Shown in pieces: positions 1 to 40,333 of a stretch of DNA of 40,333 nt. Source of the stretch: an uncultured Fidelibacterota bacterium (lineage in GTDB: Bacteria; Fidelibacterota; Marinisomatia; Marinisomatales; UBA1611); NCBI GenBank assembly GCA_902611135.1, contig CACLYL010000007.1:1-40333 (forward strand), given 5' to 3'. The translations under genes and the position numbers were made by a program. Under the pieces are notes generated by a model. It was not told where the DNA came from and did not search any database. It was given only the letters and a program-made list of their open reading frames with translations. Positions within the stretch are counted from its first letter, which is position 1. Each line of letters starts with the position of its first letter.

Positions 1-855
1 GATGCTTTATCAATGATTGGTAATAAGGGTGTTACAAAAAATTATCCTCACACTCCTGGTATTGATGCAGTAGGGATTGTAATTAGTTCAAAAAGGTTCC
101 CTAAAGGTAGTATAGTAATAGTTTCTGGTTATGATTTGGGAATGAATACTCATGGAGGATTCTCTGAGTTCATCCGTGTACCTGAAAAATGGGCAGTTTT
201 AAAGCCAAAATCCTTAGATCCAAAAGAATCCATGATACTCGGAACAGCTGGTTTAACTGCAGGCTTGTGCGTAGATGCTTTTTTAGAGCGAGATAACATC
301 GAAGATAAAAACGCAATTGTTAGCGGAGCAACCGGTGGTGTCGGCTCTATTGCCGTAAAACTTCTTTCAACATTAGGTGCAAATGTCACAGCAATTACTG
401 GCAAAGAGAGATCTTCTGGTTTTCTCAAAAAGCTTGGAGCAAAATCAATAATAAAAAGAAAAGTTTTTTTAGATTCATCAAATTCACCGTTGCGAAGAGG
501 ATATTGGGATTTTGCTTTAGATGTTGCTGGAGGAAAAACGTTATCAAAAATACTTAAAGGCATGAATTACGGCGGTATAATAACTTGTTGTGGCTTAGTA
601 GATAATCCAAAATTTGAATCAACTGTTTATCCATTTATATTAAGAGCAAATCAATTAATTGGTATTGATTCGGCTGAAGCGCCCATAGATAAAAAGGAAA
701 AAATCTGGAAATTATTCTCAACTACATGGAAATTAGATAAGATTGAAGAAATAGCAAAAATAATATCATTTGATAATTTAAATAATGAATGCAATAAAAT
801 TTTAAAAGGGCAATTAGTTGGCCGAGTTGTATTAAAATTAGATAAAGAGTTATAA
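1..855 (+). CDS. acuI: AcuI/YhdH-family acryloyl-CoA reductase-like quinone oxidoreductase (5' partial)
   Basis: The reading frame is open from base 1, so the N-terminus lies outside the window. An internal ATG at 13 is not the real start, because the codons before it continue the family's conserved N-terminal region (YKDA-like segment). This is an MDR-superfamily NADPH-dependent reductase of the YhdH/YhfP/AcuI type. Visible marks are the PGIDAVG segment, the GTAGLTA segment and the Rossmann motif GATGGVGS (about residue 105 from the ATG). The C-terminal part has MNYGG, CCGL, PFILR and GRVVLK, as in YhdH. Known AcuI enzymes reduce acryloyl-CoA to propionyl-CoA. Methylmalonyl-CoA mutase 4 kb away fits propionyl-CoA metabolism, but substrate is inferred from family only. 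A PAP2 gene follows after 6 bases on the same strand. Confidence 0.85.
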   Translation, partial: DALSMIGNKGVTKNYPHTPGIDAVGIVISSKRFPKGSIVIVSGYDLGMNTHGGFSEFIRVPEKWAVLKPKSLDPKESMILGTAGLTAGLCVDAFLERDNIEDKNAIVSGATGGVGSIAVKLLSTLGANVTAITGKERSSGFLKKLGAKSIIKRKVFLDSSNSPLRRGYWDFALDVAGGKTLSKILKGMNYGGIITCCGLVDNPKFESTVYPFILRANQLIGIDSAEAPIDKKEKIWKLFSTTWKLDKIEEIAKIISFDNLNNECNKILKGQLVGRVVLKLDKEL

Positions 856-861
856 GATTAA

Positions 862-1443
862 ATGTCTCTCGTCGAACCTTTCAGAACAATTGACTTTAAA
901 CTATTAATTATTTTAAATCAAAAAATTTCCAATAGTTTATTTGATTTGATAATGCCAGTCATAACCAATGAAGATTATTGGGCAATTCCAATTCTTTGCC
1001 TAATCGTTTACCTTTTATTTTTTGGTCAAAAAAAGGGAAAGATTGTTTTATTCCTTTTAATAATTTCTTTAGGAATTAATGATTATATTTGTGCTTCTAT
1101 CATAAAGCCCACTATTGCTAGGTTGAGGCCTTCTCATGAATTTCTAGAATATATAAACCTTTTAGTTCCTAAAGGTGGCAAATGGAGCATGCCATCTAAT
1201 CATGCATCTAATATGTTTGTACTCGCTACAGTTATTTCTACTTTTTATTCGAAAGCTAAGGCTGGAATATTTTTAATTGCGATTTTGGTGTCATTCTCTA
1301 GGGTCTATGTTGGAGTTCATTATCCTATGGACGTTATTGTTGGTGCTTCAATAGGTACTACCATAGCGATCATAATAATATCCTTATGGAGCTTTTTAAA
1401 AGTAAATCAACTTAAAAAAAGTAAAGATTGGATTTTATATTAA
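862..1443 (+). CDS. PAP2-family membrane lipid phosphatase
   Basis: This is an integral membrane phosphatase of the PAP2 superfamily, 193 aa with about five hydrophobic segments. All three signature motifs are present in order. They are KX6RP (K82 to RP89-90), PSNH at 111-114 (the usual PSGH with Asn for Gly), and SRX5HX3D (S146-R147, H153, D157). Members dephosphorylate undecaprenyl pyrophosphate, phosphatidate or lipid A, with the active site on the periplasmic face. Which substrate applies here cannot be told; undecaprenyl pyrophosphate recycling is plausible. It follows the reductase after 6 bases and probably shares its transcript. It converges on the DUF3467 gene with a 14-base gap and no clear hairpin. 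Confidence 0.85.
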   Translation: MSLVEPFRTIDFKLLIILNQKISNSLFDLIMPVITNEDYWAIPILCLIVYLLFFGQKKGKIVLFLLIISLGINDYICASIIKPTIARLRPSHEFLEYINLLVPKGGKWSMPSNHASNMFVLATVISTFYSKAKAGIFLIAILVSFSRVYVGVHYPMDVIVGASIGTTIAIIIISLWSFLKVNQLKKSKDWILY

Positions 1444-1457
1444 AAATTACATTAATC

Positions 1458-1784
1458 TTAGTTTGGTAAAACATCTTTTGAAGGCTTAACTCCAAATGGA
1501 GAAAAACCTTCACCTTTATTTGGCATTTTAATTTCTCCATGTTTATCTTCAAATTTTTTAATATTTTCATTTATTGCGCCAACAAATGCTTTGGCATGCT
1601 GAGGAGCCATTATAATTCTTGAATGTACTTTTGCTTTTGGAACTCCTGGCAAAATTCTGGTAAAATCTAAAACAAATTCAGCAGGACTATGAGTCACTAC
1701 AACAAAGTTTGCATATTCTCCTGAGCTTACTTTTTCATCTAATTGAATATTGATTTGTCGTACATTTTTTTTATGTTTTTCCAT
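1458..1784 (-). CDS. DUF3467 family protein
   Basis: This is a 108-aa soluble protein recognised as DUF3467 by its pattern: an N-terminal INIQLDE segment, GEYANFVVVTHSPAEFVLDF, then a PGVPKAKVHSRIIM segment and a MAPQHAK helix. The family is widespread in Bacteroidota and relatives and has no established biochemical role. A GGAGTG ribosome binding site sits 6 bases before the ATG. The gene lies just downstream of the zinc-ribbon gene on the same strand (23-base gap), so the two are probably co-transcribed. I do not assign a function. Confidence 0.8.
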   Translation of the reverse strand: MEKHKKNVRQINIQLDEKVSSGEYANFVVVTHSPAEFVLDFTRILPGVPKAKVHSRIIMAPQHAKAFVGAINENIKKFEDKHGEIKMPNKGEGFSPFGVKPSKDVLPN

Positions 1785-1807
1785 TATTTCACTCCAGATT
1801 ATTTTTA

Positions 1808-2194
1808 TTAGGATATGTCTCGATCATTAAATTCTTCCCAATCATCATTAATACCATCAAATTGAGTATAATCTTTGATACCCTCATTTTCTTCAACATT
1901 TTTTGGATGCAATTCATTTTCATAAATATTAAATAAATCTTTCTTTTTTTCAAATTCGCTAGGATCACCTTCCTCTTCTTTCGTTTGATCTAGATCATCT
2001 ACATCATCACTATAAACCTGTTGATCAAAGAAATCAAGATTCTCAACAATTCCATTCGCCATTAGAAATTCCAAAAAATCTAAATATTTTCTACTTTTTA
2101 AATTGGTAGCACAATGAGGACATTTTAAGGAGTCTTTAAGATCTACCTCTTCTATTGTGTTCTCACATGCCGGACATATTAAGCCTTCGAGCAT
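1808..2194 (-). CDS. Small acidic protein with N-terminal zinc ribbon
   Basis: This is a 128-aa protein. The N-terminus carries two CxxC pairs, C7/C10 and C25/C28, in the contexts CPAC and CPHC, typical of a zinc ribbon. The rest is strongly acidic, rich in Asp and Glu, and probably partly disordered. The start is supported by an AAAGGA ribosome binding site 7 bases before the ATG. It lies upstream of the DUF3467 gene. I do not recognise a named family. Zinc-ribbon plus acidic tail suggests nucleic acid or protein binding, which is inference only. Confidence 0.65.
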   Translation of the reverse strand: MLEGLICPACENTIEEVDLKDSLKCPHCATNLKSRKYLDFLEFLMANGIVENLDFFDQQVYSDDVDDLDQTKEEEGDPSEFEKKKDLFNIYENELHPKNVEENEGIKDYTQFDGINDDWEEFNDRDIS

Positions 2195-2255
2195 TGTAAT
2201 TCCTTTTAAAATCGGGGGTCAATATAAAAGAGCGCAAGAAATTGAGCAATAACAT

Positions 2256-3392
2256 TTATAAATTTTTATAAATATAATTAAAATATTTTTTTTCTTGTTC
2301 AGTAAAAAAACCATTCCTTCTTAGCTTGACAATTTCAGCAGTTTTTATAAATTTTTTAAAATCCATCTTGACTGGTTTATTATTTAAAATTTCAGTGAAA
2401 GATGATACGTTTCTTGATGGAAATTGGCTAGAAACAATATTGCAACCAGTTCCAATTTTAGTTCCTGTATTCATTTTAGTGCTTATTGCGGTTTTTGTAT
2501 GATCTCCAATTAAAGATCCCAAAAAAAGTTTTTCTGATCTAATTAATTTTCCATTAATCATGACTGATATATTTTTATAATTATTTTTAAGATTACTAGT
2601 TGTTGTTCCAGCCCCTAGATTAACCCATTCTCCAATAAAACTATTTCCAATATAACCATAATGTGCTTTATTGGTATTGCTCTGAAAAATAGAATTACTA
2701 ACCTCTCCAGCTATTTTACATCCTGGCCCAATAACAGAATTAGTAATAGAACTATGAGACTTAATTATTACATTATGTCCTATATAAATAGGACCACGTA
2801 AAATTGTGAAAGGTTCTACAAGTGCGCTATTTTCTATAATAACGGGACCACTGCTTTTATCTAAATGAACTTTATCATAATTAACTATACTAATAGATTT
2901 TTTTTTTATTTCATCTATTGAAAATGGAATAAAATCTAGTATGTCCCATAAATAATCGAAAATTTTAACATTCAGTTTTCTCCCTTCTTCTACACTTGGA
3001 AATTTTGTTACATCATAAGGGTTAGAATTTCTTAGCCAATCTCTAACCTCTTTGGGATTTAAAAATGCAGCAAGTAAAGTATTTTGTTTAGTATACCTTT
3101 TTGAAGGTTTAGAAATTATTTGTTCAATTTGATTTTTTTTCCATAAGACTCTGCTATTAAGCCAAAGAGCATCTTCATTTAACAGCTGATTTACTTCATA
3201 TTTAGGGAAACGCTCTCTTGTCAAACTTTTAAGCTCACTTCTAACCCAAAGACTAATGCGGTTTTGATGGTCAATTTTTTCGAATCGACTTAAAAGCGTT
3301 TCTTTTCCAAACCTAATGTCAAACATAGGCCTGCTTATGGTTATTGGCTCCAGATCAAGAACATTTTTATCTTCGAAGATTATTAGTCTCAC
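2256..3392 (-). CDS. GlmU-like sugar nucleotidyltransferase/left-handed beta-helix protein
   Basis: This 378-aa protein has two parts. The first 160 residues resemble the Bacteroidota-type 'putative sugar nucleotidyltransferase' (NTP_transf_4 style), starting LIIFEDKNVLDLEPITISRP. They lack the canonical GxGTRM pyrophosphorylase loop of true GlmU. Residues about 180-340 form hexapeptide repeats of a left-handed beta-helix. This part includes a GlmU-like stretch with KAHYGYIGNSFIGEWVNLGAG, where true GlmU has the acetyltransferase active site. A role in UDP-GlcNAc or another nucleotide sugar is likely but the exact reaction is not certain. The start codon is GTG and overlaps the stop of the preceding gene by 4 bases (GTGA), so translation is probably coupled to it. 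Confidence 0.75.
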   Translation of the reverse strand: MRLIIFEDKNVLDLEPITISRPMFDIRFGKETLLSRFEKIDHQNRISLWVRSELKSLTRERFPKYEVNQLLNEDALWLNSRVLWKKNQIEQIISKPSKRYTKQNTLLAAFLNPKEVRDWLRNSNPYDVTKFPSVEEGRKLNVKIFDYLWDILDFIPFSIDEIKKKSISIVNYDKVHLDKSSGPVIIENSALVEPFTILRGPIYIGHNVIIKSHSSITNSVIGPGCKIAGEVSNSIFQSNTNKAHYGYIGNSFIGEWVNLGAGTTTSNLKNNYKNISVMINGKLIRSEKLFLGSLIGDHTKTAISTKMNTGTKIGTGCNIVSSQFPSRNVSSFTEILNNKPVKMDFKKFIKTAEIVKLRRNGFFTEQEKKYFNYIYKNL

Positions 3393-3931
3393 TTTAAGCC
3401 TAATATTTTTTCAACATTTTCAAAACTTTTTTCTAAAAACCCAGTTGGCGAAGGTTTAATTATTATTGAATAAATTTTATTGGAAAATCCCGACTCAAAA
3501 CCAACTTTTATGGGACTAGGTAGCTCTAACATCAAAAATGATATGGTTTGTTTTTCAGATAGATTTAGATCAACTACAGCATCAATACCTAAAGATTTTA
3601 TTTTTTTTATAATACTACGATTTTTAAAAACCCCTAAGAAATTAAAGTCCTCATCATTAAAACTTATAATTTTTGAAGAAATTTTTTCCGAATAAAAGTA
3701 AATTGCTTTTTGGTGTGTTAAATAGAAAACATCTAGGTCTTTTCTATTATCTGCACTTTTTATAAAATGAGAGGCATTTTGTGCAAATCTTTTTTCAGAA
3801 GGTAAAATAAATAATAAACTTGAAATTCCCTTACCACCTGCTCCGATTCGAATTAATTTAGTAATTTTAGATTTTGATCGAAAAAGTCGATACCATAAAC
3901 TAATAAGGTTATTTCTCCAAATTATTTTCAT
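3389..3931 (-). CDS. Short GT9/DUF6913-like protein
   Basis: The frame extends to a TTG at 3973, but I prefer the ATG at 3931 (180 aa); neither start has a strong ribosome binding site. The sequence looks like a single Rossmann-type half: a KLIRIGAGGKG segment, a DLDVFYL strand, then GIDAVVDLNLSE, and finally LPSPIKVGFESG before a short C-terminal helix. This resembles the N-terminal domain of heptosyltransferases (GT9). It matches the layout of the small Bacteroidota DUF6913 proteins better, because the second GT9 domain is absent. It could be an independent family or a degraded glycosyltransferase. Its 3' end overlaps the GlmU-like gene by 4 bases, which suggests a functional pair in nucleotide-sugar or envelope metabolism. 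Confidence 0.5.
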   Translation of the reverse strand: MKIIWRNNLISLWYRLFRSKSKITKLIRIGAGGKGISSLLFILPSEKRFAQNASHFIKSADNRKDLDVFYLTHQKAIYFYSEKISSKIISFNDEDFNFLGVFKNRSIIKKIKSLGIDAVVDLNLSEKQTISFLMLELPSPIKVGFESGFSNKIYSIIIKPSPTGFLEKSFENVEKILGLK

Positions 3932-4012
3932 ATTTAAATTTAATAACTGAAATTGTTCCTTAACATGGACCAAAAATAAAATTATATAGAATTTAAAAAG
4001 AATAAAATTATT

Positions 4013-4750
4013 ATGTCATTTAATAAAAAGTTGATTTGGAGTGGCTTAGGCTGGGTAATGGGAGGTCCTCTTGGTGCAATTCTAGGTTATGCTTTTGCAT
4101 CTATGAATAAAAATTCCAATGTAAGTTGGAAACAATTAAATCCCAGGAAAAATTATAACACTCGAACTACTGCAAATGATTTTGCAATGGTTATTCTAGT
4201 ATTATTTGCAAAAGTGATGAAAGCAGATGGAAAACTTTTAAAATCTGAGCTAGATTATATTAAAAAATTTTTAATTAAACAGTTTGGATTACACCCAGCT
4301 CGTGAGTATATGAAAATTTTTAAGGATATTCTTAAACAAGATTACCCTGTCAAGAGTGTTTGCATACAAATAAGAAGATCAATGGATCATTCAAGTAGAC
4401 TAGAAATAATTCATGTGCTCTTTGGACTATCAGCATCCGATGGCGAAACACATCCAAACGAAGTTAATGTTATTAGAACAATTGCTAATTATCTAAATAT
4501 TAACAGCAATGATTTTGAATCAATAAAAGCAATATTTTCCAAAGATGATAATGCTAGCTACAAGATTTTAGAAATTTCTGATAATGCATCAGACTCAGAA
4601 GTTAAAAAGGCTTTTCGAAAAATGGCGAATAAGTACCATCCTGATAAGGTCTCTCATTTAGGAAAGGAAATACAAAAAAATGCTGAGGAAAAATTTAAAG
4701 CAGTTAATGACGCGTATCAAAAAGTTAAAGATGCCCGAGGTTTAAAATAA
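4013..4750 (+). CDS. DjlA-like co-chaperone (TerB + J domain)
   Basis: This 245-aa protein has the DjlA layout. A short Gly-rich hydrophobic N-terminal segment (about 8-30, GGPLGAILGYAFA) probably anchors it in the membrane. A TerB-like helical region spans about 50-160. A C-terminal J domain spans about 180-242 with the HPD tripeptide near residue 213 (KYHPDK). J domains stimulate DnaK ATPase. The gene is divergent from the GT9-like gene, with about 80 AT-rich bases between them. Its TAA stop is embedded in the presumed start of the methylmalonyl-CoA mutase gene, so the two are probably translationally coupled. Confidence 0.85.
   Translation: MSFNKKLIWSGLGWVMGGPLGAILGYAFASMNKNSNVSWKQLNPRKNYNTRTTANDFAMVILVLFAKVMKADGKLLKSELDYIKKFLIKQFGLHPAREYMKIFKDILKQDYPVKSVCIQIRRSMDHSSRLEIIHVLFGLSASDGETHPNEVNVIRTIANYLNINSNDFESIKAIFSKDDNASYKILEISDNASDSEVKKAFRKMANKYHPDKVSHLGKEIQKNAEEKFKAVNDAYQKVKDARGLK
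4737..4740 (+). promoter_or_regulatory. Ribosome binding site GAGG that decides the mutase start
   Basis: GAGG lies 6 bases before an in-frame ATA at 4747, which is ideal spacing. The next in-frame ATG (4801) would remove conserved family sequence. The site lies inside the last codons of the DjlA-like gene. Confidence 0.5.
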
Positions 4751-6240
4751 AGAAAGAAAAACCAGGAAAATTTCCGTTTACCAGAGGAATTTATGAAAAT
4801 ATGTACAGAGATAGACTCTGGACAATGCGACAATATGCTGGTTATACATCTGCAATTGAATCTAACAAGAGATATCATTATCTACTAGACAGTGGGGTCA
4901 TGGGTTTATCAGTTGCTTTTGATTTACCAACTCAAATTGGGTATGATTCGGACCATGCAATGGCAGAGGGAGAAGTTGGAAAAGTAGGGGTTCCCATTAG
5001 TCACATTTCTGATATGGACACCTTATTCAAAGATATTCCTCTGAATAAAGTATCAACTTCTATGACAATAAATGCTACTGCTGCCACAATGTTAGCCTTC
5101 TATATCGCAGTTTCAGAAAAACATGGCGTCTCATTAAAAAATCTCTCTGGCACGATACAAAATGATATTTTAAAGGAATATATAGCAAGAGGAACTTATA
5201 TTTATCCTCCTAAACCATCAATTAAGCTAATAACAGATATTTTTGAATTTTGTGATAAACACATACCTAAATGGAATATAATATCCATCTCCGGTTATCA
5301 TATCCGTGAGGCTGGAAGCACTCTAGAACAAGAACTTGCTTTCACTTTTGCAAATGCAATTACATATGTTAAATCGGCAATAAATAAAGGTCTTGATCCT
5401 AATAAATTTGGTCAGAGGATTTCTTTTTTTTTCAATTCACATAATGGTTTTTTAGAGGAAATTTCAAAATTTAGAGCCGCTAGAAAATTATGGGCTTCAA
5501 TAATGAGAGATCGATTTGGTGTTACAAATAAAAAAGCATTAATGTGCCGTTTTCATGTCCAGACTGGGGGTTCAACACTTACAGCTTCACAAATTGACAA
5601 TAATATTGTTAGAACAACTCTGCAAGCTATGTCTGCAGTTTTGGGAGGAGCCCAATCGATTCATACTAACTCAAAAGATGAAGCTATTTCACTTCCAACA
5701 GATGATGCAGCAAAACTTGCTCTGAGGACACAGCAAATAATTGCATATGAAAGTGGAGTAATAAATCATCCAGATCCGTTTGGAGGAAGTGAAACAGTAG
5801 AAAAAATGACAGAAGCGATTATAAAAAAAGCAAAGAATATTATAAATAAGATAGACTCTATTGGGGGGGCGATATCCGCAATTGAACAAAGTTACATGCA
5901 AGATCAAATTGCTGATAGTGCCTACAATTACCAAAAAGTAATTGATTCAAAAGAAAAAATAATTGTTGGAATCAATAAATTCAGAGAAAGTGAATCCTTG
6001 AGTGATAAGCTACTCAAAATAAATGAGAAAAAAACATATCAACAAATAAAAAAGATACAAACTATGAAGCAATCTAGAAATAATGATCAAGTAAAAAACC
6101 AATTAAAAGATCTAAAAAAAACTATACTCGCTGGCGATAATCTAATTCCAACTCTTATCAAATGCGTTAAAAATGATTGTACTTTAGGCGAAATATCTGA
6201 TCAAATGAGGTCAGTTTATGGAGAACATAATGGATTTTAA
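4747..6240 (+). CDS. mutB: Methylmalonyl-CoA mutase, catalytic (large) subunit
   Basis: This enzyme interconverts methylmalonyl-CoA and succinyl-CoA using adenosylcobalamin. The protein is the catalytic TIM-barrel chain; the B12-binding domain must be on a separate subunit not in this window. Counting from the ATG at 4801, visible residues are RQY (Y12) and ARGTY (R130), matching human Y110 and R228 that bind the methylmalonyl carboxylate. GYH (H167) is the rearrangement His. Isobutyryl-CoA mutases have Phe and Gln instead, so methylmalonyl-CoA is favoured. Conserved KPGKFPFTRGIYEN precedes that ATG in frame and is part of the family, so I extend to an ATA at 4747 that overlaps the previous stop and has GAGG 6 bases upstream. 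The roughly 55 residues usual before this segment in long homologues are absent. A run of seven G lies at 5863-5869. Confidence 0.88.
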   Translation: MKKEKPGKFPFTRGIYENMYRDRLWTMRQYAGYTSAIESNKRYHYLLDSGVMGLSVAFDLPTQIGYDSDHAMAEGEVGKVGVPISHISDMDTLFKDIPLNKVSTSMTINATAATMLAFYIAVSEKHGVSLKNLSGTIQNDILKEYIARGTYIYPPKPSIKLITDIFEFCDKHIPKWNIISISGYHIREAGSTLEQELAFTFANAITYVKSAINKGLDPNKFGQRISFFFNSHNGFLEEISKFRAARKLWASIMRDRFGVTNKKALMCRFHVQTGGSTLTASQIDNNIVRTTLQAMSAVLGGAQSIHTNSKDEAISLPTDDAAKLALRTQQIIAYESGVINHPDPFGGSETVEKMTEAIIKKAKNIINKIDSIGGAISAIEQSYMQDQIADSAYNYQKVIDSKEKIIVGINKFRESESLSDKLLKINEKKTYQQIKKIQTMKQSRNNDQVKNQLKDLKKTILAGDNLIPTLIKCVKNDCTLGEISDQMRSVYGEHNGF

Positions 6241-6246
6241 ATTAAG

Positions 6247-6822
6247 TTGAAAAAAGCTGCATCTATTATCTCCATTATTTTTCATCCTTTTGCTATTACG
6301 CCATTAGTATTTATTATTTTATGCTTTGATGAAAAATCATTATTCAAGCATTTAAATACCTTAGCTGTAGCATTAACTTTTTCAACCTTCATTCCATTTA
6401 TTACTTTTATATTTCTTAAAAAAGTGAACTTAATATCTGATTACAACATATCAAAAAAACAAGAAAGAATTAAACCACTATTGATTAGCTCTTTTTACTT
6501 TTTGCTGGGATTTTTATTATTAACATATTCTAATTCAAAAGCAATAATACAAGGTTTAATGTTTTGCTATTGCTTAAATACTATTTTCACAGCGATAATT
6601 ACAAAATTTTGGAAAATCTCATTGCATGCCATAAGCATAGCAGGTCCATTAACAGCCCTTTGGATAAATGGTCTTCATTATCCAATTACAATGTTATTAA
6701 TTATTATGGTAGTATGTCTATCTAGGTTGATATTGGGGGCCCATACGCTATCCCAAGTAATCGCAGGGGCTTCTTTTGCTTTTATACTAACTTATTTTGA
6801 ACTTCAAATTTTATTCATATAG
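6247..6822 (+). CDS. PAP2-like polytopic membrane protein
   Basis: This is a 191-aa, very hydrophobic protein with about six membrane segments and a TTG start 6 bases after the mutase stop. It resembles the divergent PAP2 relatives of Bacteroidota. After the second segment comes an ISKKQERIKP loop, then a KISLHAISIAG segment (comparable to the PSGH motif), then SRLILGAHTLSQVIAG (comparable to SRX5HX3D, with Gln at the usual Asp). The catalytic pattern is therefore degenerate relative to classical PAP2, and phosphatase activity is uncertain. It is followed after 2 bases by birA and likely belongs to the djlA-mutB-birA transcript. Confidence 0.65.
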   Translation: MKKAASIISIIFHPFAITPLVFIILCFDEKSLFKHLNTLAVALTFSTFIPFITFIFLKKVNLISDYNISKKQERIKPLLISSFYFLLGFLLLTYSNSKAIIQGLMFCYCLNTIFTAIITKFWKISLHAISIAGPLTALWINGLHYPITMLLIIMVVCLSRLILGAHTLSQVIAGASFAFILTYFELQILFI

Positions 6823-6824
6823 TT

Positions 6825-7583
6825 ATGATATTTGAAAATTTAATCAAAACAAATTTGAGGACGCAAACTTATGGAAGAGTCATTGAGTATTACCAAATAA
6901 TTAATTCTACAAATAAAGAGGCTAAAGCCTTAATTGAAAATAATGGAGCCAATCATGGTATGATTATTATTGCTGATAATCAAAAGGATGGTAAAGGTCG
7001 TTCAAATAATAGTTGGTTTATGAGCCCAGGAAAAGGCCTGGCAATGTCATTAATCCATTTAAAACCATTATCGTTTGATAAAGCTTCTTTAATACCGCTC
7101 GCGGCAGGGCTAGCTGTTGCAAAATCTTTAGAAAATCGCGGTTTAAATCCCAAACTTAAATGGCCTAATGATATTTTTATTAATAGTAAGAAAGTTGGTG
7201 GTATTTTATGCGAGAGTAAGATAAAGGATGGGAGAGTGGATTCTTTTATCATTGGTATGGGAGTAAATGTAAATGAAAGTCCTGTTGACTTTCCAGATGA
7301 AATCAAAAATATCGCAACGTCCCTGTTTATTGAATCTGGTTTTTCTTTTCAACGAGAATTAATATGTGCAATTATAACAACCTATCTTGAAAGAATGATT
7401 GAAGATTTAGATTCAGTAATAGATGGTTGGTTAGCCTATTGCAATCATTTAAATAAAGAGGTGAAATTCAAATATAATGGTGAAAAGCATACTGGTATTT
7501 TCCAGGGGATTAATAAAGAGGGATTAGCTCTAGTTTTAATTGATAAAAGGATAGCTGAATTACCTTCAATTATTTTAAACTGA
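6825..7583 (+). CDS. birA: Biotin--[acetyl-CoA-carboxylase] ligase
   Basis: This enzyme activates biotin with ATP and attaches it to the biotin carboxyl carrier protein or to propionyl/acetyl-CoA carboxylases. The 252-aa protein has the catalytic core without an N-terminal DNA-binding domain (class I), so it should not act as a repressor. Motifs: INSTN near residue 28, the nucleotide loop GKGRSNNSWF at about 57-66 (GRGRxGRxW in E. coli), and KWPNDIF at 112-118 followed by KKVGGILCE. Proximity to methylmalonyl-CoA mutase fits a propionyl-CoA carboxylase pathway, though no carboxylase is in the window. It converges with the metallophosphoesterase gene, 5 bases apart. Confidence 0.93.
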   Translation: MIFENLIKTNLRTQTYGRVIEYYQIINSTNKEAKALIENNGANHGMIIIADNQKDGKGRSNNSWFMSPGKGLAMSLIHLKPLSFDKASLIPLAAGLAVAKSLENRGLNPKLKWPNDIFINSKKVGGILCESKIKDGRVDSFIIGMGVNVNESPVDFPDEIKNIATSLFIESGFSFQRELICAIITTYLERMIEDLDSVIDGWLAYCNHLNKEVKFKYNGEKHTGIFQGINKEGLALVLIDKRIAELPSIILN

Positions 7584-7588
7584 TAATT

Positions 7589-8746
7589 TTATTTCTTTCT
7601 CAATTGAAATAATGTAATCTCAGCTGGGACTCCGATTCGAAGTGGTGGTCCCCAATAGCCAGTTCCTCTATTTACATAAATTTGAGTTCCATGATGGTTA
7701 TGTAAGCCCTCTAAGTAGGGATTAGCCCATTTAGTGGGATATGTAAAAGGCCAAAATTGACCTCCATGAGTATGTCCAGATAGTTGCAAGTCAGCTCCTG
7801 CTTCATGGACTTTAAATATGCTGGCAGGTTGATGAGCTAGAACAATTTTAAGCGTACTTTCCGATAATCCTAATAGTGCTTTATTGGGATCTGTTTTGTG
7901 GGTTGATTTAATCTGGTGAGCCCGATAATCTGTAACACCTGCTATAGCTATACCGGAATCTTCTTTTTTTATGATTTGATGACTGTTTAATAAATTTGTG
8001 AAACCTAAATTATTTGTTTCATCCAACCATTGATCAACGCCAGAATAATATTCGTGGTTTCCTGTCACAAAGAATGTCCCGTTTGGCGCAATCATATCAA
8101 CCAAAGGTTCCATATCTTTTTTTAAATAACTTACAGAACCATCAATTAAATCACCGGTAACGACTACCACATCAGGATTTAAATGCGATATTTTATCTAG
8201 AACGCCTTCAACATAAGGCCTTTTAATTGTAGGTCCTACATGAAGATCTGAAATTTGGGCTATCCTATACTTATCAAATTGTAACGGCAATTTATCAAGG
8301 TAAATATCCTGATAAATTATTTGCGGACCATTTCTTGCTTGTTTATAGCCATACAAAGAAGCTGAGCCTGCAATTGAAAAAATCCCAATACTTATTGATT
8401 TTTTTATAAATTCTCTCTTTGAATCATCAACGGGGTGAATTATACCAATAAACTTTTCAGAAAATATTAATAATTGGTTAAAAAAATCTTTTGCCATAAA
8501 AAGAACGAAGGAAAGAGTAAAAAACCCAAGACTAGTGTATCCAATTAAAGAAATTTTATCTAAAATCTTCGATTCATTTCCCGCCATTCTAAGCAGAATC
8601 GGCAAAATGGGTAGCATACTAAACAAGAAGACTATTCCATATATGTAAATACTTTTCGACAGGGGTAAATTGTAGGGATTTAACAGTTTAAAGGCTACAT
8701 ATCCATGCATCGACCATAAAATAGTTAAAGCAACTATGAAAAACAT
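7589..8746 (-). CDS. Membrane-anchored calcineurin-like metallophosphoesterase (YkuE/YaeI type)
   Basis: This is a 385-aa protein. The N-terminal 130 residues contain several hydrophobic segments and a basic hinge (SKREFIKKS), and the rest is a binuclear metallophosphoesterase. Metal-binding motifs are all present: SDLH (D167, H169), GDLID (D199), GNHE (N230, H231), LAHQP, and SGHTHGGQ near the end. Relatives such as YkuE and YaeI act on phospholipids or lipid-linked phosphate esters at the membrane; the substrate here is not known. It is the last gene of the run ThyX - E1 - FabD-like - GCDH, 24 bases after the dehydrogenase gene. Confidence 0.88.
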   Translation of the reverse strand: MFFIVALTILWSMHGYVAFKLLNPYNLPLSKSIYIYGIVFLFSMLPILPILLRMAGNESKILDKISLIGYTSLGFFTLSFVLFMAKDFFNQLLIFSEKFIGIIHPVDDSKREFIKKSISIGIFSIAGSASLYGYKQARNGPQIIYQDIYLDKLPLQFDKYRIAQISDLHVGPTIKRPYVEGVLDKISHLNPDVVVVTGDLIDGSVSYLKKDMEPLVDMIAPNGTFFVTGNHEYYSGVDQWLDETNNLGFTNLLNSHQIIKKEDSGIAIAGVTDYRAHQIKSTHKTDPNKALLGLSESTLKIVLAHQPASIFKVHEAGADLQLSGHTHGGQFWPFTYPTKWANPYLEGLHNHHGTQIYVNRGTGYWGPPLRIGVPAEITLFQLRKK

Positions 8747-8770
8747 CTATATTATGATGATTTTAATAAA

Positions 8771-9943
8771 CTAACTATCGTATGCTGGAAACCCAGTAAC
8801 ATCTTGACCAAGAATTAATGTGTGCATTTCATGCGTACCTTCATATGTATAGACAGATTCAACATTGGCCATATGTCTAATAGGAGAATAATCTATAGTT
8901 ACTCCATTACCTCCTAAGATCTCTCTAGCCGTTCTTGAGATTGATCTAGCAAGCATACATCCGTTTCTTTTAGCCATAGATACCTGCTGGTAGGTCATTT
9001 TTCTATCATCTTTTAATCTGCCTAACCTATAAACCATCAATTGTCCCTCAGTGATTCTCGTTACCATTTCTGCTAATTTTGCTTGAGTTAGTTGATAAGC
9101 TGCTATAGGCTTTGAAAATTGTTTCCTCTCTTTGGCATAATTTAAGGCTGTGTTGTAACAATCTGAGGCCAAACCTAACATACCCCATGCGATTCCGTAA
9201 CGTGCTTGAGTTAAACAACTTAAGGGCCCTTTTAAACCCTCAACATCAGGCAAGCGAGCAGAGTCAGGAACTCGAACATCTACCATAGATAGTTCTGATG
9301 TGACCGATGCTCTCAGACTAAATTTTCCGTGAATATCGCTAGAAGTAAAACCTTTTAGGCCTTTTTCAAGTAGAAAACCGCGTACTATATCATCTTCATC
9401 TCTTGCCCAAACAAGTGCAACATCAGCCAGCGATCCATTTGTAATCCACATTTTATTTCCATTGATAATCCAATCATTACCGCTTCTGAGACATCTCGTT
9501 GCCATACCGCCTGGATTTGAGCCGAAATTTGGTTCAGTCAATCCAAAACATCCGATTTTTTTCCCAGAACCCAAATCTCCTAGCCATCTTTCTTTTTGTT
9601 CTTTAGAACCATAAGCATGTATAGGAAACATTACTAATGAGCCTTGTACGCTGGCGAAAGATCTAAGTCCAGTATCTCCTCGCTCAAGTTCATGTAAAAT
9701 GAGTCCATAGGCTACATTATTAACTCCAGAACCTCCAGAAGTTTCAGGCAGCGATGAGCCCATAAAACCTAATTCTCCAAGAATAGGAACAATCTCCATT
9801 GGAAACGTCCCTCTTTCATAATGTTCATTTATCAGCGGCATAAATTCTTTTTGCACAAAGTTATTCGCCGTCTCTTGAATTAGTAATTCTTCTTCAGTTA
9901 GTAATTCGGTAATGTTAAAAAAGTCTGGTCCAAATTTTTTCAT
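8771..9943 (-). CDS. gcdH: Glutaryl-CoA dehydrogenase-type acyl-CoA dehydrogenase
   Basis: This FAD enzyme would oxidise and decarboxylate glutaryl-CoA to crotonyl-CoA in lysine and tryptophan breakdown. The 390-aa sequence follows human GCDH closely. It has FGLTEPNFGSNPG, then KFSLRASVTS, ARYGIAWGMLG and LGGNGVTIDY. The catalytic Glu lies in YEGTHEMH (E368). The decisive residue is Arg94 in GLRSFASVQGSLVM, the Arg that in GCDH binds the distal carboxylate. Keeping this Arg separates it from ordinary short-chain dehydrogenases. It lies in a minus-strand run below the fused E1 and FabD-like genes, so it may serve the same amino-acid breakdown. The gap to the upstream FabD-like gene is 80 AT-rich bases with nothing recognised. 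Confidence 0.88.
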   Translation of the reverse strand: MKKFGPDFFNITELLTEEELLIQETANNFVQKEFMPLINEHYERGTFPMEIVPILGELGFMGSSLPETSGGSGVNNVAYGLILHELERGDTGLRSFASVQGSLVMFPIHAYGSKEQKERWLGDLGSGKKIGCFGLTEPNFGSNPGGMATRCLRSGNDWIINGNKMWITNGSLADVALVWARDEDDIVRGFLLEKGLKGFTSSDIHGKFSLRASVTSELSMVDVRVPDSARLPDVEGLKGPLSCLTQARYGIAWGMLGLASDCYNTALNYAKERKQFSKPIAAYQLTQAKLAEMVTRITEGQLMVYRLGRLKDDRKMTYQQVSMAKRNGCMLARSISRTAREILGGNGVTIDYSPIRHMANVESVYTYEGTHEMHTLILGQDVTGFPAYDS

Positions 9944-10023
9944 TATTGATCCTATATGATATAGGCAAATTTAAATAATAATTAACACTAAAAAAGAAAC
10001 CTATTTTTAAAGTTAATTATATA

Positions 10024-11037
10024 TCATATCACAAGCTCTCTTTGAGAATCTAGACTCATTGATAAAATATACGGATTATCACTTTGCATTTCTAAAAAAT
10101 CATTTTTTGATTTTATATTTAACCAATTTATATTAATCATAATTTGAGCAATTGAACCGCCCAAACTATTTCCAGGACCCAATAAAATAACTTTTTCTGG
10201 ACAAAATTCTTTCAAACAGGTTTCGATTGAAGCTGAAAAGTTAAATGAATTTTCAACCTGCTCTTTGAGAGTGTAATTTTTTAACAAACTTAAATTCGTA
10301 CTAAATGGGGTCCAAATATTACCATTCCCATCAACCATTGGAATATCTGGTTTTTGAAAATCCAAGCTTTCTGAAAATTTTAATGCTTTTTTTGAAATAT
10401 CTTTCATAAGAGGTGTATGAAATGCTCCATTATATGGTACCTCTAATGGATATTTGTCAATTTTAGGTAGTTTTTTCATTATAGCTTTTAAAGATTTTAA
10501 TTTTCCACCAATAACATAATAACCGCCAAAATCTATTGATAAATATGCATTATGCTTTTTAATAAGCTTTAATAGATGTTGTTGATAATCCTTTTTTATT
10601 TCCCAATTTTCATTTATGATTGGATGTATTATTTGACCTCCAATTAATTCTTCTTTCATCATTGAACCCATATTTTGTATCATATGGAATGCATCTTTAT
10701 CATTTACTGATGAGGCTAAATTTAGCGAAGTGTACCAACCCATAGAGTTTCCAGTAATTGCAATAATATCATATTTATTTTTGTTTATTTGATCGAAGTC
10801 TAGCTTACTGCAAGAAAAGATAAGTGGGGCAGCATTTTCGCCTTTCATGTGTATTTTTGATTTAAAGGCCATCTTATCTAATTCACTGATTATTATATAT
10901 CCTTTAGACTTCCTATACTCATCAAATTGTATAATTTTATTTTTAGCATTATTACCAAACTTATTGATGAAGCCAATAGACTTTCTAGTATATGATCCTC
11001 TACCCGGACAGATTACAATTACTTTACTCTTTTTCAT
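10024..11037 (-). CDS. Divergent FabD-like acyltransferase lacking the malonyl-binding Arg
   Basis: This 337-aa protein has the fold signature of malonyl-CoA:ACP transacylase. Nucleophile Ser98 is in GNSMG (usually GHSLG). Catalytic His207 is in GAFHTPLM. Gln260 is at the FabD Gln250 position, and a LLGPGNSLGG loop follows. Key changes are the N-terminal PGQGSQ turned into PGRGSY (R13) and the family R-G pair (FabD Arg117, which binds the malonyl carboxylate) turned into M123-G124. By analogy with loading acyltransferases that lack this Arg, it may move a non-carboxylated acyl group; this is inference. The start overlaps the 3' end of the fused E1 gene by 14 bases, implying coupling to a branched-chain-type 2-oxoacid dehydrogenase. 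A true FabD for the cell is probably elsewhere. Confidence 0.75.
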   Translation of the reverse strand: MKKSKVIVICPGRGSYTRKSIGFINKFGNNAKNKIIQFDEYRKSKGYIIISELDKMAFKSKIHMKGENAAPLIFSCSKLDFDQINKNKYDIIAITGNSMGWYTSLNLASSVNDKDAFHMIQNMGSMMKEELIGGQIIHPIINENWEIKKDYQQHLLKLIKKHNAYLSIDFGGYYVIGGKLKSLKAIMKKLPKIDKYPLEVPYNGAFHTPLMKDISKKALKFSESLDFQKPDIPMVDGNGNIWTPFSTNLSLLKNYTLKEQVENSFNFSASIETCLKEFCPEKVILLGPGNSLGGSIAQIMININWLNIKSKNDFLEMQSDNPYILSMSLDSQRELVI

Positions 11038-13243
11038 TTAACATTTCTAATGACTCTTTTATAATTGAGTCTCTGCTGATTAAAGTAGCAGTCGCAGCAT
11101 CTCCAAGTGATATGAAACTATCTTCTGATGCATGAAGACTAATTCTTTTATTTTTGTTCAAATTTTTAGAAAGATTAACTAGGATTCCTTCTCCGTAACA
11201 TCCAGATTTTCTGCATTCATCGACAATTAGAATATTTGAGCATTGAGCGACTTCCCTCATCAACATTTCATAATTAATATCTGATAACCATCTAAGATCA
11301 ATTACTTTAATTTCTTTATCAACTTTTTGTTCTATCTCTTTTTTTGCTTTTAAAGAGTAAAATAATCCATTACCATAACTAATGATGGTTAAATACTTGC
11401 TATCACCATATACTTTAAATTCACCTAATTTGATTTCCTTTTTGGGATTAGGATATCTAAATAACCATTCACCATCTTTTTTTACATGAAGATCCTTAGT
11501 CATGTAAAGGGCTATTGGTTCTATAAATACTACAATTCGACCATTTTCGTTTGCCTGTGAAACTGAATGTCTCAACATTAATGAAGCATCTAAACCGTTT
11601 GAAGGCACTGCTAAAATCAAACCAGGAATATCTCTAAAAATAGTAAGCGAATTATCATTGTGAAAGTGTCCACCAAATCCTTTTTGATATGCAAGTCCGG
11701 GTATCCTTAGAACCATCGGATTTAAAAACTGTCCTTTACTAAAAAAAGATAAAGTAGCAGCCTCCCCCCTTAGTTGATCTTCAGCATTGTGGAAATATGC
11801 TAAAAATTGTATTTCTGGTATTGGTATAAAGCCATTATTGGAAAATCCCATTGCAAATCCAATAATTGAAGTTTCATCTAATGGACTATTAAAAACTCTC
11901 CTTGCACCAAAAATATTGAACAATTCAGAGGTTACATTGTAAACCCCTCCCTTCTCAGCCACATCTTCACCGAAAACAATAATGTTTTTGTATTCTAACA
12001 TGAGGTCTATCAACGTATAATTGATAAGTTTTGCCATATGCTGAGGAATATTTATACGTTCAAATTCTTTTTTGAAGGAAGTTTTTCTTACTTTTAATAA
12101 TGGTTTTCTAGGTAATACTTTATTTGTTTTAGATCCAACAATAGATGACATCACATCTGATTGTGTTTTTAATTTTGGTTTTAGAGTAGCGTGCTCAAAA
12201 ACATTTGATACTTGGTTTCTTGCTAATTCATATAGACTTAATATTTCCTCCAACGATAAAATTTTATTTTTTAAAATAATACGAGCAGAATGTAACAATG
12301 GATCTTCGGCCTCAGCAGCCTCAATCCGATCTAACGTTTTGTAACCCAGTTCAATATCAGATCCTGCATGCCCCATTAATCTAACCGTTTTCATATGTAA
12401 AAATATGGGTTTTCGATTTAAACGACATTTTTTCTCAACAAGTTTAGTTTTATGAATTAAATCAAACATATTTAATCCATCAACTGGTATATATTCTATT
12501 CCAAATCTATTTCCAAAGTTCTCCTTTATCCAACTCGAGCTTGTTGGTACTGAAATCCCTGTTCCATTGTCCTCACAAATAAACACTATTGGTACGTGCC
12601 CACCTAGATTGCAAATCCAGCTAGCTGTATTAATAGCACTTAGAGCTGATGCATGATTTGCACTCGCATCCCCAAAACTGCAGATTACAATACTATCAAT
12701 ATTTAATTCCTTAGTTTCTAAATAAAGGTCTTTTGCTCTATCAATCGAAAAAGCAGTACCGACTGCTTTTGGCAAATGACTAGCAATGGTGCTTGTTTGA
12801 GGAGGTATATTTAATTTTTTGCTTCCAATTACTTTATGTCTTCCTCCACTAATTGGATCTTCAGCTGAAGCCATATAGGACAGCGCTAAATCGTAAAGCG
12901 GCCTCGATCCGTTAATCTGTTTAGACCTCTCCAAAAAAAAAGGAGCACTTCTATAATGAAGAAAAGCCATATCGGTAAATGGAAAAAACTTTCCAAAGAC
13001 TGCATTACCCTCATGTCCTGAAGATCCTATTGTGTAAAAACATTTTCCTTTCTCTTTTAATATTCTCGCCTTGAGGTCAGTATGTCTACTAGTAACTTGA
13101 GATTCAAATAATGAAACTATTGTTGAATAGCTAACTTCCAATGAGGAAAAAGGAACATTACTTTTAGGTAGAGGAAGATTATTACTTTCAACATTCTTTA
13201 AAAAATTATTATCAATTATTTCAGCTCTATTGAATATTGACAA
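11024..13243 (-). CDS. 2-oxoacid dehydrogenase E1, fused alpha-beta (branched-chain type)
   Basis: This thiamine-diphosphate enzyme decarboxylates a 2-oxoacid, probably branched-chain, and passes the acyl group to a lipoyl E2 not in the window. The 739-aa chain is a fusion. The alpha half (about 1-345) has SSGHEGN, YRSAPFFLE and the ThDP motif GDASANHAS (191-199) ending at EDNG (224-227). The beta half (about 400-739) has GEDVAEKGGVYNVT, NSPLDETSIIGFA and GGHFHNDNS. Such fused E1 proteins are common in Bacteroidota. The start is a TTG, supported by AGGA at 13250-13253 six bases before it. Its 3' end overlaps the FabD-like gene, and ThyX lies 36 bases upstream. Confidence 0.88.
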   Translation of the reverse strand: MSIFNRAEIIDNNFLKNVESNNLPLPKSNVPFSSLEVSYSTIVSLFESQVTSRHTDLKARILKEKGKCFYTIGSSGHEGNAVFGKFFPFTDMAFLHYRSAPFFLERSKQINGSRPLYDLALSYMASAEDPISGGRHKVIGSKKLNIPPQTSTIASHLPKAVGTAFSIDRAKDLYLETKELNIDSIVICSFGDASANHASALSAINTASWICNLGGHVPIVFICEDNGTGISVPTSSSWIKENFGNRFGIEYIPVDGLNMFDLIHKTKLVEKKCRLNRKPIFLHMKTVRLMGHAGSDIELGYKTLDRIEAAEAEDPLLHSARIILKNKILSLEEILSLYELARNQVSNVFEHATLKPKLKTQSDVMSSIVGSKTNKVLPRKPLLKVRKTSFKKEFERINIPQHMAKLINYTLIDLMLEYKNIIVFGEDVAEKGGVYNVTSELFNIFGARRVFNSPLDETSIIGFAMGFSNNGFIPIPEIQFLAYFHNAEDQLRGEAATLSFFSKGQFLNPMVLRIPGLAYQKGFGGHFHNDNSLTIFRDIPGLILAVPSNGLDASLMLRHSVSQANENGRIVVFIEPIALYMTKDLHVKKDGEWLFRYPNPKKEIKLGEFKVYGDSKYLTIISYGNGLFYSLKAKKEIEQKVDKEIKVIDLRWLSDINYEMLMREVAQCSNILIVDECRKSGCYGEGILVNLSKNLNKNKRISLHASEDSFISLGDAATATLISRDSIIKESLEMLNEKE

Positions 13244-13279
13244 GGCTTTTCCTAAAAATACACTTTAAAATAGCTTCAA

Positions 13280-14242
13280 TTAATTTCTGAGTGATGTCAA
13301 CTTGTTTTTAAATTCACGAAGCTCTCTGACATTTCCTGTTTTAATCCTTCCAGAACTCCACTTTAGTTTGAAATCATCTATAGAATCTATTCCACCCTCC
13401 CTTTTATAAATTTCATAAAGACGACCCTTATCTCTTGATTTATTTTTATTTAATGTGGCTATTAATTGATAAACAATATCCATAAGTATATCATCAATAA
13501 TTCGATCAGGAAGTTTTTTTTCTAATAATTCTTGTTCTGGGCCTGAAAATCTCATTCCATTAATAATGTAGTCTTCATAGGCTTCCCACGCATGGGGGGC
13601 GACTTTTTTGACAAATTTTGCCATTGCATCTGAGTAAACCCTAATTTCATATTGTGCATGGCTATCAGAGCGCAGGCCAATAAAATGAAGCAGATTATGT
13701 AAATCATTTTTCCAATACCACTCTGTATATATATTAACTGGAAGAATTGATCTGGCAAGTTCACGAGCAATTCCTGCTTCATTTAATTCTTGATACATTT
13801 TAAAGCTTCGCTCTGAAGCGTCGTTAAAATAATCCAAAACCTTCTTTTTGAGATTTTCAGGAACTGTTCCCGATCGTCCCTGCTTGTTTAATGCACTTTG
13901 AAACTGAATGTTCTCCGAATCAGGAATGTAGAACTCGTCACGCGCTTCCGAATACCTCAATGAGTACTCATTTATATTAGCTGTTCTATGTCGAACCCAT
14001 TGCCTAGCAACAAATATTGGCATCTTGCAGTGGAATTTAAACTCGACCATTTCGAAAGGTGTAGTGTGCCTATGACGCATTAAATATCTGATCAATCCTC
14101 TATCCTGAGAAACCTTACTTGTACCTTGCCCATAACTTACTCTGGCTGCCTGAACAATAGCATCATCTCCTCCCATAGAATCCACTAATCTAACGAAACC
14201 TTTATCCAAACAGGTAACCATGTTTTCTTGTTCATTATTCAT
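13280..14242 (-). CDS. thyX: FAD-dependent thymidylate synthase ThyX with C-terminal extension
   Basis: This enzyme makes dTMP from dUMP using methylenetetrahydrofolate and FAD. The signature RHRX7S is present as R84-H85-R86 to S94 (RHRTANINEYS). ARVSYGQGT, RHRHTTPFEMVEF and LHNLLHFIGLR follow the alpha-proteobacterial/Rickettsial pattern. The core ends near residue 230. About 85 further residues, rich in Lys, Arg and acidic residues, form a C-terminal extension not seen in short ThyX proteins. The start has GAGG 5 bases upstream (14248-14251 on the opposite strand). No ThyA is seen, so this may be the main source of thymidylate. E1 follows 36 bases downstream. Confidence 0.95.
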   Translation of the reverse strand: MNNEQENMVTCLDKGFVRLVDSMGGDDAIVQAARVSYGQGTSKVSQDRGLIRYLMRHRHTTPFEMVEFKFHCKMPIFVARQWVRHRTANINEYSLRYSEARDEFYIPDSENIQFQSALNKQGRSGTVPENLKKKVLDYFNDASERSFKMYQELNEAGIARELARSILPVNIYTEWYWKNDLHNLLHFIGLRSDSHAQYEIRVYSDAMAKFVKKVAPHAWEAYEDYIINGMRFSGPEQELLEKKLPDRIIDDILMDIVYQLIATLNKNKSRDKGRLYEIYKREGGIDSIDDFKLKWSSGRIKTGNVRELREFKNKLTSLRN

Positions 14243-14446
14243 TATAACCTCATTAGATATTTAAAATGGAAAATAAGAATTACTCTAATTTTAAATGATT
14301 AATAGTAAAAATGTTATCAAAGAGAGAATTTAAGAAAAAAACTACTGATTATGCCTCTTAAAGCGAAAGAATTATAAAAAATTTTAATTCAGAATTAACA
14401 AAATTAATTTCCACAAAATTTTTGACTAATATTTTGGTAACCATTC
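14243..14446. other. AT-rich intergenic stretch
   Basis: These 204 bases lie between cysQ and thyX, both on the minus strand, so thyX and its followers must be transcribed from a promoter here or read through from nothing upstream. It is very AT-rich. I see only the thyX ribosome binding site at 14248-14251, no tRNA, no convincing terminator and no open frame with coding character. Confidence 0.4.
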
Positions 14447-15220
14447 TTATAATTTCATCAAATTATATACCTTATCAACAGCAACTTCATTTCCAGCAAT
14501 CAAACCCGGCTCTATTAATGTTTTTTTTGAATTATAGACCCTTTGATTACCTTTTAAGTCAATTAATTTCCCATTCGCCTCATTAATAATACAATTCCCT
14601 GCACATATATCCCATTCATTTTTTGGTCTCAGAGATGCAAAAATATCAGCTTGACCTGAGGCAGTCAATCCTAACTTATATGCAACCGATCCAACTGGCT
14701 CTAACTTCTTAAATGAGCCTTTATAATCATTCCATAATCCATGATTTGTTTCAGATCGACTATTTAAAATTGTCATATCCTTTATATTATTTTTGGCAAT
14801 GCAATGGATTTTTTTATCATTCATAAATGCTCCTTCATGCCTTTTTGCATAAAATAATTCATCAAGAATTGGATTATATAATATCCCAATTACGGGTACT
14901 CCAAATTCAACAAGTGCTATACTAACTACAAAGTTGGGGATGCCTTCAATGAATTCTTTGGTCCCATCTAAGGGGTCAACTACCCATACCTTTTGCTTTG
15001 ATAATCTCTCTTCAGAATCTACCGTCTCCTCAGAAAGCCATCCGTATGAAGGGAACTCCTTCATTAAAATATCCTTAATTGTTCTATCCGCTTCAAAATC
15101 AGCTGTAGTTACGGGATTTCCATAGCCTTTTTCCTTTATTTCATAACTAGCCTTATAGTACTTTTTAATGATGTCTCCCGCTCTTTTGGCCGCAAATTTA
15201 CCCGTTTCTAACTCACTCAT
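14447..15220 (-). CDS. cysQ: 3'(2'),5'-bisphosphate nucleotidase / inositol monophosphatase family
   Basis: This is a Mg-dependent, Li-sensitive phosphatase of the IMPase fold, 257 aa. Metal-binding motifs are complete: SEE (63-65), DPLDGT (82-87, in the CysQ-like form VVDPLDGTKEFI) and WDICAG near residue 204. The KEFI ending after DGT is characteristic of CysQ, which hydrolyses 3'-phosphoadenosine 5'-phosphate in sulfate assimilation. Inositol or fructose-bisphosphate activity cannot be excluded. It follows the TPMT-like methyltransferase gene by 20 bases on the same strand. Confidence 0.88.
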   Translation of the reverse strand: MSELETGKFAAKRAGDIIKKYYKASYEIKEKGYGNPVTTADFEADRTIKDILMKEFPSYGWLSEETVDSEERLSKQKVWVVDPLDGTKEFIEGIPNFVVSIALVEFGVPVIGILYNPILDELFYAKRHEGAFMNDKKIHCIAKNNIKDMTILNSRSETNHGLWNDYKGSFKKLEPVGSVAYKLGLTASGQADIFASLRPKNEWDICAGNCIINEANGKLIDLKGNQRVYNSKKTLIEPGLIAGNEVAVDKVYNLMKL

Positions 15221-15240
15221 TAAGTATAACTCTCATTTAA

Positions 15241-15843
15241 TTATAACCTCCTCTTAAAGATAATCAATTTTTCTCTTTGCTTCCTTTTTTCAACAGAAAA
15301 TTCAGAATAACACTCTTCTTTAATTATCCATCTTTTTTCAAAAATATCTTTTAAACTTGATATAGAAACCCCCCACGGAGGACCACCATCTTTGATGGCT
15401 TTATTTATAGGATACCAAAGACCTATCAAGCTACCAGTTGAATTTAAAATACGATGGGCCAACCCTTCATATTCTCCTCTCCTTCCTGGGTTAATCGCAC
15501 AAAAACATGTTTGCTCAATAATGTAATCAAAGTAATTATTAAAAGAATTTTTTAATGAGAAAATATCACTTTGAATTATATTTACTTTTACTTTTTCTTG
15601 CTCACATAAATTTTTTAGATAAGTGATAGCACTGGGTGCAAAATCAACAGCAGTGACCTCAAAGTTTAGTTTAGCAAAAATAATTGCATCATGCCCTCTT
15701 CCGCATCCAAGTATTACAAGCTTGCCCGGTTCCAATTTAGTGGCAATATTACTAAAATATGGAGTAGGGCCACCTAAATCCCATCCAATATCATACTTTT
15801 TGTATATATCCTCCCAAAAATCAGGATTATTCATTTTTTTCAT
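15241..15843 (-). CDS. TPMT-like class I SAM-dependent methyltransferase
   Basis: This is a 200-aa methyltransferase. The start WEDIYKKYDIGWDLGGPTP resembles the thiopurine/thiol/halide methyltransferase family (WxxRW-type substrate-entry segment). SAM motif I is VILGCGRGHDA, followed by the acidic loop VTAVDFAPSAI. A later IIEQTCFCAI segment fits the motif IV region of that family. Such enzymes S-methylate small thiols, selenols, tellurite or halides. Its 20-base distance from cysQ suggests a sulfur-related role, but that is inference. The substrate cannot be read from the sequence. Confidence 0.8.
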   Translation of the reverse strand: MKKMNNPDFWEDIYKKYDIGWDLGGPTPYFSNIATKLEPGKLVILGCGRGHDAIIFAKLNFEVTAVDFAPSAITYLKNLCEQEKVKVNIIQSDIFSLKNSFNNYFDYIIEQTCFCAINPGRRGEYEGLAHRILNSTGSLIGLWYPINKAIKDGGPPWGVSISSLKDIFEKRWIIKEECYSEFSVEKRKQREKLIIFKRRL

Positions 15844-16053
15844 AACTTAAAATAGATTTATACTCAGCGTTTGATCTTCATTACAAGAAACAATAAAATA
15901 CGATTAATTACAAAACTTACCGCAGCTGAAAAAGGAAATAAAAATACATTAACTACAAGGCCAACTTAAATAAGGAAGAACAAAGTTTAAACACTAAAAT
16001 AAAAGTTTTATATTTTTTATAAGTATAATCCACATCAAAATAGAATAAAGAAC
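15844..16053. other. AT-rich intergenic stretch
   Basis: These 210 bases lie between the S51 peptidase and the methyltransferase genes, both on the minus strand. I see no GC-rich hairpin, tRNA or coding frame. The promoter of the methyltransferase-cysQ pair should lie near 15850-15900 but I cannot point to boxes. Confidence 0.35.
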
Positions 16054-16749
16054 CTATAAAATAATTGAATCAAGTTTTACTTCATTAATTTTATCATTTA
16101 GCTTTTCTACCTTATAGGTTTCAGAATTTTTATAGAAACTTAAAGATTTGAAATATTTTCCATTTTTAAAATGAATGGCTGCTCCACCATCAATAGCCCA
16201 ACAATATGAAGTATCATTATTAGTCATTATTTTTTTCAGAGATGGCCTTCTATCTAACTCTTCTTGATAATGAGGGCAGCACAGTCCACTCACAAAACCC
16301 AAACATTTTATTAGATTAAGATTACTTGCCCATGAATCTGTAATACCATTATTAAACCAACAAATAGCACCAGCGCTGACGCCACAAAGAATTTTTCCTC
16401 TCATATAAGCATCTTTTAAGATAATATCTAGTTTCCATTCCCGCCAAACACCCAACATACTTTTTGTATTTCCACCACCGACGTAAATTATATCTGCTTT
16501 ATTGATTATTCCATTTAAATTTGGAGTTCGGTTAAATAGAGATAGGTGATTTGGCTGACAATTCAATTTTGAAAAACATTTATAGAAATTAACAATATAA
16601 CTATTATTTTCTGCAGATGCAGTAGGAAGAAATAATACATTTGGGTTTGAAATACTAGTTTGACTTAAAATATATTTTTCAATTTTATTATGCCTTGGAT
16701 TTCGACCAAATCCACCACCTCCAATTGCAATTATCTGATTAACCCTCAT
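16054..16749 (-). CDS. Peptidase S51 (dipeptidase E / YgaJ-like)
   Basis: This is a 231-aa cytoplasmic serine peptidase of the S51 family, class I glutamine amidotransferase-like fold. Evidence is IIYVGGGNTKSML at about 87-99, nucleophile S125 in the elbow CGVSAGAI, H160 in CPHYQEE, and an acidic D187 in AIDGGAA. This matches the YgaJ-type branch rather than E. coli PepE exactly. Family members cleave Asp-X dipeptides or related small peptides, possibly cyanophycin products. Its start overlaps the end of the FecR-like gene by 11 bases, so the two are probably coupled although their roles look unrelated. Confidence 0.85.
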   Translation of the reverse strand: MRVNQIIAIGGGGFGRNPRHNKIEKYILSQTSISNPNVLFLPTASAENNSYIVNFYKCFSKLNCQPNHLSLFNRTPNLNGIINKADIIYVGGGNTKSMLGVWREWKLDIILKDAYMRGKILCGVSAGAICWFNNGITDSWASNLNLIKCLGFVSGLCCPHYQEELDRRPSLKKIMTNNDTSYCWAIDGGAAIHFKNGKYFKSLSFYKNSETYKVEKLNDKINEVKLDSIIL

Positions 16750-17395
16750 TTTGGAAAGATATTGGCTCCATATCTAAAGTACTCTTTAGATTTTCATCAT
16801 CCCTAAAAGTTTCTATTTGAAAAAAGTCACCTTTAGGAGTAGAAATAATAGTATCCCCATTTTTTAAAAATATTAATTTTTTCGACTTTGCATTCTCAAC
16901 CAAGATATTGCCCTTAATTGAAGTAAAAACACAATATGAAGACTCATCAAAAAAAGACTTTTCAATACAACTAATTAAAAAATGTGAATTCTTAAGAAAA
17001 GCATTTGATGAGGGTGATATAACAATAAGCCGATTATTATTGATTTCTTTTTTGTCAACAATAATTCTTCCTCCTAGTATAGCAACTTCAAGTTCTTTTT
17101 TACCATTGGCCCTGTTTATGCTAGCTTGAACTTTAATTGATGAATTTTCAAAAATTTTTATTTCGCTCCTTTCATGTATATTTAAAAATGATAAAAATCC
17201 ATTAACTCCAACAGTTATCTTATCACCGTTATAAATCACATCCCCTTTAAAAATATTTCCTTTTCTAGCAAAGCCATCTCTAAATACTTTCCCCTTTGAT
17301 TCAAGACAAAATGCAATATTTTCATATTTACTATTACAAAATATCAAACAATGAAATAGTGTAGTCAAAAAGGCTATTTTTTTTATTTTTTTCAT
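16739..17395 (-). CDS. Exported FecR-domain protein (possible lipoprotein)
   Basis: This is a 218-aa protein. The first 20 residues are a basic then hydrophobic export signal, and LIFC could be a lipobox, which would make it a lipoprotein. A FecR-like beta-rich domain follows: GKVFRDG, then KGDVIYNGDKITVGVNGFLSF, then SEIKIFENS. FecR in the strict sense is an inner-membrane anti-sigma factor with an N-terminal cytoplasmic segment. That segment is absent here and no sigma factor is adjacent, so this is a periplasmic protein using the FecR fold rather than an iron regulator. It overlaps the S51 peptidase gene and is divergent from rng. Confidence 0.7.
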   Translation of the reverse strand: MKKIKKIAFLTTLFHCLIFCNSKYENIAFCLESKGKVFRDGFARKGNIFKGDVIYNGDKITVGVNGFLSFLNIHERSEIKIFENSSIKVQASINRANGKKELEVAILGGRIIVDKKEINNNRLIVISPSSNAFLKNSHFLISCIEKSFFDESSYCVFTSIKGNILVENAKSKKLIFLKNGDTIISTPKGDFFQIETFRDDENLKSTLDMEPISFQNEG

Positions 17396-17671
17396 ATTTT
17401 TAATTTAACAATAAGTTTATTATTCAACTTGGAAAATAAGTTTAAATTCTTTGAAAAATTTAAAATAAATCGTAATTTACATTGAATAGGAATTAATAGG
17501 ATCATAAAATTTTAATTTTTTCTTGCGATACTGACATCCTTTTTATCACCCAGTTTTGGGCCTAAATTTTCTTCCTTCCTTAGTTTCTACTTTCACACAA
17601 AAAAAAGCCAAATAATTTAATCTGATTTAGATCAATTATTGGTGATCTTTAGCATTTAAACAGGTGAATAA
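17396..17671. promoter_or_regulatory. Divergent intergenic region between FecR-like gene and rng
   Basis: At 276 bases this is the longest gap in the window. It must carry promoters in both directions. I see a small inverted repeat (CCCA, 4-base loop, TGGG) near 17551-17562. AGGTGA at 17662-17667 is the rng ribosome binding site. I cannot name -35/-10 boxes with confidence and see no tRNA or small open frame. In some bacteria the leader of RNase E/G genes is an autoregulatory target; that is only a possibility here. Confidence 0.35.
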
Positions 17672-19198
17672 ATGAAAAAAGAAATATTCATAAACGAGAG
17701 TTTTGGAGAAACTCGTATTGCCATTCAGGAAGATGGGCAGCTCGTAGAAGTATATATTGAAAAACAAGATAATCACAGGATGGTTGGGAATATATATAAA
17801 GGGCAGGTTGAAAATGTACTTCCTGGAATGCAGGCTGCATTTGTCAATATTGGGCACGATCTTAACGCTTTTTTACCATTCTCTGAAATTTTATCAAATG
17901 ACTATTTAATCGAAGATAATGACTTAGATAAAAGCTCAAAATCAAAAAGTCAAAAGATTGATAACATTGAGGTTGATTTAAAGAGAGACCAAGAAATTTT
18001 TGTCCAAGTCATAAAAGAACCATTTGCTGGTAAAGGAGCCCGTGTAACAACTGAAATTGCTCTACCAGGAAGGCTGCTTGTCCTAGTTCCAGTTGCAAAT
18101 TATATTGGCATTTCAAAGAAGATATGGGATAAATATGAACGCAGAAGATTAAAAAATATTGCCAAAAGGCTCAAGGAAAAGGGTATTGGTTTAATTATTC
18201 GAACTGTTGCTGAAGGAAAATCAGAAAATCATATAGAAAATGATTTTAATCAATTATTACAAAGTTGGTACTCAATTGAAAAAAAAGCAAATAGTGTTAA
18301 TGCTCCTACTTTGGTTTATGAAGACCTTGAGACGGCTTCTAGCGTCGTCAGAGATCTATTAACTCCTGATGTTGAAAAAATTATAATCGATTCTAAACGT
18401 CTTTTTAAAAAAACCCGAAAATATTTGGAGGATATATCACCTAGTTTACTTGAGAGATTAGAGCTATTTAAATTAAAATCTCCCCTTTTTGAGAGTTTTG
18501 GGATTGAATCTGAGATTGATAAACTATTAAAACCTAAGGCTTGGCTTAAAAGCGGGGCATATCTAATTATTGAAAAAACTGAGGCGATGGTTGTCGTTGA
18601 TGTGAATAGTGGACGATTCGTAGGCAAAAAACTACATGAAGAAAATTCTTTAAAAATAAATTTAGAAGCTGCTAGAGAAATAGCTCGGCAATTAAGATTA
18701 CGTGATTTATCTGGCTTAATTGTAATTGATTTTATAGATATGAAACTTGAAAAAAATCAAAAGAAAGTTTATCAGGAAATCAGAAAAGAGCTTCGTAAAG
18801 ACAGAGCTAAAGTTGCAGTTGCACCAATTACAGAGTTTGGTTTATTAGAGATGACACGTCAAAGAATAAGACTTAGTTTAGTAGATTCAATGAGCGAGGA
18901 ATGTCCTTCTTGCAAAGGATCAGGTAGAATTATTTCAAAAGAAACACTTATTACACGAATTGAACAATGGTTGCGACGTCATCAAGCATCAAGTAGGTCT
19001 CTTAGATTGAATTTAGCTCTTCACCCAAAAAATGCTCGTTATCTAAAAGTTGAAAAAAAACATATTATTAGAGGATTAATGTGGCAAAATTTTATTCATT
19101 TAAAAATTGAAGAAGACTCTAACATCGCTTTAGATGAATTCAAATTTTTAAGCAGAAAAAGTAGGGAAGACATTACCAATGAGATCCACCTTGATTAA
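17672..19198 (+). CDS. rng: Ribonuclease E/G (RNase G type)
   Basis: This is an endoribonuclease for rRNA maturation and mRNA decay. At 508 aa it is the catalytic module without the long RNase E scaffold tail. An S1 domain runs from about 38 (GNIYKGQVENVLPGMQAAFV) to 130. Catalytic Asp residues are D310 in VVVDVNSGRF and D353 in VIDFIDMK. The zinc link is CPSCKGSG (C411, C414), used for dimerisation. A stretch at 80-100 is charged and slightly longer than usual. AGGTGA precedes the ATG by 4 bases. It leads a same-strand block with rplU, rpmA and mdh, and the rng-rplU-rpmA order is common. Confidence 0.95.
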   Translation: MKKEIFINESFGETRIAIQEDGQLVEVYIEKQDNHRMVGNIYKGQVENVLPGMQAAFVNIGHDLNAFLPFSEILSNDYLIEDNDLDKSSKSKSQKIDNIEVDLKRDQEIFVQVIKEPFAGKGARVTTEIALPGRLLVLVPVANYIGISKKIWDKYERRRLKNIAKRLKEKGIGLIIRTVAEGKSENHIENDFNQLLQSWYSIEKKANSVNAPTLVYEDLETASSVVRDLLTPDVEKIIIDSKRLFKKTRKYLEDISPSLLERLELFKLKSPLFESFGIESEIDKLLKPKAWLKSGAYLIIEKTEAMVVVDVNSGRFVGKKLHEENSLKINLEAAREIARQLRLRDLSGLIVIDFIDMKLEKNQKKVYQEIRKELRKDRAKVAVAPITEFGLLEMTRQRIRLSLVDSMSEECPSCKGSGRIISKETLITRIEQWLRRHQASSRSLRLNLALHPKNARYLKVEKKHIIRGLMWQNFIHLKIEEDSNIALDEFKFLSRKSREDITNEIHLD

Positions 19199-19242
19199 AA
19201 TATGTATATATAGTATACTTTTAACCTTTTTCGGAGATTAAA

Positions 19243-19620
19243 ATGTTAGCTATAGTAAAAATTGCAGGTAAACAGTTCAAAACAAGTATTGATCAAGAAC
19301 TCAAGGTTCCTCTTTTAAGTTCAGAAGTTGGAGAAAAAATTAAATTTGATAATGTATTGTATTATTTTGATGGGGAGGGATATCATTTTGGAAATCCTAG
19401 CGTCGAGGGAGTGATAGTTACTGCTACGGTTCTTAACCATTCTCGTGAAAGAAAAATTTTAGTTTACAAAAAAAAGCGTAGAAAGGGTTACCAGAGAAAA
19501 AATGGACATAGACAATGGTTTTCAGAAATAAAAATTGATTCTATCAAGTTAACTATTTCCAAAAAATCAACCACAAAATCAGGAAAAGTTGCAAGCCAAA
19601 AAGATAAAAAGAGTAAATAG
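19243..19620 (+). CDS. rplU: 50S ribosomal protein L21
   Basis: This is a primary rRNA-binding protein of the large subunit. The 125-aa sequence starts MLAIVKIAGKQFK as in L21 and has the conserved KKKRRKGYQRKNGHRQ region. The last 20 residues are an added Lys/Ser-rich tail beyond the usual 103 aa. The ribosome binding site GGAG lies about 6 bases before the ATG, and a TA-rich stretch (TATATATAGTATA) just upstream might be a promoter -10 region for the ribosomal genes. Confidence 0.97.
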   Translation: MLAIVKIAGKQFKTSIDQELKVPLLSSEVGEKIKFDNVLYYFDGEGYHFGNPSVEGVIVTATVLNHSRERKILVYKKKRRKGYQRKNGHRQWFSEIKIDSIKLTISKKSTTKSGKVASQKDKKSK

Positions 19621-19637
19621 TCAAAGGAAATTAGATT

Positions 19638-19895
19638 ATGGCACACAAAAAAGGACAGGGTAGTTCCAGAAATGGAAGAGACTCGAACCCAAGTTATCTC
19701 GGATTGAAAGTTGCAGATGGACAAAATATATCTGCTGGAACAATCATTCTAAAACAAAGAGGAACTAAATTTCATCCTGGAATGAATGTTAAAAGGGCGA
19801 ATGACGACACACTCTTTGCTACATGCCACGGCTCTGTTAAATTTTCCAAAAAAGGTCGAAACAAGAAACTAGTCAATGTTATCAAGCCAAACTAA
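19638..19895 (+). CDS. rpmA: 50S ribosomal protein L27
   Basis: This is an 85-aa large-subunit protein whose N-terminus reaches the peptidyl transferase centre. It begins [18 protein letters not shown], the typical L27 start without the cleavable Firmicutes extension. RGTKFHPG and DDTLFA follow. It sits 17 bases after rplU with AAAGGA before the ATG. The stop codon overlaps the mdh start by one base (TAATG), so mdh is probably translated by re-initiation from L27. Confidence 0.97.
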
Positions 19896-20830
19896 TGTCT
19901 AGGAAAAAAATTGCCCTAATTGGAGGAGGACAAATTGGAGGGAATTTAGCTTTGATTGCTGCTCAAAAGGAGTTAGGTGATATCACAGTCTTTGACATTC
20001 CGCAATCTGAAGGCATGGTAAAAGGAAAGGCTCTTGATTTAATGCAACTTTGTCCCCTTGATGGATATGATTGCTCAATAAAAGGTAGTTCTAATTGGAA
20101 TGACCTAAAAGATTTCCATCTATTTATAATCACTGCAGGGATTCCTAGAAAACCAGGCATGAACAGGGAAGATCTTTTAGAAATAAATCTAGGCATTATT
20201 AAAGATGTTGCAAAAAACATTAAAGAACAATCTCCAAAATCTTTTGTTATTGTTGTATCTAATCCATTAGATGCAATGGTTTATTCATTCTACAAAGAAT
20301 CAGGTTTTAAAAAGAACCAGGTCGTTGGAATGGCAGGAGCATTAGATAGTACAAGGTTTAGAGCATTTATAGCTATGGAAACTGGCCTTTCTGTTCAGGA
20401 TGTGACTTGTATGGTGCTCGGAGGGCATGGTGACACAATGGTTCCGATCACAAGACTTGCAACTGTAGGAGGTGTCCCAGTAGAGAGCCTTATTTCAAAA
20501 AGTCGGCTTAAACAAATTGAAGATAGAACACGATTTGCTGGAGGTGAAATAGTAAAATTATTTGGTAATGGATCAGCTTATTATGCCCCCGCCCAATCTG
20601 CTATCGAAATGGCAGAATCTTATATTAAAGATAAAAAGAGGTTAATTCCATGTGCTTCATTGTGCGAAGGTGAATTTGGTATAAATGGATACTTTATTGG
20701 AGTCCCAACAGTCATAGGTAAAAATGGAGTTGAGAGAATTATTGAATTTGAACTTACCAAAAATGAACAAGAAGACTTGGATAATACTATTGAGGCTGTT
20801 AAAAAAACAGTTTTGGAAACAAAACTTTAA
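19895..20830 (+). CDS. mdh: Malate dehydrogenase (LDH-like type)
   Basis: This enzyme interconverts malate and oxaloacetate in the TCA cycle. The 311-aa sequence has a Rossmann start ALIGGGQIGG (7-16) and Asp at the end of the second strand (FDI), indicating NAD. Substrate Arg residues are R85 and R91 in IPRKPGMNRED, then SNPLDAM, D151 with R154, and catalytic H178 in GGHGDTM. Arg (not Gln) at position 85 supports malate over lactate. Position right after rpmA with a one-base overlap suggests tight co-expression. The 46 bases to convergent queG hold no clear terminator. Confidence 0.96.
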   Translation: MSRKKIALIGGGQIGGNLALIAAQKELGDITVFDIPQSEGMVKGKALDLMQLCPLDGYDCSIKGSSNWNDLKDFHLFIITAGIPRKPGMNREDLLEINLGIIKDVAKNIKEQSPKSFVIVVSNPLDAMVYSFYKESGFKKNQVVGMAGALDSTRFRAFIAMETGLSVQDVTCMVLGGHGDTMVPITRLATVGGVPVESLISKSRLKQIEDRTRFAGGEIVKLFGNGSAYYAPAQSAIEMAESYIKDKKRLIPCASLCEGEFGINGYFIGVPTVIGKNGVERIIEFELTKNEQEDLDNTIEAVKKTVLETKL

Positions 20831-20876
20831 ATCTAAGGGTTATAAAAATAGTATCTAAATGCCTTTAGTGAGACGA

Positions 20877-21797
20877 CTACGATTTATTTTTCGTAATGTT
20901 TCTTTTCAACCCAGTATATTTTACTCTTTTTACGGCTGAATTTTTAAATATCTTTTTATATTCAAATTCACTTAATTTTTCCCAATCTTTGTCAGAATAA
21001 TTTTTTATCTCATCTCTTACCATAAAAGAAACCTCATCTGAAAGTTTCGAAAATTTTATATTCCACGGACAAACCTCTTGGCAAATATCGCAACCATAAA
21101 TCCAACCATTTAAGCTATTATCCTGTTCTGAAAAATCACCTCTTTTTTCGATATTTAAATAAGAGATACACTCCTTAGAGTCTATCTGATAATCATCCAA
21201 AGCTTTAGTAGGGCAAGCATCAATACATGCAGCACAAGTCCCGCACAAATCCTCTTGAAAAGATAAATCATACTCAAGGTTAACATCCAAGATCAATTCT
21301 CCCAAAAATACCCAACTGCCAAATTCTTTAGTAATTAAATTTGTATGTTTTCCTATCCAGCCAAGACCAGATTTTTGAGCCCATACTTTTTCCATTAAAG
21401 GCGAAGTATCAGTACAAACAATTCCATTAACATCTTTTTTAATAGTCTTTATCCAGTTAAAAAGAGTAAATAATTTTTTTTTAAGCACTTGATGATAGTC
21501 ATCTCCCCATGCATAACTACTAAACTTATAATTTGAGGCTAAATTTTTTTGATTCATGCCCGTATAGTAATTTAAAGCTACAGAGATTATTGACTTTGCA
21601 TCTGCATAATATTTATGAATATCACCTCTCTCCTCTTTTCTATGTTCTATCCAATGCATTGACCCATTTTTATTTTCTGAAATCCAACTATACAATCTCT
21701 CTTTTTCTTTAAGAGTTGGTTCTGCTTTAGAAATACCAACTGCATCAAAACCTAAATCAATTGCTTTTTGTTTTATTTTTATCGAATTTAATTTCAC
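20877..21797 (-). CDS. queG: Epoxyqueuosine reductase QueG
   Basis: This is a cobalamin-dependent, iron-sulfur enzyme that completes queuosine synthesis in tRNA. The 306-aa protein begins with AIDLGFDAVGIS and has two 4Fe-4S motifs: CGTCAACIDACP and GCDICQEVCPWN. LGELILDV and KSGLGWIGKHTN are family hallmarks. It lacks the C-terminal HEAT-like extension of E. coli QueG (379 aa), as do many FCB homologues. The start is GTG with an AGAAG-rich purine stretch upstream. It needs B12, as do the mutase and probably the two radical SAM proteins in this window. Confidence 0.95.
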   Translation of the reverse strand: MKLNSIKIKQKAIDLGFDAVGISKAEPTLKEKERLYSWISENKNGSMHWIEHRKEERGDIHKYYADAKSIISVALNYYTGMNQKNLASNYKFSSYAWGDDYHQVLKKKLFTLFNWIKTIKKDVNGIVCTDTSPLMEKVWAQKSGLGWIGKHTNLITKEFGSWVFLGELILDVNLEYDLSFQEDLCGTCAACIDACPTKALDDYQIDSKECISYLNIEKRGDFSEQDNSLNGWIYGCDICQEVCPWNIKFSKLSDEVSFMVRDEIKNYSDKDWEKLSEFEYKKIFKNSAVKRVKYTGLKRNITKNKS

Positions 21798-21909
21798 AAC
21801 TTTCTTCTTTTATATTTATTAAAAAAAAACTAATGTAATAATTGGTATTTAAATAAAAAATTTTAACCTATCAATAATGATTTTAAATTAATTCTAAAAG
21901 GTACTTTAA

Positions 21910-22884
21910 ATGAAGGTTCTTGTTTTTGGTGGAGCAGGTTATATAGGTGCTCACACTGTTATTAAACTTTTAGATTCTAATCACTCTGTTGTAGTATTTG
22001 ATAATTTTTCGACAGGCGAACTTTTGAATGTAGATCAAAGAGCTACTATTCAAAAAGGTGACATTTTATCTAAAGATGATTTAAAAAGAGTGTTCAAATC
22101 ACATAATTTTGATGCTGTTATGCACTTATCTGCATTGAAGGCCCCTGGTGAATCAATGATCAATCCTACTGTATATTCGAGGGTTAATATCATAGGAACC
22201 TTAAATATTCTTGAATTAATGATTGAGAGTAGAATTAAAAATTTTATTTTCTCTTCCTCTAGTGCTGTTTATGGAGAGCCAAAAAATAGTTTTATAGATG
22301 AAGATCATACTTTAGATCCCATAAGTTTTTATGGATTTACAAAACTGGAAATAGAAAGAATTTTAACCTGGTATTCAAAAACTACGTGTTTAAACTTTAT
22401 TGCATTACGTTACTTCAATGCAGCAGGCTACGATTTAAAAAACCGAATAAGAGTGCCTGAAAAAAGTTCACATAACTTGATTCCTAAAATTTTTGATGTA
22501 CTTATCGGTAATGAACAAGTTCTTGAAATCTTTGGATCAGATTATGATACAAAGGATGGTACTTGTATTCGAGATTACATTCATGTTAATGATTTAGCGA
22601 ATGCACACGTTCAGGCTCTAAACTACCTAGAGAAAAATAATTCACCAATTTTTCTAAATTTAGCAACTGGAATTGGTCATACTGTATTGGAAGTGGTAGA
22701 GAAAGTAGAAGAAATAACCTCAACTAAAATTAATTATAAGTTTGTAGATAGAAGAATTGGAGACCCAAGTGTTGTCATATCAAAAACAAAATATAAAGAT
22801 TTTCCTTTGAATTGGAAACCAATACATTCGAGCTTGGAGACGATAATTAACTCGGTGTTGAAGTTATATATGCACCATTTATGA
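21910..22884 (+). CDS. galE: UDP-glucose 4-epimerase
   Basis: This NAD-dependent extended SDR interconverts UDP-glucose and UDP-galactose, and possibly their N-acetyl forms. The 324-aa sequence has GGAGYIGAHT (7-16), DNFSTG, the Ser cluster SSSSAVYGE (116-123) and the YxxxK pair Y141/K145. RYFNAAGYD and DYIHVNDLANAH are typical GalE. AAAGG lies 8 bases before the ATG. It probably supplies sugar nucleotides to the glycan locus that begins 1 kb further right. About 110 bases separate it from the following exported-protein gene. Confidence 0.93.
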   Translation: MKVLVFGGAGYIGAHTVIKLLDSNHSVVVFDNFSTGELLNVDQRATIQKGDILSKDDLKRVFKSHNFDAVMHLSALKAPGESMINPTVYSRVNIIGTLNILELMIESRIKNFIFSSSSAVYGEPKNSFIDEDHTLDPISFYGFTKLEIERILTWYSKTTCLNFIALRYFNAAGYDLKNRIRVPEKSSHNLIPKIFDVLIGNEQVLEIFGSDYDTKDGTCIRDYIHVNDLANAHVQALNYLEKNNSPIFLNLATGIGHTVLEVVEKVEEITSTKINYKFVDRRIGDPSVVISKTKYKDFPLNWKPIHSSLETIINSVLKLYMHHL

Positions 22885-22995
22885 TCCCCTTAAAAAAAAG
22901 TAACTATACATGTATTTATGACTTGTGTTGTTAGATAATATACGATAATTTATTAATCGAAAAATTTTTATATCACAACGATAGAAGGTTATATA
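22885..22995 (+). promoter_or_regulatory. Leader/promoter region of the stalk protein gene
   Basis: This AT-rich leader contains a perfect 10-base palindrome ATACATGTAT at 22906-22915 and a TAGATAATATACGATAAT stretch at 22932-22949 that could hold a -10 box. AGAAGG at 22983-22988 is a strong ribosome binding site 7 bases before the ATG. With the terminator at 23874-23906 this makes a single-gene unit. The palindrome may be chance in such AT-rich DNA. Confidence 0.4.
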
Positions 22996-23856
22996 ATGGT
23001 AAAGTCAAATCTATTAAAGATTACAATATTTTGTTTAGTTTCTTCTAATGCAATTATTGCGCAGGAAGCTGATCCTATTGAAGCTGCCAGGCAAGCAAAG
23101 CTAGCCGCCGAAAAAGCTGCTGCAGAGGCTGAGGCTGCCACTGGTGCTGCTATCGAAGCCGCAGCTGCAAAAGCTGCTGCTGCTGCAAGGGAAAAAGTTA
23201 TTGCTGATAGAAAAGCTGAAGAAGAAAGAAAACGTCTTGAAAAAGAAGCTGCAGAAGCCGCAGAAGTAGATGCTGCTGCAGAGGCTGCTGCCCTAGAAGC
23301 CAGAAGAAAGTTAGCTGCCGAGTTAGGTTTAGATTTAGAGGAAGTATCTGATAGCACCGTTCAAGCTGAAGTTGAGATGATGAGTATGGACTCTGAAAAT
23401 GTAGATGCTAAGCCATCCAAAAAGCTAGGGTATGATTTTGGCATATCATCAAGCATTGGCTTTATCAAAGGAGAAGCTATTGAATCGTTACCCTTGGGTG
23501 GATCAATCGTAGCTACCACACCTTTTGGTTTTAAGGCTGGACCCCTTGATTTGAAGGTTTCATTAGGAGCAGGCGGTTATACTGTAGAATCTCTTGATCC
23601 TGTTTATGCAGGAATAGGCGCAAATAGTATCCTCTCTAATTTAATATTTTCTGAAACGCATGCTGGTCTAGTTGGGAAAGGTCTAGGTATAAGGCAATTT
23701 GCTGGAATCACCTTAGACAGGCTAATGAAAAAAAGTTTTAATTTACCCTTTAATCTACTCATTGGAGGAGAGGGGTTTCTGAGTACAGACATTGATGGAA
23801 ATGGTATAACAACCTATTGGGGCGGGCTTGGAATTCGTTTAGATTACAGCCTCTAG
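22996..23856 (+). CDS. Exported protein with Ala/Glu-rich helical stalk and beta-rich C-terminal domain
   Basis: I do not recognise a named family. The 286-aa protein has a signal peptide (1-22, cleavage likely after IIAQ). Residues about 24-115 are an Ala/Glu/Lys/Arg-rich segment with EAARQAKLAAEKAAAEAEAA-like repeats, predicted as a long helix or coiled coil like the TolA stalk. After an acidic linker with MMSMDSEN, residues about 140-286 alternate Gly and hydrophobic residues (SIGFIKG, LKVSLGAGGYTV, TYWGGLGIRLDYSL) as in small outer membrane beta-domains. The last residue is Leu, not the usual Phe. It may bridge periplasm and outer membrane; that is inference. It stands as a single transcription unit with a good ribosome binding site and strong terminator, which suggests high expression. 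Confidence 0.7.
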   Translation: MVKSNLLKITIFCLVSSNAIIAQEADPIEAARQAKLAAEKAAAEAEAATGAAIEAAAAKAAAAAREKVIADRKAEEERKRLEKEAAEAAEVDAAAEAAALEARRKLAAELGLDLEEVSDSTVQAEVEMMSMDSENVDAKPSKKLGYDFGISSSIGFIKGEAIESLPLGGSIVATTPFGFKAGPLDLKVSLGAGGYTVESLDPVYAGIGANSILSNLIFSETHAGLVGKGLGIRQFAGITLDRLMKKSFNLPFNLLIGGEGFLSTDIDGNGITTYWGGLGIRLDYSL

Positions 23857-23873
23857 TTAAATAGAATTTTTTT

Positions 23874-23906
23874 AAAAAAGCGGCTTCTTGTAGTCGCTTT
23901 TTTTTT
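23874..23906 (+). terminator. Intrinsic (Rho-independent) terminator
   Basis: AGCGGC (23879-23884) pairs with GTCGCT (23893-23898) across an 8-base loop, with one G-T pair. The stem is extended by flanking A and T runs and followed by a run of T to 23906. It starts about 20 bases after the stalk-protein stop and is the clearest terminator in the window. Confidence 0.85.
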
Positions 23907-23918
23907 ACATATAATCAA

Positions 23919-24584
23919 ATGGAAAGTTCTTATTCAATCATCATTCCTATATACAATGAGGAGTGTTCGATACCTGAACTTCTTAATGAATTAAAAATCT
24001 TTTCAAAATTTCATGAAATATTAATTATAAACGATGGGAGCAATGATCAATCTAGGTACCTATTATCTAGTTATGCTTACATAAGGTTAATTAATATTCC
24101 AAAAAAATCAGGAAAAGGAAATGCCATAAGAATTGGAATCAAGTCCGCAAAATTTGAGAAAATAGTAATCTATGATGGTGACCTGGAACTTAAGACAAAA
24201 GATATAAGTAAGTTTATGATTCTTAGTAAAAGAATTAATTTTGTTGTTGGTACTAGATATAAAGATATAAAACCTTTTAAATCTTTATGGTCTTTTGGCA
24301 ATTTTATTCTTACTAATATTTTTAATTTAGTAAATGGTACAAATATAAATGATGCTTTATGTTGTGCAAAATCGTTTCATAAAAAGTCAATAAACATTAA
24401 AAACCTTAAATCAACTGGTTTTGATATTGATGTAGAACTGACTTCAATTCTAATGACAAGATTTAAAGAGTTTAAAACTATTAATTTGTCATATAAGCGA
24501 AGGAATAAAAGTCAAGGAAAAAAACTTAACTACCTTGACAGTTTTAGAATTTTAAATAGAATTCTTTTCTCTGCTAATTATTGA
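23919..24584 (+). CDS. Family 2 glycosyltransferase (dolichyl-phosphate mannose synthase-like)
   Basis: This is a 221-aa GT-A fold transferase. It begins YSIIIPIYNEECSIPELL, followed by IINDGSNDQS and the metal-binding YDGDLE segment (DxD-like, about 88-93). No membrane segments follow, so it is the short DPM1-like type that typically moves a sugar from a nucleotide to a polyprenyl phosphate. The start is only 12 bases after the terminator of the preceding gene, so its promoter would lie within or across that hairpin, or it depends on read-through. It converges with the Wzi-like gene (11 bases), at the edge of the glycan locus. Confidence 0.85.
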   Translation: MESSYSIIIPIYNEECSIPELLNELKIFSKFHEILIINDGSNDQSRYLLSSYAYIRLINIPKKSGKGNAIRIGIKSAKFEKIVIYDGDLELKTKDISKFMILSKRINFVVGTRYKDIKPFKSLWSFGNFILTNIFNLVNGTNINDALCCAKSFHKKSINIKNLKSTGFDIDVELTSILMTRFKEFKTINLSYKRRNKSQGKKLNYLDSFRILNRILFSANY

Positions 24585-24595
24585 AATACCAATAT

Positions 24596-25999
24596 CTATT
24601 TAACATAAAATTTATTGGATAGATAAAATTTTAAACCAAATTTTAAACTAATATTTTTTATTTTATCCCCCTCTATAATTGACATCACTCTGAAGTTCTT
24701 TTTTACATTATATTCTATTTGAGTTGTAAAAGTATTAGTCTTTTTAATATAACCGCTTGGAAAAGTTCCCTTAAGATAATCTTTATACTTTTCATAAGGT
24801 CGATAAAGAATACTCTCACTTCCAAATTTTATATTGCTCCAACAAACATCAGCTGACAATTTTTTACGATCAAAATATTTTAAGCCAATTTTTAACTCAT
24901 TCCCATCGCTACCAAACTCCCATCCTAATGGAACACCTCTTTGCACGAAGTTATTGGATCCGATACCATGCCTAAAAGTAGGAGTACCTACCTTAATGTA
25001 AGATGCATAAAAATTAAATATAACTTTTTTATTAAGCTGATTTGGTGAAATAGCTAATCTATAAGAATATGCCAATCCATTTTCTTTGCCCTCTTTTTTT
25101 TGTATTTCATCCAATACGTATTCATCAATAATGTAATTAAATGAAAACCTTAAAAGATCTTTATACATTAAATCTGATGAAAATTGCCATACAGCATTTG
25201 CTCCTCCACTTTCAGAATGATTTAATCTATTATTTAGTTCTATCTCTAAATGGCTAGAAATAGGATTTAAATATGCAAAGTCCAATGATTTGTTAAAACC
25301 CGAATATATAACAGTCTCAGAAAAACTAATTATAATAGACTTCTTGTTAGAGTATTCTACCCCTTTACCTATGATATATCTGTTAATTTGATTTAAGTTA
25401 GATTCTAAAAAGCCATGAAAGTATCTTACTCTTAAATTTCCATAATCTGATCCTAATAAGAAATAGTCGTAGGAAGGTGAAAATTTGCTAACTAAAATAG
25501 CTATATCACTCCCTGCTGACCAACTTTCGGACCCTCTACCAATTTGAAACCTCAACCAATTATTTTGAAAACCTATTCCTGATAGATCTGTTTCACCAGA
25601 ATTAAATCCAAATCTTGAAATTTCCCTAGGAATACCTGTGAATCTATCTATATAAACTTCATTATTGATAACCCTGGGGTATAAGTACCCGTATAAATAT
25701 TTTTTGTAAATAAAGTGAGAAAAATTATAAATTGCTGTGCTACTAGAAAATGTGTACAAACCCCCTCTTAGGTTTATATATAGTGACTCAGGGTACATTG
25801 TTGAGTAGGATTCAAAGTTCTTTAAATCTTGAAAGCGAATCACTCCAAGATTAGAATTCCTATCCCAATCTTGGCCGATATCTAAAAAATAATTATCATA
25901 TTTAGATTCAAAAAATTCATATGGAATATTTTGTGTATTAATATTGTTTATTACAAAAATTAATATGATTAATAATTGATAATTTTTCTCTAACCGCAA
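24596..25999 (-). CDS. Wzi-like outer membrane capsule-assembly protein
   Basis: This is a 467-aa protein with an N-terminal signal sequence (LLIILIFVINNINTQ). The body is rich in aromatic residues alternating with polar ones, as in a large outer membrane beta-barrel. The segment ISRFGFNSGETDLSG, then NNWLRFQIGRG and WSAGSD, resembles the Wzi/Caps_assemb_Wzi family. Wzi is an outer membrane lectin anchoring capsule to the cell surface. The start codon is TTG with no evident ribosome binding site, so the exact start is uncertain. It is the last gene of the minus-strand glycan run, 20 bases after the WbpM-like gene, in keeping with a surface-attachment role. Confidence 0.65.
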   Translation of the reverse strand: MRLEKNYQLLIILIFVINNINTQNIPYEFFESKYDNYFLDIGQDWDRNSNLGVIRFQDLKNFESYSTMYPESLYINLRGGLYTFSSSTAIYNFSHFIYKKYLYGYLYPRVINNEVYIDRFTGIPREISRFGFNSGETDLSGIGFQNNWLRFQIGRGSESWSAGSDIAILVSKFSPSYDYFLLGSDYGNLRVRYFHGFLESNLNQINRYIIGKGVEYSNKKSIIISFSETVIYSGFNKSLDFAYLNPISSHLEIELNNRLNHSESGGANAVWQFSSDLMYKDLLRFSFNYIIDEYVLDEIQKKEGKENGLAYSYRLAISPNQLNKKVIFNFYASYIKVGTPTFRHGIGSNNFVQRGVPLGWEFGSDGNELKIGLKYFDRKKLSADVCWSNIKFGSESILYRPYEKYKDYLKGTFPSGYIKKTNTFTTQIEYNVKKNFRVMSIIEGDKIKNISLKFGLKFYLSNKFYVK

Positions 26000-26019
26000 T
26001 ATTTTTATTCTAAAGGATT

Positions 26020-27981
26020 TTAAAATTCTGTATTTATATTATAATTACCATTTTTAAAATTATTCTCTTTTGGATATTGAGCCATAGGTTTATATGTTAC
26101 AACTAGCTCTTTTAATAAATCTTGAATAATCCCCGAGTCTAATTTTTTTGAGGCTAAAATTAAACGATCTAAATAAATTAAAAATGATTCCCACGGGACA
26201 ACCGGATTTTTATCTACAAGTATCATAATTTTAGAAAATTTTGTATTTAACTTCTTCTCATTCTCTAATTTTAATTCCTCGTGCAACTTTTCACCTTCTC
26301 TTAATCCAGTATATACTATTGGAATATCGATATCAGGAGTAAGACCAGATAGCCTTATTAAATCTTTTGCAATTTGAATAATTTTTATTGGTTTTCCCAT
26401 ATCAAGCAAAAATATTTTTCCCTTGCCTCCTATTGCACTTGCCTGAAGAATAAGTTGTGCTGCTTCTGGAATTGACATAAAATATCTAGAGATTTCAGGA
26501 TGCGTTATTGTAACAGGACCGCCCATTTTGATTTGTTTTTTAAATGTTGGAATTGCACTACCTGAACTGCCTAAAACATTTCCAAATCTCACTGAAAAAT
26601 ATTCAGTTTCTGAAACTTGATTATATGATTGAATCATTTTTTCAGATAACCTCTTCGTTGCTCCCATAATATTTGAAGGATTTACAGCTTTGTCAGTAGA
26701 AACTAGCACAAATTTTTTAGCACTATATTTATTGGCTAACTTTATCATATTTAAAGTCCCAAATATATTAGTTTGCACTGCTGTCCAAGGATGCCTTTCT
26801 TGAATCGGAACATGCTTATATGCCGCCGCATGAAAAATAATCACTGGTTTGTAATCTCTGAAGACTTTATCGATCTGATCATGATTTACCACATCACATA
26901 AAACTGTTCTTATAGCAACATTATTTTTAACTTTTTCGTCCATATTTTCCAAATTAAAAATATTTTGCTCTGAAAAGTCAACACAAATTATCTCTGAAGG
27001 ATTAAATGCAATACACTGTCGGACTAATTCACTACCAATAGAACCTCCAGCACCAGAGATCAGAATTTTTTGTCCAACAAGAAATTTATTAATTAATTTT
27101 ATATCTAAATTGGCTTCTTGCCTGCCCAAAAGATCAGAGTATGAGATATCTCTAACTTTAGCAATCGTTATATTTTTATCAATTAATTCATTTAAGGAGG
27201 GTACTGTTTTATATTTTTTATTTATAACTTTACAATGATCAACAATATGTAATAGTTTTTCTCTAGATATTGAAGATATAGTAATTAAAACTTCATCAAA
27301 TTCTAAGTTAATAATATTTAAGGATGTTATCTTATCAATTATTTTTAAGTTGTGTATATAACGTCCAACTTTATTTAAATCATCATCCAAAAAACCAACA
27401 ATTTCATAGTTTGAATCTGGAGTATTGATAATTTCTCTCGCTATTTTCTCACCTGTCTTCCCTGCACCGAGCAATAATAATTTTTTTTTAATTTTTCTTT
27501 TTACTCTATAATTCTGCATACTTCTATAATGGAAAATAATCCTGACAAAGACTCTAATAGATATTAATATTATGGTATTAAGAAAAAAGAAAATTATAAT
27601 TGCAGATCTCGAATATCCTCCAAATCCATAAATGAAAATAAAAAACAGAATGCTCACAAAAAAAGAGATTGAAATTGATTTTAATATTTTTAGCACGTCC
27701 CACAAACTTATAAATCGCCAAATTATTTTATATAAATTGGTAAAGTTAAAAATCAATATTTGGCATCCCATATAAATTGGTAACCAAGAATAAATTAAAG
27801 CGAAACCTTCAAGAGGGATCTTAAATTCAAATCTTAAATATAAAGATATAAAAATGCTTAAAAGTATTGTTACAGAATCAAAAATTATTAAATAAATTTT
27901 TCTATAACTCTGGAAATTGGAATATATTAAAGAAAACAAATTACAAACCTTAAATTTTATAAAACTTTTATGAAGGTCCAA
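26020..27981 (-). CDS. WbpM/CapD-type membrane UDP-GlcNAc 4,6-dehydratase
   Basis: This 653-aa protein has four N-terminal membrane helices (about 28-150). A first Rossmann-like domain follows (LLGAGKTGEK, 171-179), then a catalytic SDR domain with SGAGGSIGSE (309-318). The active site reads STDKAVNPSNIMGATK (428-443). Met439 takes the place of the usual Tyr, with Lys443, as in WbpM rather than FlaA1. It would convert UDP-GlcNAc to UDP-4-keto-6-deoxy-GlcNAc, the precursor of QuiNAc, FucNAc or bacillosamine residues. The start is TTG, and no in-frame ATG lies nearby upstream of the stop at 28006. It lies between the initiating transferase and the Wzi-like gene. Confidence 0.92.
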   Translation of the reverse strand: MDLHKSFIKFKVCNLFSLIYSNFQSYRKIYLIIFDSVTILLSIFISLYLRFEFKIPLEGFALIYSWLPIYMGCQILIFNFTNLYKIIWRFISLWDVLKILKSISISFFVSILFFIFIYGFGGYSRSAIIIFFFLNTIILISIRVFVRIIFHYRSMQNYRVKRKIKKKLLLLGAGKTGEKIAREIINTPDSNYEIVGFLDDDLNKVGRYIHNLKIIDKITSLNIINLEFDEVLITISSISREKLLHIVDHCKVINKKYKTVPSLNELIDKNITIAKVRDISYSDLLGRQEANLDIKLINKFLVGQKILISGAGGSIGSELVRQCIAFNPSEIICVDFSEQNIFNLENMDEKVKNNVAIRTVLCDVVNHDQIDKVFRDYKPVIIFHAAAYKHVPIQERHPWTAVQTNIFGTLNMIKLANKYSAKKFVLVSTDKAVNPSNIMGATKRLSEKMIQSYNQVSETEYFSVRFGNVLGSSGSAIPTFKKQIKMGGPVTITHPEISRYFMSIPEAAQLILQASAIGGKGKIFLLDMGKPIKIIQIAKDLIRLSGLTPDIDIPIVYTGLREGEKLHEELKLENEKKLNTKFSKIMILVDKNPVVPWESFLIYLDRLILASKKLDSGIIQDLLKELVVTYKPMAQYPKENNFKNGNYNINTEF

Positions 27982-28035
27982 TTTAACGGATTTTTTACTT
28001 ATACATTACAAATTTTATAATTGACAATAAAGTTT

Positions 28036-28599
28036 TTATAATTTGATACTGTCTCCTTTTAAGACTTTAAAGAAAGTATAAAACAATATTTTCAAATCAA
28101 AGGCGATTGATTTATTTTGAAGATAATAACTATCAAAATCAACTTTCTTACTAATGGATAAATTGTCTCTTCCATTAATTTGAGCCCATCCAGTTACTCC
28201 AGGTTGCAATTTATGAATATTTTTCTTCGTTCTCAATTCAATTAAATCAGTTTGATTGTATAACGCTGGCCTAGGGCCAATAAAAACCATGTCACCCTTG
28301 ATTATGTTTAATAATTGAGGTAATTCATCTAAGCTAAGTTTTCTTAAAAGTTTACCGCATCTTATGTAAGGATTATTATCCATGCTTAATAAATGACTTG
28401 CAAGTTCAGGGGTATTTTTTTTCATTGATCTAAATTTATACATGGTAAATATAGAATTTTCTTTCCCAATTCGTTTCTGAGAAAATATGCATGGTCTACC
28501 ATCATCAATAAAAATAATTATTAATATCAACAAAAAAACTGGAGATAAAGACAGCAACAAAATTATACTTATTAATCTACTAAGCATTATCAAAATCAA
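28036..28599 (-). CDS. Initiating sugar-phosphate transferase (PglC type)
   Basis: This enzyme transfers a sugar phosphate from UDP-sugar to undecaprenyl phosphate, starting repeat-unit synthesis. At 187 aa it is the minimal monotopic PglC-type core with one N-terminal hydrophobic reentrant helix (about 6-30). Hallmarks are KFRSM (55-59), the catalytic D91-E92 in DELPQLLNIIKGDM, FIGPRP (107-111) and PGVTGWAQINGR (133-144). The annotated start is a TTG overlapping the epimerase stop by 4 bases (TTGA). An ATG four codons later (28587) is an alternative. Upstream SDR epimerase and downstream dehydratase probably make its substrate. Confidence 0.93.
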   Translation of the reverse strand: MILIMLSRLISIILLLSLSPVFLLILIIIFIDDGRPCIFSQKRIGKENSIFTMYKFRSMKKNTPELASHLLSMDNNPYIRCGKLLRKLSLDELPQLLNIIKGDMVFIGPRPALYNQTDLIELRTKKNIHKLQPGVTGWAQINGRDNLSISKKVDFDSYYLQNKSIAFDLKILFYTFFKVLKGDSIKL

Positions 28600-29486
28600 A
28601 GAGAATCTTCAATCTCATAGTTTAGATTAATAAAATTTCTAATCTTAGTTGAGGGATATATGTTATCTGAAATCAGTTTAATTATATTTTCATTTAAATC
28701 GTGAAGATGAAGAATATTAAAAAGTAAGTATAAGTATCTTACGGTAAATAATGGAATTGGAATAAACCAATTAGCCCCCTGCAATTTAGCTAGCTGATTA
28801 TAACTATACTCCCGATTATCAGATATATTATAAACCCCATTAGGGATCTCATCTTTAATTATCCCAACAATTGTTGAGAGAATATTTTTCACATTACATA
28901 ATGAGAAGGTACTTCGACCATCACCAACTCTATAAAAAGAGTTCAAAATTTTAGTCCTCCTTTCAATATTAAGCATAAACTTTTTAGAGTATACAGGTGC
29001 AAACCTAAGGATCCAGGATATTTTAGGGTAATTTTTTAAAAGATATTTTTCTGCTTTACATTTTGTTTTAGCATAAGGGCTTTTAGGGCTTAAGCAATGA
29101 TCCTCTTGATATATTGGATCTTTAAGACTTTCACCATAAACGGATATTGTACTAGAAAAAATTATTTTTTTTGGAAGTTTTTCATTCAAAGATAATGAAG
29201 AGATTAAGTTTTTTAAAGTAATGAAATTTACTTTTTTAAATTCATTATAATCTTTTGACTTTCCTTTCTTATGTGCTAAACCAACCAGGAAGATTAAAGA
29301 ATCAAAATAAGGGTTATTTTTTACAAAGTTATTAACTTCAATTTTATTTAAAAGATTTATAGAAGCAGAGTTTTTAGTTATAATTGAAGTAGAACCTGAC
29401 AGACTATATACATTATAATTTTTAATTAATTTTGGAGTAATAAAAGATCCAATGTTACCGTTTGCACCGACAACTAAAATTCTCAT
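28596..29486 (-). CDS. NAD-dependent sugar epimerase/reductase (extended SDR)
   Basis: This is a 296-aa extended SDR. The NAD-binding start is MRILVVGANGNIGSF, and the catalytic part has SSTISVYGE and the YxxxK motif in SPYAKTK. The substrate domain is short. In polysaccharide loci this type, placed next to a PglC-like transferase, acts as UDP-GlcNAc/GalNAc 4-epimerase or as a 4-ketoreductase making QuiNAc or FucNAc from the WbpM product. The latter fits this neighbourhood. The choice cannot be made from sequence alone. It overlaps the initiating transferase by 4 bases. Confidence 0.82.
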   Translation of the reverse strand: MRILVVGANGNIGSFITPKLIKNYNVYSLSGSTSIITKNSASINLLNKIEVNNFVKNNPYFDSLIFLVGLAHKKGKSKDYNEFKKVNFITLKNLISSLSLNEKLPKKIIFSSTISVYGESLKDPIYQEDHCLSPKSPYAKTKCKAEKYLLKNYPKISWILRFAPVYSKKFMLNIERRTKILNSFYRVGDGRSTFSLCNVKNILSTIVGIIKDEIPNGVYNISDNREYSYNQLAKLQGANWFIPIPLFTVRYLYLLFNILHLHDLNENIIKLISDNIYPSTKIRNFINLNYEIEDSL

Positions 29487-29518
29487 AATTAATACCTTAT
29501 ATGATCCCTAAAATAAAT

Positions 29519-30211
29519 TTAGTTTATTGTCTTTAACAAACTTTTTGCTAGAAACAAATCTTCAGGTGTCCCGATATCAATGAAAGTATTATTAAAAGTC
29601 AGCGACCCTATTTTTAAACGGTATAGATTGTTTCTAATAAAATCACTGAAATTGAAGCAATTTTCTATTTTAGTTTTTTCAAATAATTTTCTTTTTATAA
29701 TGTAGACTCCTCCATCTATTGTACCAGAACTTTGATATTTTTTTTCATTAAATGAAAGGATATGGCCTCTAGCATTAGTGCTTACATAACCATATCTATC
29801 AAAGTCTTTCATTTCTTTTAATGATAATGTAATATCATTATTATTACTATTTTGCCAAGTCATCAAACTTTTTAAATCTACATCAAAAAAAGTATCGCCA
29901 TTTAAAATAATAACATTATCGTCATTCACATAATTTAAAGCAACTTTGATTGCGCCACCACTTCCTAAAGGATTTTTGTCGATTGAATATACAATGGGTA
30001 TATTAAAAACTCTATCACCATATGCTTCTTCAATTACGGAGCTTTTATAATAAGTTGATATTATTATTTTAGTGAACCTATATCTTTTTAAAAAATTAAA
30101 AACATAATCTAAAAAAGGCCGGCCATTAACATCAGCCATTGGTTTTGGTATATTTTTTATTTTACTTTTTAACCTGGTTCCAAATCCGCCAGCTAAAATG
30201 ATACATTGCAT
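29519..30211 (-). CDS. Sugar nucleotidyltransferase, HddC-like
   Basis: This is a 230-aa nucleotidyltransferase of the short GT-A-like type. The nucleotide loop is ILAGGFGTRL (5-14), followed by KPMADVNGRPFLDY, which is very like HddC (D-glycero-D-manno-heptose 1-phosphate guanylyltransferase). GDTFFDVD near 100 holds the metal-binding Asp, and DGGVYI and FIDIGTPEDL close the protein. No heptose kinase or isomerase is in the window, so the sugar may be a heptose made elsewhere or another sugar 1-phosphate. It sits between the epimerase and a GT2 gene. Confidence 0.82.
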   Translation of the reverse strand: MQCIILAGGFGTRLKSKIKNIPKPMADVNGRPFLDYVFNFLKRYRFTKIIISTYYKSSVIEEAYGDRVFNIPIVYSIDKNPLGSGGAIKVALNYVNDDNVIILNGDTFFDVDLKSLMTWQNSNNNDITLSLKEMKDFDRYGYVSTNARGHILSFNEKKYQSSGTIDGGVYIIKRKLFEKTKIENCFNFSDFIRNNLYRLKIGSLTFNNTFIDIGTPEDLFLAKSLLKTIN

Positions 30212-30289
30212 GATTTTTGAAAGATTATTTTAAAGTCATAAAAAGAGTTTTTAAAACTAGGCTAAAATATTGTATCTAATTGATATAAT

Positions 30290-31126
30290 CTATGATTCTT
30301 TTTTTATTTTTTTTAACATGAATACAAACTTTGTATTCAATAAGATTGAAAGAATATTATTAGGCAGTAATTTGATAACGTAAAATAATAGTAATGGTAT
30401 AATTCTTTTGTATAGTGGCCATATGTTTTTACTGTTCCTTTTAAATACATTATAATAGTTTTTATAATGCTCTCTTCCCCTTTTTAAATTTTCATCATGT
30501 GGAGACCTATAGAAAACCAGCTTTTTTTGAATATTATACATTTGTTTTTTCTTTGCTAAGAATCTCAACCAAAGTTCAAAATCTTCAGCTTTTTTTAAAT
30601 CCTCATTAAAAAGTCCTATTTCTAAAAGATCTTTTTTCCTTAAAAGAATCGATGAATTAGCTATTGGCATTTTAAATAAGAATTGTTTTAAGATATCTTT
30701 ATTTAATTTTGGATATAATCTCTCTCCAATTATTTTACTTTTTTGATCTACGAGAAATAAATTTGTACCAACAACACTATATTCCTTATTCCTACATAAT
30801 ATATTTACCTGCTTTTCTAACTTTAATTCATGATAAAAGTCATCACTATCCACAATGGAGATAAATTTTGAATCTTTATCACTATTTTTAATGCCAAGAT
30901 TTCTTGAGGATGAAACCCCAGAAGAGTTACTATTAATTAATAGATTAAAATTATCATTTTCTTGACAGATTTTATTTAAATAATTAAAGTTTCTATCATT
31001 TTTTTTATCAATTACAATATAAAGATTATAGTCTGTAAACGTTTGATTAATTAAGCTCTGAATACATTCATTTAAGAACCGAGGGTTCTCATTTCTAGTT
31101 GCCATTACAATTGAGACTAATGACAT
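30290..31126 (-). CDS. Family 2 glycosyltransferase
   Basis: This is a 278-aa GT-A transferase of the locus. It begins SLVSIVMATRNENPRFLNEC and has the LGIKNSDKDSKFISIVDSDDFY segment with the DxD metal site (DSDD). Later it has the acceptor-side EDFELWLR, where ED is the probable catalytic pair. The C-terminus has a hydrophobic stretch (LLLFYVIKLLP) near 250, perhaps a membrane-associated helix. It would add one sugar to the lipid-linked repeat; donor and linkage are unknown. It follows the first radical SAM gene by 32 bases. Confidence 0.88.
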   Translation of the reverse strand: MSLVSIVMATRNENPRFLNECIQSLINQTFTDYNLYIVIDKKNDRNFNYLNKICQENDNFNLLINSNSSGVSSSRNLGIKNSDKDSKFISIVDSDDFYHELKLEKQVNILCRNKEYSVVGTNLFLVDQKSKIIGERLYPKLNKDILKQFLFKMPIANSSILLRKKDLLEIGLFNEDLKKAEDFELWLRFLAKKKQMYNIQKKLVFYRSPHDENLKRGREHYKNYYNVFKRNSKNIWPLYKRIIPLLLFYVIKLLPNNILSILLNTKFVFMLKKIKKES

Positions 31127-31158
31127 AAAGGAAAATAGAAGTACGAATTAAAAAAAGG

Positions 31159-32793
31159 TTATTTTGATAAAATTTTAGTTTCGTAGTCTCTGGGAACTAT
31201 TGCTGGAACTGGGTCAGTATTTGGTATTTTCACTTTGTTGCTTTGATCTAAAGTCTCAGAGGTTGACCCTGCTGAAAACCGTGTTTTAAATCTATCTTTA
31301 CCATATGTTCCTTTTCTCAAAAATGCTTGAAACCTGAGACCAGCTTTAATATTTCTAATTAGTTCAGAGGGCTTAAAAATGGATTGAATTAGTTTATAAA
31401 CTAAATAACGAGGTCTCATGTAGTACTTTTTTCTTGCATAATCGCACCAATCCACTATTTCGTCTCCGCTCATATCAGGCATTCTTACAACACTATTATG
31501 ATAACCCTCTTCGGTTACCCATTGATCATAGGATTCAACTGTGAGAAGTCCATGATCTTTTGCCCAAATATAATCTGGAGTACCAGGATAAACAATGAGC
31601 GGAAAAAACTGCATTGTATCATCATTTAATTTTAGGGCCAGATCAAGAGATTCTTGAAGATGATCCTTAGTTTCACCAGGATTTCCAACCATAAAACAAC
31701 TATGAACCATTATTTCAGCCTTTTTACAATCGTTTGAAAATTGAATTATTTGGTCAGCTTTTACTCTTTTTTTCATCTTGTCAAGAACACTCTGATTAGC
31801 ACTTTCATATCCTACAGTTAGTAAAACACAATTCGCTTTTTTCATTAATTTAAGAACATCTAGCTTTAGCCCAACACGAACATTTGTGTACCATTTTAAC
31901 TTTACACCCCTCCTGATTTTTTCTTCACAAAATTCTTTTACTCTTTTGATACTTCCTGCAAAGGTATCATCTTCAATACCTACTTCTTTTACCTGTTTAA
32001 GGTTTTTTTCTATCCATTCAAATTCATCCACTAAATTTTTAGCTGAGCGCATTCTATACTTTAACTCGTGAATAGCGTATGGATAAACACAAAAAGTACA
32101 TCTATCTGTACATCCTCTAGCACTCATAATCATAACCTCAGGGTAATCAGAGGCCCCAAAAAAGTAGTCTTCAATTTTTAGATGCTTTTCATAGACTTGA
32201 CTAACAAAAGGTAAAGAATCAAGATCAACTATTTGTGGTGCTTTCTTGTTATGAAAAATTTTACCATCTACCTGAAACGAAATACCTAATATTGATGCTA
32301 GTATGCTCTTTTTTTCCTTTGATTTTAAATTCGAGATTTGCTGATTTTCTAGTATATTTGCAATCTCAACTACAGTTTGATCTGCCTCGCCTCTAATAAT
32401 GATATCAAGGCTCTCTTCCATTGAAAGAGTTTCATCTGGAAGAGCAGAAGGATGAGTTCCCATCACAGCAGTTATAATATTACCCTTAAATTTTTCTTTG
32501 ATTTTACTGACTACCATAAGATCATTTATGATACTTGGAGTTGAGGTATCTAAAATAATTAATCTAGGATTAAATTCAACTATCTCAGAAATAGTATTTT
32601 CTAAATCTATTCTTCCTGAACATGAATCAAATAGTTTAACATCATGCCCATTTTTCTCACAATTACCAGCTGCATAGGCTAGCCATATTGGGTAATAGAC
32701 CGTTCCACTTTTTGTTACAGCGGGACTTCTAGACGTCCTTGAAAACTTACCATGTTTTACTTTAAATGGGGGATTTAAAAAAAATACTTTCAT
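31159..32793 (-). CDS. B12-binding-type radical SAM protein (paralogue 1)
   Basis: This 544-aa protein has an N-terminal cobalamin-binding-like Rossmann domain (about 1-150) and a radical SAM TIM-barrel. The 4Fe-4S motif CxxxCxxC is C228, C232, C235 in SARGCTDRCTFC. The DxHxxG motif for base-off B12 is not present (FDSCSG at that place). After the barrel, a tail with SGDEIVDWC and YYMRPRYLVYKL occurs, shared with the next gene, so the two are paralogues. Relatives in the BchE/HpnJ/HpnR style do C-methylation or ring or chain rearrangement. Inside this glycan locus it may modify a sugar or the lipid carrier; inference only. It starts 3 bases after the stop of paralogue 2. Confidence 0.85.
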   Translation of the reverse strand: MKVFFLNPPFKVKHGKFSRTSRSPAVTKSGTVYYPIWLAYAAGNCEKNGHDVKLFDSCSGRIDLENTISEIVEFNPRLIILDTSTPSIINDLMVVSKIKEKFKGNIITAVMGTHPSALPDETLSMEESLDIIIRGEADQTVVEIANILENQQISNLKSKEKKSILASILGISFQVDGKIFHNKKAPQIVDLDSLPFVSQVYEKHLKIEDYFFGASDYPEVMIMSARGCTDRCTFCVYPYAIHELKYRMRSAKNLVDEFEWIEKNLKQVKEVGIEDDTFAGSIKRVKEFCEEKIRRGVKLKWYTNVRVGLKLDVLKLMKKANCVLLTVGYESANQSVLDKMKKRVKADQIIQFSNDCKKAEIMVHSCFMVGNPGETKDHLQESLDLALKLNDDTMQFFPLIVYPGTPDYIWAKDHGLLTVESYDQWVTEEGYHNSVVRMPDMSGDEIVDWCDYARKKYYMRPRYLVYKLIQSIFKPSELIRNIKAGLRFQAFLRKGTYGKDRFKTRFSAGSTSETLDQSNKVKIPNTDPVPAIVPRDYETKILSK

Positions 32794-32796
32794 ACC

Positions 32797-34236
32797 TTAA
32801 GCTGCAACCTTAGGTCTAACATACCTTTTAAGAAAGCCTGCAAAATTTTTGATATATCTAAACAATTGTCCAGGACTTTCAACAGCTTTTAGCCTGTCAA
32901 AAATGTAGGAAGGTCTTAGATAAAATTGCCTCAAACCATAGGCGGCGGCATCATATATTTCTTCACCAGATAAATCAGGATAATCATATACTGGTAATTT
33001 AAGTGGGTCATAAAGATCCCAGTTTTTGTGTTTTAAATAACCTTTCTCTTTCATCTGTTTATAAAATCCAGTTCCTGGTGCGGGGACTGCTATTCCCAAT
33101 GTAATAAAGGAAGCGTTTAAAGTTTTTAAAAATTCAATCGTTTCATACATAGATTCTCTAGTTTCTCCAAGAAATCCAACTACACAGAATAGTAAAATAT
33201 CAATATCTGCATCCCTAGTCATTTTAACAGCATTAGTAATATAATCTCTCCTAACACCCTTTTTTATATTCTTTAATACTTGATCATCAGCACTTTCAAA
33301 ACCTACACCAATAGTATGACATCCAGCTTTTTTCATCAAATCTAATATTTCTTCATTTAAACAATGGGAACGAGTCGTGCACCACCATGATAAATCTATT
33401 TTCTCATCTATCATCCTTTGAAAAATTTCCTTATTCCATTGGTGATCATATGTGAAGGTGGCATCATTAATAAAAACTTCTTTGAACCCAAGCTTTTTAA
33501 CCCATTTTAACTCTTCAATTATGCTATCTACACTTCTTTTCATTACATTACCAAAAAATGCTGGCTGACAGCAAAAATTACACTTTGCAATACACGATCT
33601 ACTGAATTGAACCATGGTTTTTGGCGATCGACGCATAGTTGGATCTGAATATAATTTTTGATCTAACTTATCATGGGCTGGGAAACCTAATTGATCATAA
33701 TCGAGCAAAGGCGGATGATTTTCTGTCCTAATTAATTTATTTTCAGAATCCCTATAGACAATACCCTTAGCAAGACTAATATCATTAATGTTTTTAACAA
33801 TATCTAATGATACCAATTCCCATTCATTTGAAAATATACCAATATCAAGATCGTTAGATTCTTCTAATGTCTCATTTGTGAGCTCCATCACATGCGTACC
33901 AAATGCTACTGTTGTACAGTCTGAATTAATATCTTTTGCTACTTTAGCTAATTTTACATCTTCGTAAATTGTACAGGTGGAGGTAGAGAAGAAAATAATA
34001 TCTGGTTTTTTACTTTGAAAAAGTCTTTTTATATCAGTTAGATCTTCCCTAGCATTGTTCGCATCATAGAATATATTATCAAAGCCATTTTTTCTTAAGT
34101 AACCGGACATCCATAGAACATCAATGGGAGCTTTTTTAAAATCACTTTTATTTGTTCCATTACCGCCATATATTCTTTGTACACCATTCTTAGATGTTGC
34201 TGGCGGCTCAATTATGTAGATTAAAGGCCTATTCAT
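32797..34236 (-). CDS. B12-binding-type radical SAM protein (paralogue 2)
   Basis: This is a 479-aa protein with the same design as its downstream neighbour. Residues about 1-150 form a B12-binding-like domain. The radical SAM cluster is C215, C219, C222 in FSRSCIAKCNFC. Later segments include VGFESAD, LFCVVGFLGET, PAPGTGFY and a tail SGEEIYDAAAYGLRQFYLRPSY that mirrors SGDEIVDWCDYARKKYYMRPRY of the neighbour. The N-terminal segment IEPPATSKNGVQRIYGG differs from it, so they are diverged rather than recent duplicates. It begins 23 bases after the amidotransferase gene. Possible roles are radical C-methylation, epimerisation or deoxygenation of a glycan or lipid; the product is unknown. Confidence 0.85.
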   Translation of the reverse strand: MNRPLIYIIEPPATSKNGVQRIYGGNGTNKSDFKKAPIDVLWMSGYLRKNGFDNIFYDANNAREDLTDIKRLFQSKKPDIIFFSTSTCTIYEDVKLAKVAKDINSDCTTVAFGTHVMELTNETLEESNDLDIGIFSNEWELVSLDIVKNINDISLAKGIVYRDSENKLIRTENHPPLLDYDQLGFPAHDKLDQKLYSDPTMRRSPKTMVQFSRSCIAKCNFCCQPAFFGNVMKRSVDSIIEELKWVKKLGFKEVFINDATFTYDHQWNKEIFQRMIDEKIDLSWWCTTRSHCLNEEILDLMKKAGCHTIGVGFESADDQVLKNIKKGVRRDYITNAVKMTRDADIDILLFCVVGFLGETRESMYETIEFLKTLNASFITLGIAVPAPGTGFYKQMKEKGYLKHKNWDLYDPLKLPVYDYPDLSGEEIYDAAAYGLRQFYLRPSYIFDRLKAVESPGQLFRYIKNFAGFLKRYVRPKVAA

Positions 34237-34259
34237 ATCCTAAGTTAGAATCTTTTTTA

Positions 34260-36146
34260 TCAATTCCCAAATTTTTTGTACCATAATTGGAATGATAGAA
34301 TTGACCATAAGTATTTACTGTTATCCTTCTTCCCACTTAAATGTTCTAATTTAAGATTTTCAATAAAATCTGCATTGAAAATCCTATTTTGTTCAATCTC
34401 TTTTTTATTTAAATATTTATCTAGTATTTTATCAAATCCCTGTTTAAACCATAAGTTCATAGGAATAGAAAATCCTCTTTTTTTACCGTTTAAAATTTGC
34501 TTTGGTAAAAGTTTTCTGACTTTAGTTTTTAATAGATATTTAGATGACAAGCCCGAGAGCTTTAAATTACTTGGAATAGTAGTGCAAAATTCAACTAATT
34601 TATGATCTAAAAATGGAACTCTCACTTCTAGGGCATTACCCATGCTTGCTCTATCAACTTTAGTTAGATAATCATCTAACAAAACAGTTTTTATATCAAT
34701 ATTAATAAACTTATTTATATAGTCATTCGATTTAAATTTTTCAAAATAATGTCCATAAAATTCAAAGGAATCTTTTAGGGATTTATTTAGCATGTAAGTT
34801 TTAGAATAAAGATTCCTTTTTAAACTTTCATCAAAATAAGTTAACCAAAATAGATGTCCATTATTAAAATCTAACTTAAACAAGCGCTCTAGCTTTCTTA
34901 GTTTTGATATTAAACTATTTAAATCTGAATTTTTTGGGAGAAAATTAATTAAAATAGGAAAAATTTCTCTAGTGATAAAGTCTGGAAAAAACTTCCTTAA
35001 AACATAATTTATTTTATCTATCTTATAATTGCCATATCCAGCAAATATTTCATCTCCTCCATCGCCCGAAAGCACTACTTTAACATGCTGTCTCGCAAAT
35101 TTTGAAACAAAGTAAGTCGGTATAGCTGAGGAGTCAGCAAAAGGCTCATCAAAGTTAAAATAAATATCCTCTAAAATATCAATGTCCTTTGGTTCAATAA
35201 TATATTGTCTGTGATCAGTGGAAAATTTATCTGCTATTAATTTTGCATTATCCAATTCACTATATTCCTTTTCATTAAAGCCAATAGTAAAAGTTTTTAT
35301 TTTTTTTCTAGAATATTTTGATGCAAGTGCAACTAAAGTAGCAGAGTCTAATCCTCCACTTAGAAAGGCCCCGACCTCAACATCACTTACTAAATGGTAC
35401 TTTACTGACTCTTCAATCAAGTCAAACATATTATCAGCAATCTCATTAGCTTTTAACTTATCTAAAAATTTAAAATCATAATCGCCATGATTAATATCCC
35501 AATATACTTTTTTTATTAGACTGCCCTCTTTATAGTTAATCATTGTGCCTGGTTCTAATTTATATATGTTTTCAAATATAGACATTGGCGTGGGAACATA
35601 ACCAAAGGTTAAATAATTATGAAGAGCAGAATCATTTATTTTCTTTTTTAATTCAGGGTGTCTTATTATTGCTTTGATTTCAGATCCAAAAATAATTTTG
35701 CTTTCATCCCAAAAGTAATATAGGGGTTTTATACCAAGTCGATCTCTAGCGAGAATTAAACTTCTTTTTTCAATATCCCATATTGCAATAGCAAACATCC
35801 CCCTTATCTTTTCAACAAACTTGGTTCCGAATAATTGATATAACCCAATAATTGTTTCAGTATCTGATTTGGTTTTTAATTTGTAACCTGAACTTTTTAG
35901 TTCTAATTGAAGCTGTTTAAAATTATATATCTCACCATTAAAAATAACCAAACTCGTTTTTTTACTATTAAATTGTGGCTGATCACCATTGTCAAGATCA
36001 ATAATTTTTAATCTTCTCATTCCCATAGCAATATCTTCATTAACAAAATAACCCTCGCTGTCTGGCCCCCTATGAGTGAGAGTTCTGCACATAGATTTAA
36101 CAAGGTCTATGCTTGTATCATTTGTAAATCCTACAATTCCGCACAT
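34260..36146 (-). CDS. asnB: AsnB-type glutamine-dependent amidotransferase
   Basis: This 628-aa protein has a glutaminase domain with nucleophile Cys2 (MCGIVGF), then RLKIIDL, NGEIYN and SDTE. It also has a synthetase domain with the ATP loop AFLSGGLDSA, FDEPFADSSA and SGDGGDEIFAG. Both halves look intact. In general AsnB makes asparagine, but in surface glycan loci such proteins (for example WbpS) amidate uronic acid residues. Location between a GT4 and two radical SAM genes favours glycan modification. The ATG directly abuts the stop of the GT4 gene. Confidence 0.88.
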   Translation of the reverse strand: MCGIVGFTNDTSIDLVKSMCRTLTHRGPDSEGYFVNEDIAMGMRRLKIIDLDNGDQPQFNSKKTSLVIFNGEIYNFKQLQLELKSSGYKLKTKSDTETIIGLYQLFGTKFVEKIRGMFAIAIWDIEKRSLILARDRLGIKPLYYFWDESKIIFGSEIKAIIRHPELKKKINDSALHNYLTFGYVPTPMSIFENIYKLEPGTMINYKEGSLIKKVYWDINHGDYDFKFLDKLKANEIADNMFDLIEESVKYHLVSDVEVGAFLSGGLDSATLVALASKYSRKKIKTFTIGFNEKEYSELDNAKLIADKFSTDHRQYIIEPKDIDILEDIYFNFDEPFADSSAIPTYFVSKFARQHVKVVLSGDGGDEIFAGYGNYKIDKINYVLRKFFPDFITREIFPILINFLPKNSDLNSLISKLRKLERLFKLDFNNGHLFWLTYFDESLKRNLYSKTYMLNKSLKDSFEFYGHYFEKFKSNDYINKFINIDIKTVLLDDYLTKVDRASMGNALEVRVPFLDHKLVEFCTTIPSNLKLSGLSSKYLLKTKVRKLLPKQILNGKKRGFSIPMNLWFKQGFDKILDKYLNKKEIEQNRIFNADFIENLKLEHLSGKKDNSKYLWSILSFQLWYKKFGN

Positions 36147-37307
36147 TTAACTTGTTAATACTTGCTTATAAATTTTTTCAGTTTCTTTTACATTAAGTTT
36201 TAATGTAAAATTAGATTTACACTTCTCATAACCATTAGTCCCCATATCTATTCTGAGTTTTGAATTGTGCATCAACTTATTAAGTGCCTTGACTAATAAT
36301 TCTATATTTTCTTTATCTATTATTATACCAGTTTCACCGTTTGTAACCGCTTCAGGGATGCCCCCTACATTACTTCCAATAACTGCTAATTTATGCGCCA
36401 TAGCCTCTAAGGCTACTCTAGGAAAAGACTCTTGAATTGATGGGATAGTTAAAACATTTATAATCTTTAACCAATTTCTAATATCTTTCTTAAATCCCAC
36501 AAAGATAATTACTTTATCCATTTCATTATCTTTGACCCATTTCAATAGAAAATCTTTTTGTCGACCGTCACCTACAACCAAACATCTTAAATTGTTATTA
36601 CCATCATCAAAAAGGAGCTTCAAGGCTTTAAAAAGATAAATATGACCTTTAACTTCGTCAAATACTCCCACAATACCTACAATAAAGAAATTATTATAGT
36701 AATAGTCAGATTTTTTTGATGTGTTTTGATTTTCTTTTAAAAACATTAACAGATCTATACCATTATATACTACTTTAACTTTTTTGGATATTTTCCCATT
36801 AATTTTAAAACTCTTTTTATTTGCATTAGAGACAGCAATAATCGCATCCATAAAGGATAATTGGAAAATTTTTAAAAATTTTTCTATGAAACTCTTATTT
36901 AATAAATCTCTTGAATGACATATAACTTTTGATTTCAAGGTAATTGCAACTAGTCCACAAATTATCTTTGATAAATTATCATGAGGGTGAATTAGATCAA
37001 TCTTTTTTGCTTTGAGAATTAATCTTAACCTTAATGCAACTTTAAATATCTTAAAACTATATTTAATTAAGCTAAAAATATTTAGTTTTATTTGATTTCG
37101 ATATAGCCCAAGGATATCAGGATCTACATGGAATTTAATAGTCTCTATTCCCTTTTTTTTTATCTTTTTGATTATATGATTATCTTTTGAATATATTACG
37201 ATAGGATAAAATCTAAACTGATCGAGATTTGTCATTAGCTGAAAAATGCTGTTCTCTCCGCCTCCAACATTTCTAGCACCATGCATAACATACGCAACAG
37301 ATATCAT
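36147..37307 (-). CDS. Family 4 glycosyltransferase
   Basis: This is a 386-aa GT-B retaining transferase. It starts ISVAYVMHGARNVGGGENS, typical of the N-terminal donor-side loop, and has LIHPHDNLSKIICG and VYNGIDLLMF. The C-terminal domain has SIQESFPRVALEAMAHKLAVI, which is the EX7E signature, then GGIPEAV and NGETG. It would add a sugar to the growing repeat on the cytoplasmic face. The stop abuts the ATG of the AsnB-type gene, and the methyltransferase gene is 11 bases upstream. Confidence 0.92.
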   Translation of the reverse strand: MISVAYVMHGARNVGGGENSIFQLMTNLDQFRFYPIVIYSKDNHIIKKIKKKGIETIKFHVDPDILGLYRNQIKLNIFSLIKYSFKIFKVALRLRLILKAKKIDLIHPHDNLSKIICGLVAITLKSKVICHSRDLLNKSFIEKFLKIFQLSFMDAIIAVSNANKKSFKINGKISKKVKVVYNGIDLLMFLKENQNTSKKSDYYYNNFFIVGIVGVFDEVKGHIYLFKALKLLFDDGNNNLRCLVVGDGRQKDFLLKWVKDNEMDKVIIFVGFKKDIRNWLKIINVLTIPSIQESFPRVALEAMAHKLAVIGSNVGGIPEAVTNGETGIIIDKENIELLVKALNKLMHNSKLRIDMGTNGYEKCKSNFTLKLNVKETEKIYKQVLTS

Positions 37308-37318
37308 ATTTAATTTAT

Positions 37319-38293
37319 TTACTTTTTACGTGCTTTAGCGATGATTCCATTTGGTCCATAACTAACATTAATATCTGAAAATTCTTTTTCGTTAAACCAC
37401 TTTCTTACTTCCCATATAGTTTTTGGTTTATCGTACATGGGAGCATATTTATCAAAGGTATCTAAAATTGACCACTCTAAAAGATCTTTATAGGTCATAT
37501 TATCCATCTCCTTGATAAAGCCTTTATGGTATGCAATTGGAATAAAAAAAGCAAAATATTTTCCTAAAGGTATATTTTCAGTTATAAACATTTTTATTGG
37601 AAATAAAAATGGAACTACTTTAAATATAAAACTATATAATTTTTCTTTTTTAATCCTTTTAGTAATTGGCCTAAACCAGTATTTGAGATTTAGGAGGGTC
37701 CTAAATGAGAAATCATATACATCAATACATATCTCTCCTCCAGGCTTTAGATATGGAACAAGACTTTTGAAAGCTTTTTTAGGATTAGGAGTATGTTGCA
37801 GTACACCTAAGCAAAATATTTTATCAAATGATTCAGATTCTAATGGTATTGAGAAAATATTTGCTTGAAATACCACTAGATTTTGATTTTTGAAGTTATT
37901 CTGAAAATTAGCTTCAACAGCATCTGAATAATCAAAGCTATAAACTTCCGCTCCCGTTTTAATTATAACTTCAGTAAATCTACCAGCTCCACATCCAGCT
38001 TCTAAAACTTTTTGTAATTTTAGTTTTTTTTTATCCCAGCAAGTAACTCTATAAAAACGATTTTCTGATATTTTCAACTTACTGACACTATCTAATTGAG
38101 TCTTTTTATATTTATTCCATTGATATCCAAATGAATTTGCATAGTTGTTTTGATTAACAAAACGAGGGATACCATCAATTATAGGAAATTCAATTTTGCA
38201 TTTTTTGCAGCATAAAACCTCAAAAGTATTTTCCCTAGTTTTTTTTTCTGGAATTAGTTTTCTATTACAATTATAACAAATAAAATTTTTCAT
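37319..38293 (-). CDS. Class I methyltransferase with N-terminal zinc ribbon
   Basis: This is a 324-aa protein. The first 40 residues carry a Trm112-like ribbon with C6/C9 and a second CxxC-type pair (CKKC), then FPIIDGIPRFV. A Methyltransf_11 domain follows with motif I LEAGCGAGRFTEV, the acidic YSFDYSD loop, and FCLGVLQHTPNP. The C-terminal 120 residues have hydrophobic helices and AKARKK at the end. This combination is common in polysaccharide loci, where such enzymes O-methylate sugars. The acceptor is unknown. It lies 6 bases after the polymerase-like gene. Confidence 0.85.
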   Translation of the reverse strand: MKNFICYNCNRKLIPEKKTRENTFEVLCCKKCKIEFPIIDGIPRFVNQNNYANSFGYQWNKYKKTQLDSVSKLKISENRFYRVTCWDKKKLKLQKVLEAGCGAGRFTEVIIKTGAEVYSFDYSDAVEANFQNNFKNQNLVVFQANIFSIPLESESFDKIFCLGVLQHTPNPKKAFKSLVPYLKPGGEICIDVYDFSFRTLLNLKYWFRPITKRIKKEKLYSFIFKVVPFLFPIKMFITENIPLGKYFAFFIPIAYHKGFIKEMDNMTYKDLLEWSILDTFDKYAPMYDKPKTIWEVRKWFNEKEFSDINVSYGPNGIIAKARKK

Positions 38294-38299
38294 TAATGT

Positions 38300-39649
38300 C
38301 TAACCTTTTGCAGATAGCTTCCTGTTTTTTAATTTAACTTCCCAGAAAGATAAAGCATAAAGCGAACCTACACTTAAATAAAACATTGCTTGAATCAAAG
38401 CGTTTAATATTGTCTCATAATGACCTGTTGAAACTAAACTAATCAAAATTATGGATTTAAAGGATAGAATAATAGGAACAATTTCTTTAAATTTATAAGA
38501 TAAAGTAGAATAAGAGTGAAAAATAGGTATTAAGACTAGCCATCCAAAAATTATCAGACCGACTAACCCAATTTGATGCCAAATTTCAAGAATAAAAGTC
38601 TCTGAAAAAGACCCCATTGTCTTAGAATCAACAAATCCATTGCCAACAACAAGGGATATCAAATTATTTTCATTAAGAAAATCTTTTAATTCCGTTATGT
38701 TAGTTTTTGAGACTTGATCAGCAATTCCAAAAAAGTAAAGGTTAATAATTTCGGGAACGTATGAGGTTACAAGTCTCAAAACAGTAAAAAGTAGAATGAT
38801 AAAAGCTATATTTTTAAGTTTAAAAAGGTTTGACCTATTCAAGAAAAGTATACCTGCAATAAGCATTAACCAAGCAGTTTTCACAAAAGAAATAAAAACC
38901 ATAAAAACAAATAAAAATAGTAGGATGTAGTTTGGAATAATATAGCTTTTTCTTAATCCGTATTTAAATTTTGAAAAAAAGATTAAAGCACCTATGACAA
39001 GCAGATGAGCGGATGAATGTGGCGTCATCAACAGGCCAAAACCTTTATTCCAAAGGAGGTTGTTTACTTGATATACAGGATTAATATAGCTATCATAAGT
39101 TGCTAAACTAGTATTTTTTATATAAGGCAAATCACTGGGGTGTAAATCTCTAATATTAATTTGGATTTGCTCGAAGATAGTAAAAAATAATCCAAAACAA
39201 CATATAATAATAAGGTACTTATTTAGATGGTAAAGGTTACCTAGATCATCTTTTACCAAAATAAAAATATACCATGAAATAATAGGAAATAATGCAAATC
39301 TTCTATACTTCTCTAAAGCTATTAGATCAAAACCAGAATTAAAGAGACCCACAGCAAACATAAGCGAGAACCAAACAAAAAGTAGAATCAATTTGTACAT
39401 TAATATTGATATATTAGAATTAAATGAAAAGTATCTTTTTGATAAAGGGTAAATACACAGCCCTAAAATAGTGATATCTACCCACGCAGCAGCAACTGAG
39501 TTATATTCTAATCCATAATTAGCAAAGTAAAACCTGATTAATAGAAATAATGAGAAGAAGATTATCAAAAATTTCAATCCTAATAATCTGTTATAGTAGC
39601 TAAAATATATATTAGTAATTAATAATACTAAAAATATGAATATAGCCAT
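38300..39649 (-). CDS. Wzy-like O-antigen polymerase/ligase membrane protein
   Basis: This is a 449-aa protein with about 10-12 hydrophobic segments and little sequence identity signal, as usual for Wzy. A larger soluble loop near 165-210 (IRDLHPSDLPY, then PHSSAH) and another loop near 300-340 (NENNLISLVVGNGFVDS) resemble the O-antigen ligase/polymerase family (Wzy_C). In its neighbourhood it is the best candidate for joining repeat units in the periplasm. Ligase activity is an alternative. A GT2 precedes it and a methyltransferase follows 6 bases later. Confidence 0.7.
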   Translation of the reverse strand: MAIFIFLVLLITNIYFSYYNRLLGLKFLIIFFSLFLLIRFYFANYGLEYNSVAAAWVDITILGLCIYPLSKRYFSFNSNISILMYKLILLFVWFSLMFAVGLFNSGFDLIALEKYRRFALFPIISWYIFILVKDDLGNLYHLNKYLIIICCFGLFFTIFEQIQINIRDLHPSDLPYIKNTSLATYDSYINPVYQVNNLLWNKGFGLLMTPHSSAHLLVIGALIFFSKFKYGLRKSYIIPNYILLFLFVFMVFISFVKTAWLMLIAGILFLNRSNLFKLKNIAFIILLFTVLRLVTSYVPEIINLYFFGIADQVSKTNITELKDFLNENNLISLVVGNGFVDSKTMGSFSETFILEIWHQIGLVGLIIFGWLVLIPIFHSYSTLSYKFKEIVPIILSFKSIILISLVSTGHYETILNALIQAMFYLSVGSLYALSFWEVKLKNRKLSAKG

Positions 39650-39672
39650 TTAGGTGCGTCTTTTTAATTAAT

Positions 39673-40333
39673 TTATATTTCAGGTTTAACATCATTCCTG
39701 ATAAAATTCAATATCGCTCTGATATACTTTTCAGAAAAAAAAGTCAAAAAATATATCATAAAACATTTTTTATCAACTAAGTAATATTTTTTTAAAACCA
39801 ACCTAGCTTTCTTACTATTTGAAATAGACCAAAGATATTTAGCTTTAATTATCGCTGTATATTTACTTAATATATCTAATTCTTCAGAGTACTTTGACTT
39901 AAAGTTTGGAATTAAATTTTCATAATTTTTAATATTTCTTTCCCACTCCTCATAAAATAGATTTTTTTCTGTAATTGAGCGTTGAAAGGGATGAATACGA
40001 ATTTTAGCAAGAGAGTTCTTTACATATTTTAATTTCCAACCATAGGCAATTCTAATAAATAGATCTGCATCCCTCAAAGGAACTAGTTTAGGGGGGGTGT
40101 CAATTATTTTATCTGTCAAAACCTCTGAGCGAAAGATGACAGATGCTGTAGTAATTGGAAATTTGAAAATATTTTTTAAAAGTAAAGAGAAACATCTTCC
40201 TTGGATGGGAGCAAAAGTTGAGGAGTTTTTTCTATTAACTCCTTTACTATTAAAATATTTTACATCGCTGTAAACTAAACCTACTTCGCTATCTCTAAAA
40301 TTTGGCACTTGTTCTGAAAGCTTATTCTGTTCC
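39673..40333 (-). CDS. Family 2 glycosyltransferase (N-terminus beyond the window)
   Basis: The frame is open to the right edge, so only the last 219 or so codons are visible. The GTG at 40308 inside the frame is not a real start. The visible part starts with the acceptor-side SEVGLVYSDVKYF (the strand before the usual DxD-containing core is missing). It then has RDADLFIRIAYGWKL with the probable catalytic Asp pair, and a helical C-terminus. A run of seven C (seen as G at 40091-40097 on the plus strand) lies in the DTPPK codons. It is the first gene in view of the long minus-strand glycan transcript. Confidence 0.8.
   Translation of the reverse strand, partial: EQNKLSEQVPNFRDSEVGLVYSDVKYFNSKGVNRKNSSTFAPIQGRCFSLLLKNIFKFPITTASVIFRSEVLTDKIIDTPPKLVPLRDADLFIRIAYGWKLKYVKNSLAKIRIHPFQRSITEKNLFYEEWERNIKNYENLIPNFKSKYSEELDILSKYTAIIKAKYLWSISNSKKARLVLKKYYLVDKKCFMIYFLTFFSEKYIRAILNFIRNDVKPEI

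Follow-up and report, generated by a model that had tools for sequence, protein, structure and literature searches.

A fused E1 and a FabD-like acyltransferase, conserved beside glutaryl-CoA dehydrogenase, look like an alternative 2-oxoadipate dehydrogenase

Which acyl unit passes through an acyltransferase of the FabD fold that has lost the malonyl-binding arginine and whose gene overlaps that of a 2-oxoacid decarboxylase? Such a pair is encoded in the window, a 40,333-nucleotide stretch of a Neomarinimicrobiota/SAR406 genome. In the original prediction, a branched-chain-type E1 handed a branched or other acyl unit to the acyltransferase for delivery to an acyl carrier, for example as a starter for branched lipids. 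The two genes and the residues that bear on this question are the following.

10024..11037, minus strand: FabD-fold acyltransferase (AT), 337 aa, a proposed glutaryl transferase, assigned by profile, fold, alignment and tree
10744..10746, minus strand: AT nucleophile Ser98 in GNSMGWY, present in 81/81 family members
10669..10671, minus strand: AT Met123, at the position of the malonyl-carboxylate residue Arg117 of FabD (Met in 80/81, Leu in 1/81)
10999..11001, minus strand: AT Arg13, at the position of FabD Gln11 in the oxyanion loop, a candidate carboxylate binder (Arg in 81/81)
10417..10419, minus strand: AT catalytic His207, present in 81/81
10258..10260, minus strand: AT Gln260, equivalent to FabD Gln250, present in 81/81
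11024..13243, minus strand: fused E1 alpha-beta ThDP-dependent 2-oxoacid decarboxylase/dehydrogenase, 739 aa, TTG start, overlapping the AT gene by 14 bp as originally described
11681..11683, minus strand: E1 Lys521, in a family-specific loop (AYQKGFGGHFHNDN) that is two residues longer and lies by the catalytic His528, a candidate distal-carboxylate site

The predicted structure of AT (pLDDT 85) has the FabD fold, with 5dz6, 3hjv and 1mla as the top PDB matches (E about 1e-15 to 1e-16), and AT also resembles FabD in total length and in retaining the catalytic Ser, His and Gln (Ser92, His201 and Gln250 in FabD). However, AT matches the FabD (MCAT) profile TIGR00128 with only 54.7 bits (E 1e-14), far under the curated cut-off of 260.9 bits, and is 22% identical to FabD over the aligned part. 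We aligned 81 ATs with 13 true FabDs, which occur elsewhere in the genomes of the same clade. The motifs GNSMGWY, GAFHTPLM and Gln260 of the window AT correspond to those first noticed, and FabD Arg117-Gly118 aligns with Met123-Gly124, whereas all 13 of the 13 clade FabDs, like that of E. coli, retain the malonyl-site Arg. The PGQGSQ loop reads PGRGSY, which places Arg13 at a position that is Gln in 13/13 clade FabDs. Asn97 and Trp101 stand where FabD has His91 and Glu95 (GHSLGE to GNSMGW), and Asn160 is replaced by Ser. In the tree the AT orthologs form a single clade apart from the FabDs, with support of 100/100. The loss of Arg117 had been taken to mean a non-carboxylated acyl group; this reasoning is unsafe, because the family has another invariant Arg in its active-site loop, the candidate carboxylate binder Arg13.

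The window E1 matches PF00676, PF02779 and PF02780 and has an alpha2beta2-type ThDP fold with the catalytic His conserved. Its domain order and fold are those of fused alpha-beta branched-chain E1s, and it is 26-32% identical to the BCKDH-type fused E1 of the clade. It differs from these in having AT as a partner, in being without its own E2 and E3, and in carrying the family-specific loop with an invariant basic residue; the Lys521 position is Lys or Arg in 7/7 E1s compared and is missing from the BCKDH-type paralogs. Lys521 is a putative contact for a distal carboxylate, suggested by the alignment; the E1 model was poor (pLDDT 68) and was set aside for pocket analysis. The term branched-chain-type holds only for the alpha2beta2 class of this E1; the genomic context described below argues against a branched-chain substrate.

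E1 lies immediately upstream of AT in 80/80 named relatives, which bears out the expected conservation of the pair, and the reading frames overlap in 57 of these loci (35 by 8 bp, 17 by 4 bp). Carriers include Neomarinimicrobiota, Bdellovibrionota, Gamma- and Alphaproteobacteria and Acidobacteriota. Given this linkage and the separate, fully supported AT clade, the pairing of the serine acyltransferase with E1 and its residue traits are not due to chance, and the two proteins very probably act one after the other on the acyl unit of a 2-oxoacid. The nature of that unit is indicated by the third member of the module.

8771..9943, minus strand: glutaryl-CoA dehydrogenase (GCDH), decarboxylating type, with Arg94 and Tyr367-Glu368 present

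The closest family of this protein is GCDH (464 bits to Thermus GCDH 2eba, 391 to human GCDH). A GCDH gene is found in 63 of the 80 E1-AT loci, downstream in 36, upstream on the same strand in 12 and divergent in 15, three arrangements which indicate that the link has outlived rearrangement. The substrate-binding Arg94 is present in 63/63 of these GCDHs and the Tyr-Glu pair in 61/61. Of the 17 loci that lack a neighboring GCDH, several end at a contig edge; about half, among them L101, L119, L125, L149 and L150, are flanked by enough sequence and count against the link. A homocitrate-synthase-like gene adjoins the module in 12/80 loci, which we count among the evidence for a 2-oxoadipate dehydrogenase, although a biosynthetic type of enzyme is unexpected inside a supposedly catabolic module and to that extent contrary to it.

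With GCDH as the conserved third gene, glutaryl, a carboxylate-bearing group, is the most likely acyl unit. This bears directly on the proposal that E1 yields an uncharged acyl group, branched or otherwise, which AT loads onto ACP as a lipid starter. The missing malonyl Arg and an E1 of the alpha2beta2 (BCKDH/PDH) type are what one would expect from it, but GCDH rather than a ketosynthase or ACP is the conserved neighbor, and no KS/ACP or PKS-module context was seen among the annotated or mapped neighbors of E1-AT. Apart from E1-AT, the clade has a BCKDH-type fused E1 that comes with an E2 and an E3. With the GCDH linkage and these separate complexes we rejected the branched-chain lipid starter, and uncharged-acyl loading of ACP in general appears extremely unlikely. 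Sequential action on a 2-oxoacid acyl unit is what survives of the channeling idea, without the branched unit and the acyl carrier protein. AT might instead load glutaryl, from glutaryl-CoA or E1, onto ACP, for example for pimeloyl-ACP and biotin synthesis by the BioZ route. ACP is the substrate of FabD-type transferases, and biotin synthesis in alpha-proteobacteria is primed by glutaryl units; glutaryl-CoA is, however, the substrate that BioZ favors, and glutaryl-ACP is not known from nature (PMC7645780). Biotin-synthesis genes were not seen in the module and competition from GCDH would be expected, making this a highly improbable role.

If the unit is glutaryl, its precursor would be 2-oxoadipate. 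In one locus (L146) Pcd/AASADH, a class-III aminotransferase, E1 and AT are consecutive on one strand, and in Marinobacter (L136) an AASADH-like gene lies upstream of E1-AT. Within the clade, LAT and an antiquitin-type AASADH are clustered, with a second aminotransferase in several genomes, and LAT exceeds its cut-off in 9/9 E1-bearing genomes that are at least 90% complete; the genome of the window, which is 58% complete, showed neither LAT nor FabD. PF16653 is missing in most E1-AT genomes, which favors the LAT route over the saccharopine route. In Neomarinimicrobiota the lysine genes do not adjoin E1-AT, which, like the lack of LAT and FabD in the genome of the window, counts against the assignment. 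At the level of gene neighborhoods, the ties to GCDH and to enzymes of aminoadipate metabolism expected of a functional 2-oxoadipate dehydrogenase are present.

A further indication comes from three genomes without E1-AT (G005, G021 and G057), in which a 2-oxoacid:ferredoxin oxidoreductase (KOR) lies beside GCDH and ThyX, in the slot held by E1-AT elsewhere; in G005 the GCDH is also adjoined by the homocitrate-synthase-like gene. Close orthologs of this KOR were found in 0 of the other 58 genomes. KOR is an unrelated ThDP Fe-S enzyme with ferredoxin as acceptor, and its position where E1-AT is missing suggests that the two probably carry out the same conversion, which implies an acyl-CoA product and speaks further against a lipid starter. 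Against this, G012 has GCDH with neither E1-AT nor a KOR of this type. The pair could also be a TCA-cycle 2-oxoglutarate dehydrogenase replacing a missing SucA: no SucA-type E1 (TIGR00239) matched above cut-off in any of the 61 genomes, and 2-oxoglutarate is often used by 2-oxoacid:ferredoxin oxidoreductases. Yet almost every genome of the clade has a further ferredoxin oxidoreductase of about 615 aa, GCDH linkage points elsewhere, and E1-AT occurs in Shewanella and Colwellia, which possess SucAB. We regard such a replacement as very unlikely.

Taken at the level of sequence, the gene identities, the conserved module, the residue changes and the KOR in the E1-AT slot are established, and genomic evidence lends good support to the putative pathway assignment. 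E1 and AT are rather likely to constitute an alternative 2-oxoadipate dehydrogenase that supplies GCDH in the catabolism of lysine or of other compounds yielding 2-oxoadipate, with 2-oxoadipate itself as the presumed E1 substrate. Lysine would be converted via aminoadipate semialdehyde and 2-aminoadipate to 2-oxoadipate by enzymes whose genes occur elsewhere in the clade; the fused E1 would decarboxylate 2-oxoadipate on ThDP and reductively glutarylate a lipoyl group; AT would take glutaryl onto Ser98 and pass it to CoA in place of the E2 catalytic core; and GCDH would convert glutaryl-CoA to crotonyl-CoA and CO2. More tentatively, the pair may represent a new 2-oxoacid dehydrogenase architecture, a dedicated 2-oxoadipate dehydrogenase of several phyla in which a serine acyltransferase of the FabD type takes the place of the E2 fold and carries a dicarboxylic acyl group to CoA, either from lipoyl or straight from E1-ThDP. 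The most speculative elements are the donor and the acceptor assigned to AT, lipoyl and CoA. We know of no direct precedent for lipoyl-to-FabD transfer, and pantetheine thiols are the usual partners of FabD relatives; both points count against it.

No lipoyl-bearing E2 of its own was found for E1-AT in the module, and none was left unassigned among the E2 loci of 12 genomes, all of which go with either an E1 of the AceE type or a fused E1 of the BCKDH type; in the genome of the window, an E2 adjoins a second fused E1. The second E2 of the clade (E2b) looked promising as a partner from its co-occurrence, but it sits with an 884-aa AceE-type E1 and E3 and is missing in the E1-AT-bearing genomes G038 and G039. 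A dedicated lipoyl H-protein was likewise discarded, as GCV_H copy number does not track E1-AT; GcvH mostly gives one strong match per genome. With no dedicated E2 or lipoyl protein found, the lipoyl arm would probably be on loan from a housekeeping PDH or BCKDH E2. Actinobacterial OdhA/KGD is similarly an E1 and acyltransferase unit without its own lipoyl domain that uses lipoyl groups in trans (PMC10415282), although its chain also carries a conventional E2-type domain and its substrate is 2-oxoglutarate.

Alternatively, E1 with a whole borrowed E2 makes glutaryl-CoA, and AT is a repair thioesterase that frees lipoyl arms of stuck glutaryl or other groups. A housekeeping partner of this kind would suit the coupling of E1 and AT, and the serine hydrolase ABHD11 acts as a glutaryl-lipoyl thioesterase in mitochondria (PMC12643935). 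AT, however, adjoins E1 in every locus, mostly with overlapping frames, and its FabD fold and Gln260 are typical of acyl-CoA/ACP transferases. ABHD11 shares with the proposed AT serine acyl-enzyme chemistry on glutaryl tied to 2-oxoacid dehydrogenases, but is a eukaryotic ABHD-type hydrolase of another family, unlike AT. We therefore consider a repair function unlikely.

The 2-oxoadipate to glutaryl-CoA step is, to our knowledge, poorly defined in bacteria, where HglS (to 2-hydroxyglutarate) and glutarate:CoA transfer are documented alternatives. The proposed dehydrogenase would perform the reaction of the DHTKD1-DLST-E3 complex ahead of GCDH, but with a fused alpha-beta E1 where DHTKD1 is a SucA-type homodimer, and with a FabD-like AT where that complex has DLST. 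Among the literature searched, no paper connects GCDH, a malonyltransferase-like protein and E1, and E1-AT looks like an undescribed machine from 2-oxoadipate, a lysine breakdown product, to glutaryl-CoA. If so, a conserved two-gene enzyme would fill the 2-oxoadipate gap in SAR406, Bdellovibrionota and marine Gammaproteobacteria, lysine catabolism would become annotatable in abundant ocean bacteria, and the E2 acyltransferase of 2-oxoacid dehydrogenases would be replaceable by an unrelated fold from fatty-acid synthesis. Annotation pipelines are prone to misname the pair as a malonyltransferase and a branched-chain or pyruvate dehydrogenase. An apparent E1-AT fusion in one locus (L128, a 1028-aa ORF) proved to be a high-GC frame artefact, with E1 lying in another frame.

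Judged from sequence and gene order, the E1-AT pair is most likely a variant 2-oxoadipate dehydrogenase that has not been described before and that uses a FabD-like acyltransferase. Both reading frames of the original prediction, their 14-bp overlap and all of its named motifs are present in the window, and the next gene completes a three-gene module.

Module genes in the window
11024-13243, minus strand: fused alpha-beta ThDP 2-oxoacid decarboxylase (E1), 739 aa
10024-11037, minus strand: FabD-fold serine acyltransferase (AT), 337 aa
8771-9943, minus strand: glutaryl-CoA dehydrogenase (GCDH)

A Pfam search with the AT gives no hit, even with E relaxed to 10. The protein matches TIGR00128 fabD weakly (54.7 bits; cut-off 260.9) and shares 22% identity with E. 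coli FabD over the part aligned by BLASTP. Its AlphaFold model is confident, and among solved structures it most resembles FabD and trans-acting ATs. About half of 61 same-order genomes have a close ortholog (41-57% identity) that is clearly distinct from their own true FabD. The public genome collection yielded 128 relatives; 80 loci were retained from these. The window is from Candidatus Neomarinimicrobiota (SAR406), and the other carriers are Bdellovibrionota, Colwellia, Glaciecola and other Alteromonadaceae, Shewanella, Hahella, Marinobacter, Nevskia, Novosphingobium and one Holophagae MAG. Maximum-likelihood phylogeny separates the ATs from FabD as one clade (100/100 support). One AT, from a contig titled as a Streptomyces griseus MAG (locus L114), groups with Bdellovibrionales, and this is probably a mislabelled bin.

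The same E1 lies immediately upstream of the AT on the same strand in all 80 loci, with overlapping reading frames in 57, and the pairing also holds in clade genomes inspected with larger flanks. The pair is thus conserved across relatives, as the original prediction required. The function that it drew from the pairing is partly supported; the suggested role in branched lipids is not supported. The window GCDH scores 464 bits to the Thermus enzyme and 391 bits to its human counterpart; the best short-chain and the human isovaleryl-CoA dehydrogenase reach about 220 and 156. The protein has the glutarate-binding Arg94 and catalytic Tyr-Glu (367-368). Of the 80 AT relatives, 63 have GCDH inside the retrieved locus, in three arrangements; the Arg is kept in 63/63 and Tyr-Glu in 61/61, the other two matches ending at contig ends before this motif. 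Of the remaining 17 loci, several are truncated by contig ends, and the others genuinely lack GCDH over the distance covered. Many Gammaproteobacteria have a LysR-type regulator next to these genes. In one genome (G020; loci L029/L058) the AT gene is disrupted by a frameshift and stop codons beside an intact E1 and GCDH, which reflects either recent pseudogenization or an error in the assembly.

Three of the 61 genomes (G005, G021 and G057) have GCDH without E1-AT and carry a two-gene 2-oxoacid:ferredoxin oxidoreductase (KOR) between GCDH and ThyX.

KOR next to GCDH, seen only in these three genomes, which lack E1-AT
L176: 8084-10517
L178: 3541-5950
L188: 3587-5996

These are 76-77% identical to the G021 copy, and nothing in the other 58 genomes exceeds 44%. 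In G015, which shares its genus with G005, this position is taken by E1-AT. Most simply, E1-AT and KOR would share one job, conversion of a 2-oxoacid and CoA to acyl-CoA. This KOR is probably 2-oxoadipate-specific; we found no description of such a KOR. G012 has GCDH with neither E1-AT nor this KOR. The window genome is 58% complete, so absences from it mean little.

Several genes found in the clade or beside the module all surround 2-oxoadipate. The L-lysine 6-aminotransferase (LAT) profile TIGR03251 is above cut-off in 39/61 genomes, and a gammaproteobacterial locus (L146) has four consecutive genes: Pcd/AASADH (aminoadipate-semialdehyde dehydrogenase), class-III aminotransferase, E1 and AT. 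A homocitrate-synthase-like gene adjoins the AT in 12 of the 80 loci, and lies next to AT or GCDH in both the E1-AT and KOR versions.

Genes around 2-oxoadipate
L158: 2964-7182 and equivalents: conserved Neomarinimicrobiota cluster of LAT and antiquitin-type AASADH, joined in several genomes by a further class-III aminotransferase; thymidylate kinase and ThrRS genes lie next to it
L034: 10005-11132; L188: 2360-3487: homocitrate-synthase-like protein, 375 aa, slightly below the LysS equivalog cut-off

Across 81 ATs, Arg13 (FabD Gln11), Tyr16, Asn97, Ser98, Trp101, Gln135, Ser167, His207 and Gln260 are invariant; where FabD has Arg117, 80 have Met and one has Leu (Arg in 13/13 FabD paralogs). 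The family has thus retained its Ser/His catalytic apparatus and reshaped its acyl pocket. Loss of Arg117 had been taken to imply a non-carboxylated substrate, but the GCDH linkage points to glutaryl, in which case another basic residue must serve instead; the invariant Arg13 is the obvious candidate, which we offer as a proposal only. Compared with BCKDH-type paralogs, the E1 has two extra residues in a loop that bears an invariant Lys/Arg (window Lys521) near catalytic His528, likewise proposed as a candidate carboxylate site; the predicted E1 structure is a poor model.

The module itself lacks an E2. The E2s at loci from 12 genomes fall into two kinds: one goes with an 884-aa AceE-type E1 and E3, the other with a 668-aa fused E1, E3 and neighbouring genes (E3 and AceE named by size and gene order, not profile search). 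These loci (L195-L206) show that an AceE-size E1 complex and a BCKDH-like one with a fused E1 can coexist in Neomarinimicrobiota. G038 and G039 (97% and 96% complete) carry E1-AT and only the second E2 kind. GcvH has one strong match in most genomes, none of the 61 has a SucA-type 2-oxoglutarate dehydrogenase E1 above cut-off, and the module E1 retains the catalytic histidines of lipoyl-acylating E1s. Together these suggest that E1 would glutarylate a lipoyl domain supplied in trans and that the AT, in place of an E2 core, may pass the glutaryl group to CoA, the least certain part of our reading. Precedents are OdhA for the use of lipoyl groups in trans (PMC10415282) and ABHD11 for serine chemistry on glutaryl-lipoyl (PMC12643935).

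Elsewhere in the window, a minus-strand surface-polysaccharide run (26020-39649) contains nucleotide-sugar epimerase/dehydratase, asparagine synthase-like and glycosyltransferase genes, and two B12-binding radical SAM proteins.
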